Part shown: piece after piece, positions 1 to 64,000 of the stretch
How the letters are laid out: the number at the start of each line of letters is the position of its first letter
How positions within the stretch are numbered: the first letter of the stretch is position 1
DNA from: Paenibacillus sp. FSL W8-0186
GTDB lineage: Bacteria > Bacillota > Bacilli > Paenibacillales > Paenibacillaceae
Direction of reading: 5' to 3'
DNA: 64,000 nucleotides
Assembly (NCBI RefSeq): GCF_037969765.1
Contig: NZ_CP150207.1
Span: 5,029,501 to 5,093,500 of the forward strand
Notes under the pieces: model-generated
Told to the model about the DNA's origin: nothing
Databases searched by the model: none
The model's input: only the letters and a program-made list of their open reading frames with translations
Translations under genes and position numbers: made by a program

Positions 1-993
1 CGTCTCGCCAGCCTGGATGCCAAGCTCCTCGGCAGGGCTTCCCGGCAGCACCGCTAGCACTCTGAGCCCGTCAACAGGATGGACGAACAGCGGACTGCGC
101 TTCTGCTCCTCGAAACGGCTGAGCCAAACCAGTCCTTCATGTAAAAGAATGGCCGCCAGCGCAGCGGCAATCGTCAGCGGACTCCACCATGCGCTTAACA
201 GCGCCAACACCAGCATAATCGTCCCATAGCCGAGCAAACGGCCAGAAGACACCTTTGCTTTAGCCCGCGGCAGCAGTCCCGTAGTTACCTCCGAAAAGCC
301 AATCATAATAGGTAATGCAATCCACTGAAAGCCTTCCTGCCAGGCTTCCCCGCCGAATAACGGAGTCCATGGCAGCATAGCCCCCGTCGTGTGCGCCGGT
401 ATCATCAGAAACAGCGGAACCGGCCACAAGCTTTGCAATTGGTAGCCGCCAACCAGCTTGCCGCGCTTCCCTTCAAAAAACAACGGCCCCGCAAAGGATG
501 CCCCCTGCCAGCGCACCAGAAACCCTTCAGCTACATGCAGCACGGCTACCAGGCATAAAAGAGCCGGGATATTAAGCTCCCGGATCACGCGCAATATCTC
601 AGCAGTCCATCCCTGGCCTTGCAAGCCCGGAGCCAAATTAATAATAAACTGGGCTATGCCAAGCAGCCCCACTGCATAAGCCAGACATAAGTAGCGGACG
701 CGGAATAACAGGAGGAGCAGCGTAACAGCCCAAATGCAGATAATTCCTTCCACCGTTAAAGTCATACCGGTAAACAGCGAGACAAGCGAAACGAAGAGTC
801 CTGCCAAGAGTCCTCCCAGAACCGTACGCCAGGTCTGTACGCCCCAACTGTGCAGCCTGACATGAAACAGCTTGCGCTCCAGCAGCACCTGACGTCTATA
901 AATAAGCATCATTAGAATAATCGCAATATAATAGAACGGCTGCAAGAGAAGCTGCCCTGCCGCTTCAGCCAGCATCCACAGAACTTCAAGCAC
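1..993 (-). CDS. minJ: MinJ-like PDZ membrane protein, C-terminus cut by window edge
   Basis: The minus frame is open from 993 to the edge (331 codons), so the C-terminus is outside the window. The first ~285 residues are dominated by hydrophobic, membrane-spanning stretches (for example FYYIAIILMMLIY near the start). The last ~35 residues enter a PDZ fold, read as LRVLAVLPGSPAEELGIQAG. A polytopic membrane domain followed by PDZ, beside ctpB and ftsEX, matches Bacillus MinJ (YvjD), which links DivIVA to MinCD at division sites; the function here is inferred from that context. The start is uncertain: GTG at 993 or in-frame TTG at 1002, the latter 12 nt after a GGGAG ribosome site (1015-1019). 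A 10-bp satellite lies just upstream. Confidence 0.75.
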   Translation of the reverse strand, partial: MLEVLWMLAEAAGQLLLQPFYYIAIILMMLIYRRQVLLERKLFHVRLHSWGVQTWRTVLGGLLAGLFVSLVSLFTGMTLTVEGIICIWAVTLLLLLFRVRYLCLAYAVGLLGIAQFIINLAPGLQGQGWTAEILRVIRELNIPALLCLVAVLHVAEGFLVRWQGASFAGPLFFEGKRGKLVGGYQLQSLWPVPLFLMIPAHTTGAMLPWTPLFGGEAWQEGFQWIALPIMIGFSEVTTGLLPRAKAKVSSGRLLGYGTIMLVLALLSAWWSPLTIAAALAAILLHEGLVWLSRFEEQKRSPLFVHPVDGLRVLAVLPGSPAEELGIQAGET

Positions 994-1070
994 GGTATCC
1001 AAAAGGTATTCACGCTCCCATCCGTTTTACAAAAGGACATTCAGTATCAATCATTCATAACTTTCCAAGA

Positions 1071-1255
1071 TTACTCATGACTACTCATGGCTGCTCATGA
1101 CTACCCGGGTCTACTTAGGTCTACTTAGGTCTATTAGGTCTGTTAGGTCTGTTAGGTCTACTTTGGTCTACTTTGGTCTACTTTAATCTTCTTAGATCTA
1201 CTTAAATCTTCTTAGATCTACTTAGATCTGCTCAGCTGAGTTCAGCTCAGCTCTA
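1071..1255. repeat. Drifting 10-bp tandem repeat (about 18 units)
   Basis: The block reads as consecutive 9-10 bp units that change gradually along its length: CTACTCATGR, then CTACTTAGGT, CTGTTAGGT, CTACTTTGGT, and finally CTTCTTAGAT and CTACTTAGAT. The period is about one helical turn. It lies in the spacer between ctpB and minJ, ending about 50 bp upstream of the minJ ribosome site. It has no coding potential and is not a CRISPR, because there are no spacers. Confidence 0.8.
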
Positions 1256-1264
1256 CTTCGCGAT

Positions 1265-1450
1265 TTAACTGTATTACTTGTGTCTATTTTATCATTTTGC
1301 GCCGATTTGATAAAAATAGCTGTATTTTCTGTATCTAAACCACTGTTTGTTACTTTACTGTCCTGCAAGGCACATTTTAAGTACAGGAAATCCAGCTAAT
1401 TATACGTTAAACGTTAAAGTGCAGCTTTTAAATACAACAAATCCACTTAA
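1265..1450. repeat. Four copies of a degenerate ~24-bp intergenic repeat
   Basis: Copies at 1265-1289 and 1317-1340 read roughly TARCTGTATTNNYTGTRTCT on plus. Copies at 1375-1402 and 1426-1450 are inverted (core ATACAGGAAATCCAGCTAA). The 1375-1402 copy matches 63081-63108 at 27 of 28 positions by eye. Further relatives lie at 19783-19921 and 62969-63108. All are intergenic, irregularly spaced and in both orientations. The function is unknown. Confidence 0.65.
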
Positions 1451-1588
1451 ATTCTAACAGTTACTCCAGCTACCGTCCTGACAGTTACCCCGGCAACCAC
1501 CCTAAAGTTACCCCATCAAGTATCCTAACTCCACTAGCAGTCATTCTAAAGTTTTGATCAGCAAGGTCCTAACGGCTCCAGTGGCAGC

Positions 1589-1785
1589 CATCATACCGCC
1601 CCCACCTTTTAACGCTCCTGCAAAAACATAGGTCCCTACCATTTATCGCTCTTCAGGACCCATCATAACGCCCTACCATTAACCGTTCTCCAGGATCCAT
1701 CATAGCTCCCTACCATTTAACCGTTCCTCAGAACACCATCATAGCGCCCTGCTAATTGAGCCCGTCTCCAGCAATCATCCTAACG
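1589..1785. repeat. Degenerate ~37-bp tandem repeat
   Basis: The landmark CATCATA (or CATCCTA) recurs at 1589, 1661, 1698, 1737 and 1776, that is at spacings of 72 (two units), 37, 39 and 39. Each is followed by a variant of GCCCTACCATTTAACCGTTC. Weaker echoes continue leftward to about 1490. With the two repeat blocks above, this fills the 835-bp minJ-ctpB spacer, in which I see no gene. Confidence 0.6.
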
Positions 1786-1828
1786 TTCTCTGACAATCAC
1801 CTTGACGGCCCATCAACAATCCATCCTA

Positions 1829-1856
1829 AGAAAAAAGAAGGCTGAAATCAGCCCTC
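1829..1856 (-). terminator. Rho-independent terminator of ctpB
   Basis: On the minus strand the stem GGCTGA/TCAGCC is followed by CTTCTTTTTTCTT. It starts one base after the ctpB stop codon and separates ctpB from minJ. Confidence 0.85.
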
Positions 1857-3320
1857 TTATGGTTTCGACGCCGCTTGGGTTATTTCCTTCCGGATTTCCT
1901 CCAGGGCACGGTTCAATTGTGCATCATTCTTCGGATCGCGGATCAGCTCAATCAACTTGCTCTCCAGCTTCTCAGCTGTCTTGGCATCCAATTCGCCATC
2001 CGCGCGTATTCCTTGGTCGCTTTGGAACTTCTTCAGCGCACGCTCCGTATTCTTGTCAAAATAGCCATCTACCCGGCCCGGATCGTACCCGAGACCTTTG
2101 AGCATGACTTGCGCGCTCTTCACATCTTCGCCGAGCGTATCGAATTTGAAAGTCTTCTCTTTGTTAATCGGAGCTACCGAGAAGTAATCCGGCTGGGATA
2201 CGCTGATATCCGGCTGGATTCCTTTCTTGTGAATCCACTCTCCGTTTGGTGTCAGCCACTTGGCGATTGTGATTTTGAGCATGCTGCCGTCGCCCATCTC
2301 CTGGGAGTAGCTCGACTGGACAGTACCTTTGCCATAAGTCGGTTCCCCGACCAGCTTCGCTCCCGCTGATTCCTGCAGCGCACCCGCCAAAATCTCCGAA
2401 GCGCTGGCACTGCCTTTATTCGTTACTACGACGATCGGATAAGGTTTGCCTGAGCCTTCTGATAATGTGGCGTCACGGCGCCCGTTCTTATTTTCTACCT
2501 GAACGATTCCTTTGCCTTTTGGCACAAACAGCTCCGACATTTCGATGACGATCGGCAGCACACCGCCCGGATTATTCCGCACGTCGATGACCAGACCTTT
2601 CATCCCCTGCTGCTCCAATGCCTCCAGTTCTTTCTTGAAGCGGTTCGCCGTATTCATTGAGAACTCCGTAATTTCAATAACCCCGACATGATCCTTCTCC
2701 ATCCGGGCATACACCGTTTCCAGAGCGATATCGGCGCGTACAATCGTAAATTCCAGAGCTTCCGCTACTCCGGCACGCTTCACTTTGATTTTGGCTTCCG
2801 TTCCTTTAGGGCCGCGGATTTTGGCTACGGCCTCATTCAGGGTAAGACCTTCAAACGATTCGCCGTTCACCGACAACAAAATGTCCTTCGGCTTGATGCC
2901 GGCCTTCTCCGCCGGAGAACCCTTGATGGGCGACACGACGACGACATTGCCGTTCTCACTCGATACCTCCGCGCCGATTCCCGTAAAGGATCCTTCGATT
3001 TGTTCGGAAAATTGCTGAGCCGTTGCCCCGGCCATATATGAAGAGAAGGGATCATCCAGCGCATTCATCATGCCATTGATGGCGCCATCCACGAGCTTGC
3101 TGCGATCCACTTTTTCCACATAGTTCTTAGTTACCAGATCAAGCGCCGTCTCGATTTTCTTAATATCACTCTTTGGCTGTCCGCCGATATCCGCAAACAA
3201 GCCACTGGACAGCTGTCCCGAGCCAGCCAAGCTCCATTGGCCCGTCAAAGTCACGGTGAGAAGACTACTAACCACCATAGCAACCAATACGAGTAAAGTA
3301 ACTGTGCGTCCTTTGAACAT
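1857..3320 (-). CDS. ctpB: S41 carboxy-terminal processing protease (CtpB-like)
   Basis: Membrane-anchored serine peptidase of the C-terminal processing family. An N-terminal hydrophobic anchor (about residues 5-28) is followed by a PDZ domain (~90-185). The S41 core carries the serine loop GSASASE (near residue 305) and the general-base lysine in PTYGKGTVQ (near 331). A peptidoglycan-binding domain (PF01471 type, about 395-460) closes the protein, which is the usual CtpA/CtpB length and order. In Bacillus CtpB works in sigma-K signalling during sporulation; that role here is inferred from synteny. I chose ATG at 3320 because AGGCGGTGAT sits 7 nt upstream; an in-frame GTG at 3332 would fall inside that ribosome site. 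It has its own terminator and is separated from the EnvC-FtsXE genes by another. Confidence 0.93.
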   Translation of the reverse strand: MFKGRTVTLLVLVAMVVSSLLTVTLTGQWSLAGSGQLSSGLFADIGGQPKSDIKKIETALDLVTKNYVEKVDRSKLVDGAINGMMNALDDPFSSYMAGATAQQFSEQIEGSFTGIGAEVSSENGNVVVVSPIKGSPAEKAGIKPKDILLSVNGESFEGLTLNEAVAKIRGPKGTEAKIKVKRAGVAEALEFTIVRADIALETVYARMEKDHVGVIEITEFSMNTANRFKKELEALEQQGMKGLVIDVRNNPGGVLPIVIEMSELFVPKGKGIVQVENKNGRRDATLSEGSGKPYPIVVVTNKGSASASEILAGALQESAGAKLVGEPTYGKGTVQSSYSQEMGDGSMLKITIAKWLTPNGEWIHKKGIQPDISVSQPDYFSVAPINKEKTFKFDTLGEDVKSAQVMLKGLGYDPGRVDGYFDKNTERALKKFQSDQGIRADGELDAKTAEKLESKLIELIRDPKNDAQLNRALEEIRKEITQAASKP

Positions 3321-3426
3321 CAGTAAAATCACCGCCTCTGTTTAATCCGGCCGACCCGAAGCCCACCTGTAATAACCATCATAGTATATGTTTAGCTTGT
3401 ACGGAATATATACAACGAGTAAAGAA

Positions 3427-3465
3427 GGAAAAACGGATATTCGTCCTGAATAGACGGTATCCGTT
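3427..3465 (-). terminator. Terminator of the ftsE-ftsX-envC unit
   Basis: Minus-strand stem AACGGATA/TATCCGTT with an inner CGTC/GACG pairing, followed by TTTCC. It lies 55 bp after the M23 gene stop. Confidence 0.7.
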
Positions 3466-3520
3466 AATAAACGCATAATACTATTTTATAAGTGCTGGAT
3501 ACAAATGTCCAACGATTCCG

Positions 3521-4765
3521 CTACAAATACGGGGATGGGTCTACAGGGCTCCCGTTGATCCGCACTTCAAAGTGCAGATGCGGTCCTGTGGAGTTTCCTG
3601 TGCTGCCCACCTCGGCAATCTTCTGTCCGCGCTTGACCTTATCGCCCTTCTCGACCTTGATGCCGCCGTTGCGGATATGTCCGTACAGCGTCCAGACGTT
3701 GTCCCCGTGATCAATGATCACCGTGTTGCCATAGCCGCTCCACCACTCGGCAACGATAACCACGCCGCCTTCAGCCGCCCGGATATCCGTTCCTTGCGGA
3801 GCCGCAAGATCCACTCCCGTATGCTTCTTCACCTGTCCTGAGATGGGGTGAACCCGGGTGCCATAGTTGGAGGACAAGCGCGCACCGCTGACCGGCAGCG
3901 CCATCGAGCCGCCGTTTCCTTTAAATCCGCCGGAGCCGGAAGAGGAGCTCTTCTTATAAGTATACACTTGCGCAGCCTTGAGCTTGTTCTTCTCCTTCTC
4001 CAGAGCCGCGCGCTTCGTGGCCAGTTCTACGAGAAGCTTCTCCTGCTCCTCGCTGATATCATCCGATTCCTCGATCTCGGCATGATACTTCGCAATCAGC
4101 TGCTGCTTCTCGATTTCCTTCTGCTGCAGCTCGCTTCTGCGGGCTTCCGCATCCGCGTACAACTGCTTGACCTTCGCATAATCCTGCTCCAGTTGAGCCT
4201 TCTGCTCTTCAATCAGCAGCTTGTCCTGCTTATGCTCCTTAAGCAAGAGCTGGTCCTGATTCGCGATCGCCTGCAGCGAGTCGGCCCGCTCCAGGAAATC
4301 CGTGAAGCTGGTTGATGACAGCAGCACATCGAGATACGATACCGCCCCGTCGGTATACATCAAACGTACGCGGGAATCCAGCAGACCAGAACGCTCCTCA
4401 ATCCGCGTCTCCGTCTCGCTCAGCTTGACCGCTGTCTCTCTGAGATTCTCTTCCGTATCATGAATCTGCAAGGAGATTTTGGCCAGCTCCGCGCTCACGA
4501 CATCCATCTGTCTAAGAACTTCATTGAGATAATTCTTGTTCTTGTTAACGTAATGCTGAGCTTCCTGCTTCTGCTGGGCGGCCTTTTCCTGCTGCTGCTT
4601 GGCCTTCTTCGCCTGCTCCTGCAACTGCTTCAGCTCTTTATCGATTTGGTTTATTGTTTTGCTCTTAGCATACCCATTGTCAGGCTGGAAGATAATAACG
4701 GCTAAAGCGACAACGACTACAACGGAAATCCACTTTTTCAACTTCGCTTCCCCATCCTTCTTCAT
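3521..4765 (-). CDS. EnvC-like murein hydrolase activator, coiled coil plus M23 (LytM) domain
   Basis: Secreted or membrane-tethered protein: an N-terminal hydrophobic signal segment (VVVVVALAVIIF), about 230 residues of charged, Gln/Glu/Lys-rich coiled coil, a Ser/Gly linker, then a C-terminal M23 domain. The M23 domain keeps zinc and catalytic motifs: HTGVDLAAP near residue 315 and HLHFEVR near 398. Coiled coil plus LytM directly downstream of FtsEX is the arrangement of EnvC/PcsB-type partners that couple FtsEX ATPase cycles to wall cleavage, so I infer the same role. The start is uncertain: the ATG at 4765 has no clear ribosome site, while TTG at 4741 (giving a typical signal peptide beginning LKKWIS) follows a purine-rich GGATGGGG. 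The next gene upstream, ftsX, ends about 107 bp away. Confidence 0.9.
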   Translation of the reverse strand: MKKDGEAKLKKWISVVVVVALAVIIFQPDNGYAKSKTINQIDKELKQLQEQAKKAKQQQEKAAQQKQEAQHYVNKNKNYLNEVLRQMDVVSAELAKISLQIHDTEENLRETAVKLSETETRIEERSGLLDSRVRLMYTDGAVSYLDVLLSSTSFTDFLERADSLQAIANQDQLLLKEHKQDKLLIEEQKAQLEQDYAKVKQLYADAEARRSELQQKEIEKQQLIAKYHAEIEESDDISEEQEKLLVELATKRAALEKEKNKLKAAQVYTYKKSSSSGSGGFKGNGGSMALPVSGARLSSNYGTRVHPISGQVKKHTGVDLAAPQGTDIRAAEGGVVIVAEWWSGYGNTVIIDHGDNVWTLYGHIRNGGIKVEKGDKVKRGQKIAEVGSTGNSTGPHLHFEVRINGSPVDPSPYL

Positions 4766-4871
4766 TTTGTTCTTGCATTCATCATTTCTGGCTTAAGAAA
4801 AGCACCGATCCCTTGCCATTCCCGGATGTAGTCGTCCAATTCTTCTTAACGCTGCTTTTCTATCAATTCAA

Positions 4872-5786
4872 TTACACTTTAAGAAATCTGCGTATAGAAA
4901 CTGTGCTTCCCCATATTCCGATGAGCAGACCCAGCCCGATCAACAATACCCCGATCTGGAATCCGACCTCATCCAGCGAAACGAGATGGAAAGCCAATGT
5001 GATGTCCTCTTTAACCGAAATGGCCAGCTGGTTGTATCCGAAAAATAGAACGCCGACGGTAATTACCGAGCCAATCAGTCCGATCAGCGCACCCTCCACA
5101 AAGAACGGCCAACGAATAAACATATTCGTCGCACCCACCAGCTTCATGATGCCGATTTCCCGGCGACGGGCCAATATCGTTACGCGAATCGTATTGGAAA
5201 TCAGGAACATGGCCATCAGGCCGAGGCCTGCAACAAAGGCAAAGCCGATATTGCGAACGGCGCGGGTTATCTTGAACAGCTTCTCCGTCGTTCCTTGCCC
5301 GTATCTTACTTTATATATCGGTTCATCCGGATATTTCGTGTTGAGCTGCTCGATCTTGGAAGCGACGAACGGAACCGTCGTCGGTTCAACGACCTCCACC
5401 TGCAGCGTATCCGGAATTGGATTCGTATTTTCGTCATATCCCTCGAGCAGGTCCTTGCCCTCTTCCCCGAGCTGTTCACGGAAGTCCTTAAGCCCCTCCG
5501 CCTTGGATATGAAGGTTACCTTACTCACTTCCTCCATCGCCGCGATATCGTTATGCAGCTTCTGCCGCATGCTGTCATCGACGTTGGAATTCAGGTACGT
5601 CTTGATTTGCACCATGCTGTCCGCATCATCCGCGAACGCATTAACGTTAAGCACTAATAAAATGAATACACCTAAAATAAATAACGACACAACGATGGAC
5701 GTAACGGAAGCTACCGACATCCAGCCGTTGCGGAAAACATTTTTCGAACCTTCCCGAAAGTGACGAAGGAGGGTGTTAAAACTCAT
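4872..5786 (-). CDS. ftsX: Cell-division ABC transporter permease FtsX
   Basis: About 304 residues with the FtsX plan: a cytoplasmic N-terminus ([13 protein letters not shown]), a first membrane helix near residue 25-45, an extracellular domain of about 110 residues, then three further helices in an ABC2/MacB-type C-terminal domain containing the coupling region ARRREIGIMKLVGAT. With FtsE it forms the complex that gates peptidoglycan hydrolases at the division site. I place the start at ATG 5786, with GAGGGG 9 nt upstream; an ATG two codons earlier leaves too little spacing. The gene overlaps the end of ftsE by 11 bp, indicating translational coupling. Confidence 0.95.
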   Translation of the reverse strand: MSFNTLLRHFREGSKNVFRNGWMSVASVTSIVVSLFILGVFILLVLNVNAFADDADSMVQIKTYLNSNVDDSMRQKLHNDIAAMEEVSKVTFISKAEGLKDFREQLGEEGKDLLEGYDENTNPIPDTLQVEVVEPTTVPFVASKIEQLNTKYPDEPIYKVRYGQGTTEKLFKITRAVRNIGFAFVAGLGLMAMFLISNTIRVTILARRREIGIMKLVGATNMFIRWPFFVEGALIGLIGSVITVGVLFFGYNQLAISVKEDITLAFHLVSLDEVGFQIGVLLIGLGLLIGIWGSTVSIRRFLKV

Positions 5787-6462
5787 AACCATATTCCCCT
5801 CTCTGTTCGTCCCGAACAATTTGCCCGTGCTCGATAGCGATAACCCGCTTCCGCATGCTGTTCACGATCTCTTTGTTATGGGTAGCCATCACAATCGTCG
5901 TACCCCTGAAATTGATCTCATCGAGCAGCTGCATAATCCCCCATGAAGTCTCCGGGTCTAGATTTCCGGTAGGCTCGTCCGCAATAATTACGGACGGATT
6001 GTTGACGATCGCCCTGGCGATGGCCACACGCTGCTGCTCTCCCCCCGACAACTGGGACGGATCGCGGTTTGCCTTGTTCTTGAGTCCGACGAGATCAAGC
6101 ACTTCCATCACACGCTTCTTGATGACTTTCTTCGGCGCTTCGATGACTTCCAGCGCAAAGGCTACGTTCTCGTAAGCGGTCAGCTTGGGCAGCAGCCGGA
6201 AATCCTGGAAGATCACGCCGATATTGCGGCGGACATAAGGGATTTTCCGCTGTTTCAGCCTGCCGATATTGAAGCCGTTGACGGAAATTTGTCCTTTCGT
6301 GGGTACTTCCTCGCGATATATGAGCTTCATGAAAGTCGATTTCCCCGCACCAGAGGGACCGACGACATATACGAATTCATTGCGGTCTATCTGAACCGAG
6401 ACGCCGCGAAGGGCGTGAGTTCCATTCGGATAGGTCTTATAAACATCCTGCATTTCTATCAA
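5776..6462 (-). CDS. ftsE: Cell-division ABC transporter ATPase FtsE
   Basis: A 228-residue ABC ATPase with Walker [10 protein letters not shown] (about residue 36), ABC signature LSGGEQQR (~139), Walker [13 protein letters not shown] and switch histidine in MATHNKEIV. The N-terminus [14 protein letters not shown] is that of Bacillus FtsE. Translation starts at TTG 6462, 9 nt after AGGA. It is first in the ftsE-ftsX-M23 unit; a 0.2-kb divergent spacer separates it from the plus-strand vanW gene. Confidence 0.96.
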
Positions 6463-6575
6463 TTCATCACGTCCTAAACCTTGATTCCTTAGTCTGTAGG
6501 CTGCTGTATTTCATTTCGACACTTTCCAGCCAATTCCTTTAAAAGCTGAGTTATTTCATCAGCCCGTTTTTTATT

Positions 6576-6591
6576 GTAACAAATATGTTAC
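6576..6591. promoter_or_regulatory. Inverted repeat in the ftsE/vanW divergent spacer
   Basis: GTAACA-AATA-TGTTAC is a perfect 6-bp-arm palindrome between the two divergent genes. It could be an operator for either gene. No protein is assigned. Confidence 0.35.
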
Positions 6592-6684
6592 CTTTTGAGT
6601 ACCCTGAACGGCCGAAAGTTTCCAGAATTTCATCATATATATGTTTGTACGCTGCCATGTTCTCGAATTGGAAAGGAGATGCGC

Positions 6685-8154
6685 ATGAAGAGATTGCACC
6701 TTGTAACTATTTTGTTTTCTTGCGTTCTGCTTCTGTGGTCTGTTGTCTTTGGAGCTATATTTGTATATGCCAGCCGGGATACCGTGCCGCCCGGCGTCTC
6801 GATAAATGGATTGGATATCGGCAGTTTGAAACGGGACAAAGCCGTGGCTTTGGTAGAGGAAATGATCCTGAAAATGGAGCAAGAGAAGGTTGTCGTTACG
6901 GTACAGCAAACCAAAGTCAATTCAACATGGAAAGAGCTTGGCGTGCAATATGACGCCTCCCATTTCTACAACGAGCTTGACCGATTGTTTGAAGGTTCTC
7001 TATGGGAACGGGCGAAGGCCAGGTGGCATTTCCCCAAGCCCTGGGAACTGCATGTAAATTTGGACGAAAAAAAACTGCGCAGGCTGTTTACGCCACAGTG
7101 GGAGCAGAGCCGTTTCGGCAGCCCTACCGATGCCGTGCGCCTCATTTCCCAAGCCGACAAAATCACTTATCTGCCAGAGCGCTCCGTCAGCCGGATCGAT
7201 TGGATTACTTTTGGAGCCATGATTCAGCAGCGCAGTCTGAAGGCTCTGCACCAAGAGAGCATACCCGATGAGAGAACCCGCCAGGCCAAGCAGGGGCTGC
7301 CTGTTCTTGAAGTACCGCTCTACACCCTCCGGCCCAAGGTGACCCTGGAGAGCCTGCACCAGCAGGGCATCGAGCGGAAGATCACCGAGTTCACGACCGG
7401 TCTGCACGGAAGCGGGGAAGGTCGGCGGCATAATATTGAAGCAGCAGCACGCACAATCGATGGAATGGTATTGGCTCCGGGGGAAACCTTTAATTACGAG
7501 CAGGTCATTAAGACTGCGGAGGACAAGTACGGCTTCCGGGAGGCCCCGGTCATTTTTGGCGGCAGGCTCGTTCCTGGTGTCGGAGGAGGCATTTGCCAAG
7601 TGTCCAGCACACTCTACAATGCCGTTATTCTGGCCGGATTGGATATCGTAGAGAGACGCAATCACACGCTGCCCGTCAGTTACGTTGCTAAAGGTCTGGA
7701 TGCCACGTTTGCGAGGGGATATATCAATTTCCGCTTCAAAAATACGACCGGGCGCCACCTCCTCATTCATTCCCGGGTGAAAGACGACCAGTTGACCGTT
7801 AAGCTGTTCGGCGATGCGCCGGGCGACATCACTTATGATGTCGAATCCCTCACTACCCGGACGATTCCCGCCCCTACGAAATACGTTGCCAATCCCTCCC
7901 TTGCTCCCGGAACTGAAGAAAAGATTATCGAAGGCAAACCTGGCTATATTGTCGAATCCTACCGGATCAAAAAAATATCCGGCAAACCCGTAAGCAAAGT
8001 CAAGTTATCCCGGGATACCTATCCGCCTCAGCCTACCGTCATCGCCATTGCACCTGAAAACACGGGAAACACTCCGGCACCCTCAACGCCGGGCTCGCAC
8101 GGCACGGCTCCAAAGCTCCTGCTGGAGGATGGCGTAAACGGGCCAAGCTTTTAA
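6685..8154 (+). CDS. VanW family wall-associated protein with G5-like C-terminus
   Basis: About 489 residues: an N-terminal membrane anchor or uncleaved signal (LVTILFSCVLLLWSVVFGAI), a peptidoglycan-binding-4-like region (~40-220), then a VanW domain (~235-380) with the diagnostic GGGICQVSSTLYNA. The final ~100 residues look like a G5/beta-rich module ending in a Pro/Thr-rich tail. VanW proteins occur in glycopeptide-resistance loci and widely in Firmicutes envelopes; their biochemical role is not settled. The start is ATG 6685, just after AAGGAG (6673-6678). Starts further upstream would add a non-hydrophobic leader. It is divergent from ftsE and followed 140 bp later by the MFS gene. Confidence 0.88.
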   Translation: MKRLHLVTILFSCVLLLWSVVFGAIFVYASRDTVPPGVSINGLDIGSLKRDKAVALVEEMILKMEQEKVVVTVQQTKVNSTWKELGVQYDASHFYNELDRLFEGSLWERAKARWHFPKPWELHVNLDEKKLRRLFTPQWEQSRFGSPTDAVRLISQADKITYLPERSVSRIDWITFGAMIQQRSLKALHQESIPDERTRQAKQGLPVLEVPLYTLRPKVTLESLHQQGIERKITEFTTGLHGSGEGRRHNIEAAARTIDGMVLAPGETFNYEQVIKTAEDKYGFREAPVIFGGRLVPGVGGGICQVSSTLYNAVILAGLDIVERRNHTLPVSYVAKGLDATFARGYINFRFKNTTGRHLLIHSRVKDDQLTVKLFGDAPGDITYDVESLTTRTIPAPTKYVANPSLAPGTEEKIIEGKPGYIVESYRIKKISGKPVSKVKLSRDTYPPQPTVIAIAPENTGNTPAPSTPGSHGTAPKLLLEDGVNGPSF

Positions 8155-8296
8155 ACGCAAAGGGATTCACTTTACCACGAGGAAATATATTAGGCTTTTT
8201 CCCTAACTTGACTATTGCTTGTAAAAGTTTTCATATGTTAAGGTTAAGCCAATTTTAATAAGCACGGCAACATTGATCAGGAGGAGTACTACAGCT

Positions 8297-9598
8297 ATGA
8301 CAAAAACAAAAAACGACGCACCTGTATTATCAGCAAGTGAAGCTGACACACACTCTTCCTCCGACCCGGACTCCAGTTATAACTCTGGTGCAACCCCCAA
8401 ATCCGGCAACCGTCCGGCCGAACGACGGATTGGTGCAGCGGCCCTGCTGATTGCAGCCATCCTGCTTACGGCAGCGACGCTGCGTTCGCCTCTGACCGGT
8501 GTGGGCTCGCTGATTGGCGAGATCCAGAGCGGTACGGGACTGAGTCATACCGCAGCAGGAATGCTGACCACGCTGCCGCTGATCGCCTTTTCTATTTTCG
8601 CCCTTGCTGCTCCTAAGCTGGGCTGGCGGTTCGGTATGGAACGCACCATGTTCTTCTGCATGATTATCATGACCGCGGGAATCCTGCTGCGCTCCATGCC
8701 GAATAATCCGGCTCTGTTTCTCGGCACCGCACTGATCGGCAGCGCGATTGCCGTCTGCAACGTGCTGCTGCCCGGCTTGATCAAACGCGATTTCCCCCAT
8801 CGCATCGGCCTGATGACCAGCCTGTACACCTCATCCATGAATGGCTGGGCGGCCATCGCCTCAGGAATCAGCATCCCGCTCTCGCGGAACGCCGGATGGA
8901 GAGGCGCTCTCGTCTACTGGGTGATCCTGTCGGCCGCGACGGCATTGGCCTGGATTCCGCAGCTGCGCCGCAGCGGCGATAAGAGCAGAGCGAAAGGCGC
9001 GAGCTCCTACCGCAAGACGGGAGCCGTCTGGAAATCGGCCATTGCCTGGCAAGTAACGATCTTTATGGGCTTTCAATCGATCATGTTCTACATAGGCATT
9101 TCATGGCTGCCGGAAATTCTCCAGGAGCAGGGGATGGCTCCCGGAACAGCCGGCTGGATGCTCTCTCTGATGCAAATCGCCAGTATGGCTGGCTCATTCC
9201 TGATGCCGCTCATCGCTTCAAGAACGCAAAGCCAGAAAGGACTAGCCGCCGGCTCTTCCGCGCTGTTCCTGCTCGGCTTCGGCGGAGTATGGCTCGGTTC
9301 CCCGGCTTTGGCCCCGCTGTTTATTATGGCTATCGGACTTGGCTGCGGCACCACCTTCAGCCTTGTCATCCTGTTCTTCGCACTGCGGTCGCGAACCGCA
9401 GATCAGGCGGCCGGACTGTCCGGCATGGCGCAATCCCTCGGCTACCTGCTAGCCGCCGTCGGCCCGACCCTGTTCGGCTTCATTCACGACCAAAGCGGCA
9501 ACTGGACGGTGCCGCTGGCAACGATTACCTCACTGTCCCTGCTGACGATCCTCTTTGGATACGCCGCCGGGCGCAAAGGCTACATCGAAGCGGAATAA
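8297..9598 (+). CDS. CynX/NimT-type MFS transporter
   Basis: About 433 residues. A hydrophilic Ser/Asp-rich N-terminus of ~45 residues precedes twelve predicted membrane helices. The opening TLRSPLTGVGSLIGEIQ is characteristic of the cyanate/nitroimidazole-permease (CynX, YycB) branch of the major facilitator superfamily. The second half after residue ~235 repeats the fold (WKSAIAWQVTIFMGFQSIMF). The substrate cannot be told from sequence, and no cyanase gene is adjacent. Start ATG 8297 follows AGGAGGAG with ~10 nt spacing. No terminator is visible after it; the bactofilin gene converges from the other strand about 70 bp later. Confidence 0.85.
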   Translation: MTKTKNDAPVLSASEADTHSSSDPDSSYNSGATPKSGNRPAERRIGAAALLIAAILLTAATLRSPLTGVGSLIGEIQSGTGLSHTAAGMLTTLPLIAFSIFALAAPKLGWRFGMERTMFFCMIIMTAGILLRSMPNNPALFLGTALIGSAIAVCNVLLPGLIKRDFPHRIGLMTSLYTSSMNGWAAIASGISIPLSRNAGWRGALVYWVILSAATALAWIPQLRRSGDKSRAKGASSYRKTGAVWKSAIAWQVTIFMGFQSIMFYIGISWLPEILQEQGMAPGTAGWMLSLMQIASMAGSFLMPLIASRTQSQKGLAAGSSALFLLGFGGVWLGSPALAPLFIMAIGLGCGTTFSLVILFFALRSRTADQAAGLSGMAQSLGYLLAAVGPTLFGFIHDQSGNWTVPLATITSLSLLTILFGYAAGRKGYIEAE

Positions 9599-9667
9599 CG
9601 GCGATCAACGAAATATCACAGCATGATTTCCGGTCAGGCAAAAATAGTTTAAGCGGACGGGAACGCC

Positions 9668-10402
9668 TTAGGGCGCCTGTCCTGCCCTGCCTACCGACGC
9701 ACCAGGATCTGCCTCGTAATGTACCCTGTACTCCACGTGGTCTATCTCGCAGCCCGGACCGATCCGTATCGTATTTCCCCTGACAACCCCCGCTTTGGTG
9801 GCCTCCAGCACAATGTCATCTCCCTCAATCAGCTCGGCTGTTAAGCAGGGTGCTAATGAAGACGACAGCCAGGCTAACACACGGCTAGCCCCCAGCCTTT
9901 TGCGGACGCTGATGCGCTCGCCTCTAATTTCACTAGCACGGCATGCTCCGGCCATCACGATATCCAATTCTCTTGCGCGCAGTCTCCCGCAGACCTGGAG
10001 GAGGCCATGGACCTTCAGTGTTTCGTATTGTGCCGACCCGTCCAGCTTCATCCCGCCGTCGATATGTGCTTGTTCACCAACCGCTCCGCCCCTGGCCTGC
10101 AGCATCCCGTTAATGTTGATGCTGCTAAAGCTCACATCGCCATCCAGCTTCATCGTTCCATCCACACGCAGCTTCCCTCCGGCAATCGTCCCCGAACTAC
10201 GGCCCGTTCCATTTAGGCGAAACTGCTCTGCGTATATCGAATTCGTCAGCTTCAATGATCCGTTCGCTGTAAACGAAGCGCATCTCACTTCCCCTTGGAT
10301 TGTCGCGGCGCCATCGGTATTGATTTTTCCATAATTGCCGCCTGGCACCTGGCCCATCCCATTTATTCTTATATCCTTTGCTAACCGTTCCTCCAATTTC
10401 AT
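9668..10402 (-). CDS. Bactofilin / polymer-forming cytoskeletal protein (YhbE/YhbF-like)
   Basis: About 244 residues consisting of short glycine-punctuated beta repeats (ingMGQVPGG, tdGAATIQGEV, nGSLKLTNS, ngTGRSSGTIAGG) typical of the right-handed beta-helix of bactofilins. Members polymerise without nucleotide and scaffold envelope or motility functions; Bacillus YhbE/YhbF (BacE/BacF) are needed for flagellar assembly, which would fit this flagella-rich genome, but the distance from the flagellar genes makes that only a suggestion. The start is ambiguous: ATG 10402 lies directly after GAGGTGG, so TTG at 10396 could be the true start with better spacing. It appears to be a single-gene unit. 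Confidence 0.75.
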   Translation of the reverse strand: MKLEERLAKDIRINGMGQVPGGNYGKINTDGAATIQGEVRCASFTANGSLKLTNSIYAEQFRLNGTGRSSGTIAGGKLRVDGTMKLDGDVSFSSININGMLQARGGAVGEQAHIDGGMKLDGSAQYETLKVHGLLQVCGRLRARELDIVMAGACRASEIRGERISVRKRLGASRVLAWLSSSLAPCLTAELIEGDDIVLEATKAGVVRGNTIRIGPGCEIDHVEYRVHYEADPGASVGRAGQAP

Positions 10403-10449
10403 CCACCTCACTTTGGTTACATCCATCATACGAAATGAGGCGATAACCG

Positions 10450-10497
10450 TAAAATAAAAACGCAAAGAACCCCGAATTCCAACCGAAGTTGGGGTTC
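10450..10497 (-). terminator. Terminator of the alpha-glucuronidase gene
   Basis: Minus-strand two-part hairpin: outer GAACC/GGTTC and inner CCAAC/GTTGG around TTCG, followed by TTTGCGTTTTTATTTT. Confidence 0.7.
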
Positions 10498-10546
10498 AGG
10501 GTTCTCCATGGATGACACTTCCTCTTATCTCGTGCCAAAACAACTA

Positions 10547-12628
10547 CTAGTAAATTACTCTATTATGCTGGTCCTTGATGCCCGATTTGCGGTAGAAGTA
10601 GGTATTGATGACATCCCGCCAGTGCTTGGCGCTCTCAAGCTGCTCCAGCAAACGCTCTTTCACATGGGCGAAGCGCTGCGGATCCAGCTTGGATTCCAAA
10701 GCATCCCAGCGTGCGATCCACTTCTCCACTTGCTCCACTCCCGCAAAGTGCGTGTCGTAAATATGCTGAATAACGGTCTTGCCAGATTTCAGCACATAGG
10801 TATAAGGAACATGGTGGAAAAATAGCAGCAGCTCATCCGGACAAGATTCCAGACTATCATACAATGCTGCATTAGCGCCAACATATTGGTGGGAATATCC
10901 CGTACCCGTAGCCAGGGTCCGGTCTACACCGATGCCGTCCCGGTCCGCGAAATGGTACGTTCCCCACTTGGAATATTCGTAGCCGTCCACGTCAGGTCCG
11001 TAGTGATAATGCGGCACAACCATCCAGCCCACGCCCAGCGGGGACGTATAGCTCTCATAGGTCGGCCAGGATTCCATCAGAATGTCCAGGATCGTACTCG
11101 CCACATCCTGGTTCACGCCAAAGGTCATGCTCGTCCATTCCTCAGCAATCTCCTCCGCGCTCAGCTCTGGATTCCAAAGCAGCCGGCCGTACCCATACAG
11201 ATTGGATTGGGCGAGATAATGGCCCGTCCAGTTATAATCATCGCCAATGCTGGATACCGCTGTAATCCCGCTATGTTTATACGGATGAACCTGCCCGGCA
11301 ACGATATCCTTCACCTTGCTGCCTTCTCCCTCGCAGAGGGTGTCGAATTCGAGCACTTCTTTCCACTGCGGAATCAAATAGCATACATGCCTTTGCTGTC
11401 CCGTATATTCCTGGGTGATTTGAAACTCCAGCATCTGATTTGTCTGCTTCATGGCTCCGAACAACGGCGATACCGGCTCTCTAACCTGGAAGTCCATCGG
11501 GCCGTTCTTGATTTGCAGAATGACATTGTCCTTGAATCTGCCGTCAAGCGGCTTGAAATGGTCGTATGCCGCGCGGGCCCGGTCGGTTTTGCGATCCCGC
11601 CAGTCCTGATGGCAATCGTAGACGAAGCATCTCCACAATACGAGCCCGCCGTAAGGCTCCAGCGCTTCAGCCAGCATATTGGCTCCGTCCGCATGATCCC
11701 GTCCATAGGTGAATGGCCCCGGGCGGTTCTCCGAATCCGCTTTGACCAGGAATCCGCCAAAATCGGCAACATAACGATAAATGTCCGCTGTCCGCTGCTT
11801 CCACCATTCCTGTACCGCTGGCTCCAGCGGGTCAGCCGTGGACGTGCCGCCCAGCTCGATCGGCGCGGCAAAATTCACGCTGAGATAGAGGCGAATGCCG
11901 TACTCGCGGAATACATCAGCAACCCGGGCAACGTCAGGCAGAAGCTCAGGCGTAATCAGCTTCGTTTCTACCTCGTGCACGTTCACGTTATTAATGGCGA
12001 TACCGTTAATGCCAACGGAGGCCAGCAATCTGGCATATTCCCGTACGCGAGTCAGGTCGGAGACGATTTTGCTGTCCTGATAAAATATCGACTGGCCCGC
12101 ATATCCGCGCTCAATGCTTCCGTCCATATTATCCCACTGGTTGACCATCCGCAGCTGATACTTCGGCGCTTCGACCAAATTCAGCCCATCGGGAGATTGA
12201 CCCGCCGTCTGCAGCAGGCGCAGGAAATGAAATACACCGTAAAGCAGCCCCTTATCCGATCCCCCGGCAATAAGAATATAATCCTTGCCTTCACGGGCTG
12301 CCTTGCGAATGATATACCCTTCTTCCCCTAGGCGAGCCGCCTCCGCTCCCTCCACCGAATCGTTAAGCAGAGGATTGCCGGCACCGCCGATGGTTCCTAG
12401 AGCCACAAAGCGGTCCGCGGCTGCATTCGGCTCTACCGCAGGCTGCTTGCCTGTCAGCTTGGCTAGACCCTCCGTCAACTCTTGCACCGCTGTGCGGAAC
12501 AACGGCGAGGGCCCTTCGCCCGCTGCCACGATATTGCTCAAATACCCTTCAAATAGCTGAATCGCTGCCGAACGTTCCACGGACGCTCCGCCGTACCGCA
12601 GCCATGCCAAATCATAATTGCTGTTCAT
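10547..12628 (-). CDS. aguA: GH67 alpha-glucuronidase
   Basis: A 693-residue intracellular-type enzyme with no signal peptide, the usual GH67 length. It removes 4-O-methyl-glucuronic acid from the non-reducing end of aldouronates released from glucuronoxylan. Family landmarks include the glutamate in GFLVKADSE (acid region), and [15 protein letters not shown], which carries the conserved Glu of the catalytic centre; a conserved Asp lies just before it in [11 protein letters not shown]. It begins 15 bp after the YesN-type regulator gene and shares its orientation with the transport and two-component genes, which makes imported aldotetraouronate its likely substrate. No beta-xylanase or beta-xylosidase gene follows. 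The start ATG 12628 has AAGAGG 7-8 nt upstream. Confidence 0.95.
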
Positions 12629-12643
12629 TTTGCCACCTCTTCT

Positions 12644-14260
12644 TCATTTCACGATTTCCGTCGGGTTCATCCCCGTGATCTTCTTGAACACGGTGCTGAA
12701 ATACGGAACGTTTTTGTATCCGACCATTTCCGCCACTTCGTAAACCAATGCTTTTTTCTCCATCAACAGTTCCCGGGCCTTCTCGATCCGTACTCTTGTC
12801 AAATAATTATTAAACGTCTCGCCCGTAATATTCTTGAAAATCATCGACAGGTAGTTGCGCGAAATATACACTTTATCCGCCAGCCCGGCCAGCGTAATAT
12901 CCTCGGCATAGTGCTCGTGGATATATTCCATCATGAAGTCGACAGCCTGCCGGTGCTTGCCGTTGCCGCCCCATTCGCGGCTGCTGAACACAATGCCGAT
13001 CTTGGCGCTAAGCCATTCGGCCAGCTCGGAGGGGCGCTTCAAATCGGCGATTTCCCGAGTGATGGAATCATTCGAGAAAATATCGTCAAGCACCGTCCCC
13101 ATTTCATAAAAAGCAAAGGCGATAATTCCCCATAGCTCGCCTGCCAGCATGCCGACGTATGATTTCGTGATGCCTTCTTCTTTCTCCAAGCGCGTCATGT
13201 AATCCAAAATAATTTTACGCGCCTGATTCTCCTGCGATGTCCGGATGGCTCCGGCCAGCTCCAAATACAGCTTCACGGGCCGGATTGGCGTTCCTGTGCC
13301 TTCGCTGTGCAGTTCCTGCGCAAAGACATACAGATCATAACCGGAAACCGCGGGCTGGGGATTCAGATCAATGACGCGGAAGGCCTCTTCCGTCGAATTG
13401 CCGATCTCCCTGATGCTGCTCTTGCGCTCGCCAATTCCGATGCGGAGCTTCAGCTTCAAATAGCTCTGGACGCAATCGATCAGGCGGACGCCAAGCTGCT
13501 CCAGCCTCTGGCGCAGCTGCCCATCTGGCTCCGTACGGTCGCTGTGAATGATGACGACGGAGCGGTTCGTATGCAAATCGGTATATTCAAAGGAGGCAAA
13601 GGCCTCCTGGGTTAGCTCGCAAATAATGTTGCTGATTGCAAATCGAAGGAGGCTCCAGTCCGGCAAGCTCAGCTTCGTTGCCCGCTGATCACGGACCAAT
13701 TCAATGCCGAGAACGGTATGATCGCAGTCGGCCCAATGACGATAGGGCGTTGGAATCTCCGTATCCAGACGGGAGTTCTGCAGGGTGCCCGCCGCTGCCG
13801 ACTTAACCCATTCCTTCTCGACAAATGGTTCGTAAAGACGCAGCTTCTGCAGCAATTCATCCTGCTTCATGCGCTTCTCTTCCTGTTTCTCGAGATCGGC
13901 AATGGCCTGGCCCAGTACGGACTTCAAGGTAGGAACGCTGACCGGCTTGGATAGGTAATCACTTACGTTCAGACGCAAAGCCTGACGGGCATATTCAAAA
14001 TCCGAATATCCGCTGAGGATGATGACTTTGCCCGCATACCCGGTTTGCCGCAGCTGCTCGATCATGTCTAGCCCGTTCATCACGGGCATATACAAATCCG
14101 TAATGACAATATCGGGTGAAGCCGACCGAATCATCTCCAGCCCTTCTTCTCCGTTCAGCGCCTCACCCGCCCATTCTGCATTCAGCTCGTCCCAAGGTAT
14201 CGCTCTCCGAATTCCCTGCAGCACCGCACGGTCGTCGTCGATGATTCCAATCTTCCACAT
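12644..14260 (-). CDS. yesN: YesN-type response regulator (receiver + AraC/XylS DNA-binding domain)
   Basis: About 538 residues. The receiver domain opens WKIGIIDDDRAV and has the phosphoacceptor Asp in DIVITDLYMP (~54). A long helical middle region follows, and the C-terminus is a double helix-turn-helix AraC domain (YISRNYLSMIFKNITGETF ... VAEMVGYKNVPYFSTVFKK). It should activate the aldouronate genes in response to the YesM kinase encoded two genes upstream. I chose ATG 14260 because AGGAGG lies 10 nt before it; upstream in-frame codons run through a non-domain leader. The gene is 15 bp upstream of aguA, so the two are probably co-transcribed. Confidence 0.93.
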   Translation of the reverse strand: MWKIGIIDDDRAVLQGIRRAIPWDELNAEWAGEALNGEEGLEMIRSASPDIVITDLYMPVMNGLDMIEQLRQTGYAGKVIILSGYSDFEYARQALRLNVSDYLSKPVSVPTLKSVLGQAIADLEKQEEKRMKQDELLQKLRLYEPFVEKEWVKSAAAGTLQNSRLDTEIPTPYRHWADCDHTVLGIELVRDQRATKLSLPDWSLLRFAISNIICELTQEAFASFEYTDLHTNRSVVIIHSDRTEPDGQLRQRLEQLGVRLIDCVQSYLKLKLRIGIGERKSSIREIGNSTEEAFRVIDLNPQPAVSGYDLYVFAQELHSEGTGTPIRPVKLYLELAGAIRTSQENQARKIILDYMTRLEKEEGITKSYVGMLAGELWGIIAFAFYEMGTVLDDIFSNDSITREIADLKRPSELAEWLSAKIGIVFSSREWGGNGKHRQAVDFMMEYIHEHYAEDITLAGLADKVYISRNYLSMIFKNITGETFNNYLTRVRIEKARELLMEKKALVYEVAEMVGYKNVPYFSTVFKKITGMNPTEIVK

Positions 14261-14334
14261 CTGTAGAGCCCCTCCTCTTGCAACATGATGTTTGCGCATG
14301 ATGTTCAATTTGCTAATCTTATAATGATGATAAT

Positions 14335-14383
14335 ACGTCATGCCTGATAAGCTGTTAAGCCCCTCAGGCATGACGTTTTTTTT
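14335..14383 (+). terminator. Terminator-like hairpin oriented opposite to the surrounding genes
   Basis: ACGTCATGCCTGA / TCAGGCATGACGT form a perfect 13-bp stem followed, on plus, by a run of eight Ts. All neighbouring genes are on minus, where the hairpin lies 5' of the yesN regulator gene and lacks a downstream U-run. Confidence 0.6.
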
Positions 14384-14480
14384 AGAGGTTGTTCAAAAAG
14401 TCATTCTTTGATCACGAAGTAAATCAGGCAGCTCATGCGACATCGAATCTTACTTTTTAAACACGCATTTAAAATTAAGT

Positions 14481-15788
14481 TTACTCGTATTCTTGCGCAG
14501 CTTTTTTCAAGGACTCGTAAGCTTTCTCTGGCGTCGTTCTGCCGAAGCTCAGCTCATCGCGCACAAGCGGGAAATCTTTATCAATGAAGTTAACCCAGCC
14601 TTCCGGCCCCGTCGTAAACGTTTGTCCGTCCGGAGTCGTTGCGTCGATCAGCTGCATGCCTACTTTCTCGCCTTCCGGCAGGTTCGGAATCAGGCTTTCT
14701 GCAATTTTCGCGTTGGCAGGCACGCCGCGAGCCGTTCCAAGAATTGTTCCTGCCTCTGGATCGTTAATGAACCAATCGATGAATTTCGCTGCTTCTTCCT
14801 TATGCTTCGAGTTTGGAGACAAGCTGAGGAACATGGATGGCTTCAGCCAGCCGCCCGCTTCTTCAGCACGTGGCATAGAGATGAGATCGAATGCTCCTTC
14901 TTTCATGCTGTCCCAAGTCGTGTAGTTGTTGGAGAAAGAGTAACGGAACAATACTTTGCCGTTAACCAGCAGGTCAGCTGTCGGATCCATTTCTTTGTCA
15001 GATGCGTTCAAATCCGCTGGAGGGATCAGGCCGTCGTTGCGCAGCTGTTCGAATTTCTTCGTCCACTCCAGGAATGTCGCTTCGTCGATGTTGAATTTAC
15101 CGTCTTCGGTGATCAGCGTGCCTTTGCCTTTAGCATAGTGATAGGCGCTGAACATGAAGTAGTTGCCGGCATAGTCGAGTGTGAAATATTGGCCTTTAGC
15201 GAGCTTAGGCTTCACTTCTTCCGCCAGGGCGAAGAAATCATCCCACGTCCAGCCGTATTGTGGTGCAGCTACGCCCATTTTTTCCAAAGCAGCCTTGTCG
15301 TAGATCATACCGAATGCTACAGAGCCGAGCGGTACGCCGTATTGCTGGCCGTCTTTTTGGCCAATCGGCAGAAGGCTTGGCGTCAAGTCAGTCAGATTAA
15401 CTTTGCCATCCAGCGCTTCCAATTGGTTGCGGGACGTCCAGTCGGAAATCCAGCCCGGATCCATTTGGAAAATATCCGGTTCGTTGTGCGCTGCCGCTTG
15501 AGTAGACAGTTTATCGAGATAGCCGTCCATCCCCGAGTATTCAGGCTCGAAGGTCACGTGCGGATTTTTCTCGGTGTACAATTCTAGCGCTTTCAGCGTA
15601 GCTTCGTGGCGTGGCTGGGATCCCCACCACATCACCCGCAATTTTACTTTCTCTGAAGCTGAATTGGATGCAGCCGGAGTATTGCCAGCCGTTGCTCCTG
15701 TGTTATCTCCTTTGCCGCCGCAAGCTGCCAGCAGCAAGGAACATACCAGCAATGCCGCAACAATCTGCAATCGCTTCCATTTCATCAT
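14481..15788 (-). CDS. lplA: ABC transporter solute-binding lipoprotein (aldouronate, LplA/family-1 type)
   Basis: A 435-residue extracellular sugar-binding protein. The signal peptide ends in lipobox LLAAC (Cys ~23), then a low-complexity Thr/Asn/Ser linker and the family-1 solute-binding fold (VMWWGSQPRHEATLKALELY; PDIFQMDPGWISDW). With the two permeases encoded at 17740-19538 it would import glucuronoxylan fragments; as usual in this family, no ATPase is encoded nearby, so a shared MsmX-type ATPase is expected. The ribosome site AGGGGGT lies 8 nt before ATG 15788. The gene stands between kinase and regulator, with gaps of ~110 and ~220 bp, so it may have its own promoter. Confidence 0.93.
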   Translation of the reverse strand: MMKWKRLQIVAALLVCSLLLAACGGKGDNTGATAGNTPAASNSASEKVKLRVMWWGSQPRHEATLKALELYTEKNPHVTFEPEYSGMDGYLDKLSTQAAAHNEPDIFQMDPGWISDWTSRNQLEALDGKVNLTDLTPSLLPIGQKDGQQYGVPLGSVAFGMIYDKAALEKMGVAAPQYGWTWDDFFALAEEVKPKLAKGQYFTLDYAGNYFMFSAYHYAKGKGTLITEDGKFNIDEATFLEWTKKFEQLRNDGLIPPADLNASDKEMDPTADLLVNGKVLFRYSFSNNYTTWDSMKEGAFDLISMPRAEEAGGWLKPSMFLSLSPNSKHKEEAAKFIDWFINDPEAGTILGTARGVPANAKIAESLIPNLPEGEKVGMQLIDATTPDGQTFTTGPEGWVNFIDKDFPLVRDELSFGRTTPEKAYESLKKAAQEYE

Positions 15789-15898
15789 GTTGACTTACCC
15801 CCTAAAAAGATAAATGTATTGTAGTCACTTTTTATCCTATCAATTCCTTGTAGATTGGAGTATAAGAGAGATGCACAATTTATTATAAAATCGTCCGA

Positions 15899-17638
15899 TT
15901 ATCTTTCACTTTTGCCCGGCGCCTCCTCCAGCCGCGGGAACACAATCGATACGACCGTCCCTCCATGCTCGCCGTCGGCAAGCGCAATATCGAAGGCTTC
16001 ACCGAAATAAGCCGAGAATCTTTCCCTTACGTTCCGTATGCCGTAACCGCCCTTGCGCCGGTTATTCCCCTTATCATGATTATGGGAAAGTCCTATTCCA
16101 TCGTCCTTGATGACGATGCGGATGCGTTCGCCCTCTTCTGTCACTTGAATGACGATTTTGCCGTTTTGTCTGGAATTGAACCCGTGAATGATCGAATTTT
16201 CTACAAAGGGCTGGAGCGTCATCTTCGGAATAAATAGCTTCTGCAATTCTTGGGATACATGCACTTCGTATTCCAGCCCGTCCTCCCATCTTAGCTGCTG
16301 GATTTCTAAATAACAACCGACGTGCGTAAGCTCTTCGCCAATCGTAATGAAGCTTTCTCCATGAGACAAGCCGATGCGGAACATACGGCCCATCAGCTCT
16401 AGGATGCGGCTCATTTTGTCCTGGCCTTCCGCAATCGCCATCCAGTTCAGCTGATCCAGCGTATTATAGAGAAAATGCGGGTTGATATTCGCCTGCAGCG
16501 CTTCAATTTCGGCCTTGCGCTGCTGCTCATAACGTTCGGCAAGCGACAAATAAAGCGCCTCAATCCGCTCATTCAGCCTGCGGTAGCCCGCAAACAGCAC
16601 GCCGAATTCATTGGTATAATCGCTCGTGAGCTCCGGCTGCGCTCCGCCAACGACATAAGTCTTCATCGCCTTGACAAGCTGGGCCATCGGCTTCATAAAC
16701 TGCCGGCTTAACCAGAGCGTCAGCAGGAAGGCCAGCAGCAAGGCGCCAATGCCGATCGAAATAATCGCCCCGGCCAGCTTCACGCTGCCTGCCGTAATTT
16801 GCTTCCATGGCGTGATCTCAACGATCATCCAGTCGGAATCCGCCACCTTGGAATAAACGATGAGGTTCTCGACGCTGTGCGGCTGCGTATTAAGACGGAA
16901 CACGCCGGACTCGCCCGTAAACCGCGGATCGGACTCCACCAGACCGGCTTCCTGCAAGGACTTCCCGATGCTGAGCAGCTCCCTGCCGTTCCTATCCAAT
17001 AAGATGCGGTTCGAATCCTGAGAGTATCCCTCGAGCATGCTCCGGATCCAGTCAGCCTTTACATGGACGACCAGAATGCCCATAAACCGTGTATTATAAT
17101 AAATCTTCCGTGAAAAGCTCAGCACAGACGCTTCTCCCTTAAAAGTTGAAATCTGATGTTCCTCTGACCAAGCGAAGTCGTTCTTCTCCAGAGCCGCATA
17201 CCAGGGCTGCTCCTCCGCCGCTTCCAGCTGGTGAAACTGGATATAGCTCTGATTGTCTCCCCATTGCGGCTGCTCCAGGAACAAGTCGATCGCCTGGATT
17301 TGCGGAATCGAATAGGTTAGATGGGCCAGTGCCTGCTTGATGCCCATCGACCTCCGGTAGCGGTCGAACATGTCATCCTTGCCTGACAGAAATGCAAGCA
17401 AATCGTTATCTCTGGAAGTCGTCAGAGAGACCTGCTCAATCGATGTAAGCCTGCCCGTAATTTCATTGTTCAGCTCCTCCAGCAGCCGTTTCTGGTAATA
17501 AGACGTATTTTCGGCCAGCTCGCGGGAGGAGATGGCATAACTGATCCATACCGTACTGGCCAGCACGAGCGTAATCAGGCCGCCGAAGCAAAGGATGAAC
17601 AGAAGATCAATGCGGTATCTTTTAAATGGATTAGTCAT
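15899..17638 (-). CDS. yesM: YesM-type sensor histidine kinase
   Basis: About 579 residues. A first membrane helix (LLFILCFGGLITLVLASTVWI), an extracellular Cache-like sensor (~40-285), a second helix (IISIGIGALLLAFLLTLWL), a HAMP segment, then a His_kinase/HATPase_c module. The phosphoacceptor His is in INPHFLYNTLDQL; ATP-binding boxes include FVENSIIHGF and IKDDGIGLS. It should phosphorylate the AraC-type regulator encoded downstream. The start ATG 17638 has AAGGGGA 7 nt upstream; an in-frame ATG 11 codons earlier lacks a site. A terminator lies between it and the permease genes upstream. Confidence 0.93.
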   Translation of the reverse strand: MTNPFKRYRIDLLFILCFGGLITLVLASTVWISYAISSRELAENTSYYQKRLLEELNNEITGRLTSIEQVSLTTSRDNDLLAFLSGKDDMFDRYRRSMGIKQALAHLTYSIPQIQAIDLFLEQPQWGDNQSYIQFHQLEAAEEQPWYAALEKNDFAWSEEHQISTFKGEASVLSFSRKIYYNTRFMGILVVHVKADWIRSMLEGYSQDSNRILLDRNGRELLSIGKSLQEAGLVESDPRFTGESGVFRLNTQPHSVENLIVYSKVADSDWMIVEITPWKQITAGSVKLAGAIISIGIGALLLAFLLTLWLSRQFMKPMAQLVKAMKTYVVGGAQPELTSDYTNEFGVLFAGYRRLNERIEALYLSLAERYEQQRKAEIEALQANINPHFLYNTLDQLNWMAIAEGQDKMSRILELMGRMFRIGLSHGESFITIGEELTHVGCYLEIQQLRWEDGLEYEVHVSQELQKLFIPKMTLQPFVENSIIHGFNSRQNGKIVIQVTEEGERIRIVIKDDGIGLSHNHDKGNNRRKGGYGIRNVRERFSAYFGEAFDIALADGEHGGTVVSIVFPRLEEAPGKSER

Positions 17639-17673
17639 AAGGACGTCCCCTTTTCCATATGCGTTCATCATCT

Positions 17674-17712
17674 AAAAAAACATTGAAGCTGTATAAGCCT
17701 CAATGTTTTTTC
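17674..17712. terminator. Bidirectional-looking terminator after the permease genes
   Basis: AAAAAACATTGA / TCAATGTTTTTT form an inverted repeat with A/T runs on both sides. It lies between the second permease stop (17740) and the kinase start (17638) and would end or attenuate the permease transcript. Confidence 0.75.
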
Positions 17713-17739
17713 ATTGTAAACGATTATGTTCCTTGCTGG

Positions 17740-18585
17740 CTAGCCTTTAATTCCAGTCGTAGCAACGCCCTCGACGAAGTACTTCTGAGCGGAGCTGAAC
17801 AGCAGCGTTGCCGGCAGGATAGACACAAGCGACATAGCTAGCAATTGTCCCCATTCCGCGCCGCCCTGGGAGTCGTTGATCATCCGCAGAGCCAGGCCTA
17901 CCGTGTATTTATCTACAGAGTTAATGTACAGCAGGTGACCGAGGAAATCATCCCAGTTCCAGAGGAAGCAGAAGATGATGACGGTAACGATCGATGGCTT
18001 CATCAGCGGCATGATAATTCTCCAATAGATTCCGAACCAGTTGCAGCCGTCGATTTTTGCCGATTCATCCAGCTCCCGCGGAATACCGCGAATGAATTGG
18101 ATCAGCAGGAATACGAAGAAGGTTCCTCCCGCTCCCCCGGCTAAAGCGTGGGGGACGATAAATGGCAAATACGTATTGACCCAGCCGAACTGGTGGAACA
18201 TCGCATACTGCGGAATAATAAGCACCTGTCCCGGCAGCATCAGCGTGAGCATAAGCAGCGAGAACCAAAAGCCCCGCAGCGGGAAGTCCAGTCTGGCGAA
18301 TCCAAAAGCGACCAGCGTACTGGAAATGACCGTCACGATAATCACCGCGATAATCAAATAGAAGGTATTGATATAGAAATCGGTAAACGTAAAACCGGGA
18401 ACCGAATGCCAGCCTTTAACGTAGTTGGACCACTGGGGTACAGTCGGGAAAAGCGACGGGGAGCTCAGCTCCTGGTTGCTTTTCAAGGAAGCGCCAATCC
18501 ACCAAATGACCGGGTAGACCATAATCAAGCTGAATATGATGAGCATTGCATGACGAGTTAAGCCTTTCCATTTTGATTGGGTCAT
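17740..18585 (-). CDS. ytcP: ABC transporter permease, carbohydrate uptake 1 (YtcP/AraQ type)
   Basis: A 281-residue inner-membrane permease with about six helices and the EAA loop PRELDESAKIDGCNWFGIYW (~ residue 180-200) that contacts the ATPase. It pairs with the upstream permease, overlapping its end by 4 bp. Together they form the channel for the solute bound by the lipoprotein at 14481. Similar pairs take up aldouronates in xylan-using Paenibacillus; here the substrate is inferred from aguA. Confidence 0.93.
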   Translation of the reverse strand: MTQSKWKGLTRHAMLIIFSLIMVYPVIWWIGASLKSNQELSSPSLFPTVPQWSNYVKGWHSVPGFTFTDFYINTFYLIIAVIIVTVISSTLVAFGFARLDFPLRGFWFSLLMLTLMLPGQVLIIPQYAMFHQFGWVNTYLPFIVPHALAGGAGGTFFVFLLIQFIRGIPRELDESAKIDGCNWFGIYWRIIMPLMKPSIVTVIIFCFLWNWDDFLGHLLYINSVDKYTVGLALRMINDSQGGAEWGQLLAMSLVSILPATLLFSSAQKYFVEGVATTGIKG

Positions 18586-19538
18586 TTTCTCTTTTTCCCT
18601 CCTTGGCTGTCGGATTCGTAGAACACCCAGTATTTCGATGTCACGTTAATAGCTACAGCGGCAACAACGATCATCAGCAGCATAATCCAGGCCAAGGAGG
18701 AGGAATATCCGAGCTGATAACGGCTGAACGCCCGCTCATACAAGTAAAGCGCATACACATAAGTAGAGTTCATTGGGCCTCCGGCCGTAATGACGTAAGC
18801 TGGCGTAAACACCTGGAAGGAGTTAATGACCCCCATAATCAGGTTAAAGTACAAGGTTGGCGACAGCATCGGCAGCGTAATATTGAAAAATTGTCTAAGC
18901 TTGCCCGCGCCATCCACCGAGGAGGCTTCATACAGATCCGTCGGAATCTGCTTCAGACCGGCGAGGAAAATAACCATCGAAGAGCCGAACTGCCAAACGG
19001 ACAATACGATTAGCGACCAGAGCGCCGTATCCGGGTTCGTCACCCAGCCTGTGCCTGGAATGCCGAAAACGCCGAGGACTTTGTTGAAGAAGCCGTCCAC
19101 GCCAAAGATGTTTTTCCACAGCAGGGAAACGGCGATACTCCCCCCGATCAAGGACGGGAAGTAAATGGCCGTCCGGTAGACCGAAATCCCGCGCACCGCC
19201 TTATTCAGCAGCATGGCCACAAGCAGCGCGGCAATGAGCTTCAGCGGCACCGAGGCCAGTACGTAATAAAATGTGATTTTGACGGATTGGACGAATTTCT
19301 CGTCTGCCGTAAAGATGCGGTTGTAGTTTTCCATACCGACCCATTCGATCGGTTTCATTAAAGTATAGTTGGTGAAGGAATAATATAGGGACAACAGCAT
19401 CGGGTAGGCCGTCAACGCCAAAAACCCGATCAGCCACGGGGAAATAAACAGATATCCTGCAATGGGAGAGTCCCAACGCTTGAGAAATGGCTTTTTACGC
19501 TCAGGCGTCCCGTTAGCTAAAGGTGTTGTTCGTTCCAT
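18582..19538 (-). CDS. lplB: ABC transporter permease, carbohydrate uptake 1 (LplB/MalF type)
   Basis: A 318-residue permease: a basic cytoplasmic N-terminus, six predicted helices beginning AGYLFISPWLIGFLALTAYP, and the EAA loop QIPTDLYEASSVDGAGKLRQ. It is the first gene of the transport and regulation cluster. Ribosome site AAGGAGAG is 7 nt before ATG 19538. A weak TATACT lies ~30 bp further up but without a convincing -35, so I do not call a promoter. Confidence 0.93.
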   Translation of the reverse strand: MERTTPLANGTPERKKPFLKRWDSPIAGYLFISPWLIGFLALTAYPMLLSLYYSFTNYTLMKPIEWVGMENYNRIFTADEKFVQSVKITFYYVLASVPLKLIAALLVAMLLNKAVRGISVYRTAIYFPSLIGGSIAVSLLWKNIFGVDGFFNKVLGVFGIPGTGWVTNPDTALWSLIVLSVWQFGSSMVIFLAGLKQIPTDLYEASSVDGAGKLRQFFNITLPMLSPTLYFNLIMGVINSFQVFTPAYVITAGGPMNSTYVYALYLYERAFSRYQLGYSSSLAWIMLLMIVVAAVAINVTSKYWVFYESDSQGGKKRK

Positions 19539-19645
19539 GTGTTCACTCTCCTTTTCTTACTTTTAGTATAGATGGAGAGTCCCGTAGAGCTACAGGAGAC
19601 AATTGCTCAAAATCATTCAATATTTTCAGAATATCTAATTTTGCA

Positions 19646-19718
19646 AAAAGAAAAGCGCACCCTCAGAATTCACCGGACAAACCAGAATGGTTTCCAATGT
19701 CTATTCTAAAGAGTGCAC
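19646..19718 (-). terminator. Long hairpin terminator after the lipoprotein pair (copy 1 of 2)
   Basis: GCACCCTCAGAAT / ATTCTAAAGAGTGC outer arms, inner AACC-AGAA-TGGTT, and on minus a U-rich tail (CTTTTCTTTTTGC). It is clearly homologous in sequence, not only in shape, to the hairpin at 21578-21647. Confidence 0.7.
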
Positions 19719-19782
19719 GCTGCTGCTCCCCATCTTTAGTTCATTGTATATAAGGTGCTGTTGTTCACTATGCTGTGTCGTG

Positions 19783-19921
19783 ACTAAATGGAATTCATGC
19801 ATCTAATGATGCTCTAAACAAGTGTTTCCCGGGATCAGATGGATTTTATGCACCTACAATCAAGCACCCAGACCATTATTGGCAATTTCTCTTCTTTTAG
19901 AGACATGAAATCCATTTAAAT
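19783..19921. repeat. Three copies of the ~24-bp intergenic repeat
   Basis: Direct copies at 19783-19810 (ATGGAATTCATGCATCTAAT) and 19834-19860 (ATGGATTTTATGCACCTACA), and an inverted copy at 19895-19921 (minus: ATGGATTTCATGTCTCTAAA). The 520-bp stretch 19540-20061 otherwise holds only the terminator at 19646-19718; a small minus frame at 19860-20102 is not convincing. Confidence 0.65.
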
Positions 19922-20061
19922 CTACATCCTCTTCTTTACCGCAGAAACTAACTACTATTAATCCATTTATTATAAGTTGAACAATTAAAATGGAGTGGAC
20001 AAGTACGCAAATTCTACGATCGCTATTTCCCCAGATCCTGGCATCCCTTTCTTTAGTTCTG

Positions 20062-20868
20062 CTACCACTCACTAAACCTCGGGTCTGAGGCTTTATAAGC
20101 ACCTTCTAATAATTTCTTTTCATTAACATCGTTAAAATCTTGATATGTATGGACAACCTTTAACTCGCTATACTTTTTATCTCCTGAATAGTCGAGGGTC
20201 GTTTCGGTTTCTTTTATAAGCTCGACAGGCAACAAGGTCCTTTTATTAATCGTGTAGGTAAGTTTCGATTGGTGGTCGGTCGTCACTACGAGGGTAATTA
20301 TTTTCTGGGTCTTAGCGTCATAAAAGCCCTCGTGAGCACTCTCCTCATGCTGGTTCCCTGTAACTGTAAGAATATAGTTTCCATCTTTCTGCTCTACTTG
20401 CATACCCTGTGTGGTTAGGCTTTTTAAATCGTGGTACGGATCAACGTATTTTTTATTGTTCTCTATCATACCGGACGTATAACCTTCGAGCTCGGGACCC
20501 ACTTCCCATTGACCATCCCTAAATGTGGCAACACCATATTGTTCCGTTACATACTCTTTGACTATCCTTTCTAAGTCGGGGCTTTCATGTTGAGAATACA
20601 TAGAGAACGGTTTTTTGACATACTCGATTTTGGTGTTAGTAGAACTGCTTCCAGAAGCTTCTTTTAAATTCGGATTTTCAAATGATTTATAAACATACTT
20701 TGACTCCACGGAAAAACTTTTTAAACTTTCGATTTGTTCCGAAGACTTCTCGACTAATTCCTCCGCATAGGGAAGTCCCTGTTCATCATTTGTAAGATGA
20801 ATTCCTTTTCCACAACCGCTAAGTACCACCAGCATAATGCTGGCTAAAAACATTATGTATTTATGCAT
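20062..20868 (-). CDS. Lipoprotein, DUF6612/LppX-like fold candidate
   Basis: About 268 residues with signal peptide FLASIMLVVLSGC and lipobox Cys near residue 18. The rest is predicted beta-rich and reads like the LolA/LppX-type families of Firmicutes: an initial helix EELVEKSSEQIESLKSFSVE, strands around MQVEQKDGNYILTVTG, and a closing YTINKRTLLPVELIKE strand pair. The role is unknown. The start is ATG 20868, 7 nt after AGGAG. It is second in a two-gene unit with the lipoprotein at 20906, 37 bp away. The pair is more AT-rich than its neighbours, suggesting later acquisition. Confidence 0.75.
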   Translation of the reverse strand: MHKYIMFLASIMLVVLSGCGKGIHLTNDEQGLPYAEELVEKSSEQIESLKSFSVESKYVYKSFENPNLKEASGSSSTNTKIEYVKKPFSMYSQHESPDLERIVKEYVTEQYGVATFRDGQWEVGPELEGYTSGMIENNKKYVDPYHDLKSLTTQGMQVEQKDGNYILTVTGNQHEESAHEGFYDAKTQKIITLVVTTDHQSKLTYTINKRTLLPVELIKETETTLDYSGDKKYSELKVVHTYQDFNDVNEKKLLEGAYKASDPRFSEW

Positions 20869-20905
20869 ATCTATTCTCCTCAAATCAAAACTGTAAAATG
20901 ATCAT

Positions 20906-21466
20906 TTACCAATACCACATTTCAACCGACAAGCGTTCGTCCAGTAACATAATGTTATTAACAACATCTTGTGTGTCTGCCAAAATCCATATTTCATAAA
21001 TCCCCTCCATTTCCTCATCTGACTTTTCTTTTTTTATGGCTTGAATGCCAAGCGGATTTTTATTGAATTGATAAAAGCTGTATAACAGTCCATTCGGTGT
21101 AACAGGATGCATATATCGGCTGCCGTATTGTTTCTCGGCTTCTTCCTTTGTCGAACCTACATGAATCCCTCGTGGTGTCTGAAACCAATCTCCCTTAGTT
21201 AGCTCGATCCCAACAACTTTATCATCACGATAATAAATCGTTGCGGCACCATAGCGTTGCTCAATGTCATTTCCTTTGCCTGATCCCAAAATGTTTTCAA
21301 CTTTTTTCCGACTCATACCAAAACAAATATTTGTTCCCGGCTCGTGAATCGATTCAATACACATATCCTTGTCCAAAAAAGCATCTGGCTCCAGTTTGGC
21401 AGCCTGGCCGCATCCACTGATGAGCATTAGGACTAACAGGACCAGGATTATAACCTTCGTTTTCAT
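20906..21466 (-). CDS. Small lipoprotein with tandem BamE/BLIP-like motifs
   Basis: About 186 residues: signal peptide VIILVLLVLMLISGC (lipobox Cys), then two similar segments, ICFGMSRKKVENILGSGKG and IHVGSTKEEAEKQYGSRY, each followed by strands. This G-x-S/T-xx-E-x(4)-G pattern is typical of SmpA/OmlA/BLIP-like folds. No specific function can be given. Ribosome site AAGGAGAG lies 6 nt before ATG 21466. It is first in the lipoprotein pair; the homologous terminators at 19646 and 21578 bracket the pair. Confidence 0.75.
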   Translation of the reverse strand: MKTKVIILVLLVLMLISGCGQAAKLEPDAFLDKDMCIESIHEPGTNICFGMSRKKVENILGSGKGNDIEQRYGAATIYYRDDKVVGIELTKGDWFQTPRGIHVGSTKEEAEKQYGSRYMHPVTPNGLLYSFYQFNKNPLGIQAIKKEKSDEEMEGIYEIWILADTQDVVNNIMLLDERLSVEMWYW

Positions 21467-21577
21467 AGGCCTCTCTCCTTTTTTATTTGACATTCTATCT
21501 TTATCGGAAAGTTAATAAGGGAATTTAATTTAATATGGTTAATCCATTGATATTCCAGCCTATAGCTAGCATCGCAT

Positions 21578-21647
21578 AAAAAATGCACCCTTAGAATTTC
21601 ATTGGTTGGACCAGGATGGTTCTCCCAACATTATTCTAAAGGGTGCA
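21578..21647 (-). terminator. Long hairpin terminator after the chemoreceptor gene (copy 2 of 2)
   Basis: TGCACCCTTAGAAT / ATTCTAAAGGGTGCA outer arms with nested GTTGG/CCAAC and ACC-AGGAT-GGT. On minus it is followed by ATTTTTTATG. It shares roughly 70% sequence with the element at 19646-19718 by eye. Confidence 0.75.
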
Positions 21648-21678
21648 ATTAGATACTCTGGGCGCTGCTATAAGGAGA

Positions 21679-23676
21679 TTAGACCTTGAAGTGCTCGATC
21701 TTCGTCTGCATATCCGCCGCCATACGGGCCAAGCCCTCTGCGGCTGACGAAATTTCCTCCATCGAGGCCAGCTGCTCCTGCGTCGCGGCCGTTACGCTCT
21801 GGAAGGAGTCGAGACTCTGCTGCGAGGTTTCCGAGATATGCTTCACGGAATTGGCAATCTCCTCGGCACTCGCCGACATTTGCTGCGTAATCGCGGACAC
21901 GTCGTGAATCTGCTCCGTAATATGACGCGTCGATTGCTCGATTTGCCGGAACGCATTCTGCGCATCGGTAGTGACGCTAATGCCGCGTTTGACGTTATCT
22001 GCAACCTCGCCGTTCATGACTGCATAGGCCTTCTCTACCAAGCTCGTCATTTGCACGATATCCTCGCCGATTTGCTCCGCCGTCTCCCTGGACTGTTCAG
22101 CCAGCTTCCTCACTTCGCCCGCCACGACGGAGAAGCCGCGGCCATCCTCACCGGCACGCGCCGCTTCAATCGCCGCGTTCAGCGCCAGCAGATTCGTCTG
22201 GACGGCGATATCCGAAATCGCTGAGCTCATCCCGGCAATATGGGCGCTAAGCTCGTTCATCTTATGCATCAGCTCGGCCGACTGCTCCGTAGAACGCCGG
22301 ATTTCCTCCATTTGCAGGCCGACCTGCTCCACCTTTTCGCTGCCGTACCGCACATCCTCAACCGTCTGGGACGAAGAATCGACAATCGCTCCCGATGCTT
22401 CGGCGATTTTATAAATACCTTGGGACATTTCGTCCATCGTATCGGCACTCTCCAGCGAGACGCTAGCCTGTCTCTCGGCTCCCTCGGAGGACACCTGAAC
22501 CAGATCCACGACGTGCTCGACTGATTTTGCGTTCTGCTCAGTCCCGGCTGTCAGCTCCTCGCTCGAAGCGGCAAGCTGGCTGGAGATTTCCGCGACGTCC
22601 ATCACCATTCCGCGAATCGAAGCGACCATCTCGTTATAGTTCCCGGCGAGCTGTCCGACTTCATCTTTTCGCTTAATTTGAACCTCTTCATTGAGATAAC
22701 CTTCTCCCACGCGCTTCGCGGAGGCGTTCAGCTGCTCAATGGGACGCGTTACGCTGCGAATAATCAGGAATAGCGCGAGGCCAGAAACGACGAGCGCGAT
22801 ACATAGCACGATCACAGAAGTCCAGACAATCGGGGCAATCGCTTTATCGAATTCGTTAATTTCCAGAACTCCGACGATTTTAAGACCCGTCAGCTCGTTC
22901 GTCAGAACGTAAGCTCTCTGCGGCTTGCCCGTCAGCTCGCTTTTGTAATCGATAAATCCCGAATCCATCGCCTGAATTCTCGAAATATGCTCTCCCACAG
23001 CATCATCGCCGGGCTCGTACTGCGGATGGTATGTAATCTTGTTGCTGCGGTCAAATATGTATACGAATCCTTCACTGCCGATTTGCACGTTCCGGGTGAA
23101 CTCGTTGATGGCTTCCATGTTAAAGGATACGGTCATGGCTCCCTGCCCATCCGGAAGCGCACGGCTGATATACAAATTATGATGTCCCGTGGTCGATGAC
23201 TTAAAGGGATCGATAATGACTGTCTTTTGTGGATCGGCAAGTGCAGCCTTATACCAATCCCTATCTGTTGGATCATATTCATGCGGGCCTGGGTCTGGCG
23301 CCTTCATAAAAGCCTTGTTATTGTTGCCTACGGTAAGCAGCTCAAGCCCAGGATGCTTCGCCATGAACAGCTCCAGCATCGACTGTACCTCTGGCGATCC
23401 TTCATCGATTTGCTTGGAATTCATCTGCATGACCAATTGCTCGACGTTCTGTACCTGCGCTTCTATATAAGCATTCAGCGCTTCATTCATCAGCTCGACG
23501 CTCGTTTTGGATGAACTCCCAATCTTGGATTCCATTTCATGCTTGGCGCTTGTCAGACTGGACCCCATAATCACCATATTAGGAATGACCAGCATAATCG
23601 TGAACGCAAGCAGCAGACGATTCCGCAGCGAGTTAATCTCGATGACTCGCCGTAAGTTGGACCATATCTTTCTCAT
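21679..23676 (-). CDS. Methyl-accepting chemotaxis protein (dCache sensor)
   Basis: A 665-residue class I chemoreceptor. Helix 1 [20 protein letters not shown], a periplasm-side dCache domain (~40-280) with the ligand-pocket segment [12 protein letters not shown], helix 2 [24 protein letters not shown] (~305-360), then a long coiled-coil signalling domain whose hairpin tip reads [20 protein letters not shown]. The ligand is unknown; DxxxRxWY pockets in this family often bind amino acids or amines. Ribosome site GAGGAG is 6 nt before ATG 23676. Its leader carries a sigma-D-like promoter and a perfect palindrome. Confidence 0.95.
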
Positions 23677-23798
23677 TGTTGTCTCCTCTCAAAATCCATT
23701 ATGCAGATACCCGTTCCTCACCTAATTACTCTTGCTTCAATGGACGCTACATACCTTTTTTGTCCCTTTATAGCTCGGAATGACTAAATACCCTGTCT

Positions 23799-23818
23799 CG
23801 ATTGACCTTAGTCAATCG
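23799..23818. promoter_or_regulatory. Perfect palindrome in the chemoreceptor leader
   Basis: CGATTGAC-CTTA-GTCAATCG, 8-bp arms. It would lie about +8 to +27 of a transcript from the sigma-D-like promoter at 23833-23859, so it could be a 5' mRNA hairpin or an operator. Confidence 0.4.
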
Positions 23819-23832
23819 TTCTATATATCTAT

Positions 23833-23859
23833 ATTTCGACAAAATTCAATATTTTTTTA
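23833..23859 (-). promoter_or_regulatory. Candidate sigma-D promoter of the chemoreceptor gene
   Basis: On minus: TAAA, 15 nt, GTCGAAAT. This compares with the sigma-D consensus TAAA-N15-GCCGATAT (exact -35, exact spacer, 6/8 of -10). Chemoreceptors are commonly sigma-D dependent. Confidence 0.55.
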
Positions 23860-23931
23860 TACTTTTCATGAAAATAAATGATAATTTACTGTAAATTCAT
23901 TTGATTTTCCTTGTAAAACCTTATTTAGTCG

Positions 23932-23973
23932 CAAAAAAAAGCAGAATCTGCCCAGGGGGCAAAATCTGCTTTT
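23932..23973 (-). terminator. Terminator of the arg operon
   Basis: Minus stem AAAGCAGA / TCTGCTTT with inner TGCCC/GGGCA, followed by eight Ts. It lies 30 bp after the argH stop. Confidence 0.88.
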
Positions 23974-24002
23974 GATCATTTCGTATATGTTTAAATCCAT
24001 TA

Positions 24003-25418
24003 TTATTTGCTCTTAGCCAAATATTCCTGCACCCATTGCCCGGTCGCCTGCAATTTCTCCTCAGCCCGGCCAATCGCGGCCTTCACCTGGCCGGTCGCCG
24101 TACCGCCGTAGACGTTGCGGGCGTTAACGACCGTCTCCGGCTGCAGCACCTCGTAAATGCTGTCGTCGAACAGCGGTGAGAATTGCTGGAATTCCTCGAG
24201 GGAGAGATCGAGCAAATATTTATTGTGCTGAATGCAATACAGCACCGTCTTGCCGATCACTTCGTGAGCCTGACGGAACGGCAATCCCTTGTTGGCCAGG
24301 AAATCGGCGATGTCGGTCGCATTGGAGAAATCTTTGTTGACGGCCTCGCGCATCTGCTCCTTGTTCACCTTCATTGTAGCAATCATTGGAGCGAACAACT
24401 GCAGCGCTCCCTGCAGCGTTGCCACCGTATCGAACATGCCTTCCTTGTCCTCCTGCATGTCCTTGTTGTAAGCAAGCGGCAGGGACTTCAGGACGGTCAG
24501 CAGGCCCATCAGGTTGCCGTAAACGCGGCCCGTCTTCCCGCGCACAAGCTCAGGCACATCCGGGTTCTTCTTCTGCGGCATGATGCTGCTGCCTGTGCAA
24601 AAAGCATCGTCCAGCTCGATAAAGCGGAACTCAGTGCTGCTCCACATGACCAATTCCTCGCTCAAACGGGACAAGTGCATCATCAGGATCGACGCATCCG
24701 CCAGAAACTCCAGGATGAAATCGCGGTCGCTGACCGCATCCAGGCTGTTCTCGTAAACAGCCCCGAAATTCAGCTGCTCGGCCACGAAATGGCGGTCGAT
24801 CGGGAAAGTCGTTCCCGCCAGAGCCCCCGCGCCGAGCGGCAGGACGTTAATCCGCTTGTAGCTGTCCTGCAGGCGCTCGATGTCCCGCTGGAACATCGAG
24901 ACGTAAGCAAGCAGATGATGAGCGAACAGAATCGGCTGAGCCCGCTGCAAATGGGTATAGCCTGGTACGATCGTATCCAGATTGGCCTTCGCTTGCCCGA
25001 TCAGGGCCTCCTGCAGGTCATGCAGAAGCCCCACGAATTCAACGACCCGCTTGCGCAAATACAGGTGCATATCCGTGGCCACCTGATCGTTACGGCTGCG
25101 GCCCGTATGCAGCTTGCCGCCGACCGGTCCGATTTCCTCGATCAGATTCTTCTCGATATTCATATGAATATCCTCGTCCGAGACGGAATACTCAAGCTCT
25201 CCGCGGCGGATTTTTTCAAGGACGGACTGCAATCCTTCCTTGATTCTCGCTGCATCCTCTTCAGGAACGATTCCGCACTTAGCCAGCATCGTCACATGCG
25301 CCAGGCTTCCCTGTACATCCTCTTCCGCCAGCGCCTTGTCGAACCCGATGGATGCGGTATATTCTTCAACTAGTTTGTTGGTCTGCTTCGTAAAGCGGCC
25401 TCCCCACAGCTTGCTCAC
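24003..25418 (-). CDS. argH: Argininosuccinate lyase
   Basis: About 471 residues of the fumarase/aspartase superfamily, splitting argininosuccinate to arginine and fumarate. The signature loop [12 protein letters not shown] carries the catalytic Ser; [12 protein letters not shown] and [10 protein letters not shown] are the other conserved regions. I favour GTG 25418 (8 nt after AAGGAG, giving the typical MSKLWGGRF start) over GTG 25427, which would sit against the ribosome site and overlap the argG stop. Last gene of argCJBDFGH. Confidence 0.97.
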
Positions 25419-25423
25419 CTGAT

Positions 25424-26692
25424 TCACTCCTTGTCTGTTTCAAACGTAGCTTCAATTACTTGTTGTTCTGCTCCACGCCGGGAGCTTACTTTGAGGCGCA
25501 GCGCGTTCAGGCGGATAAAGCCGGTTGCGTCCCCTTGATCGTAAGCTTCGGTCGGATCGGCCTCCATCGTAGCGATGTCGGGATTGTAGAGGCTGACCGG
25601 GCTCTTAACGCCGGCCCCGATAATGTTCCCTTTGTACAGCTTCACGCGCACTGTTCCGGTCACGTTCTTCTGGCTCTCCGTCACGAGCGCCTGCAGCGCA
25701 AGACGTTCCGGCGCAAACCAGAAGCCGTTGTATACGAGCGTGCTGTAACGGGTAATCAGGCTGTCGCGCAAGTTCATCACTTCGCGGTCCATCGTGAGGG
25801 ATTCCATTTTGCGATGCGCTGTAAACAGAATCGTACCGCCCGGCGTCTCATATACGCCACGGCTCTTCATGCCGACGAACCGGTTCTCGACCATGTCTAC
25901 CCGGCCGATGCCGTGCTTGCCGCCAAGCTCATTCAGCTTCTCCATCACGCCAAGCGGGTCAAGACGCTGGCCGTTCAGGCCGACGCAGTTGCCCTGCTCG
26001 AATTCCAGCTCCAAATACTCCGGCTGATCCGGAGCATCCTCCGGGGATACGCTGAGCAGGTACATATCCTTGCTCTCCTCGCCGCTCGCATCGTACCAAG
26101 GATCCTCAAGCACGCCGCTCTCATAGCTGATGTGCAGCAGGTTGCGGTCCATCGAGTAGGATTTTGCCGCAGACGCGGTAACCGGAATGCCGTGCTCTTC
26201 GGCGTACGCAATCATTTCCGCGCGGCCCGGGAAGCGGTCGCGGAACTCGCTGAGACGCCATGGAGCTATTACTTGGATTTCCGGAGCGAGACCAGCAGCG
26301 GCCAGCTCGAATCTGACCTGGTCGTTCCCTTTGCCTGTAGCGCCATGGGCGATAGCCATTGCGCCTTCCGCGCGGGCGATTTCAACCATGCGCTTGGCGA
26401 TCAGCGGACGGGCGATGCTCGTACCGAGCAAATATTGCCCTTCGTACATTGCGCCAGCCTGGAACATCGGGTAGATGAAATCCTTGGCGAATTCCTCGCG
26501 CAGATCGTCGATATATACTTTGGAAGCTCCAGTAGCCAGCGCTTTGGCTTCCAGGCCGTCCAATTCCTCTTTCTGGCCGATATCCGCCGTGAAAGCAATG
26601 ATTTCGGCATCGTACGTTTCCTTAAGCCATTTGAGAATGATCGATGTATCCAAGCCGCCGGAGTAGGCGAGCACGATTTTGTTTTTTGCCAT
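25424..26692 (-). CDS. argG: Argininosuccinate synthase
   Basis: A 422-residue ATP-dependent ligase joining citrulline and aspartate. P-loop [10 protein letters not shown] at the N-terminus, the [14 protein letters not shown] substrate loop (~115) and [10 protein letters not shown] support the call. AGGAGG lies 10-11 nt before ATG 26692. It starts 45 bp after argF and its end abuts argH. Confidence 0.97.
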
Positions 26693-26737
26693 ATTAAATG
26701 ATCCTCCTGTTACTTTTTATAGCTCCGATTTAGAATC

Positions 26738-27703
26738 CTATGATCCGATCAGCGCTGCCATCAGCGCTTTCTGGGCATGTAGACGGTTCTCGGCCTGATC
26801 GAAAATAATCGAGTTCTTGCCGTCGATAACCCCTTCGCTCACTTCCTCGCCGCGATGGGCCGGCAAGCAATGCATGAACAAATAATCCGGCTTCGCATGC
26901 TGCGCCAGCTCTTCATTGACCTGATACGCAGCAAACGCCGCCTCGCGCGCCTTCTGCTCTTCCTCGAAGCCCATGCTTGCCCAAACGTCTGTGTAAATGA
27001 CATCCGCCTGCTCTACCGCCGCTTTCGGGTCACGGACAACCTCGACGGCCGCTCCGGTCTCCTTCGCGATGTGCCGGGCTTGCTCCGTAATTTGCGCATC
27101 CGGCTCGTAGCCTTCCGGGCTCGCCACGGAAATGTGAACCCCGAGTTTCGCACAGCCGATCATCAGGGAGTGGGCCATATTGTTGCCGTCGCCGATATAG
27201 GCCAGCTTCAGGCCTTTGAGGATTCCTTTATGCTCGTAAATGGTCTGCAAATCCGCCAGCACCTGGCATGGATGCGCCAGATCGCTAAGCCCGTTGATGA
27301 CCGGAACGGTCGAATAACGAGCCAAGTCGACGACATTCTCGTGACCAAAGGTACGGATCATAATACCGTCCAGATATCTCGACATGACGGCCGCCGTATC
27401 GGCGATCGTCTCGCCGCGGCCAAGCTGGATATCATTCTTGCTCAGGAACAAGGCATGCCCGCCCAATTGGTAGGTGCCAACCTCAAAGGATACCCGTGTC
27501 CGTGTCGAAGATTTCTCAAAAATAAGTCCGACGGTTTTCCCCTTCAGCGGATGGTAAACCTCGCCCTTCTTCTGTTTATCCTTGATCTCGATCGCGAGGT
27601 CGAGCAAATATTGAATTTCTTCCGTTGTATAGTCTGTAAGCTCGATGAAATCGCGGCCCTTCAAATTAAATGCATTCTTCTTCGTTCCCTCTATTAAACT
27701 CAT
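26738..27703 (-). CDS. argF: Ornithine carbamoyltransferase
   Basis: A 321-residue enzyme making citrulline from ornithine and carbamoyl phosphate. It has the carbamoyl-phosphate loop FEKSSTRTRVSFE, the HPCQVLADL motif and the ornithine-site MHCLPAHRGEEV near the C-terminus, confirming a transcarbamoylase specific for ornithine. The ribosome site AAGGAGGAAG overlaps the last codons of argD; ATG 27703 follows the argD stop by one base. Confidence 0.97.
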   Translation of the reverse strand: MSLIEGTKKNAFNLKGRDFIELTDYTTEEIQYLLDLAIEIKDKQKKGEVYHPLKGKTVGLIFEKSSTRTRVSFEVGTYQLGGHALFLSKNDIQLGRGETIADTAAVMSRYLDGIMIRTFGHENVVDLARYSTVPVINGLSDLAHPCQVLADLQTIYEHKGILKGLKLAYIGDGNNMAHSLMIGCAKLGVHISVASPEGYEPDAQITEQARHIAKETGAAVEVVRDPKAAVEQADVIYTDVWASMGFEEEQKAREAAFAAYQVNEELAQHAKPDYLFMHCLPAHRGEEVSEGVIDGKNSIIFDQAENRLHAQKALMAALIGS

Positions 27704-27704
27704 A

Positions 27705-28940
27705 CTACACTTCCTCCTTGGATGTATAGGCGGAAATGATCGCTGCCAGCGTATCGACGGCTTGATCGATTTCCTCCCGGCTCACGTTCAGGTTCGGCAG
27801 CAGGCGAATGACATTCGGACCGGCAGTGACGAACAGCAGTTTCCGCTTCTGGCCCTCAGTAACCAGGTCCGCTACCGGTTCAGCGCATTCGATGCCGATC
27901 AGCAGGCCTTTGCCGCGGATGGCCTTCACGAACGGTTCATCCTTGAACGCCTCTTGAAGACGTTCGTGCAAATATTTGCCCATCTCATCCGCGCGCTGCG
28001 GAATGCTGTCCTCCAGCATTGTCTCGATCGTTGCGATGACCGCCGCGGCTGCTACCGGGTTGCCGCCAAATGTAGTCGCATGGCTGCCTGGCGTGAATGC
28101 TTCGCGCAGGTATTCCTTGGCGAGCATCGCCCCGACGGACAATCCGCTCGCAATGCCTTTCGCGGAGGTGAAGATGTCCGGCTCTATACCATAGTGCTCG
28201 TGCGCAAACCATTTGCCCGTACGGCCCATGCCGGTTTGCACCTCGTCTACGATTAGCAGGAGTCCCTCTTTTTTGCAAAGCGCAGCAAGCTCTTGAACGA
28301 AGCCAGGATCGACTGGATATACTCCGCCCTCGGCCTGGATCATCTCCAGCATGACCGCCGCCGTATTCGGCCCGATGGCCTCCTTCAGCGCCGCCATATC
28401 ATGCAGCTGTATAGTCTTGAAGCCTTCCGGCAGCGGCAGGAAGCCGTCCTTCACCTTATCCTGCCCTGTAGCTGTCAGCGTCGCCAGCGTCCGTCCATGG
28501 AACGATTGCTGGAAAGTAATCACTTCATAGCGGCCGGTTCCTTTGATCTTCTGATGGTAACGGCGCGCCAGCTTGATGGCCGCTTCATTCGCCTCGGCTC
28601 CGCTATTGCAGAAGAACACGACATCGGCACAAGTGACCTCCGTCAGCAGCTGCGCAGCCTTCTCCTGCTGCGGAATATGGAACAGATTCGATACATGCCA
28701 TAGCTCATCCAGCTGAGCCTTGACCTTCGCCGTCACTTTTTCAGGAGCATGCCCGAGATTCGTCACCGCAAGACCGCTCATAAAGTCGAGATAACGATTC
28801 CCCTGGTCATCCCACAGCCAGCTGCCATGTCCTTTGACGAGACTGATCGGATAGCGGGCATAGCTTGGAAACAGCGCGCTCTTTGCTTTCGCGTCCGCCG
28901 CCTTGGATGCTTTTGCTTCTTTAAGATCACTTTGTGCCAT
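27705..28940 (-). CDS. argD: Acetylornithine aminotransferase
   Basis: A 411-residue class III PLP aminotransferase. It has the cofactor phosphate region NSGAEANEAAIKLARRY, LLIVDEVQTGMGRTG, and the PLP lysine in FTSAKGIASG. It converts N-acetylglutamate semialdehyde to N-acetylornithine. An unusual Ala/Lys-rich N-terminal stretch (~22 residues) precedes the fold. AGGAGTG precedes ATG 28940. Position between argB and argF argues for the biosynthetic enzyme, not rocD. Confidence 0.95.
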   Translation of the reverse strand: MAQSDLKEAKASKAADAKAKSALFPSYARYPISLVKGHGSWLWDDQGNRYLDFMSGLAVTNLGHAPEKVTAKVKAQLDELWHVSNLFHIPQQEKAAQLLTEVTCADVVFFCNSGAEANEAAIKLARRYHQKIKGTGRYEVITFQQSFHGRTLATLTATGQDKVKDGFLPLPEGFKTIQLHDMAALKEAIGPNTAAVMLEMIQAEGGVYPVDPGFVQELAALCKKEGLLLIVDEVQTGMGRTGKWFAHEHYGIEPDIFTSAKGIASGLSVGAMLAKEYLREAFTPGSHATTFGGNPVAAAAVIATIETMLEDSIPQRADEMGKYLHERLQEAFKDEPFVKAIRGKGLLIGIECAEPVADLVTEGQKRKLLFVTAGPNVIRLLPNLNVSREEIDQAVDTLAAIISAYTSKEEV

Positions 28941-29016
28941 CGCTTGTCACTCCTATCATTTGGATAAACTCTCTTCATTTCACTCTATTAACTATAACGC
29001 AGTCTAAAATGCCATG

Positions 29017-29856
29017 CTACTGCATCCGCACAATTTTCGTCCCGATTTCCTCGCCGGACAGAACGCGGCTTAAGATCCCGGGTTCGCTGCCGTCCACGAT
29101 GACGACCTCCTGCACCTTGCCATGGATACAGGCAATCGCAGCCCGGACTTTCGGGATCATGCCACCGTAAATTTCACCGGTCTGAATCATGTCTTCGATT
29201 TCCTGTACGGTCACGGTCGGCAGCACTCTTTTCTCCCCGTTGATGGTCTTCAGAATGCCCGGCACATCCGTCACGACGATCATTCGCTCCACGCCGAGCT
29301 CGGACGCTACCGCCCCGGCTGCCGTGTCCGCATTGATATTGTAACGCTGGCCCGCCGCATCAACGCCAAGCGGCGCGATGATCGGCATAAATCCAAGCTG
29401 GATTACGCCTTCGATCAGAGCGGCATCGACTTTGGTAACATCGCCGACAAGCCCGACTTCTGCACTAGCCGCTACCGGCTGCGCGGTGATCAGTTGGCCG
29501 TCTATGCCAGACAAGCCTAGCGCTTTGCCCCCGGATTGCCCGATACGGCGCACGATGCCTTTGTTGATGCTTCCGGCCAGCACCATCTCTACGACGTCCA
29601 GCACTTCCTCAGACGTATATCGCAGCCCGTTCACGAACTTCGTTTCAATGCCGAGCTTATTCAGATTGCCGGAAATCGCCGGCCCGCCCCCGTGGACGAT
29701 GACCGGCTGCACTCCGCTTTGCTGCAGCTTCACCAGATCCTCGAAAAAGGAATCCGGAAGCTCTGCGAGCGTGCTGCCTCCACATTTCATTACAAACGTC
29801 CCGTTTGCCGCAAGCGGATTGCTTGCTGTGTTACTGTTATCCAGCGCTGTTCTCAT
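29017..29856 (-). CDS. argB: Acetylglutamate kinase
   Basis: A 279-residue amino-acid kinase phosphorylating N-acetylglutamate. Motifs: FVMKCGGSTL (phosphate-binding), VIVHGGGPAISGNL, and YNINADTAAGAVASELG at the nucleotide and arginine-sensing side. A ~20-residue polar N-terminal extension, as in arginine-regulated forms, is present but short. GGAG sits close to ATG 29856. About 60 bp follow the argJ stop. Confidence 0.96.
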   Translation of the reverse strand: MRTALDNSNTASNPLAANGTFVMKCGGSTLAELPDSFFEDLVKLQQSGVQPVIVHGGGPAISGNLNKLGIETKFVNGLRYTSEEVLDVVEMVLAGSINKGIVRRIGQSGGKALGLSGIDGQLITAQPVAASAEVGLVGDVTKVDAALIEGVIQLGFMPIIAPLGVDAAGQRYNINADTAAGAVASELGVERMIVVTDVPGILKTINGEKRVLPTVTVQEIEDMIQTGEIYGGMIPKVRAAIACIHGKVQEVVIVDGSEPGILSRVLSGEEIGTKIVRMQ

Positions 29857-29917
29857 CGCTCCAAAACCCCTCTCCGATTCTCATGAAGTAATCATTATGT
29901 GTCGAAAAACCTCGAAA

Positions 29918-31153
29918 TCAAGTGCGGTATGCCGCATTTATCCGTACATAGTCATAGGTCAAATCGCAGCCCCAGGCCGTGGCCTGGCCTTCGCCGTTAT
30001 GCAGGTGGACATGGATAACCACGGTGTCCCCCTGCAGATAAGCAAGCGCCTCATCCTCGTCGAAAGGAATCGGCCGGGAGCCCGTCAGCACATGGATGCT
30101 GCCGAGCGAAATGTCCACCGTCTCCGGGTTCACCGGCTCGCCAGCGCGGCCTACCGCCGCGATGATGCGGCCCCAGTTCGCATCGGCGCCAAATACGGCC
30201 GATTTCACCAGGCTGGAGCCTATAATCGTCTTCGCAATAGCCCGGGCCGACAGATCGCTGACCGCGCCTTCCACGTTCACTTCAACGAGCCGTGATGCTC
30301 CCTCGCCATCGCGGGCGATTGCCTTGGCGAGCACCTCACACACATAGCCGAAGCCCGCCGCAAAGCTCTCCCAGGCCGGATGCTCCGGTGTCAGCGGCTC
30401 ATTTCCGGCCAGCCCGCTCGCCATCGCAAGCAGCATGTCGTTCGTGCTCGTATCGCCGTCTACCGTGATCATATTGAAGGTGGCATCGGTCACCTTGCGG
30501 AGCAGCGCCTGCAGCGCTTCGGCATCGATAACCGCGTCGGTCGTCACAAAGCCAAGCATGGTCGCCATGTTCGGGTGAATCATGCCTGAGCCTTTGGCGG
30601 CTCCGGCGATGCTGACCTCCCGTCCATCCACGTTCAGCTTCACGCATACCTCTTTCTTCACGAGGTCCGTGGTCAGGATGGCTTGGCAGAATTCCTCCGC
30701 CCCGTCGGCTCCCGATGCTACCACTGCCGGAAGTCCATGAATCCCGGCGTTCACGCGCTCCATCGGCAGCAGCTCGCCGATGACACCCGTTGACGCCACG
30801 GCGACTTCCTCCGGCTGCAGCCCGAAGGCTTCCGCAGCCGCTGCGCGCATCGCATAGGCATCGTCCTCGCCCTGCTTGCCCGTGCAGGCATTGGCGTTGC
30901 CGCTGTTCACAACGATCGCCCGCAGCCGCTGGCTGCTGGAGGCGAGGCTGTCGCGCGTCACCTTAAGCGGCGCAGCCTGAAATACATTTAATGTATACAC
31001 GGCTGCTGCTACGGCAGGCACTTCACATACAATCGCGCCGAGATCGTTGCGCGATGTTTTTTTTAGGCCACAATGCAGTCCCCCTGCCCGGAAACCCTGC
31101 GGCGTCGTAACCGTTCCCTCAGTAACTACAGTAAACTTGCTAACCTCTCCCAT
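29918..31153 (-). CDS. argJ: Bifunctional ornithine acetyltransferase / N-acetylglutamate synthase
   Basis: About 411 residues, self-cleaving between Ala and Thr in GSGMIHPNMATML (near residue 190) to leave the Thr nucleophile. It recycles acetyl groups from acetylornithine to glutamate; the bifunctional form can also use acetyl-CoA. Presence of argJ and lack of argE or argA in the operon indicate the cyclic pathway. Start ATG 31153 lies 6 nt after GAGGGGAG; a TTG six codons upstream would be inside that site. It follows argC by 18 bp. Confidence 0.96.
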   Translation of the reverse strand: MGEVSKFTVVTEGTVTTPQGFRAGGLHCGLKKTSRNDLGAIVCEVPAVAAAVYTLNVFQAAPLKVTRDSLASSSQRLRAIVVNSGNANACTGKQGEDDAYAMRAAAAEAFGLQPEEVAVASTGVIGELLPMERVNAGIHGLPAVVASGADGAEEFCQAILTTDLVKKEVCVKLNVDGREVSIAGAAKGSGMIHPNMATMLGFVTTDAVIDAEALQALLRKVTDATFNMITVDGDTSTNDMLLAMASGLAGNEPLTPEHPAWESFAAGFGYVCEVLAKAIARDGEGASRLVEVNVEGAVSDLSARAIAKTIIGSSLVKSAVFGADANWGRIIAAVGRAGEPVNPETVDISLGSIHVLTGSRPIPFDEDEALAYLQGDTVVIHVHLHNGEGQATAWGCDLTYDYVRINAAYRT

Positions 31154-31171
31154 GGCGTTCTCCCCTCGCAA

Positions 31172-32236
31172 TTACGGATAAACTGGACTGAGCTTAAGTC
31201 CCGTCGTCTCATCCCAACCCATCATTAGATTCATATTCTGAATGGCCTGACCTGCTGCACCTTTTACGACGTTATCGATAACCGATATAATCGTTAATCT
31301 TCCCGTACGAGGATCTGCGGCAAAGCCGATATCACAGTAGTTCGAGCCGAATACTTCCTTTGTCGCTGGCCATTTGCCCGCCTCCCGAATCCGCACGAAC
31401 GGTCTGCCTTCATAATACTGGCGATACAGCTCGGTTAAATCCTCATCGGTATAAGCTCCTTTGAGCTGAGCGTACATCGTGCACATAATCCCCCGCGTCA
31501 TCGGCACCAATTGCGTCGTAAACGTGACGGTCACCTGCTCTCCCGCAATTTGCGACAGGCTTTGCTCGATTTCTGGAATGTGCTGATGCTTGTTGACTTT
31601 ATAAGCCTTGAAATTCTCGTTGATTTCCGCATAATGCGTCATCAGGCCGGTGCCGCGGCCGGCGCCGGAAACCCCGGATTTCGCGTCAATAATAATCGTC
31701 GCCGGATCAATCCAGCCTGCGCTTAACGCCGGGATCAATCCCAACAGCGTTGCCGTCGGGTAGCATCCCGGGTTCGAAATGAATCCCGAGCCAACGACAT
31801 TGTCGCCGTTAATTTCGCTCAACCCGTATACCGCTTGCTCCAGCACGCTGGCATCCGGGGCATCGTGTTTATACCAGGCCTCATAGAGCGAACCGTCCTT
31901 GATACGAAAATCTCCCGATAGGTCGATAACCTTAAGCCCCGCTTCCAGCAATTGTGGCACGAGCTTGCTGCTTACTCCGGACGGCGTTGCCGTAAATACG
32001 ATATCCGCCTTCTTGGCCATTTCCTCCGGGTCTACTCCGTCCAGGTCTTGAACCAGGATTTCCGATAAATGCGGGAATCCATCCGTAATCGGTACCCCGG
32101 CGCTTGAAGCCGAAATGACAGAGGTAATCTCCGCCAGCGGATGTCCCAATAAAAAACGAATCAGCTCCACCCCGCCATACCCTGTGGAACCAACGATAGC
32201 CACTTTTACTTTGCTTGCATTTCCAGACACCGTCAT
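31172..32236 (-). CDS. argC: N-acetyl-gamma-glutamyl-phosphate reductase
   Basis: A 354-residue NADP-dependent reductase: Rossmann start VKVAIVGSTGYGGVELIR and catalytic Cys in SNPGCYPTATLL, with the conserved HQHIPEIEQSL helix carrying the substrate His. First gene of the arginine operon. AGAGG stands just before ATG 32236. Its leader has a good sigma-A promoter and an ARG-box-like palindrome, so repression by an ArgR/AhrC protein is expected. Confidence 0.97.
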   Translation of the reverse strand: MTVSGNASKVKVAIVGSTGYGGVELIRFLLGHPLAEITSVISASSAGVPITDGFPHLSEILVQDLDGVDPEEMAKKADIVFTATPSGVSSKLVPQLLEAGLKVIDLSGDFRIKDGSLYEAWYKHDAPDASVLEQAVYGLSEINGDNVVGSGFISNPGCYPTATLLGLIPALSAGWIDPATIIIDAKSGVSGAGRGTGLMTHYAEINENFKAYKVNKHQHIPEIEQSLSQIAGEQVTVTFTTQLVPMTRGIMCTMYAQLKGAYTDEDLTELYRQYYEGRPFVRIREAGKWPATKEVFGSNYCDIGFAADPRTGRLTIISVIDNVVKGAAGQAIQNMNLMMGWDETTGLKLSPVYP

Positions 32237-32316
32237 AACCTCTCTTCCTCTCCCTAATTTCGGTCTGTTTCTAAACGTTCCCTGCTCACTTGCGATCCGA
32301 AAAGAAAATATGTATT

Positions 32317-32345
32317 ATTATACGATTATACTTATATAAATACAA
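32317..32345 (-). promoter_or_regulatory. sigma-A promoter of the arg operon
   Basis: Minus strand: TTGTAT, 17 nt, TATAAT. It is about 80 bp upstream of the argC start. Confidence 0.7.
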
Positions 32346-32352
32346 CCGCAAT

Positions 32353-32368
32353 GCATAATTATTTATGC
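32353..32368. promoter_or_regulatory. ARG-box-like operator (ArgR/AhrC)
   Basis: GCATAA-TTAT-TTATGC is a perfect palindrome resembling the TGMATWWWWATKCA arginine-repressor box. It is located just upstream of the -35 of the argC promoter. Confidence 0.6.
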
Positions 32369-32398
32369 TGCAAAAATGGTTGAACTGAACTTATATAC

Positions 32399-32421
32399 AA
32401 AAAAACCGGGCCTTAGCCCGG
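32399..32421 (-). terminator. Terminator overlapping the yvjA stop codon
   Basis: Minus: CCGGGC-TAAG-GCCCGG followed by seven Ts. The UAA of the tetraloop is the stop codon of the YitT-family gene, so the last codons form the ascending stem. Confidence 0.88.
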
Positions 32422-33333
32422 ATTCTTTGATTTATCGTATTTGCTGCCCCTGCCCAGCGAGAATCCCTCGCCCAGCACCTCATGAGCATTCGAAATGATG
32501 ACAAATGCCGTCGGCTCGATTGTCTGCACTAGCGTTTTCAGACTTGTCACTTCACTCTGCCCGACCACAACCATAAGCACCGTCCGATCATCTCCAGTGT
32601 AGCCGCCCTGCGCGGACAGCTTGGTGAGCCCCCGGTCCAAATGATGCAATACGGCATCCGCAATCTCATCGGTCTTATCGGCTATAATATAAGCCACCTT
32701 CGTATAATTGAAGCCTAGCTCCACCACGTCGATGAACTTCCCTGTAATATAAAGCCCGATCAAGGCGTACAGCGCCCGCTCTGGCGACAAGACGAAGCCG
32801 GCCAGGACTATGACCAGCCCATCCATCAGCACCACGCAAAGGGATAGGCTTAGCCCGCTGTATTTCTGAATAATATGCGCCGCGATGGACAGCCCTCCAG
32901 TAGAGCCCCGGCCCCGAAAAACAAGACCCAGTCCCAAGCCGACACCGATCCCTCCATACAAGGAGGCTAGAAGCGGATCCGTCGTGGGTGCCGCCCAATC
33001 CTTGGTCAATAACACAAACAACGGCAGGAATACCGTCCCCAGCAGCGAACGGAGCGCATAATATCTTCCCAGCAGTAAATATCCTGCAGTAAATAACGGG
33101 ATATTCAGCATCCACTGGGTATATGCTGGTTCAATATTAAACAGCGACTTAGCGATGATCGACAGCCCGGAAACGCCGCCAGAAGCAATATGAGCGGGTA
33201 CGAGAAACAGGTTAAAGGCCAGAGCCGTAATGAATGCCCCGATTAGAATCATGAACGTATCGAGCGCATGCCGGAACGGGCCGCTTAGCGGGATATAGTC
33301 CCCTGGCCTGCGTTTGCGTGACTTTGATGACAC
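32413..33333 (-). CDS. yvjA: YitT family membrane protein (YvjA-like, DUF161 + DUF2179)
   Basis: About 306 residues. Five or so membrane helices (FMILIGAFITALAFNLFLVP onward) form the YitT_membrane domain with the conserved ASGGVSGLS, followed by a soluble DUF2179 (~215-300; TKVAYIIADKTDEIADAVLH, DRTVLMVVVGQ). The function of the family is unresolved. Start GTG 33333 follows AAGGAGG by 6 nt. It lies next to prfB as yvjA does in B. subtilis. A strong terminator stands between prfB and this gene, so it must have a promoter inside the prfB end or rely on read-through. Confidence 0.88.
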   Translation of the reverse strand: MSSKSRKRRPGDYIPLSGPFRHALDTFMILIGAFITALAFNLFLVPAHIASGGVSGLSIIAKSLFNIEPAYTQWMLNIPLFTAGYLLLGRYYALRSLLGTVFLPLFVLLTKDWAAPTTDPLLASLYGGIGVGLGLGLVFRGRGSTGGLSIAAHIIQKYSGLSLSLCVVLMDGLVIVLAGFVLSPERALYALIGLYITGKFIDVVELGFNYTKVAYIIADKTDEIADAVLHHLDRGLTKLSAQGGYTGDDRTVLMVVVGQSEVTSLKTLVQTIEPTAFVIISNAHEVLGEGFSLGRGSKYDKSKNPG

Positions 33334-33355
33334 GGTAATCCTCCTTATTGGCTCC

Positions 33356-33392
33356 AAAAAAATTCCTACACGCTAACGCTAGTGTAGGAATT
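33356..33392 (-). terminator. Terminator of prfB
   Basis: Arms AATTCCTACAC / GTGTAGGAATT (11 bp) followed on minus by seven Ts. It ends only a few bases before the yvjA ribosome site. Confidence 0.85.
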
Positions 33393-33410
33393 CTTGTCTC
33401 ATTCTATAGC

Positions 33411-34527
33411 TTAGTTTTTGGGCTCGGTCTTGATTTGGCTGCGCAAATATCCATCGATAAACGGATCAAGCTCCCCATCCATGACGGCCCCTACGTTCCC
33501 GGACTCTACCGATGTGCGGTGATCCTTCACCATGCTGTAAGGATGGAACACATAGGAGCGGATTTGGCTGCCCCAGGCGATATCCGACTGTTCGCCGCGG
33601 ATTTCGTCCAATTCCTTTTGCTGTTCCTCCAGCTTGCGCTCGACCAATTTGGAACGGAGCATCGTCATAGCCCGCTCTCTGTTCTTGATCTGGGAACGTT
33701 CATTCTGACACGTCACCACGATACCTGTCGGCAGGTGAGTAATCCGTACGGCGGAATCCGTCGTATTGATGTGCTGCCCGCCGGCCCCGCTTGCCCGGTA
33801 CGTATCGATCTTCAAATCCTCTGACCGGATTTCGATATCCACGTCCTCCGTAATCTCCGGTACGACGTCACAGGATACGAATGAGGTATGCCTTCTTCCC
33901 GAAGAGTCGAACGGAGAAATTCGCACCAAGCGGTGTACCCCTTTCTCAGCCTTCAGATAGCCGTAGGCATTGTATCCTTTGATCAGCAGCGTAACGCTTT
34001 TGATTCCCGCCTCGTCACCTGGAAGATAATCCAGCGTCTCGACCTTGAAGCCATGCTTCTCCGCCCAGCGGGTATACATCCGCAGCAGCATTTGGCCCCA
34101 GTCCTGCGACTCGGTGCCGCCCGCTCCGGGATGCAGTTCCAGAATAGCGTTCATCTTATCGTACGGCGAGTTGAGCAGAAGCTGGAGCTCGAAATCCTCC
34201 AGCTTCTTCAGCAGCGCTTCAACGGAGCCGCCGATATCGGCCGCAAGCTCTTCGTCGCCCTCTTCCTCGGCGAGTTCGGCCATCAACGCCGTATCATCAT
34301 ACTCCCGCTGCAGCGCTTCATATTGGTCTACCGAGGACTTGATGGCATTCAGCTCGGCAATGATGCCTTGCGCTTTGTCATTATCGTCCCAGAAATCCGG
34401 GGCTGCCATCTTGTCCTCGTAATTGGCAATCATTTCATGCTTGAGATCTAAGTCAAAGAGACCCCCTAAGATTGGATAGTTTCTTTGCGATTTCCCGCAT
34501 ATCCTGCTTGATGCTCGGGTCGATCAT
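33411..34527 (-). CDS. prfB: Peptide chain release factor 2, with programmed +1 frameshift
   Basis: RF2 recognises UGA and UAA. The first frame (24 codons, [10 protein letters not shown]...LRGSL) starts at ATG 34527 after AAGGTGA and runs into UGA at 34453-34455. The site is CTT-TGA-C (34452-34458), preceded by a Shine-Dalgarno-like AGGGGG (34462-34467), which is the classic autoregulatory slippage signal. The second frame continues [15 protein letters not shown] to 33411. It has the peptidyl-hydrolysis GGQ in [12 protein letters not shown] and the stop-recognition SPF in [12 protein letters not shown]. When RF2 is scarce, ribosomes pause at UGA and shift. Annotation that ignores the shift would start internally. 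Confidence 0.96.
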
Positions 34528-34604
34528 CGTTGTTCATTCACCTTCCCAAATGTACTTGAGGATTCAGGATGCTCTAGCCTGCTGCAAGAGTCATTCTGCG
34601 TACT

Positions 34605-37112
<2,508 letters not shown>

Positions 37113-37215
37113 AGTTAACCCCTTTCACGGCTAAACAAATGATTTACCTAAATTGTAACAGTTTGTAAGGCATGCCGCAACACGCGCCGTCACGTTTCCT
37201 GCGGCATTCCAATAT

Positions 37216-37250
37216 CTAAAAAGAGCCCCATCCGCGGGCGGACAAGGCTC
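37216..37250 (-). terminator. Terminator of hpf
   Basis: Nested stem GAGCC/GGCTC and TCCG-CGGG-CGGA with a five-T tail on minus. Confidence 0.8.
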
Positions 37251-37318
37251 GTTTCCCTAAGTTCAATTGCAAGAATTACCATGCCATTCATACAATCGTC
37301 GTGATTGGATACGTTATA

Positions 37319-37867
37319 CTAATCCTGCTCGATCAAACCATATTTCCCGTCATTCCGTTTATAGACGACGTTTAGTTCTTTCGTATCGATGTTGGAAAAT
37401 ACAAAGAAATTATGGCCGACCATATTCATCTGCAGTATGGCTTCTTCCACGTCCATTGGTTTCATTGTAAACCGCTTCGTGCGGACGACTTCCAGATCAT
37501 CGCTGTCCGCTTCATCCACGGCGACTGAGCCGCCATTCTCAACGAACAGGCTCTTCAGACTGCCTTCCTGACGGAACTTGCGATTGATCTTCGTCTTATG
37601 CTTGCGTATCTGGCGTTCGAGCTTGTCCACGACTGCATCAATCGATGCATACATGTCATCACTGCGATCCTCAGCGCGAAGCACGACGCCGGTTAGAGGA
37701 ATCGTAACCTCCACCGTATGCAAACCGCGTACGACACTTAACGTGACGTAGCCTTCTGAGGTAGGGGGTGCTTCAAAGTACTTGTCAAGTCGACTGAGCT
37801 TCTTGTCTACGTAATCTCGCAGTGCGTCAGTCACTTCAATTTGCTGTCCACGAATACTAAAATTCAT
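37319..37867 (-). CDS. hpf: Ribosome hibernation promoting factor, long form
   Basis: A 182-residue protein: an N-terminal ribosome-binding S30AE domain (~1-100, FSIRGQQIEVTDALRDYVD), a linker, and a C-terminal dimerisation domain (~125-180, RFTMKPMDVEEAILQMNM) that joins two 70S into 100S ribosomes in stationary phase. It is the YvyD ortholog. GGAGGAG precedes ATG 37867. The promoter at 37897-37925 is an excellent sigma-A match; sigma-B or sigma-H control, known in Bacillus, is not evident in what I checked. Confidence 0.96.
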   Translation of the reverse strand: MNFSIRGQQIEVTDALRDYVDKKLSRLDKYFEAPPTSEGYVTLSVVRGLHTVEVTIPLTGVVLRAEDRSDDMYASIDAVVDKLERQIRKHKTKINRKFRQEGSLKSLFVENGGSVAVDEADSDDLEVVRTKRFTMKPMDVEEAILQMNMVGHNFFVFSNIDTKELNVVYKRNDGKYGLIEQD

Positions 37868-37896
37868 AGGGCACTCCTCCTTTGCTTTGCACCTTT

Positions 37897-37925
37897 ATTA
37901 TAGCATGGTGTTAAGGCAATGTAAA
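37897..37925 (-). promoter_or_regulatory. sigma-A promoter of hpf
   Basis: Minus: TTTACA, 17 nt, TATAAT. It is 30 bp upstream of the hpf start. Confidence 0.8.
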
Positions 37926-37949
37926 AAGTGTAAACGCAGGATTAAGACC

Positions 37950-37994
37950 TAAAAAAAGACCAAGCCCATGGCGCAAGCCGCCAGTGCTAGTCTT
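37950..37994 (-). terminator. Second terminator between csp and hpf
   Basis: Minus: AAGAC...GTCTT outer arms with inner TGGCG-GCTT-GCGCCA and a seven-T tail. It lies about 100 nt beyond the csp terminator. The 320-bp interval 37868-38189 holds only these terminators, the hpf promoter and a cre-like TGTAAACGCTTGCC at 38078-38091. Confidence 0.65.
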
Positions 37995-38094
37995 GCAGTT
38001 CTGTGACAATTTGGTGCAGCGCCCGCTGAGTATGCCTGGCCGTTTTTCTTGAGCCTGCTGGTCAGTATGCCGCTATATGTAAACGCTTGCCAGG

Positions 38095-38125
38095 AAAAAT
38101 GAAAGACCCGGGCTGCCCCGGGTCT
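38095..38125 (-). terminator. Terminator of the cold-shock gene
   Basis: Perfect AGACCCGGG-CTGC-CCCGGGTCT hairpin, then TTCATTTTT on minus. Confidence 0.8.
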
Positions 38126-38189
38126 ATGCTAGCGAATCTTCAATTGTTAACCATCGTACCGTTATATGTAGGTCGGCTCTGCCGGATGA

Positions 38190-38387
38190 TTATAATTTGA
38201 TTACGTTAGCCGCTTGCGGTCCGCGAGCGCCTTCAACGATCTCGAACTCTACAGATTGTCCTTCTTCCAGCGTTTTGAAGCCTTCGGATTGAATAGCCGA
38301 GAAGTGTACGAACACGTCTGCGCCTTCTTCAGTCTCAATAAAGCCATAACCCTTCTCTGCGTTAAACCATTTCACTTTACCTTGCAT
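38190..38387 (-). CDS. csp: Cold-shock protein (CspB/CspD family)
   Basis: A 65-residue single OB-fold RNA chaperone. RNP1 is KGYGFIETE (~12-20) and RNP2 is DVFVHFSAI (~24-32). The N-terminus [13 protein letters not shown] is canonical. Monocistronic, with its own terminator. The leader of at least 100 bp up to ugd could hold the long 5' UTR usual for csp genes. Confidence 0.96.
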
Positions 38388-38564
38388 CCACTAACATTCC
38401 CTTCATTATCAAATAAGAGTGTGAACCAAGCTCACATTTCTGACTATACCACTCCAGCTTAAATTGTGTCAATTGGAAAAGAAAAGGTTTTACTGTTAAT
38501 TTATTGTAAAATCTTGTCGCAAAAAGCGGAATGACCCATTTAGCCAGCAGAGGCAGAAATGCGC

Positions 38565-39923
38565 TTATTTTTTATTACCCTGGAAGGGGAGGGGTGAAAC
38601 AGGGTAAGAATGATTTAGATAAATGCTTGATCTACCAACTGAATGATATTCGATTTTAAGCTTTTGAATCTTCGTCATGTCTAAACAATTTCTTCCGTCA
38701 AAAATGACAGGTTTCCCCATCTTAGACACATACAGTTCCAAATCAAAATTTACGATCTCAGGCCACTCTGTTAATATAAACACACAGTCTGCGTCTTGGA
38801 TTGCATCTTCAATATTTGATAAAAACTCTACTTCCTCTGGCAGCAGCTTTCTCGCATTATCTATTGCTATAGGGTCATAAGCACTTACCACAGCGCCGGA
38901 CTTTATTAAGTCTGTCACAACAGTGAGTGAAGCTGCCTCTCTCATGTCATCAGTATTGGGTTTAAAGGCCAGTCCTAACACAGCAATCTTCAACCCCTCT
39001 AAGGATCCAAATCTCCTCTTTGCCTTTTCGGTCAAAATATTTTGCTGTTTCTTATTCACTTCAATCACAGATCTTAATAGCTCAAAATCATGATTTGCAT
39101 TTCCCGCAATTTGCATAAGTGCATTAGTGTCCTTGGGAAAACACGACCCTCCATATCCGATACCTGCATTCAAAAAGTGCGCGCCAATCCGCTTGTCCAT
39201 TCCCATTCCCTGAGCTACTTCTGTAATGTCTGCGTCAAGCTTCTCACATAAGTTGGATATTTCGTTAATAAAGCTTATTTTCGTAGCAAGAAAGGCATTC
39301 GAAGCATATTTAATCATCTCTGCACTTCGTATAGATGTCTTATATATTGGGATCTGAAATGGCTTGTTGATCTCTTCAATCATTTCTGCCGCCTTCACAC
39401 TATCAGAACCGATAATTATTCGATCACCATAAAATGTATCATTGATGGCAGATCCTTCTCTTAAAAACTCAGGATTCGACACCATTTCAAATGATACGCT
39501 ATCATTCGACTTATTATATTCAATTATGGCTTTGAGCCGGTCGCCTGTTCCAATCGGTACTGTACTTTTCGTTACTATAACCACATCATTACTAATTTGA
39601 TCGGCAATAGCAATCGCTGCATCCTCAAGCGCACTCAGATCAGCTGTACCATCTTCATTTGAAGGGGTACCAACCGCAATGTATATTACTTCTGCTCTAA
39701 TCAACCCTTCATTATATTGATTGGTAAAATGCAATCTGCCCTCAGCCATATTTTTAACAATTAATTCTTCAAGGCCCGGTTCATAAATAGGTGATTTACC
39801 GCTTCTCAACAAATTAATTTTCAAGGCATCGATATCAATACAAGTGACAATATGTCCTATTTCCGCCAAGCAAACCCCCGTCACAAGGCCAACATATCCT
39901 GTTCCAATCACGGATATTCTCAT
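38565..39923 (-). CDS. ugd: UDP-glucose 6-dehydrogenase
   Basis: A 452-residue NAD-dependent dehydrogenase making UDP-glucuronate. It has the Rossmann start ISVIGTGYVGLVTGVCLAE, the catalytic Cys in GYGGSCFPKDTNAL (~260), and the UDP-binding C-terminal domain with VLGLAFKPNTDDMREA. The last ~15 residues (VSPLPFQGNKK) extend beyond the usual end and form an inverted repeat in the DNA. GGAG precedes ATG 39923. It is the last gene of the glycan block and could supply UDP-GlcA, or UDP-Xyl through another enzyme, to the glycosyltransferases. Base composition is clearly more AT-rich than secA or the arg genes. Confidence 0.95.
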   Translation of the reverse strand: MRISVIGTGYVGLVTGVCLAEIGHIVTCIDIDALKINLLRSGKSPIYEPGLEELIVKNMAEGRLHFTNQYNEGLIRAEVIYIAVGTPSNEDGTADLSALEDAAIAIADQISNDVVIVTKSTVPIGTGDRLKAIIEYNKSNDSVSFEMVSNPEFLREGSAINDTFYGDRIIIGSDSVKAAEMIEEINKPFQIPIYKTSIRSAEMIKYASNAFLATKISFINEISNLCEKLDADITEVAQGMGMDKRIGAHFLNAGIGYGGSCFPKDTNALMQIAGNANHDFELLRSVIEVNKKQQNILTEKAKRRFGSLEGLKIAVLGLAFKPNTDDMREAASLTVVTDLIKSGAVVSAYDPIAIDNARKLLPEEVEFLSNIEDAIQDADCVFILTEWPEIVNFDLELYVSKMGKPVIFDGRNCLDMTKIQKLKIEYHSVGRSSIYLNHSYPVSPLPFQGNKK

Positions 39924-39974
39924 GAGGCATCACTCCAAATTTTAGATCATATCCTAAGAATAATTACTTAATTT

Positions 39975-40640
39975 TTATAGCCGTAACCTCCATCGAGCCT
40001 TTGTAGTGCTTTGACATCTTGTAATCAATTGAAATTGGTGTTTTTCCAAAATCATTTTTAATGAATGAAATGAGAAGTAATGCAAATGCCCTGCCTCTTT
40101 CCACATCGCATCATCAAACTTAACAAATTGGGCGTGGGCGCTCTGATAATTAGGTGTCGATATCCAGAGTATGCCTCTATCATTTAATAGATCATACGCT
40201 TTTCTAATTGTAGCCGCTGGATCCTCAATATGTTCAATAACATCTCCCATAGTGATAACATCGTATCTTTTATCCGTTTCGTATTTCAAAAAATCACAAG
40301 CTGTTACTGGAATGCCCAAAAAATTCGCGATATGATCAGCTTGCTTTTTTACGATTTCTAAACCTTCAACTTCAAAATGTAGCTCTTTTGCCACTGCTAG
40401 AAGTTCCCCTCCACCAATACCTACATCGAGTAGCTTCTTACCAGTTACATTTCTTTTCAATTCTCGTAAATTTTCTCCGATTGTTGGTAGAAAATCCAAT
40501 TTTGAAGGCATCAAATTAAAATTTATACCATCAAATTTCATATCACTTAATGAAGAGGGATTGTTATACGAAAATATATGTTCACAAGGTTCGCAATACA
40601 TCCAAACTTTAACCGGACTGTACATACTGTTATAACTCAT
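39975..40640 (-). CDS. SAM-dependent methyltransferase, 5' part displaced by a frameshift
   Basis: A class I methyltransferase: motif I LLDVGIGGGELLAVA, acidic DVITMGDVIEHI and STPNYQSAH. The first ATG is at 40640, but coding clearly continues upstream in the same frame. Codons at 40686-40697 give CPFC, followed by YFC and then YCEPC downstream of the ATG: a zinc-ribbon arrangement like that preceding NovU/TylC-type C-methyltransferases. The extension has no ATG, GTG or TTG before it meets a stop near 40830. It overlaps the end of the TPR frame at 40738-41151. The simplest reading is a single gene (41241 to 39975) broken by a frameshift near 40745 and an in-frame stop. The substrate is unknown; a sugar is likely from context. 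Confidence 0.75.
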   Translation of the reverse strand: MSYNSMYSPVKVWMYCEPCEHIFSYNNPSSLSDMKFDGINFNLMPSKLDFLPTIGENLRELKRNVTGKKLLDVGIGGGELLAVAKELHFEVEGLEIVKKQADHIANFLGIPVTACDFLKYETDKRYDVITMGDVIEHIEDPAATIRKAYDLLNDRGILWISTPNYQSAHAQFVKFDDAMWKEAGHLHYFSFHSLKMILEKHQFQLITRCQSTTKARWRLRL

Positions 40641-40737
40641 ACCCGAAAATGATTCCGCACAAAAATAAGGCCGTGCTTCCTTTTGGCAAAAAGGGCAGTC
40701 ACTTTCTAAAATTTCGTCTACTTCTTCATAAAAGTAA

Positions 40738-41151
40738 TTATGTGAAGGATAACTTATTAATAGAATTATTTGTCTTAAAGGAAATTTTATACATATTAAA
40801 GGCGTATAGTGGGTCAGAGCTACTATTCACTTGTGCTAATCGATAATAAGCAATTGATTGATAATCTATATTATTTACACTAACCAAACTGTTATAGCAT
40901 TTAGAGGCGACAGCATGGTCGCCTTTCCTAAATGACTCTTCCCCTAAATCAAATAGCAGATACATTCTCCATTGGTAGAACGAATCATTAACAACAGTAA
41001 AATTCTCATTGGTAGACAAGAAGTTTCCCATTATTTCAATCAATTGATTAGTGTATTTGGTAATGACCTCACTATTTTGTACATAGTTCATTTGTTTTAG
41101 AGCTTGTAAGCCATTGATGAGGTCATGAATCAAAAAGGACAATTCGTGCAT
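40738..41151 (-). CDS. TPR-like helical protein, probable middle part of a broken gene
   Basis: 137 codons, rich in Leu/Tyr/Asn helices. One TPR-like pair is visible: LFDLGEESFRKGDHAVASKC and SIAYYRLAQVNSSSDPLYAF. The ATG at 41151 has no ribosome site and is immediately preceded, in the same frame, by a TAG that ends a 29-codon frame with a good ribosome site. Its own end (KLSFT) falls where the methyltransferase frame takes over as LISYPSHNYFYEE. It therefore looks like an internal fragment, not an independent gene. It lies within the AT-rich glycan block. Confidence 0.5.
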   Translation of the reverse strand: MHELSFLIHDLINGLQALKQMNYVQNSEVITKYTNQLIEIMGNFLSTNENFTVVNDSFYQWRMYLLFDLGEESFRKGDHAVASKCYNSLVSVNNIDYQSIAYYRLAQVNSSSDPLYAFNMYKISFKTNNSINKLSFT

Positions 41152-41241
41152 CTAATCATGATTTTTATGAGCCAAATAATCTACAGCTTCAGCCAAAGTG
41201 TCAACCATGTTGTTAATTTGCTCAATTTCATTAGAATTCAT
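41152..41241 (-). CDS. 29-codon frame, probable N-terminus of the broken TPR-methyltransferase gene
   Basis: Begins at ATG 41241, seven bases after AAAAGGAG, and reads as amphipathic helix (EIEQINNMVDTLAEAVDYL) to TAG at 41152-41154. The next codon, in frame, is the ATG of the TPR frame. It may be a genuine tiny leader peptide, but the good ribosome site here and its absence at the next ATG favour one gene interrupted by a nonsense codon. Confidence 0.4.
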   Translation of the reverse strand: MNSNEIEQINNMVDTLAEAVDYLAHKNHD

Positions 41242-41268
41242 TATTTGCTCCTTTTAAACCCAAACGCT

Positions 41269-43152
41269 CTAATCCTTTGAAGTAACCATATTGACCAGCT
41301 CAAAAACACTAGACACTAGCTCGTGATCATCCCAGTTATTCTGTACTGCAGTTTGGGCTAAATTATGAATGTTTTGAATGGCCGCTCCACTAAAACAAGG
41401 GTTACCGAAACTCTGAGAGTTTTTTCTAACTATTAATAAATCCTGCTTTGCTTCTTGCAGCAATCCCCTTGCAGCCAAAATAACCGCTCTATCAATAAAT
41501 GCCTCTAACATAAGCGTGACATTGTCAGACTCGAAAGTTTCCCTATACATCTCATTGATAGGAATCGATTGGTACAGCTTTCTAAAAATTATTTGTTCAT
41601 ATTCTGCTGTTTTAGAAACTAATTGATCATAAGAAACGGGATCTGCAGCTGAGCCCCTACTACCTGCATGCACTCTATATCTTACCGTTGGTACAGGGAT
41701 ATATTCTATACTATTCAGGTTGGCTAGTCTAAGCCAAAAATCATAATCTTGAGCCCTTACTAGTTCCTCATCCCAACCTCCTAATTGTTCGAGGCAGCTT
41801 TTCCTAAAGACAACGGTAGGCCCATGAATAAAGCAGCCTCTCATTAACATTTGAAAATCTAATTTATTACTATCTATAGGAGACAAATCATGTACTCTTA
41901 TTACCTGACCATTAACATCATTGAAATCAATCGAGCGGGTATGAATTAATCCCAATTCGGGATTTTGTAAAAATCTCTTTAATTGAAGCTCTAGTTTTAA
42001 AGGTAATGCAATGTCATCATCATCAAACACCCAGATGAAATCACCATTAGCCTGTTTAATAGCTACATTTAGTGCGGATGATTTCCCCCCGTTTTCCTTA
42101 TAAATATAATTAATTTTATCTAAATAAGGTGAAAGTTCTTCCTTTGGAGATTCAACAGAACCATCATCAATAACAATAATTTCAACATTTTTATGGGTTT
42201 GATCTAAAATAGACTGTATCGTTTCAGAAATATATTCTTTCCGATTATATGTGGGAACAATAACCGAAACAAGTTGGTTACTTTTGGGAAAACTGTAAGG
42301 CTGAGGCAAGAAAAGTGAATTTATATCGTTTGAAGCAACTTCGTATTCTTCATAAGGCTTGATTAGAAAACCCATAATCCATTCATTCGGGACCTTACTA
42401 TTCCAATGCAGCGAGCATCCGATTGAAAATTCAACTAAATTATTGAGAATTCTTTTGGTAAATATATTATAATGATCCGGATCTGGGATAGAATATCCAT
42501 TTGGTACACTTATAATGATGGTACCTCCAGGTTTACAAACCCGAAAGGCTTCCTTAATGATTTTTTTAGGATCATCAACATGCTCAAGGACTTCTGCAAC
42601 AACAACAGTATCAAACGTATGATCTGGAAATTGGAGTTGATAACCGTTTCCTACTTGAAAACGGCAATTATCGAATCCTAGTTTTGCAGCCTTGTGCCTC
42701 GCCAAATCAATAGCAATAGGATCAATATCAATGCCGTATAAGTTAGATCCATGGCTAGCAATAAATACTGAAAGGTCCCCATTCGCACAACCGATCTCCA
42801 ATACGTCCCCATAACACAATGGGGCAGTTTCGGCCATCCTCTTTAACTCTTGCTGGTTACGGAGCCTACGGTAATTCCCCCATCTTTCTTTCAGCTTTGG
42901 ATCGTTTATATACTTCATAACCTCTAAAGTTATACCTGATAGTTCTTTGGCATCCATCAAATCTGTACTATTTTGAAGATACCACTCTGCTGGTTGATGA
43001 TTCCCTACAATCATGGATAATAGTCCCAAACAGAAGGAAATCTCTTTATTCTCTGGGTTTATGGCTAACTCTGAAAAACAAAAACCATATCCGATTTCCG
43101 GGCTACCTTGTTGAATTGACTCAATCACTTGTTGTAATAATTTAGTTGGCAT
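41269..43152 (-). CDS. Methyltransferase-GT2 glycosyltransferase fusion
   Basis: About 627 residues in three parts: a helical N-terminus (~1-100, TPR-like), a class I SAM methyltransferase (~105-240; DVLEIGCANGDLSVFIASHG, VVVAEVLEHVDDP), and a GT-A family 2 glycosyltransferase (~300-520; VSVIVPTYNRKEYISET, nucleotide-sugar VIDDGS and metal-site FDDDD), then a helical tail. It probably adds and methylates a sugar in one polypeptide; the acceptor is unknown. The start is ATG 43152, with AGGAG 10 nt before; an earlier frame start at 43230 would overlap the preceding gene by 44 bp. Follows the GT2-TPR gene and precedes the broken methyltransferase gene. Confidence 0.88.
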   Translation of the reverse strand: MPTKLLQQVIESIQQGSPEIGYGFCFSELAINPENKEISFCLGLLSMIVGNHQPAEWYLQNSTDLMDAKELSGITLEVMKYINDPKLKERWGNYRRLRNQQELKRMAETAPLCYGDVLEIGCANGDLSVFIASHGSNLYGIDIDPIAIDLARHKAAKLGFDNCRFQVGNGYQLQFPDHTFDTVVVAEVLEHVDDPKKIIKEAFRVCKPGGTIIISVPNGYSIPDPDHYNIFTKRILNNLVEFSIGCSLHWNSKVPNEWIMGFLIKPYEEYEVASNDINSLFLPQPYSFPKSNQLVSVIVPTYNRKEYISETIQSILDQTHKNVEIIVIDDGSVESPKEELSPYLDKINYIYKENGGKSSALNVAIKQANGDFIWVFDDDDIALPLKLELQLKRFLQNPELGLIHTRSIDFNDVNGQVIRVHDLSPIDSNKLDFQMLMRGCFIHGPTVVFRKSCLEQLGGWDEELVRAQDYDFWLRLANLNSIEYIPVPTVRYRVHAGSRGSAADPVSYDQLVSKTAEYEQIIFRKLYQSIPINEMYRETFESDNVTLMLEAFIDRAVILAARGLLQEAKQDLLIVRKNSQSFGNPCFSGAAIQNIHNLAQTAVQNNWDDHELVSSVFELVNMVTSKD

Positions 43153-43186
43153 GAACGCAAGTCTCCTGTCTTGGGATTTATTTATG

Positions 43187-45076
43187 TTATCCTGCTGTAC
43201 TAAGTTGCGAATTAACCCATTTTGATACAATATCCCAATTCATCATCTCACCTAGAATTGACTTTAGGGTGTTAGCATCCTGTGTCTGGATAGCTAAATT
43301 ACAGATATGAAAAGCAATTTCAGCATCAGGCTTATTCTTATATGCTTCTTTATAATGATATAAGCTGTCTTCTAGCATATTAAGTCGCCGCAATGCCTGA
43401 GCAGCCAAAAGATTAATATTATAGCTTTCTTCTTGGTTTGTTCCTTGTAAGAGTACATCAAGAAGAACTTCATAAAATCCCTGCTCATACATTGCTTTTG
43501 CAAGAATAAAACGCATTTGAGAGGTAGTAAATTGATTCATGAAATAGTCAATTAAATCGTACTTCTGAAGTCTCAAAATATCCGTGATTAGAACACTAAC
43601 AATATCCTGAAAATCCTTTGTGAAATTTTCACATTTAATATCCTTCATTTCTATTAGCTTTAGTATGACCCTCTTCTCAGCAGTACGGAGAGATGCATTT
43701 TGGAGAATGCGTTCAGCTAACTCCTTGTTTTGCATAAGTATGCTTACTAATAAAATATCTCTTTGATCCTTTTCTTCGTACTTCTGTTTGCTGCTCCAGT
43801 AATTCCAGGAATCCTCATAGTTTCCCTTTAAAAGGTTAATAAAAGACAAAGCCTCTTCATCACATTTAATGTTGTATTTATTCATAAATTGAATTATTAC
43901 AGGATGCCTTAATTGATATAATGCTTCAATCAATTGCTGAATAACCTTTTCTTCCTGCGGCCATAAGGCGGAGATCTGTTTGAACAAATCTTCATTATCA
44001 TGATATAAGTTAAAATCTAATAGACTTTTCAGTAATCCCATAACATGAGGGGCCTGGCTTATCGCAACACGTAGATTAGCATCAGCCTGACCAAATTCAA
44101 AGTTTGAGTAAGCAATTTCTGCCAGTCGAGTAGAAGCTAAGTAACTACCGGTGCCCTCATAGGTATTAAAATGGATGCTTACATCACTATCGCCAACTTC
44201 AATACAATTCTCAAAGCACTCCCTGGCATCAGGTAAATAACCCAATTCCTGATATATGAGTCCCTCATAATATTTGAATTCTACATAATTTGAATATAAT
44301 TTAAATGCATCATTGGCTATTGACAAAGCATCTTTATATTGTTTCAGCATTATTAAGCTTTGAATTAGACCAAGAAGCAGTTTTATAGTAAATGTATAGT
44401 TGTCACCGTAAGAATAAGACTTTTTATAAGCCTCAAGAGCTTTTGTATATTCGCCAGAGATAAAATACTGCTGCCCTAGATTATAATAATTAAAAGCCGA
44501 TGGATTTTCGTCAACTTCCTTCAATAATATTTGTAAGTTCCGTTCAAGTTTACCCTGCTGGTTAACAACTTTTGTTAAGTAGCCATCATGATGAATGATC
44601 ATCTCACTTAATATTTGACTGCTTCTATGCCAATTGGATTGAATGTCAATTTGTTCATGAATTGCACCATGGTACATTAGTTCAGGTATCCTTACAAATA
44701 AACGAGGAAATTTATGAATTTCCGCTAATCCGCCACCTAAATCATTACGAATTGGTATATAGTAAATTTCATTAGTAAGATGTTGCTTAAGTTGATTGAG
44801 GGGATCTTCAATCCATTCGTCAGCATCCAACTGTAGAATATAATCAGAGGTAGCTTGCTCAATTGCATAATTTCTAGCATTAGCAAAGTTATTATCCCAT
44901 TGGTAGTGAAATATTTTCGCGTCATACTTATTCAATAATTCAAGGGTCTTGTCGGTAGAACCTGTATCCACAATAATAATTTCATCCACAACTGAAGCAA
45001 CACTATCTAAACAACGTTGTATACAACGTTCCTCATTCTTAACAATCATACATAAAGATATAGTAGATTTTTTCAT
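43187..45076 (-). CDS. GT2 glycosyltransferase with long TPR tail
   Basis: 629 residues. The N-terminal GT-A domain (~1-230) begins STISLCMIVKNEERCIQRCL, with IIVDTGSTDKT (nucleotide site) and LQLDADEW (metal-binding Asp pair). The remaining ~400 residues are TPR-like helices (SAFNYYNLGQQYFISGEYTK, YYEGLIYQELGYLPDARECF). GT2-TPR proteins of this sort often glycosylate protein surfaces. AGGAGG precedes ATG 45076. Eight bp follow the previous glycosyltransferase gene, so the two are one unit. Confidence 0.88.
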   Translation of the reverse strand: MKKSTISLCMIVKNEERCIQRCLDSVASVVDEIIIVDTGSTDKTLELLNKYDAKIFHYQWDNNFANARNYAIEQATSDYILQLDADEWIEDPLNQLKQHLTNEIYYIPIRNDLGGGLAEIHKFPRLFVRIPELMYHGAIHEQIDIQSNWHRSSQILSEMIIHHDGYLTKVVNQQGKLERNLQILLKEVDENPSAFNYYNLGQQYFISGEYTKALEAYKKSYSYGDNYTFTIKLLLGLIQSLIMLKQYKDALSIANDAFKLYSNYVEFKYYEGLIYQELGYLPDARECFENCIEVGDSDVSIHFNTYEGTGSYLASTRLAEIAYSNFEFGQADANLRVAISQAPHVMGLLKSLLDFNLYHDNEDLFKQISALWPQEEKVIQQLIEALYQLRHPVIIQFMNKYNIKCDEEALSFINLLKGNYEDSWNYWSSKQKYEEKDQRDILLVSILMQNKELAERILQNASLRTAEKRVILKLIEMKDIKCENFTKDFQDIVSVLITDILRLQKYDLIDYFMNQFTTSQMRFILAKAMYEQGFYEVLLDVLLQGTNQEESYNINLLAAQALRRLNMLEDSLYHYKEAYKNKPDAEIAFHICNLAIQTQDANTLKSILGEMMNWDIVSKWVNSQLSTAG

Positions 45077-45084
45077 ATTGCCTC

Positions 45085-46173
45085 CTATGATAGCTGCGCT
45101 AAACGAGAATCTGCTAATTTAAAACCTAACCCGCCACTTGTCTTATAATGAAACTTAGCTTTTTCTAAATTTCCTGATAATTCATAATACAAGCCCAAAT
45201 TATAATGGGCCAGATACGTCCCAGCCCCTTTTTCACCTTCATATTTATGTGGATCAGCATCTCCCAACTCAACACATCGTTCGAAAGCTGTTGGAATCAA
45301 TTGAAAAGATTCTATGGTTCTAATCTCAATTAATGCACTGCCATATATATAATATAAATCGGTATAATCATGAAAAATCTGAATAGCAAAGTCTAAAAGA
45401 GATAATAATTGAGTCCATTCTTTCGTTCGTAGAAAGGTCTCTGCTAAAGTCCGAATTATACTAGGGTAAAATGGCATATTGCTATTAGAATATTTGTATG
45501 CCTCTGTAAGATAAGTTAAAGCTTCATCATACTGTTTATTAACAAAATAAGTTTTGCCAATTTGAAATAGAGTATACGGTTCATTTGCATGGTCATTTAA
45601 TTGCGCAAAAAGTAATTTTAAATTCCTCGCAATTTTATCTTTTGATAAAATTGTTTTTTTTGTATATCCGTAATGCGTTAATCTAATTTTAGTAACAACT
45701 GTTTCTGGGGGGGCCTCATTATATAATAATTGCTCATGAATGCGTCCTGAATACTGGAATCCAATCTTATTGGGGAACAGCCGTATGATTTGTGCTACTG
45801 AAATTCGATTATCATCATTAATATTATTTATCTCCACTCTTCCAACTAGGTTTGAAGCATTCTGGAGCAATGAAACAGCATGCTCGAGATCTGTTAAGCT
45901 AGGATTCACTAATCTCTCATCTGCGTCTAGCATTAATACATAAGGTTGAGCTGCATACTTAATTAATTCATTTCTGGATTTTCCAAAATCGTCTGCCCAT
46001 ATGCCGTTCCTAACAACAGCACCTTCACTAGCAGCTATTTCTCTAGTTAGATCAGTTGATCCCGTATCCAGAAGGATGACTTCTTTAACAAACTTATTAA
46101 CCGAGCGTATACAATCGGCAATAACATCTTCTTCATTTTTCGCTAATATACAAACAGATATTGGTGCCTTCAC
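45085..46173 (-). CDS. GT2 glycosyltransferase with short TPR tail
   Basis: 362 residues, a shorter paralogue of the downstream enzyme: GT-A domain with ISVCILAKNEEDVIADCIRS, VILLDTGSTDLTRE and LMLDADERLV, then TPR-like helices (LFQIGKTYFVNKQYDEALTY, AHYNLGLYYELSGNLEKAKF). Starts at GTG 46173, 7-8 nt after AGAGGGA. First gene of the glycosyltransferase run; the hairpin 46222-46261 separates it from the VWA/TIG gene. Confidence 0.88.
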   Translation of the reverse strand: MKAPISVCILAKNEEDVIADCIRSVNKFVKEVILLDTGSTDLTREIAASEGAVVRNGIWADDFGKSRNELIKYAAQPYVLMLDADERLVNPSLTDLEHAVSLLQNASNLVGRVEINNINDDNRISVAQIIRLFPNKIGFQYSGRIHEQLLYNEAPPETVVTKIRLTHYGYTKKTILSKDKIARNLKLLFAQLNDHANEPYTLFQIGKTYFVNKQYDEALTYLTEAYKYSNSNMPFYPSIIRTLAETFLRTKEWTQLLSLLDFAIQIFHDYTDLYYIYGSALIEIRTIESFQLIPTAFERCVELGDADPHKYEGEKGAGTYLAHYNLGLYYELSGNLEKAKFHYKTSGGLGFKLADSRLAQLS

Positions 46174-46221
46174 AGTTGAGATCCCTCTTTTCTAATCTTT
46201 CTAGACATTTCCTGCAGCAAA

Positions 46222-46261
46222 TAAAATCAGGTGCTCCTCTATAAAATTATAGAGAAGCACC
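46222..46261 (-). terminator. Hairpin between the VWA/TIG gene and the glycosyltransferases
   Basis: GGTGCT(C)CTCTATAA / TTATAGAG(A)AGCACC is a near-perfect 15-bp stem; on minus the tail is TGATTTTATTT. A moderate terminator or attenuator. Confidence 0.65.
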
Positions 46262-46283
46262 TTTAAATTAATCAAAATAGTAT

Positions 46284-49200
46284 TTATTGATAAGTAAATC
46301 CATCTACTAGTATTTCTGAGGCTTGGCCATCTGGATTAATAATTCGGACTGGAACCGGACCTGTTACAGCCGAAGCAGGTGTCCTAAATCTCAGTTGAGA
46401 GGAGCTTAAATACGTTGCATCAACTACTACGCCATTTATCTCTATTTTAGCTCCGCTTTGAATATTAGACCCAGTAACAGTAACAATAGTTCCACCATTG
46501 ATACCGCCCACATTTGGAGTTAACTTAGTCACTATTGGAGCAGGCTTAGGTGCTGGCGCTGTATATACATATCCGCCACTCAAAATTGCTGATTGTTGAC
46601 CATCTGGGTTAATAACTTGGACATCTACTGCTGCTGCAGACGGCCAAGAAGGTACTTTAATCCTAAGTTGTGTCGCACTTATATAAGTCGCGGCAATCTC
46701 TTCACCATTAAAATATACGCTTGCACCACTTATGAAATTGCTTCCACTGACGGTGACCTGTCCTCCACCAGAAATCAATCCAGTATTCGGAGATAAGCTT
46801 GTAACTGTCGGCGGAGGATTCTGAAGGAATGTAAAACCATCTACTAACTGGCCAGACTGCCCGTCTGGATTAATTACACTCAGTGTAACAGTCTCTGGAT
46901 TAGGCCAGATAGGCGTAGCAACACGCAATTGCGTTTTACTTAAGTACGTTGTTGCTAGCTCTGTATTTCCAAATGCAACCCTTGAACCATTTACAAAATT
47001 TTCGCCAATTACTGTTATTAAACTACTCTTAGATGCAAGTGCTGTGTTCGGCGAGGCACCTGTTACAATTGGTGCCGGTGGCGGTGGCGGGGTTACAAAT
47101 TTAAATCCATCTACCAATGTTCCCGACTTACCGTCAGGATTCTCAACTGTTACATTCACGTTTTCCGCAATGGACCATGCAGGTGTTCTTAATCTGAGTT
47201 GAGACTGACTCAGGTAAGTAGCAGGAATCTCTGTATCATTAAAGAATACCTTTGCCCCACTTTGGAAATGTTGCCCTGTAATAGTTACAAGTGTCCCAGT
47301 TCCCGGTATTTCTAATGAGTTTGGAGAAACTGAAGTAACAACCGGATCTGGTTTTGGAGGAGGTGCTATAAAAGTAAAGGCATTATCCAAAGAAGCTGAC
47401 TGCCCATCCTCCGATATTACAGTTACTTTTACTGTAGCCGCTGAATCCCAGGCTGGTGTTTTAATACGAAGTTCTGAAGAAGATAATAACGACGATGAGA
47501 TAATCGTGTCGTCAAACTTTACAACAGAATTCGCAAAAAAGTTACTGCCTTTTATTGTAACAGTCGTGCCACCTGCTTGTGGTCCGCTATTAGGAATTAC
47601 TTCTGTTATAACAGGTGCTGGTGGCGGTGGCGGTACCTCAAAGGTATAAGCATTTGCTAATAAGGCAGTTTGTCCATCAGCGTTCTGAACCTTAACATCT
47701 ACTACATCACTTTTTCCCCATGCTGGAGTAGTGATACGGAGTTCAGTTGCAGAAATAAATGTACTACTAACTTCTTCATCAGCTAAGAACACTTTAGAAT
47801 CATTTTTAAAATTAGTACCCGTCAGTCTAACCGTCGTTCCTCCTTCTATCGGCCCAGAGTTGGGCGATATTGCAGTTAGCGTCGGTCCAGGCAGCGGATC
47901 GAATTTATAGCCATTTACTAGCTCGGCTGACTGATCATCCGGATTAGTAACTCTAACAGTGACTGATTCTGCTTTTGGCCAAGCTGGTACCCTAAGCCGC
48001 AGTTCAGAGCTACTAACAAACGTATATGTTAACTCTTGATCATTAAAATACAATTTCAGACCCTTTTCAAAATTCAGACCTTTAATTGTTGCGTTATTGC
48101 CCCCAGTAACCGAACCTGATGATGGAGTGATGCTAGTGATTGACGGCGCAGGCGGTTTAGGAAGTGGTAAATATTCAAATGCATCTGGCAGGCTCAGTCT
48201 AAACCCTGTGGATGTTTGGATACTAACATCAACCGTTTCAGGAGAAGGCCATACAGGTGATTTAACTACAATCCTGGATGCGGCAACTGACTCTGTTGCC
48301 ACCTCATGATCATCAAAGTACACTTTGACATCACTTGGGAAATTTGTACCATTTAAAGTTACAGTTGTTCCACCGGTTATTAACCCTGTTGTTGGCGTTA
48401 TAGAAGCAAAAGTTGGATCAGGAGGGGCCAGATACTGGAATACATCCCTCATCTCTAACTCTTTAGCGTCTGGATTAATAATCTTCAAGGAAACCAGCTC
48501 TGGATTAGGCCACGCAGGAGTTTTGAAACGAATCTCACTGGAATTTACAAACGTGTAATCAGTGATTTCTTGCCCTCCCCACAGCACTTTTGCACCTGTT
48601 TTAAAGTAATCCCCCTTTATGATAACCACAGTTCCGCCAGCCATAGGACCTGTAGAAGGGGTCACTGATGTAATAGCAGGAACAGGGTCTTCATAGGTGT
48701 AACCCTTAGTAAGGGTAGCACTTTGGCCATTTGGATTTACTACCTTCACATCAACTGTGTCAGCTTTAGACCATACTGGAGTAATTAATGAAATCTCTTG
48801 ACTGGAAACAAATGTTGAGTTGACTAAAGTCGAATTAAAATAAACTTTAGCTCCATCAACAAATCTTTCACCTGTTAATTTCACCTGCTCTCCACCAGTT
48901 CTAGCTCCTACTGAAGGGTCGACTGCTAAAATCTCAGGGCCTTTAATGTATGTAAATGAATCTGTTGCCGTCACTGTAGTGCCATCAGGATTGTTAACAG
49001 TTACATCAACCGTTTTAGCCGTAGTACCGGCTGGGGTAGTGATTTCAAGCTCTGTTTTTCCAACCTTCGTAACGGTGGCTGCTTTACCGTCTATTAATAC
49101 TTGCGCCCCAGTCATGAAGTAATCTCCGTTAATAACAACCTTCGTTCCTCCCTCAAGAGGTCCTTCATTTGGTGTTATTGTTGTAATTTCAGGGGTTGCA

Positions 49201-50522
49201 TAGTAGCGATAGTCCGCAGTTGCAAATTGACCATCGTCATTGGTTACTTTAATTTGAACAGTTCCTTGCGTACCAGCAGGAGCAGTTACAATTAATTGAT
49301 TTGCGCTTACATAATTTACGGATGTTAATTTAATATTGCCAAAGTTCACTACTGGATTCGGCCTGAAGTGGTCACCATAAATGATAACCTCTTCCCCACC
49401 TTGAATTGGGCCATTATCTTTGTCGACAGATGTGATGATAGGCGCATAATGTTTTACTTTGACTGTGGGCTGTGTTACAGTATACTGACGTTGCGCCCCC
49501 AAATAGTTCTTATATCCAACATTTATTTTTTGGTCTCCAGCAGGTAAGTCCCCTACCGCCGCACCTTGTTTATGCCGAATCTTGTATTTAAAAGTAAGCA
49601 ACTCATTTTTCAACTCAAGAAAATTCCAAGAAATGGAGTTTCCAGAAATGGTCGGTTGTGGTATATTATCCTTGTAAGAATCTGGCACTATTTCAAACTC
49701 TGGAGAAATATAGTCCGTAACTCTTACATCATATGCACTTGCAATACCTATTTCCTGAACAATCGCCGCATAAATTTCAGCGAGCCCCACGGATCCAAGC
49801 ACAAAGTGATGGTGGTGTGCGGTAGTAGCCATATCCATCATCAATTTATTTGGTCCGCTAGTTACTGGGTTTTCAGTAGGTAGCAACAATGCAATCGTAT
49901 AGAATACGATGCCTGCCTCCTTCGCTTCCCTTGCTTTCTCCATCGCAAATCCATATGGGTTTGAGTCTGGAACTGTTGCATCTCCATCCGTCATGAGAAT
50001 AATAACTGGCTGGGCATCTTCTCTATGATCCCGCAACATTTCCATTGCTTTGTCAATAGCAGCCCCTGTTGCTGTGCTCCCACTGGCTTGAATTGTGTTG
50101 ATGTAATTTTTGGCTGCTGTCTTATCCGTGGTAAGAGCGAATGCGCTTGCCGATGTGCTATAATCTACAATTCCGACGCGATGCTTCGTCAGGTCCATTA
50201 AATCAATAAATCCTTTAGCCGCATCCTTGGCGTTTCTCATCTTGTCTTCGCCGTTATTTGGCCCATAGGTTGGAGCCATACTGCCTGACTTATCAATAAT
50301 TAGAATAACATCGTTAGGCTTAACGACGTTCTGATCTGGTGTTCCTTGAACATTAATAGTTACTTCCGTTTCTCCTCCCACAAATATTTCAGTAGGATTC
50401 AATGACTTTGTAACTTGCACATTTTCGCTCCCGGAAGCCGCATAAACTGCCTGCAGGCCTGGAAGTTGTGCGAAAATCAACATAAAAGCCAGAAAAATCA
50501 ATAACCCAGACTTCCTTTTCAT
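46284..50522 (-). CDS. Giant secreted VWA protein with twelve IPT/TIG repeats
   Basis: 1412 residues. Signal peptide LLIFLAFMLIFAQLPGLQAV ending VYA-AS. A VWA domain (~70-258) has an intact MIDAS: DKSGS, the Thr of GSTATG and Asp of MTDGD. After a ~100-residue beta-rich linker come twelve IPT/TIG immunoglobulin-like repeats of about 88 residues (each opening like ITSVTPSTGPMAGG and ending GYKF/GYTY), several joined by Pro-rich linkers. There is no LPxTG, SLH or membrane tail, so retention must be non-covalent. Ribosome site GGGAGG precedes ATG 50522, and fliT ends 17 bp upstream with no terminator, so it reads as the last gene of the flaG-fliD-fliS-fliT unit. A flagellum- or surface-bound adhesin is the inference; direct evidence is only context. 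Confidence 0.92.
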   Translation of the reverse strand: MKRKSGLLIFLAFMLIFAQLPGLQAVYAASGSENVQVTKSLNPTEIFVGGETEVTINVQGTPDQNVVKPNDVILIIDKSGSMAPTYGPNNGEDKMRNAKDAAKGFIDLMDLTKHRVGIVDYSTSASAFALTTDKTAAKNYINTIQASGSTATGAAIDKAMEMLRDHREDAQPVIILMTDGDATVPDSNPYGFAMEKAREAKEAGIVFYTIALLLPTENPVTSGPNKLMMDMATTAHHHHFVLGSVGLAEIYAAIVQEIGIASAYDVRVTDYISPEFEIVPDSYKDNIPQPTISGNSISWNFLELKNELLTFKYKIRHKQGAAVGDLPAGDQKINVGYKNYLGAQRQYTVTQPTVKVKHYAPIITSVDKDNGPIQGGEEVIIYGDHFRPNPVVNFGNIKLTSVNYVSANQLIVTAPAGTQGTVQIKVTNDDGQFATADYRYYATPEITTITPNEGPLEGGTKVVINGDYFMTGAQVLIDGKAATVTKVGKTELEITTPAGTTAKTVDVTVNNPDGTTVTATDSFTYIKGPEILAVDPSVGARTGGEQVKLTGERFVDGAKVYFNSTLVNSTFVSSQEISLITPVWSKADTVDVKVVNPNGQSATLTKGYTYEDPVPAITSVTPSTGPMAGGTVVIIKGDYFKTGAKVLWGGQEITDYTFVNSSEIRFKTPAWPNPELVSLKIINPDAKELEMRDVFQYLAPPDPTFASITPTTGLITGGTTVTLNGTNFPSDVKVYFDDHEVATESVAASRIVVKSPVWPSPETVDVSIQTSTGFRLSLPDAFEYLPLPKPPAPSITSITPSSGSVTGGNNATIKGLNFEKGLKLYFNDQELTYTFVSSSELRLRVPAWPKAESVTVRVTNPDDQSAELVNGYKFDPLPGPTLTAISPNSGPIEGGTTVRLTGTNFKNDSKVFLADEEVSSTFISATELRITTPAWGKSDVVDVKVQNADGQTALLANAYTFEVPPPPPAPVITEVIPNSGPQAGGTTVTIKGSNFFANSVVKFDDTIISSSLLSSSELRIKTPAWDSAATVKVTVISEDGQSASLDNAFTFIAPPPKPDPVVTSVSPNSLEIPGTGTLVTITGQHFQSGAKVFFNDTEIPATYLSQSQLRLRTPAWSIAENVNVTVENPDGKSGTLVDGFKFVTPPPPPAPIVTGASPNTALASKSSLITVIGENFVNGSRVAFGNTELATTYLSKTQLRVATPIWPNPETVTLSVINPDGQSGQLVDGFTFLQNPPPTVTSLSPNTGLISGGGQVTVSGSNFISGASVYFNGEEIAATYISATQLRIKVPSWPSAAAVDVQVINPDGQQSAILSGGYVYTAPAPKPAPIVTKLTPNVGGINGGTIVTVTGSNIQSGAKIEINGVVVDATYLSSSQLRFRTPASAVTGPVPVRIINPDGQASEILVDGFTYQ

Positions 50523-50539
50523 AGAAACCTCCCAATTTA

Positions 50540-50881
50540 CTAATTTTTTAAATCTACAAAAAAAGCGCCGACATTATAGTTACTTGATTTGCCATAATGA
50601 TCATTAGCGCGCTTTTTTCTTTCAAAAAGGTCAATTTCCTCGTTTAAACTACTCTTTTCCTCTAAAATGACATGGATGATTTGCTCATGTAAAATCCGAA
50701 CCTCTGATAAAAGAATTAGATCAGCTTCACTTAATTGCATTTCACTAATTTTTTCAAATAGTGTCGTTATATCTGCTTCATATATCTGATACTGATCAAA
50801 GTTCGGATTATCCATTACTTTGCGATAAAGATTAAGAAGCTGTCCGACAGGGGTTACTGCATGTTTTTCTTCTTCATGCAT
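50540..50881 (-). CDS. fliT: FliT-like flagellar chaperone
   Basis: About 113 residues, mostly alpha-helical (PVGQLLNLYRKVMDNPNFDQ, IHVILEEKSSLNEEIDLFER). Sequence similarity in FliT is low, so the call rests on size, helicity and position directly after fliS. FliT binds the cap protein FliD in better-studied systems. ATG 50881 lies 10 nt after AGGTGGT and overlaps the fliS end by 8 bp. Confidence 0.7.
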   Translation of the reverse strand: MHEEEKHAVTPVGQLLNLYRKVMDNPNFDQYQIYEADITTLFEKISEMQLSEADLILLSEVRILHEQIIHVILEEKSSLNEEIDLFERKKRANDHYGKSSNYNVGAFFVDLKN

Positions 50882-51266
50882 GTACTTGTGTACCACCTGT
50901 CTTTAAAGATAACAAAGCCTGCTTCCATGTTGCTGCCAGGTCTCGTGCAAATTCTATTGTATCATTTAACATAGCCTCGTCTTTTTTAATAATAAACTCA
51001 GCAATGTACTGACTGTAGAATTCATATAACCTTCGCAAGTCTTTGGCAATATCATAATCCATGTTTAAAGTCACGATCAGCTCGCTTAGTATTAAGCGAA
51101 CTTTATGCAAGGGTGCATTCATGTCTTCAAACTGATTTTGAGAATATAACTTTTTGGCTAGAAGCAATGATTTGACCATCTCTTGGTATAAGAGTAAGGT
51201 TAATTCTCCAGGGCTCGCGGTCTCCACTTGAACTTTCAAATATTGCTGTTGTTGTGCGTAATGCAT
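50874..51266 (-). CDS. fliS: Flagellin export chaperone FliS
   Basis: 130 residues, with the FliS four-helix bundle: QYLKVQVETASPGELTLLLYQ, the conserved AxPxELTLLLYxxxxxxL region. It binds the flagellin C-terminus to prevent cytoplasmic polymerisation; in Bacillus it also affects FliW. GAGAGG sits before ATG 51266. Lies between fliD and fliT. Confidence 0.94.
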   Translation of the reverse strand: MHYAQQQQYLKVQVETASPGELTLLLYQEMVKSLLLAKKLYSQNQFEDMNAPLHKVRLILSELIVTLNMDYDIAKDLRRLYEFYSQYIAEFIIKKDEAMLNDTIEFARDLAATWKQALLSLKTGGTQVHA

Positions 51267-51322
51267 AGTTTCCTCTCTCCATCAGTCATTTTATTGATCA
51301 TTTAGTGTAATTTATCCCGAGG

Positions 51323-52804
51323 TCACTGACCTAATTGTGAAAACAACCATGAACTTTGATTATTCATCTTTTGCAGCGCAGCTTCCATTGCAGCAAACCT
51401 TTTGTAATAACGGGTTTCAATATCTTCTAGTTTTCTCTTCCAATTGGACTCTTGCTCAGATAGGGCCTTTAGTTGTTTACCAATAACACTATCATCCATA
51501 GCCTCTAGCGATCCGGTACCCATTTTTTTCTTAAATTTTTCCATCTGCACATTAGCTATATTATACAGCCGGTCTGCGATACCTATGTTACTTTTTCCTG
51601 CAGGAGGTGTTTCATCCGATGTTCTGACGAACAGTTCCTTCACTTCGTCAAACCGTGTATTAATTGCCTCCTGAAGCTTAGCTTCATCAATCTGCAGCTT
51701 CCCGTTTTCTCTATAGTCAGATATGACAGTAATACCGATGCTAGACAACAACTGGATTTGATCTTTAGGTACATTCAAGGGAGTATTTAGGGCACTTCTC
51801 ATGGATGACAATGTATCTCTAAGAATGCTATCGTTATACAGTGTGCCTTGTCTAGCCCGCTTTTCCCATTGAGTAATCTGACTCTCACTCATGGCCTCTT
51901 TCTGCTCCGTGGTGAGTGGTTCATATTCACGGTTGCGTCTGGTATCTGCAGCGGTTGAATAAAGATCAATCAAAGAATTGTATTGAGTAACAAAATCTTT
52001 GATTTTATCGACAATCCCGCTCCGATCGGTTACAACACCTATTGAAGCCTCTCCCGGACTACGCAAGGTAACTTGAACACCATTGATGGATACACTATTA
52101 GAAGCAGATTTAATTACATTTGTTGATCCATTCACATAATATTCGGCATCCGAGCCACTAGCACTTGATTGAGAAAGATTAAGAAAGCTCATAAAATTAT
52201 CGAGGCTATTGTCACTCGGGTTACTAGGATCCAAGCTTGCTATACTAATTTCCGAATTATCTCCCGTCTGTGAGGAACTCAAATAGAGAACACCGCTAGC
52301 TTTATCAAAATTAGCTTTGACACCAGTTTGAGAAGCTTTACTGTTAATATCCTTTACAATCGATTCTACCGTCGAAACGCCTGCAGTGAATGCCACCGTA
52401 GCCTTTCCATTGATAGAAATCGCTCCGCTCTGACTTATTGTTTGGGTAGCAGATGCAATTGGATTACTTACAATAGTTGCGGAGGTAGCAAGCTTATCTA
52501 CTCTAACCGAGCTAATTCCTGCAGAAGTCCCGCTCGATGCTATTTCAATTACAGAAGTATTCGAAGAGGTAGCTGTAGTTTTTTCAAAGTTACTTTCAAA
52601 ACGCAAATTGTTAATAGAATTCCGAAAAGACAAGAGCGCGGTATTCATCGCCTGATAATCTTCTCTCTGCCAAATCGTGAACTGCTTGCTTTTTAAAACT
52701 TTATCAAGTGGAACTCTTTCGGCTTGCATTAGCTTTGTAATAAGACTATCGGTATCTAGCGTCCCACTAAAACCAGTAATCCGGATTGGACTGTTGATTG
52801 CCAT
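51323..52804 (-). CDS. fliD: Flagellar hook-associated protein 2 (filament cap)
   Basis: 493 residues. FliD_N (~10-105, ITGFSGTLDTDSLITKLMQA), a variable middle, and FliD_C (~230-475) ending LQKMNNQSSWLFSQLGQ. It caps the growing filament and folds exported flagellin. AAGGAGG lies 7-8 nt before ATG 52804. Part of flaG-fliD-fliS-fliT. Confidence 0.95.
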   Translation of the reverse strand: MAINSPIRITGFSGTLDTDSLITKLMQAERVPLDKVLKSKQFTIWQREDYQAMNTALLSFRNSINNLRFESNFEKTTATSSNTSVIEIASSGTSAGISSVRVDKLATSATIVSNPIASATQTISQSGAISINGKATVAFTAGVSTVESIVKDINSKASQTGVKANFDKASGVLYLSSSQTGDNSEISIASLDPSNPSDNSLDNFMSFLNLSQSSASGSDAEYYVNGSTNVIKSASNSVSINGVQVTLRSPGEASIGVVTDRSGIVDKIKDFVTQYNSLIDLYSTAADTRRNREYEPLTTEQKEAMSESQITQWEKRARQGTLYNDSILRDTLSSMRSALNTPLNVPKDQIQLLSSIGITVISDYRENGKLQIDEAKLQEAINTRFDEVKELFVRTSDETPPAGKSNIGIADRLYNIANVQMEKFKKKMGTGSLEAMDDSVIGKQLKALSEQESNWKRKLEDIETRYYKRFAAMEAALQKMNNQSSWLFSQLGQ

Positions 52805-52830
52805 TTGGTACCTCCTTTACCTTTACTCAT

Positions 52831-53166
52831 TTACAATTTTTCATCCACGAAGAGACCAACTCTTCTTGTGATGTTATACAGCATATCGAGCATTTTCTCA
52901 CTTGGAATTTCACGAATTACTTCATTGGTCTCGTCCTGCATTACAAGAACCATGATTGTATTTGTCTTATCATGAACCTTCACTTGGATATGAGTCCCGA
53001 GCTCTTCAAGTTTCTTATTCGTCATGTCAACAAGTTCAGGAATCGTCTTCTCTGGATTGTTTTTAGGCTTATCTGTATTCACTTCCAACGAAGCTTCGTT
53101 AGCAAGATTATTGAACCATGGCAGCAAGGACGAATGCGAAGAGTTTGAAGAAGGATCTATCCTCAT
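52831..53166 (-). CDS. flaG: FlaG family protein (YvyC)
   Basis: 111 residues. A disordered polar N-terminus and a conserved C-terminal FlaG domain (HIQVKVHDKTNTIMVLVMQD, EVIREIPSEKMLDML). FlaG limits filament length in some bacteria. ATG 53166 has AGGGGGG about 6 nt upstream; a GTG one codon earlier is also possible. The hag terminator lies just upstream, so this gene begins a new unit. Confidence 0.9.
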   Translation of the reverse strand: MRIDPSSNSSHSSLLPWFNNLANEASLEVNTDKPKNNPEKTIPELVDMTNKKLEELGTHIQVKVHDKTNTIMVLVMQDETNEVIREIPSEKMLDMLYNITRRVGLFVDEKL

Positions 53167-53202
53167 CACTCTCCCCCCTTTCCCCTACTAAAGGCCAGAT
53201 AT

Positions 53203-53231
53203 TAAAAAAGCCGACCGGTTCCCCGGCCGGC
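53203..53231 (-). terminator. Terminator of hag
   Basis: Minus: GCCGGCCGG-GGAA-CCGGTCGGC followed by six Ts. A very strong hairpin 12 bp after the flagellin stop. Confidence 0.93.
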
Positions 53232-53242
53232 TATAAACCAAA

Positions 53243-54094
53243 TTAACGAAGCAATTGCAGTACGCCTTGCGGCTGTTGGTTCGCTTGAGCCAACATAGCA
53301 GTTGCAGCTTGTTGAAGAATGTTGTTCTTCGTAAACTCAGACATTTCTTTCGCCATGTCAACGTCACGAATACGAGATTCAGCTGCTTGCAAGTTCTCGG
53401 AAGTAGTTCCAAGGTTGTTGATCGTATGTTCCAGACGGTTTTGAACAGCACCGAGATCAGAACGCATTCCAGATACAGTATTAATTGCCGCTTGAACAAG
53501 GCTCAAGTTAGCTTTTGCAATACTGTTCATGCTACCCATAGCAGTAGTAGCACCTTTCAACTCTTGAAGACCAGTAGTACTAAATTCAACACTCAATTGA
53601 GTAGCTGTAGCAGTTTCAAGCGACAAGCTAATTGTTTCTCCTGAGTTAGCACCCACTTGGAACAATACGCCAGTTGTATCACCGTTAAGCAATTTTTTAG
53701 TATTGAATTGAGTTTGTTCTGCAATGGAACCGATTTGTGCTGAAAGCTGTTTAACTTCAGAGTCAATCTTAGCAGCATCTTGAGTTGTCAACACTTCGTT
53801 CGCACCTTGTACATACAGCTCAGCCATACGTTGCAGCATAGCGTGAGTTTCGTTCAAAGCACCCTCAGCAGTTTGAATCAAGGAAATGCCGTCCAAAGCG
53901 TTCTTGGAAGCTTGCTCCAAGCCACGGATTTGGTTACGCATTTTCTCGGAAATCGCCAGACCAGCAGCATCGTCAGCAGCGCGGTTGATACGGTAGCCGG
54001 AAGACAGTTTCTCAAGGGATTTACCTTGTTGAGTGTTGTTGAACGTCAATTGACGTTGAGTGTTGTAAGAGCTGATATTGTGGTTAATACGCAT
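53243..54094 (-). CDS. hag: Flagellin
   Basis: 283 residues, a short flagellin with conserved D0/D1 ends: N-terminal MRINHNISSYNTQRQL and LEKLSSGYRINRAADDAAGL, C-terminal NQQPQGVLQLLR, and a middle of only ~50 residues rich in Thr and Ser (LSLETATATQLSVEFSTTGL), which is where O-glycosylation would be expected if the nearby glycosyltransferases act on it. ATG 54094 has AAGGAGG 9 nt upstream. The leader of ~105 nt, from the sigma-D promoter, holds candidate CsrA sites. Monocistronic. Confidence 0.97.
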   Translation of the reverse strand: MRINHNISSYNTQRQLTFNNTQQGKSLEKLSSGYRINRAADDAAGLAISEKMRNQIRGLEQASKNALDGISLIQTAEGALNETHAMLQRMAELYVQGANEVLTTQDAAKIDSEVKQLSAQIGSIAEQTQFNTKKLLNGDTTGVLFQVGANSGETISLSLETATATQLSVEFSTTGLQELKGATTAMGSMNSIAKANLSLVQAAINTVSGMRSDLGAVQNRLEHTINNLGTTSENLQAAESRIRDVDMAKEMSEFTKNNILQQAATAMLAQANQQPQGVLQLLR

Positions 54095-54103
54095 AATAAA
54101 TTT

Positions 54104-54139
54104 CCTCCTTGGAATGTTTTGGTGATTAGCATCCATGCT
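54104..54139 (-). promoter_or_regulatory. Candidate CsrA binding sites in the hag leader
   Basis: Site 1 (54128-54139) is an mRNA hairpin AGCA-UGGA-UGCU displaying GGA in its loop. Site 2 is the ribosome site itself, AAGGAGG (54104-54110). This two-site layout, with one over the Shine-Dalgarno, is how CsrA represses hag in B. subtilis. Inferred from sequence only. Confidence 0.55.
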
Positions 54140-54205
54140 TCACCCGTATGTGGACAGTTCATGGGTTGCGGCCGTCAATGCCATGACAATTGTCCCATGA
54201 TATAT

Positions 54206-54232
54206 ATATCGGCTGACTTGGGCTATTGTTTA
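54206..54232 (-). promoter_or_regulatory. sigma-D promoter of hag
   Basis: Minus: TAAA, exactly 15 nt, GCCGATAT. It matches the sigma-D/FliA consensus at every position. Confidence 0.93.
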
Positions 54233-54261
54233 TAGTAATCGGAACATTTTTATAATTTTTT

Positions 54262-54498
54262 TTAATTTTTCTTATGGGCACTCACATTACGAAGAAGTTC
54301 CTGAACATTGTCCGATTGCAGGACAGCTTCTTTATTTTGCTCTTGGATAGCATCGTAAATTTCTTCCCTATAAATACTCACATCAGCCGGCGCTTCGATC
54401 CCGATCCTCACCTGCTCTCCACTAACTTCAACCACAGAGATGACAATATTGTGATCTATGATGATTTTCTGCCCCTTATTTCTCGACAGTATCAGCAT
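54262..54498 (-). CDS. csrA: Translational regulator CsrA
   Basis: 78 residues. The canonical beta-strand dimer MLILSRNKGQKIIIDHNIVI ... IGIEAPADVSIYREEIY with a ~30-residue helical tail. It represses flagellin translation until sequestered by FliW. AGGAGGG lies 5-6 nt before ATG 54498, and the gene overlaps the fliW end by 23 bp. The tail is longer and more charged than in short CsrA proteins. Confidence 0.95.
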   Translation of the reverse strand: MLILSRNKGQKIIIDHNIVISVVEVSGEQVRIGIEAPADVSIYREEIYDAIQEQNKEAVLQSDNVQELLRNVSAHKKN

Positions 54499-54934
54499 GG
54501 CGTCCCTCCTGATCTTCAACTTTGTTCAGCGGATGTCGGGTTTCATACTCAGACTGCTCAAGTATAATTTGAGCAGCTTTTCTCGATTTAGGATTCATAA
54601 TGATCGGGGCCTTCAAGTTTAATGTAATATCGGAAGGAGACCTAACAGTGACTACAGATCGAACGATAACCTCATCTTCCTTTTCAATTTGCAAAATATC
54701 GCGCCAACGCTGTTCAAGCGTAAATTCATATTCCGGATAGAACATGAATGGATCGGTTAATACAAAAGTTAAATTTTCCTCATCCAAGGACTGAATAAAT
54801 TCAAATGGGCTATCCTCTTGTGCAATTCCCACAAAGTTTTTATACTCTTCAAACCCTAAAATCGGAACAGAAAAATCCCATGTAGCATCAGGATAAACTT
54901 CAATTTTTCCAAACCTTGCTGTTTGTACAATCAC
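54476..54934 (-). CDS. fliW: Flagellar assembly factor FliW
   Basis: 152 residues with the FliW fold (FGKIEVYPDATWDFSVPILG, EENLTFVLTDPFMFYPEYEF, SDITLNLKAPIIMNPKSRKA). It binds CsrA or flagellin, releasing CsrA when flagellin accumulates. I start at GTG 54934, with AAGGAGG 8 nt upstream; the in-frame ATG at 54985 would add a leader not seen in the family. Translationally coupled to csrA. Confidence 0.94.
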   Translation of the reverse strand: MIVQTARFGKIEVYPDATWDFSVPILGFEEYKNFVGIAQEDSPFEFIQSLDEENLTFVLTDPFMFYPEYEFTLEQRWRDILQIEKEDEVIVRSVVTVRSPSDITLNLKAPIIMNPKSRKAAQIILEQSEYETRHPLNKVEDQEGRHADTVEK

Positions 54935-55007
54935 AGGGAATACCTCCTTCAATTCAAAAAAAATAGCTATATGAAATTCCTTCATTATAGCTATTTTACT
55001 GGATTAA

Positions 55008-55580
55008 TCAGACAACCTCATCCAAATGCCGGTTCGTTGCCGTCATAAATATAAAATTTTTCTGTATCAAATAAGGATTAACCTTGCCCGGATAATAATC
55101 CACTACAGGCTTACGAATAACCGGATCTGCACTTACCCTTCCAGGCAAGTAGTTCATGCTTAAAGATCCAGGAGTAAAAGTAACATCCACATTATCATAA
55201 TTTGCCGGGCCCATAAATTCAATTGGCCTGTCCTTCAATGCATTCTGACGAGCAACTTCAGCAAATGCATTTCCTTTCATATGAAAGGCCATCATCCGGT
55301 CGCCAGCTTGGGCAATTTCCGCGATGTTTTGCATGGAGGACTCTAGCGAACTTTGAGATACACGGTCAGTAAATTCGTCAAACTTCGCTTTGCCTAAAGC
55401 GGACCAGGCCTTCCTTGCATCAATTTCGAGTGTAGCCTTGGATCGCTCCATCTCTAATTTCCCTGGCTCTTGATGCAAATTTAACGATGGCCTTGGCTGT
55501 TCAATACTCCATTGACCTTTCGTTGTTTCTAAGGCCAGCCTACTGAAACCCTGTTGAATTTGAATACGGGGAACTTGCAA
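55008..55580 (-). CDS. yviE: YviE-like flagellar-locus protein (DUF6470)
   Basis: 190 residues, beginning VPRIQIQQGFSRLALETTKG and containing PRPSLNLHQEPGKLEMERSK. It occupies the yviE position between flgL and fliW. No enzymatic motif is visible and its role is not known. Starts at TTG 55580, 7 nt after AGGAGGGG. About 70 bp separate it from fliW. Confidence 0.85.
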   Translation of the reverse strand: MQVPRIQIQQGFSRLALETTKGQWSIEQPRPSLNLHQEPGKLEMERSKATLEIDARKAWSALGKAKFDEFTDRVSQSSLESSMQNIAEIAQAGDRMMAFHMKGNAFAEVARQNALKDRPIEFMGPANYDNVDVTFTPGSLSMNYLPGRVSADPVIRKPVVDYYPGKVNPYLIQKNFIFMTATNRHLDEVV

Positions 55581-55591
55581 TCAAACCCCTC

Positions 55592-56494
55592 CTATCGCAG
55601 GAAATCCAACAAACTTGGGCGAATAATGCGTGCCATGGTATCAAGCGAAGCTTGATAGATACTTTCTGCCGTCTTGAGCTCAGTTATAACTGCTGGCATA
55701 TCCGCATCTTCGGTTAAGGATTGCAGGGATATATAATTCAGATTCAAATCATTCAACCGGCTCATTGAGAACTCCAGCCGATTTTGCTTGCCGCCAATCT
55801 CTGCCTGCGCAGTAATCACTCTTTCTAAATTCTCCTGCAAGGCTGGAATAGCATTTTGAATTGCTGTAGTTCCCGATGGACTAGTATCATTTAGGGCATT
55901 TTTAAAATCATCCAGTACTTTAAATAATCCATTATTATCCCCAAAAGCCCCGAACACTTTATCACCCAGCATATTTACCGGTACATAGATACCTGCTCCG
56001 ATTTGATACTGAACCACACCTTCGTCCAAACTATAGGCTGTATTTGCTGGATCGCTTGGATAAGGAGCTTCATTTACTCTTTCCCCGTTAAAAATGTATT
56101 TCCCCTTAAATTGTGAGTTACCTAATGAAACTAGCTGTTGATAAAGCTGATCTACTTCTTGCTTAATATTATTCCTTGCATCAGCCGGAACAGTATCGGT
56201 TCCAGCTTGAACGGCCAACTCTGCCAAACGCTGAATGATACTCGTTGTCTCCATCAAGACGCTATCTGTAAATTGCATCCACGAATTCGCATCTTCCACA
56301 TTTTCCTCAAATTGAGTAGTGGAGCTAATCTCGCCACGGTATTGCAGCGCACTTGCAACGCCAGCCGGGTCGTCGGACGGGCGATTAAGCCGCCGGTTTG
56401 TCATCAGCTGTTCCTGGTGCTTGTCCAGTCGTTTGAAGTTATTTTGCAGATTGCTCATCATCGATCTACTCATCATAGACTGAGTGATACGCAT
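55592..56494 (-). CDS. flgL: Flagellar hook-filament junction protein 2
   Basis: 300 residues with the flagellin-like N-terminus (MRITQSMMSRSMMSNLQNNF, NRRLNRPSDDPAGVASALQY) and C-terminal helix ESIYQASLDTMARIIRPSLL. It links FlgK to the filament. GGAG precedes ATG 56494; 11 bp after flgK. Confidence 0.95.
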   Translation of the reverse strand: MRITQSMMSRSMMSNLQNNFKRLDKHQEQLMTNRRLNRPSDDPAGVASALQYRGEISSTTQFEENVEDANSWMQFTDSVLMETTSIIQRLAELAVQAGTDTVPADARNNIKQEVDQLYQQLVSLGNSQFKGKYIFNGERVNEAPYPSDPANTAYSLDEGVVQYQIGAGIYVPVNMLGDKVFGAFGDNNGLFKVLDDFKNALNDTSPSGTTAIQNAIPALQENLERVITAQAEIGGKQNRLEFSMSRLNDLNLNYISLQSLTEDADMPAVITELKTAESIYQASLDTMARIIRPSLLDFLR

Positions 56495-56505
56495 ATACTC
56501 ATCTC

Positions 56506-58071
56506 CTATCTACCGACAACCCCGGTGCCGTTAATCAATTTATCGAGCATTTCATCAATCGTCGTCATGACGCGGGCAGAAGCGCTATAGGCATGCTGGA
56601 ACCTGATCATATCCGCCATTTCTTCATCCAGCGAGACGCTGCTTACCGCTTGACGCAACCGATCCGCATGATCGGATAACAAAGTGCCATTCTGTACCAT
56701 CCGGTAGGCATCATCTGAGTCTGTCCCTAACTGGGCAATAACCGATTGCAAATAACCAGCGAAGGTTCCTTCATTCGTAATTGCGCCATTCTGGCCGCGA
56801 TAATCAAACTTGCCCTCTGCTAGTGAAGCGATCATTAATGCCAGGTCGCCATTCCCCTGCAGAACTTTCTCTGTAGTAACCCCATTCTGGGTGACCTGCT
56901 CTGTTCGCATAGCAGCCGCAATATTAGCCAGATTGTCGACGATTTCTGGGTTAACACGAATGTTCGCTGCTGTAATGGTCCCCCCTCCAGTGGCAACAAA
57001 AAAGTCCTTGCCCGCCGTCGCCGGCTCTTGAAGGGTATAACCCAGTTTGTGCAAACCATTCAAGCCATCCACAGTATGCTTCGTGTCCTGAGCAAGTTTT
57101 CTTGGATTCGTTGGATCCATCACCGCACCAGGAATGGTAACTCCCGGAGGCAATATCGATCCCGCAGGCAAGGTCACTTCAATTTTCCCCGTGGCTAGCG
57201 TATTCGCCATCACGTTCATCTGAGTAATATAGTTCTGGACATGGACATCACGGGATTCTACATAACCGGCGATTTCCCCTCTTGTAAGAGCGTTGACGTT
57301 AGCTAAAGCAAACTCCGTAGGCGGCTGGATGCCGTCCACGACCATAACATCGCCAAAAATGACCTGATAGTTGTCATCCGTCTCTATCACTTGCAGGTTC
57401 CCTAGCGTGGACAACTGATCGATAAGCAAATCTCGTTGGTCTCGCAAGTCGTTAGCGTTATCTCCAAGCCCTTCCACCCGGTTGATCATGATCGTCAAAT
57501 CCGAGATTTGCTGCACCGTATTGTTCACTTCAGCCACCTTGACATCAATCCGCTGAGTCAGATTGTTTTGCAGCGTGTTGAGCTGAGAGGCAATATGATT
57601 AAACGTTTCTGTAAGAGCGATTGCTTTCTGCTGAACTACCGTTCTAGCAGACAAGTCGGTGCTGCTCGGATTTTTGCTAAGCAACTGCCAAGCATTCCAA
57701 AACTCCGAAATACTAGTGGCAATGCTGTTCTCTGAAGGTTCGTTAAAAATACCCTCAACGTTGGATAGCGTCTCTTGCTTCACAATCCAGGTCGACAGAT
57801 CAGAGTTTTGATTCCGGTATTCGATATCCAGCAGGAAATCGCGAATCCGTTTAATGCTAGTAACTTCGACACCCATCCCGAGCTGATTCGGGTTCGTCGA
57901 ACGGGTCATCCCTGGAAATTCAATCGGTCTTGCCGCTGCCATCTTGGCTACTTGACGAGAATAACCCGGCGCGTTAGCATTCGTAATATTATGTCCCGTT
58001 GTGGCCAGCGCTGTTTGCTGGGCAACGACTCCTCGCTTGCCAACTTCAAGTGTATGAAAAGTAGATCTCAT
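56506..58071 (-). CDS. flgK: Flagellar hook-filament junction protein 1
   Basis: 521 residues. The N-terminal rod/hook motif reads RGVVAQQTALATTGHNITNA (here preceded by FHTLEVGK), and the C-terminus VSLDEEMADMIRFQHAYSAS is the standard HAP1 ending. AGGAG lies upstream of ATG 58071. Follows flgN by 23 bp. Confidence 0.96.
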   Translation of the reverse strand: MRSTFHTLEVGKRGVVAQQTALATTGHNITNANAPGYSRQVAKMAAARPIEFPGMTRSTNPNQLGMGVEVTSIKRIRDFLLDIEYRNQNSDLSTWIVKQETLSNVEGIFNEPSENSIATSISEFWNAWQLLSKNPSSTDLSARTVVQQKAIALTETFNHIASQLNTLQNNLTQRIDVKVAEVNNTVQQISDLTIMINRVEGLGDNANDLRDQRDLLIDQLSTLGNLQVIETDDNYQVIFGDVMVVDGIQPPTEFALANVNALTRGEIAGYVESRDVHVQNYITQMNVMANTLATGKIEVTLPAGSILPPGVTIPGAVMDPTNPRKLAQDTKHTVDGLNGLHKLGYTLQEPATAGKDFFVATGGGTITAANIRVNPEIVDNLANIAAAMRTEQVTQNGVTTEKVLQGNGDLALMIASLAEGKFDYRGQNGAITNEGTFAGYLQSVIAQLGTDSDDAYRMVQNGTLLSDHADRLRQAVSSVSLDEEMADMIRFQHAYSASARVMTTIDEMLDKLINGTGVVGR

Positions 58072-58094
58072 TTCGTTATTTCACTCCTATCCTT

Positions 58095-58595
58095 TTAAGC
58101 TCTCGTGTCAAAAAAACTGCGTGGCTTCTGCGCAGCATGCTGCTTCGAAGGATCGCGGTACATCATGTCATCCTCCGGCTCGCTTACAAACAAGTTGAGG
58201 CTGTAATCTATAAATGTTAAGGACTGTTCGACCAGTTCCTTGTTTATTCCGTTCAAGCGCTTCAGCTCTCTTAGCGTATCCGACAGCTGGGCCTGAGCGG
58301 CCAACAGCTGCTGCTTCTCCGTTACGTCGAATACGAGACGTGTCATTTCGGTAATCGTTAGTTTAAGCTGAGAACGAATCCCCTTTTCCTGCAAAAACTG
58401 CAGGGCGGCTTGTTCGCGAAGCTCGTCAAGCTCCTCGGTTTGTTTGAGCAGACGAGCCTCTTGGTTCATCAGCTTTGTCAAAAGAGCAATATCGTTATCC
58501 ATAATGGCCTGCTGCTTTTCCTTGCCAAGTTCAATGATCTTCCGATACATTTCATCCGTCTGATGCAAAACATCGATTACGTTCTGTACGCTCAC
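58095..58595 (-). CDS. flgN: FlgN-type flagellar chaperone (YvyG)
   Basis: 166 residues, a long helical hairpin with FlgN character (MYRKIIELGKEKQQAIMDND, NQEARLLKQTEELDELREQA). It should bind FlgK and FlgL before export. GTG 58595 overlaps the flgM stop by four bases (GTGA), and the ribosome site GGGGG sits in the flgM end. Confidence 0.9.
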   Translation of the reverse strand: MSVQNVIDVLHQTDEMYRKIIELGKEKQQAIMDNDIALLTKLMNQEARLLKQTEELDELREQAALQFLQEKGIRSQLKLTITEMTRLVFDVTEKQQLLAAQAQLSDTLRELKRLNGINKELVEQSLTFIDYSLNLFVSEPEDDMMYRDPSKQHAAQKPRSFFDTRA

Positions 58596-58891
58596 TTGGA
58601 ATCCCCCGGATCAACAAATGATTTGAAGTACGGCGCCATCTTCTCCGCTAGCTTGCTGGCTTCAACATGATACGTCCCCGTGGATACTGCCTTCTTTAAC
58701 TCAGCAATTCGCTCCATCCGCTTAGGGTCTTGAACTTGATTGTGCTCTTCAAGCATGATTCTGGCCTCCGAAGAAATCGATAGCTGGTCCCTTTGCTTCT
58801 TCTTATCTACTGAAGTATCCCGATTCTCAACGTTGCGTTGATACGGATTGACCCCGTTAATTCGACCTGTCTCATTGATTTTCAAATTCAT
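58592..58891 (-). CDS. flgM: Anti-sigma-D factor FlgM
   Basis: 99 residues: an unstructured N-terminus (MNLKINETGRINGVNPYQ) and C-terminal sigma-binding helices (RIAELKKAVSTGTYHVEASK). It holds sigma-D inactive until the hook-basal body is complete. AGGTGA lies almost against ATG 58891, which would weaken initiation. Its transcription can start from the sigma-D promoter at 58935-58961. Confidence 0.94.
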   Translation of the reverse strand: MNLKINETGRINGVNPYQRNVENRDTSVDKKKQRDQLSISSEARIMLEEHNQVQDPKRMERIAELKKAVSTGTYHVEASKLAEKMAPYFKSFVDPGDSK

Positions 58892-58907
58892 TCACCTCGT
58901 TTCAAAT

Positions 58908-58961
58908 AAAAAAAACCGATAATCTTTACTAAGTTTATCGGCGTAGGTTTAAACATTGTTA
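58908..58961 (-). promoter_or_regulatory. sigma-D promoter nested in a terminator, ahead of flgM
   Basis: Minus: TAAC (58958-58961), 15 nt, GCCGATAA (58935-58942), a near-consensus sigma-D promoter. Its -10 is also the left arm of the hairpin CCGATAA/TTATCGG (58916-58941) that is followed by eight Ts (58908-58915). A transcript starting about 58928 would lack the left arm and escape termination, while read-through from yvyF would be stopped. Confidence 0.75.
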
Positions 58962-59007
58962 ATAGCGAAGTTTAGGAATTTCAATAATAATATAGGTTAT
59001 TTTGGCA

Positions 59008-59424
59008 TTATTGATTACGGAATTTGTCGACTGCGCTATAAGCCCCGCTGTGGTTACGATCATCATGAGCTTGTCTAGCTCCGCCCTCTTCCCTGACAGC
59101 GGCAGTCAAATCACGCGTAAGACGGGTACGGCAGGAATCACACATATTATTCTCACGAATAAGCACACCGCAGACCTCACAAGGGTACATCATATTCGGG
59201 TTATTGGCTACAGTGATCCGTCCCTCTTTAATGAACTTTGTAATCTGTTTGACGGAGACGCCTGTCGCCTCATGAACCTCCTGGATCGTAGCCAGTTTCT
59301 CTTGACGCAAATATTCAAGACATTTCTCATACTCTTTCTCGATATCTTTAATGCAGGATGGACAGATGTCCCTAAAATTATTGGCGAACAGTTTGCCGCA
59401 GCGCGGACAATTTCCCAAATTCAT
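59008..59424 (-). CDS. yvyF: YvyF, flagellar-operon zinc-ribbon protein
   Basis: 138 residues with two zinc-ribbon Cys sets (CPRCGKLF ... CPSC and CEVCGVLI ... CDSC) around a short MerR/HTH-like segment (TIQEVHEATGVSVKQITKFI). It belongs to the TIGR03826 group found between comF and flgM. Function unknown; a DNA- or RNA-binding regulator is plausible. ATG 59424 has AGGGGG upstream; the ATG two codons earlier is too close to it. Confidence 0.9.
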   Translation of the reverse strand: MNLGNCPRCGKLFANNFRDICPSCIKDIEKEYEKCLEYLRQEKLATIQEVHEATGVSVKQITKFIKEGRITVANNPNMMYPCEVCGVLIRENNMCDSCRTRLTRDLTAAVREEGGARQAHDDRNHSGAYSAVDKFRNQ

Positions 59425-59530
59425 AACCATTCCCCCTACTTGTCCAATCGTAAAGCTGTTTAAAATAGATTACCTTATTTCAGGGGTGTTCGTCCATAAT
59501 TTCCTACAAAAATACTGAATTTTGCTATAT

Positions 59531-60406
59531 TTAAGATCTTGCCCAGGTCAAACTGTAAATTTCGCCGCTTTCCCCCAGCTCTGAGCAAATGTTTTGCAAC
59601 ACGGCAGCGCAGGCATTGATCGTGCTCCCTGTCGTATAGACATCATCCACGAGCAGCAAACGAATGGCTCCGCCATGGTCGGAAAAAGTTCCCTGAGAGC
59701 GTGCCGCCACAGTTGCCAGCCGTTCAGAGGCATCGGGTAAAGCTTGAAAAACACCTTGCATATTTTTAAGCCTTTCATGTCTGCTCTTAAAGCTTTGCTT
59801 ATCGGTATGCCGGGTACGCGTCAACAAGTTTAACAAAGGCGTACTGCTTCCGATAGGGCCTCCAGCTAAAGCAGCTCCCCTAGCCAACTGCTCTGCCTGA
59901 TTGAATCCGCGTTCCACCCGCCTTGCTCCGCTCAAAGGCACAAACGTAACTGCATCAAAAAAGTTTTTTTGAAGTCCCAACTCATTTTTCATTTGCTCTA
60001 CAGCCCGTCCCATCATGCGTACGAGAACCGCACCATAGGCCTCATGTCCGCGGTATTTATACTGAGCCAGCCATTGACGCATCGAAGCGTTATAGGCTAC
60101 ACTGCTGCGGTTGATGACAAAACAACGCGTCGTTCCTCCCGTCCGGCTGCAATCCGGACACCCGACATGACGCCCGCAAACCGGGCAGCGGGGCTGCATA
60201 ATCCAAGGGATGCTCGAATAGCAGGACAGGCACAATTCGGGATAACCGGGAATCTGTGCGGTTATCTTGCTGCCGCAAGCCAAACAGAGGCTGCCTGCCT
60301 GACTCAGCAATCGATGGATTGGTTTCAACATGCCTGAGAACAACCGCCCAAGTTGTTCTGAATATAAGCAAGAGGGGTCCTTGGCTATATTCCTAACAAG
60401 TTTCAT
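59531..60406 (-). CDS. comFC: ComFC-like phosphoribosyltransferase-fold competence protein
   Basis: About 291 residues. An N-terminal zinc finger (CLACGSK, CLSCYSS, CPVCGRH, CPDC) precedes a PRTase domain with the PRPP motif LLLVDDVYTTGSTINACA and the upstream VTFVPLSGARRVERGFNQAE. It is needed for single-strand DNA uptake in transformation together with ComFA. ATG 60406 follows AGGAGG by 6 nt. comFB, present between comFA and comFC in B. subtilis, is absent. Confidence 0.93.
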   Translation of the reverse strand: MKLVRNIAKDPSCLYSEQLGRLFSGMLKPIHRLLSQAGSLCLACGSKITAQIPGYPELCLSCYSSIPWIMQPRCPVCGRHVGCPDCSRTGGTTRCFVINRSSVAYNASMRQWLAQYKYRGHEAYGAVLVRMMGRAVEQMKNELGLQKNFFDAVTFVPLSGARRVERGFNQAEQLARGAALAGGPIGSSTPLLNLLTRTRHTDKQSFKSRHERLKNMQGVFQALPDASERLATVAARSQGTFSDHGGAIRLLLVDDVYTTGSTINACAAVLQNICSELGESGEIYSLTWARS

Positions 60407-60486
60407 ACTCATCCTCCTTTCCTTAACATCGCATTACTTTGGCTCCAATTTTACTGATGTCCAAACTACGTTTCATTTCGATAGCC

Positions 60487-62660
60487 CTACCTTGGTTGGC
60501 CTGCCTTCGAATCAGCTTGCCGCAGAAAACCCTTTTTAAGCGCGATTTTGTTCATTGCTTTGATTTGCTTCACGGCTCCACGCTGAGAGTTTGTCCACTC
60601 GGGGGAAGCGAAGACGACAATACCCGCAGGGTCATCTTTGGAACGGCCGGCTCGACCGGCCATTTGCACGAGGGAGGCTTCGTCAAATAGCTCGCTGTCG
60701 GCATCCAAAATATATACATCGCTTTTCGGCACGGTCACGCCTCGCTCCAGAATGGTCGTCGTTACGAGGATGCGAACTTCGCCCGAGCGGAAGTCGAGCA
60801 CTTTATCGGAGCGCTGCTCGTCCTGGGAAGAAGTTCCCTCTATTGAAAGAGCAGAAAACCTGCGCCGCAGCATAGCAACAAAGGGATCAATATGCCGGAT
60901 GCGCGATACGAACATAAAAATTTGCGCCCCTCGCCGAATCGACTCGTTTAGGGGCTGCAGCAGCGAGCCCGGCAGCCGCTGACGCCGTACAGCCTCCGCT
61001 ACACTGCTCATGGCGACGCGCCGCGGCACAGGCAGCGGATAACCGTGGAATCTTGCCGGAACCTTTGCGTGCGCCAGCCTTCCTTGGCGGATCTCGCGCT
61101 GTAAAGATAAAGGGGGCGTGGCCGATAAATAGATGAAGCGCCCGTCGGGTTTGCAGGAAGCCTCTGCCGCAAAAGCAAGCATGGGATCGTTATGATAGGG
61201 AAAGGCATCCAGCTCGTCGATAATGACAAGATCGAACGCCTCATGGAACCTTAGCAGCTGATGGGTCGTGGCCAGATAGAGCCGCGCCCGCTCCCAGCGC
61301 TGGACGCTGCCTCCGTAGAGAACTGCCGCCGGTTCATCGGGAAAGGCTTTTGCGATCCGGGGAGCCAGCTCTAGAACAACGTCCCGTCTCGGCGTAGCTA
61401 CCAGCACCGTCCCACCGCGATCAAGCGCATATTGAATCAGGGGAAAAATCATTTCCGTCTTTCCCGCTCCAGTTACGGCCCAGAGCAAAAAGCGCGGAAT
61501 TCGCGCATGCGTCGCGGCCTTGGCGGCCGGAAGGCCGCCGCGCCCGCCCGCTTCCTGCGTGCCCGCCAGGAAGCGCAGCGCCTCCCCCGCGCAGCTGCGC
61601 GCTGCGCGGGGCTAAGCCCCCACCGGTCCAGCAAGGACCCGGTGGGGGGCCCTGCCGTGCCGCCACCGCTGCCGGGCGGGCCCGGCGGCGGCACGGCGCA
61701 GGCGCTGCCGCGAAGCAGCAGCGCACAAGAGCGGCTGCGCCCCAGCGCGAGGCAGGCCTCGCAGTAGGCGCAGCTGCTCAGGCCGCACGACCCGCAGGGC
61801 GTGCGGCGAAAGGCCTCGCTGCCGCAGCGGCGGCAGCGGGTAGGCCGTGCCCAGCCGCGCAGCGGGGCACGGCTGTGGCGGGCGGTGGCCGGGGCCACGC
61901 CCGCGGTGAGCTGTACGCGCCCCTGCAGGTGCGCGTACTGGGCGGCGGAGCGCCACGCCGGCGCCAGCTCCGGCAGGCGCTCCACCAGGAGCTGCTGCAG
62001 CTCCGCGGCCAGCAGCGACCGCCCCGCCAGTGCGTCTACTAACCGCGACGCGCTCTCTGCGATCACCCGCAACTCCAAAGCGCATCTATCCAGTCCACCT
62101 CTGTCCAAATGAGCACCCTGTTCGGCTGTCGCCCCCCCAGCCTGTTCCGCTTTCGCTCCCCACAGGCTCATTCTCTCTTCCATTTCCCTTTGTATAGCTC
62201 GTCCTTCCCGCGTCATCCCTTTCTCCCTCGTCCATATAAGCCGCGCTAGCCCTAAGCTTTCTAGAAGATACTTGTCACGCGCCAATTCAACCTTAAATCG
62301 CCGGGCCAGTTCTTCTTGCAAATATTCATTCCACTGCCGCGCCCCCCACTCATCCATACGAGCATGGTGCATAAATCCATCCCGCAGGCCTACAGCCAAG
62401 CCTAAGGGCAGCTCGGCAGCCAGAAGCAGGAGAAATTTCGTCTCCCCGGCCCCTGGCGCCCGTCCGGCTAACTCCGCGCCGTTTTCCCAGCCGCCTTCTA
62501 ACCTTGTGTATTGCTGGCCAATACCGCTCCGCCCCACGCCACTCCAACTTACATTTACCCGCCCGTCCTGCGTCCACCATGCCAGATCAATGCCAAAATC
62601 CAAGCTGACTTTTACCTCCCATTCTGATGGGCATCTAACTGCGTACAAACAGACTTTCAA
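60487..62660 (-). pseudogene. comFA: comFA DNA-uptake helicase, frameshifted
   Basis: Two minus frames make one ComFA of about 725 residues. The 5' frame (62660 to ~61590) starts at TTG 62660 after AAGGAGG, has an N-terminal domain and the four-Cys zinc finger (CRRCGSEAF, CGSCGLSSCAYCEAC), and reaches DRWGLSPAQRAAAR. The 3' frame carries Walker A LWAVTGAGKTE, IIDELDAF (the DExD box), SATPP and the helicase motif QMAGRAGRS, ending 60487. They would join if the G-run at 61584-61588 (five Cs on plus) had one more base. Without the shift, the upstream frame ends in an arginine-rich tail. Either a genuine loss of competence or a sequencing error in a GC-rich homopolymer. Confidence 0.85.
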
Positions 62661-62968
62661 CCGATCCCTCCTTTTGCTTTATAAGCACCAAATCTTCATT
62701 TCAAGACAACCTTGCAGTCTACTAAAATACACAACCACGGATAGTAGCATTTACGGAATAGGACAGTCCTCCCCACAAAAAATCACCCTTGTCCCAAAAA
62801 TATCCGCGCTGCGGCAAGCCCTTTCCGGGCCAGCCCAGCCTATCACTAGCCTTTAATACATTCTGCTATTTCTAAAAAAAGAAAAAGAACCTTTTGAAGA
62901 AGATGCTGCACGATACTTTGGCGCTTAATCAAAATGACCTGGGTTGCTCTAGTACAACTACTAATCGA

Positions 62969-63108
62969 ATTAAATGTATTTCATGTATCTAGTTCGTTTT
63001 TATACAAGAACTTAGGTGAACTAACTGTATTTCATGCATCAAAATCATTGTTTTTGGGACTCACCTCCCTTTCAACCGCTTTTTAAATACAGGAAATCCA
63101 GCTAATTA
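62969..63108. repeat. Three copies of the ~24-bp intergenic repeat
   Basis: Direct copies at 62969-62993 (ATGTATTTCATGTATCTAGT) and 63021-63044 (CTGTATTTCATGCATCAAAA), and an inverted copy at 63081-63108 that is nearly identical to 1375-1402. The spacer 62661-63406 holds no gene I can support. Confidence 0.65.
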
Positions 63109-63157
63109 CTCATTTTGCTAAAGAACGGAGTTATTAAATGTAACAACTCCAGTTATT

Positions 63158-63286
63158 TCACCAGTCGGTCGGCTATTAGTTTGTTCATTAGTTTGTTCAC
63201 TAGTCGGCTCATCAGGCTCATCAGTTAGCCCATCAATTGGTTCATCAATTGGTTCATCAATTAGTTCATCAGTTACCATCAGTTAG
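63158..63286. repeat. Drifting 12-bp tandem repeat (about 10.5 units)
   Basis: Reads in strict 12-bp register: TCACCAGTCGGT, CGGCTATTAGTT, TGTTCATTAGTT, TGTTCACTAGTC, GGCTCATCAGGC, TCATCAGTTAGC, CCATCAATTGGT, then TCATCAATTGGT and relatives. Intergenic. It is reminiscent of the 10-bp satellite at 1071-1255. Confidence 0.8.
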
Positions 63287-63406
63287 ATAAATCATTCACA
63301 TCACTCCCAACCTTCATTCGCCGTACGAGTGCTGCGCAAGCCTTTCCCACGTTAGCGTCGAACACACCTTATAACAGCACCTTATCTTCTCCGTTCCATC
63401 CAAACG

Positions 63407-63446
63407 CAAAAAAGCACACCCCTCGGCCATGCCCAAGAGTGTGCTT
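63407..63446 (-). terminator. Terminator of the small GT-like gene
   Basis: Minus: AAGCACAC / GTGTGCTT with inner GGGC/GCC pairing and a TTTTTT tail. Confidence 0.85.
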
Positions 63447-63485
63447 CACATCTTACGTTTCACCAGCATATTCAATTGACTGCAG

Positions 63486-63911
63486 CTATGCCTGAACATA
63501 TGGTATTTTCGCCGCTTCGTGCGGCACCCGGAGATCGATGAATTTCAATTGCTCCCCATCGTTAGGAGAATGGCTCCGGATGATGTCATGTTCATCCTGG
63601 ATTTCAGCCTCGCCAACTACGGTCAGGTTCATTTCATTGGCATACTTCATTCGCTCAATGATCGCCAGCGTGTCATCCTGTGAACCATCGTCCAGTATCG
63701 TAACCCGGAGAGATTGTGCTCTCAAGCAGCTGTACCACATAAGCGCCCGCAAATACCACTCCATCTGGTTCTCATGATTATGAGCTACTAGAATATAGTG
63801 AACCTGCTTTCGAGAGCTCGTTTCATACTTTAAATACCTGCTGTGAAAAAAATGCACAAGCGCTCCAGCAACGCCATAACTAAACAATATCCAGACCATG
63901 TAAGGAATCAT
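63486..63911 (-). CDS. Small membrane-anchored GT2-like protein
   Basis: 141 residues. One N-terminal helix (MVWILFSYGVAGALVHFF), then about 85 residues resembling the first half of a GT-A family 2 domain (YILVAHNHENQMEWYLRALM, VTILDDGSQDDTLAIIERM). The second half with the catalytic base and metal-site DxD is missing, so activity as a complete glycosyltransferase is doubtful. ATG 63911 has GGGAGG 9 nt upstream. It is followed by a strong terminator, so it is not part of the comFA unit. Confidence 0.65.
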   Translation of the reverse strand: MIPYMVWILFSYGVAGALVHFFHSRYLKYETSSRKQVHYILVAHNHENQMEWYLRALMWYSCLRAQSLRVTILDDGSQDDTLAIIERMKYANEMNLTVVGEAEIQDEHDIIRSHSPNDGEQLKFIDLRVPHEAAKIPYVQA

Positions 63912-63925
63912 GCGACTCAACCTCC

Positions 63926-64000
63926 CTATGCGACAATATATGCCGCCGGAAGCAGGTCGGTTACTGGGCTTTCATTACATATCCCTGATAAGACGTATGC
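63926..64000 (-). CDS. C-terminal end of an upstream gene cut by the window edge
   Basis: An open minus frame of 24 codons enters from the edge and ends (LLPAAYIVA) at TAG 63926-63928, immediately before the ribosome site of the next gene. Tight spacing suggests an operon. Too short to identify. Confidence 0.4.
   Translation of the reverse strand, partial: AYVLSGICNESPVTDLLPAAYIVA

Follow-up and report, generated by a model that had tools for sequence, protein, structure and literature searches.

Paenibacillus sp. NAIST15-1 needs the secreted protein CmoA for movement (swarming) on hard agar, a function that rests on deletion and extracellular complementation (Kobayashi et al. 2016, PLoS Genet, PMC5072692). 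CmoA is recovered from both the secreted and the surface fraction, surrounds clusters, and is active when added from outside; a CmoA-mCherry fusion migrated about as expected from its deduced mass, and NAIST15-1 flagellin also runs at its deduced size (PMC5072692). The gene is the last of a yvyC(flaG)-fliD-fliS-small gene-cmoA operon (PMC5072692). Beyond that paper, the works we found mention CmoA at most once. Among Gram-positive bacteria, flagellin glycosylation islands are known from P. alvei (Janesch et al. 2016, Glycobiology) and Geobacillus (PMC5109656), with glycosyltransferase genes in the late flagellar locus that vary between strains. The Listeria flagellin glycosyltransferase GmaR has a GT domain that puts GlcNAc on flagellin, according to the part of the source available (PMC9638930).

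Here we compare these systems with a locus in which relatives of both adjoin (Table 1), within a window that comprises the whole 64-kb stretch of DNA analyzed. The genes named by the first-pass annotation are all present, on the minus strand and at the positions it gave. It had also regarded the combination as unfamiliar, but CmoA in a fliD-fliS operon was published in 2016 with P. alvei among the carriers (PMC5072692), and P. alvei flagellin is glycosylated, as far as the accessible text tells. Both halves are of known kinds; what is new here is evidence that cmoA and genes of the flagellar filament are inherited as one block that can be swapped.

Table 1. Features of the cmoA locus and its flanks, in window coordinates
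Feature	Coordinates	Strand	Basis or remark
hpf	37319..37867		
Cold-shock-like gene	38190..38387		between hpf and UDP-glucose dehydrogenase; read from sequence
UDP-glucose 6-dehydrogenase	38565..39923	-	
Class I methyltransferase, 221-aa ORF	39975..40640	-	
Orphan ORF, 137 aa	40738..41151	-	in front of the class I methyltransferase
Methyltransferase-GT2 fusion, 653 aa	41269..43230	-	
GT2-TPR glycosyltransferase, GmaR-like, 629 aa	43187..45076	-	GmaR chain 22ao, E 5.5e-35
GT2-TPR glycosyltransferase, GmaR-like, 362 aa	45085..46173	-	GmaR chain 22ao, E 1.8e-26
Terminator-like hairpin after cmoA, 15 pairs	46229..46262	-	
cmoA ortholog, 1412 residues	46284..50522	-	signal sequence, one VWA, 12 TIG, homology to NAIST15-1 CmoA
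Small gene at fliT position, 118 aa	50540..50896	-	
fliS	50874..51266	-	divergent clade
fliD, filament cap	51323..52804	-	
flaG (yvyC)	52831..53169	-	
hag, flagellin	53243..54136	-	likely start 54094 (MRIN after AGGAGG)
SigD-like promoter ahead of hag	54207..54232	-	TAAA-N16-CCGATA

The VWA/TIG protein and CmoA

Judged by its sequence, the VWA/TIG protein belongs with CmoA as its ortholog: it is identical to NAIST15-1 CmoA (locus L107) at 473 of 1069 aligned positions (44%), and the domain order is the same. Both have a signal sequence, one VWA domain, tandem TIG repeats, and the same place in the operon, after fliS in the window. The signal sequence of the window protein is of Sec type by reading, with a helix at residues 5-17 in the structure model. 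The two proteins differ in repeat number, with 8 TIG repeats in NAIST15-1 and 12 here (7-19 in relatives), and the genes differ in what follows them, fliB in NAIST15-1 and glycosyltransferases in the window. CmoA appears restricted to the order, where 31 of 296 genomes carry it (E <= 1e-40); at the same threshold, a phylum sample of 398 genomes held cmoA in none except the window's own.

The VWA domain is flanked by two strand-rich segments, beyond which comes a stalk of TIG repeats. The domain has a complete MIDAS, whose D, S, S, T, and D residues are invariant in 45/45 proteins. The invariant MIDAS would fit a protein whose main role is adhesion to foreign surfaces or hosts, with expression alongside flagella and the hard-agar effect as a by-product, and the pilus-tip adhesins SpaC, Mfa5, PitA, and RrgA are among the Foldseek matches with the lowest E-values, although their TM-scores by query length reach just 0.39-0.47. 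However, there is no LPxTG within the last 60 residues, the C-terminus is a TIG repeat, and NAIST15-1 CmoA is both secreted and on the surface, envelops clusters, serves movement on hard agar, and works from outside. We consider a mainly adhesive role improbable, contrary to the first-pass annotation, and a flagellum-independent adhesin was dropped as the main reading in the light of the CmoA paper (PMC5072692). If it resembles the NAIST15-1 ortholog in what has been demonstrated or suggested there, the window CmoA would be exported by Sec and coat cells and cell clusters, and would keep flagella working where the surface is hard and dry, either because it holds or draws water or because it smooths the interface. 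The flagellar filament or a cell-surface sugar are candidate metal-dependent ligands of its VWA domain.

Operon layout and the glycan genes

The block, part of the late flagellar region, is likely to consist of two adjoining transcription units, a cmoA operon and a flagellin glycosylation island, and we hold this explanation as a whole with good confidence from the sequence. No terminator-like hairpin is listed on the minus strand from fliD up to the beginning of cmoA, and one follows cmoA, so flaG-fliD-fliS-fliT-cmoA reads as one operon with cmoA as its final gene; the glycan genes begin beyond the hairpin. The small gene at the fliT position gave no Pfam or NCBIfam match at E 0.001, and Rfam, tRNA, and tandem-repeat scans were all empty. 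The SigD-like promoter pattern matches three times in the window against 0.65 expected, a number reached in 3 of 100 shuffles.

The first-pass annotation described the block as 12 kb of inserted AT-rich DNA. The genes are as described, but the boundaries are not: low GC3 (0.29-0.43) runs on through fliT, fliS, fliD, hag, fliW, and flgL (secA, 0.64), and the stretch in which the window departs from another strain of its species, about 38.6-53 kb with similar flanks on both sides, includes fliT, fliS, fliD, and flaG as well as cmoA. GC is 0.43 in cmoA and 0.32-0.39 in the glycan genes. In the same comparison, hag shows partial divergence (84-94%) that falls short of that of fliD; within a species, hag and cmoA therefore do not have to move as a unit.

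The glycan genes most likely form a flagellin glycosylation island, because both GT2-TPR enzymes find their best solved-structure match in GmaR (chain 22ao), a likeness that spans the GT2 and TPR parts. As in known islands, these genes lie inside the flagellar locus and vary between strains, and the first-pass proposal of such an island is supported as probable. In the accessible text, the Geobacillus island lies between flaA2 and flaG (PMC5109656), whereas this one lies between cmoA and hpf. GmaR, 637 aa by the part of its description available (PMC9638930), is similar in length to the 629-aa enzyme and shares its GT2-then-TPR order, but the C-terminal antirepressor part of GmaR is unmatched there (the match to chain 7x9r is confined to query residues 136-365, chain residues 7-237), so we call the two enzymes GmaR-like, not GmaR. 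A MogR (PF12181) profile search of the window's genome gave no match, and its controls also matched nowhere.

In the proposed pathway, the two GmaR-like enzymes would grip flagellin via TPR and O-glycosylate it in the cytoplasm ahead of export. The methyltransferase-GT2 enzyme, and perhaps glucuronic acid from the UDP-glucose dehydrogenase, would extend the glycan; a relative of the dehydrogenase is present in 3/44 cmoA loci. The class I methyltransferase gene may be disrupted, as two relatives in the fetched loci have 341-342 aa. The size at which NAIST15-1 flagellin runs speaks against modified flagellin in a cmoA carrier, but the locus of that strain lacks a GT2-TPR gene. The 629-residue enzyme has seven matches elsewhere in the NAIST15-1 genome and eight in all in the window's genome, and such distant enzymes could act too.

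The UDP-glucose dehydrogenase resembles TuaD of teichuronic acid synthesis, and its score with the TuaD model is high but short of the cut-off (574 versus 700 bits), which would suit genes that build a cell-surface or extracellular polysaccharide. We regard this as decidedly unlikely: the scanned ORFs of the block include no flippase or polymerase, another UDP-glucose dehydrogenase (50% identity) is encoded elsewhere in the genome, and the GT2-TPR enzymes match the peptide glycosyltransferase SunS in addition to GmaR.

The neighborhood of cmoA

We surveyed 44 distinct cmoA loci and 60 cmoA-negative loci (104 rows). The negatives comprised every one of the 10 in the window's genus and, in handle order, the first 50 from other genera, taken from 127 cmoA-negative genomes with fliS (128 cmoA-negative in all). 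L104, a distant VWA gene in one genome, was left out of every count, and the named loci L105, L107-L116, L119, and L120 were kept out of the 44 because their contigs equal in length those of loci already counted. Most loci span about 20 kb, with 31-36 kb for the window slice, G355, and G337 and 7.8 kb for L138, so detection was not quite even.

The gene fliS lies within 5 kb of cmoA in 43/44 loci, which bears out the earlier link between the secreted MIDAS/TIG protein and flagellar genes. The link to glycosyltransferases in the same claim fared less well. A GT2-TPR gene is found in 38/44 cmoA loci, fliB in 18/44, and either in 41/44, but GT2-TPR genes also occupy the same locus in 26/60 loci without cmoA. 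The excess beside cmoA (18/20 versus 26/60, Fisher p = 0.0002) weakens to a nonsignificant p = 0.058 when shuffled within genera, so we do not claim a cmoA-specific GT2-TPR link. The link to fliB holds better (10/20 versus 2/60 in fetched loci, within-genus p = 0.007; 11/20 versus 16/128 cmoA-negative genome-wide). FliB, the flagellin lysine methylase (NF038110), accompanies cmoA in NAIST15-1 as well; the window's genome has no match to it and places glycosyltransferases after cmoA instead.

These counts bear on whether the enzymes glycosylate CmoA itself, giving a glycosylated surface adhesin. Adjacency and the frequency of GT2-TPR genes at cmoA loci speak for it. Yet NAIST15-1, where CmoA is proven to work, has fliB and no GT2-TPR gene at its fetched locus (seven matches to the 629-residue enzyme lie elsewhere in its genome, G138), so by analogy decoration of the TIG protein, as the first-pass annotation proposed, is unlikely. 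The size of the CmoA-mCherry fusion, the occurrence of GT2-TPR genes without cmoA, and the action of the nearest characterized enzyme, GmaR, on flagellin (in the portion of that source available) also argue against it, and we judge this alternative very improbable indeed.

Evidence for inheritance with the filament genes

In trees of a "quick" type, without bootstrap, 28 of the 44 cmoA carriers group as a single clade for Hag, for FliD, and for FliS. We defined this clade on the FliS tree before testing it on the rest. Of the 104 loci, 103 entered the FliD tree, 81 the Hag tree, 72 the Hpf tree, and 68 the SecA tree; the 28 rows of the clade were represented by 28, 28, 25, and 22 of these, respectively. 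The tree of the neighboring gene product SecA rejects the clade (AU p = 0.0006). The window FliS falls in this divergent clade, which holds cmoA carriers only among the 104 rows; the remaining 16 carriers lie outside it, most of them among non-carriers.

Flagellin, cap, chaperone, and CmoA appear to share a long history of joint inheritance, and this suggests a CmoA that works with a filament matched to it. A tentative extension, doubtful as a whole, is that hag-fliD-fliS-cmoA is a compatibility cassette: CmoA would bind the matching filament via MIDAS/TIG, glycan or lysine methyl groups would tune contact and wetting, and the set would be swapped between strains and genera, since parts that do not match would fail on a hard surface.

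With CmoA, flagella can work on agar that is hard and dry. Its co-inheritance with one flagellin-cap-chaperone lineage, together with its frequent flagellin-modifying neighbors, directly raises the question of whether it acts on the filament. That the region from cap and chaperone to CmoA and the glycan genes is replaced at the strain level matters for comparing swarming strains.

The VWA/TIG gene and its transcription unit

The host genome is 5.66 Mb in a single contig, and all genes named in the first-pass annotation were found on the minus strand of the window. In the 1412-residue protein, a hydrophobic helix at the N-terminus is accompanied by one VWA and 12 TIG domains. Its gene is cmoA: 473 of 1069 aligned positions are identical to CmoA of Paenibacillus sp. 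NAIST15-1, which has a signal sequence, one vWFA domain and eight, rather than 12, IPT/TIG domains (Kobayashi et al. 2016, PMC5072692). That study places cmoA in a yvyC-fliD-fliS-small gene-cmoA operon, conserved minus the small gene in P. vortex, P. alvei, P. assamensis and strain Y412MC10, and gives 29 CmoA homologs. The first-pass annotation was right about the genes but took their combination for an unfamiliar one; both parts are of known kinds, cmoA having been published within a fliD-fliS operon in 2016 (PMC5072692). The cmoA deletion mutant still produces flagellin, spreads on 0.3 and 0.5% agar and not on 1.0 and 1.5%, and is restored by wild-type secreted protein (PMC5072692). CmoA-mCherry is located between cells and also encloses clusters, and the protein was proposed to draw water from agar and/or smooth the interface (PMC5072692).

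cmoA starts 17 bases past the gene in the fliT position and is therefore probably the final gene of flaG-fliD-fliS-fliT-cmoA. Beyond the terminator-like hairpin after cmoA (Table) come the glycan genes, which encode two GT2-TPR proteins, a methyltransferase-GT2 fusion, another methyltransferase and UDP-glucose dehydrogenase. The block is thus two units, not one, and GC content fits this split (0.43 in cmoA, 0.32 to 0.39 in the glycan genes). The block had been described as AT-rich, which holds, but its extent does not: GC3 is low throughout from the dehydrogenase to flgL (0.24 to 0.43, versus 0.64 in secA), so the AT-rich stretch exceeds the reported block.

Table. Sites and minor genes in the window
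Feature	Position	Strand	Location and basis
Terminator-like hairpin, 15 pairs	46262-46229	(-)	After cmoA; hairpin scan (15 sites overall vs 11.5 in shuffles; lone weaker sites carry little meaning)
Terminator-like hairpin	53232-53209		After hag; hairpin scan
SigD-like promoter			5' of hag; promoter search
Methyltransferase region	39975-41151
Cold-shock-like gene	38190-38387		Between dehydrogenase and hpf
DUF6470 gene	55008-55580		Between flgL and fliW

The methyltransferase gene looks disrupted: the frame of its 221-aa ORF is open upstream through a CPFC motif, two relatives (loci L093 and L140) have 341-342 aa, and none of the fetched loci has a relative of the 137-aa ORF preceding it. At the position of the DUF6470 gene, 16 named loci also carry an ORF, of 188-195 aa. 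The cold-shock-like gene was absent from the first-pass annotation.

Distribution and structure of CmoA

The VWA region has a close homolog in 20 of 148 family genomes (E below 1e-90; next match 3.8e-18), located beside fliS in 19 and ∼14 kb from it in the other. At E ≤ 1e-40, cmoA was found in 31 of 296 genomes of the order and, in the phylum sample, in the window's own genome only (1/398). In 43 of 44 distinct fetched loci, fliS lies <5 kb from cmoA; in the exception (L092, genome G040) the distance is ∼13.7 kb, with hpf and secA between on the same strand. Brevibacillus thermoruber 423 (L118) has cmoA between hag and flaG, not after fliS, and GT2-TPR and FliB genes were not found in its fetched stretch. 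An order-level relative (L139, G269) has two copies a short distance apart, one of 1066 aa with 8 TIG repeats and the other of 1844 aa with 17.

Five MIDAS residues are invariant in all 45 CmoA proteins (44 loci, one with two), TIG repeats number 7 to 19, and LPxTG is absent from the final 60 residues. The predicted structure of residues 1-360 (mean pLDDT 88.8) shows a VWA fold flanked by two strand-rich segments. In a Foldseek search of the PDB, the matches with the lowest E-values include the pilus adhesins SpaC, Mfa5, PitA and RrgA as well as integrin beta3, and their TM-scores by query length are modest (0.39 to 0.47); the top such score among the matches listed, 0.64, belongs to a Catenulispora VWA protein (4fx5).

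Probable modification of flagellin

The best solved-structure match of both GT2-TPR proteins is Listeria GmaR (E 5.5e-35 and 1.8e-26), which adds GlcNAc to flagellin and whose TPR domain is thought likely to recognize it. Judging from this kinship, the glycan-block enzymes most likely act on flagellin. The first-pass annotation had also proposed the TIG protein as their target, and GT2-TPR genes are indeed present in 38 of 44 cmoA loci. That target is unlikely, since such genes are also present at 26 of the 60 loci that lack cmoA and none was found in the fetched NAIST15-1 cmoA locus, with seven matches elsewhere in that genome.

Where the window has GT2-TPR genes after cmoA, NAIST15-1 has FliB (flagellin lysine methylase, NF038110, 312 bits), immediately 3'. 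FliB is found in 18/44 cmoA loci versus 2/60 others, and genome-wide in 11/20 cmoA carriers versus 16/128 others; either FliB or GT2-TPR is found in 41/44 versus 28/60 loci. When cmoA labels were shuffled within genera, the FliB link held p = 0.007, while the GT2-TPR link fell to p = 0.058. Salmonella FliB increases flagellar hydrophobicity. In cmoA-negative relatives (L025-L084) the fliS-hpf interval is highly variable, from one small gene to >10 kb of genes.

The glycan on P. alvei flagellin is reportedly an O-linked trisaccharide built from hexose and HexNAc, and a pair of glycosyltransferase genes is said to lie downstream of hag. This species is also counted among those with nonulosonic acids, at odds with such a trisaccharide; its flagellin glycosylation is already published (Janesch et al. 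2016).

Joint inheritance, replacement and a possible role

Of the 44 cmoA carriers, 28, spanning several genera and two families, group in the FliS tree as one clade that includes none of the 60 noncarriers (SH-aLRT 100). The FliD tree (100; 103 rows) and the Hag tree (99; 81 rows) each recover these 28 as a single clade. In trees of the products of adjoining secA and hpf, the group requires 9 changes (22/28 rows present) and 11 changes (25/28), respectively, and a constraint keeping it together was rejected for SecA (p-AU 0.0006). Therefore, flagellin, cap, chaperone and CmoA are inherited jointly, separately from the adjoining chromosome. The other 16 carriers fall outside the FliS clade, mostly among noncarriers. 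Transfer is the simplest reading of the joint inheritance; old polymorphism with repeated loss is a possible alternative.

Replacement is also seen within the species. The window matches a same-species strain (G355) at 98-100% identity from 36 kb to ∼38605 (97% across 26.9-38.6 kb), is unalignable or patchy to ∼53 kb (66-77% for patches >90 bases), and returns to 84-99% beyond. Divergence begins ∼220 bases upstream of the cold-shock-like gene. G355 has its own cmoA, with a VWA region 63% identical to the window's, and its own GT2-TPR pair with different partners (L109). At the border, hag is 84-94% identical and so was not replaced as fliD was. In another species of the genus (G337), the VWA region is 98% identical to the window's, alignable DNA is absent at 38.75-43.0 kb, and the dehydrogenase was not found in the stretch.

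Work in other systems has established that CmoA is extracellular and required on hard agar, and that GmaR glycosylates and FliB methylates flagellin. By extension, the window's CmoA would share the NAIST15-1 role, the GT2-TPR enzymes would modify flagellin, the fusion enzyme and dehydrogenase would extend the glycan, and CmoA would work with a matching filament. CmoA is strongly lowered in a hag mutant (PMC5072692), which fits a matching filament; other explanations exist, e.g., lower expression. It is tempting to see hag, fliD, fliS and cmoA as a compatibility cassette, with CmoA binding its matching filament and filament modification tuning the contact. We consider this doubtful, the more so because hag is only partly diverged from the same-species strain. 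The parts themselves were already known; what is added here is the co-inheritance of cmoA with hag, fliD and fliS, the link of cmoA to FliB, and replacement within a species.
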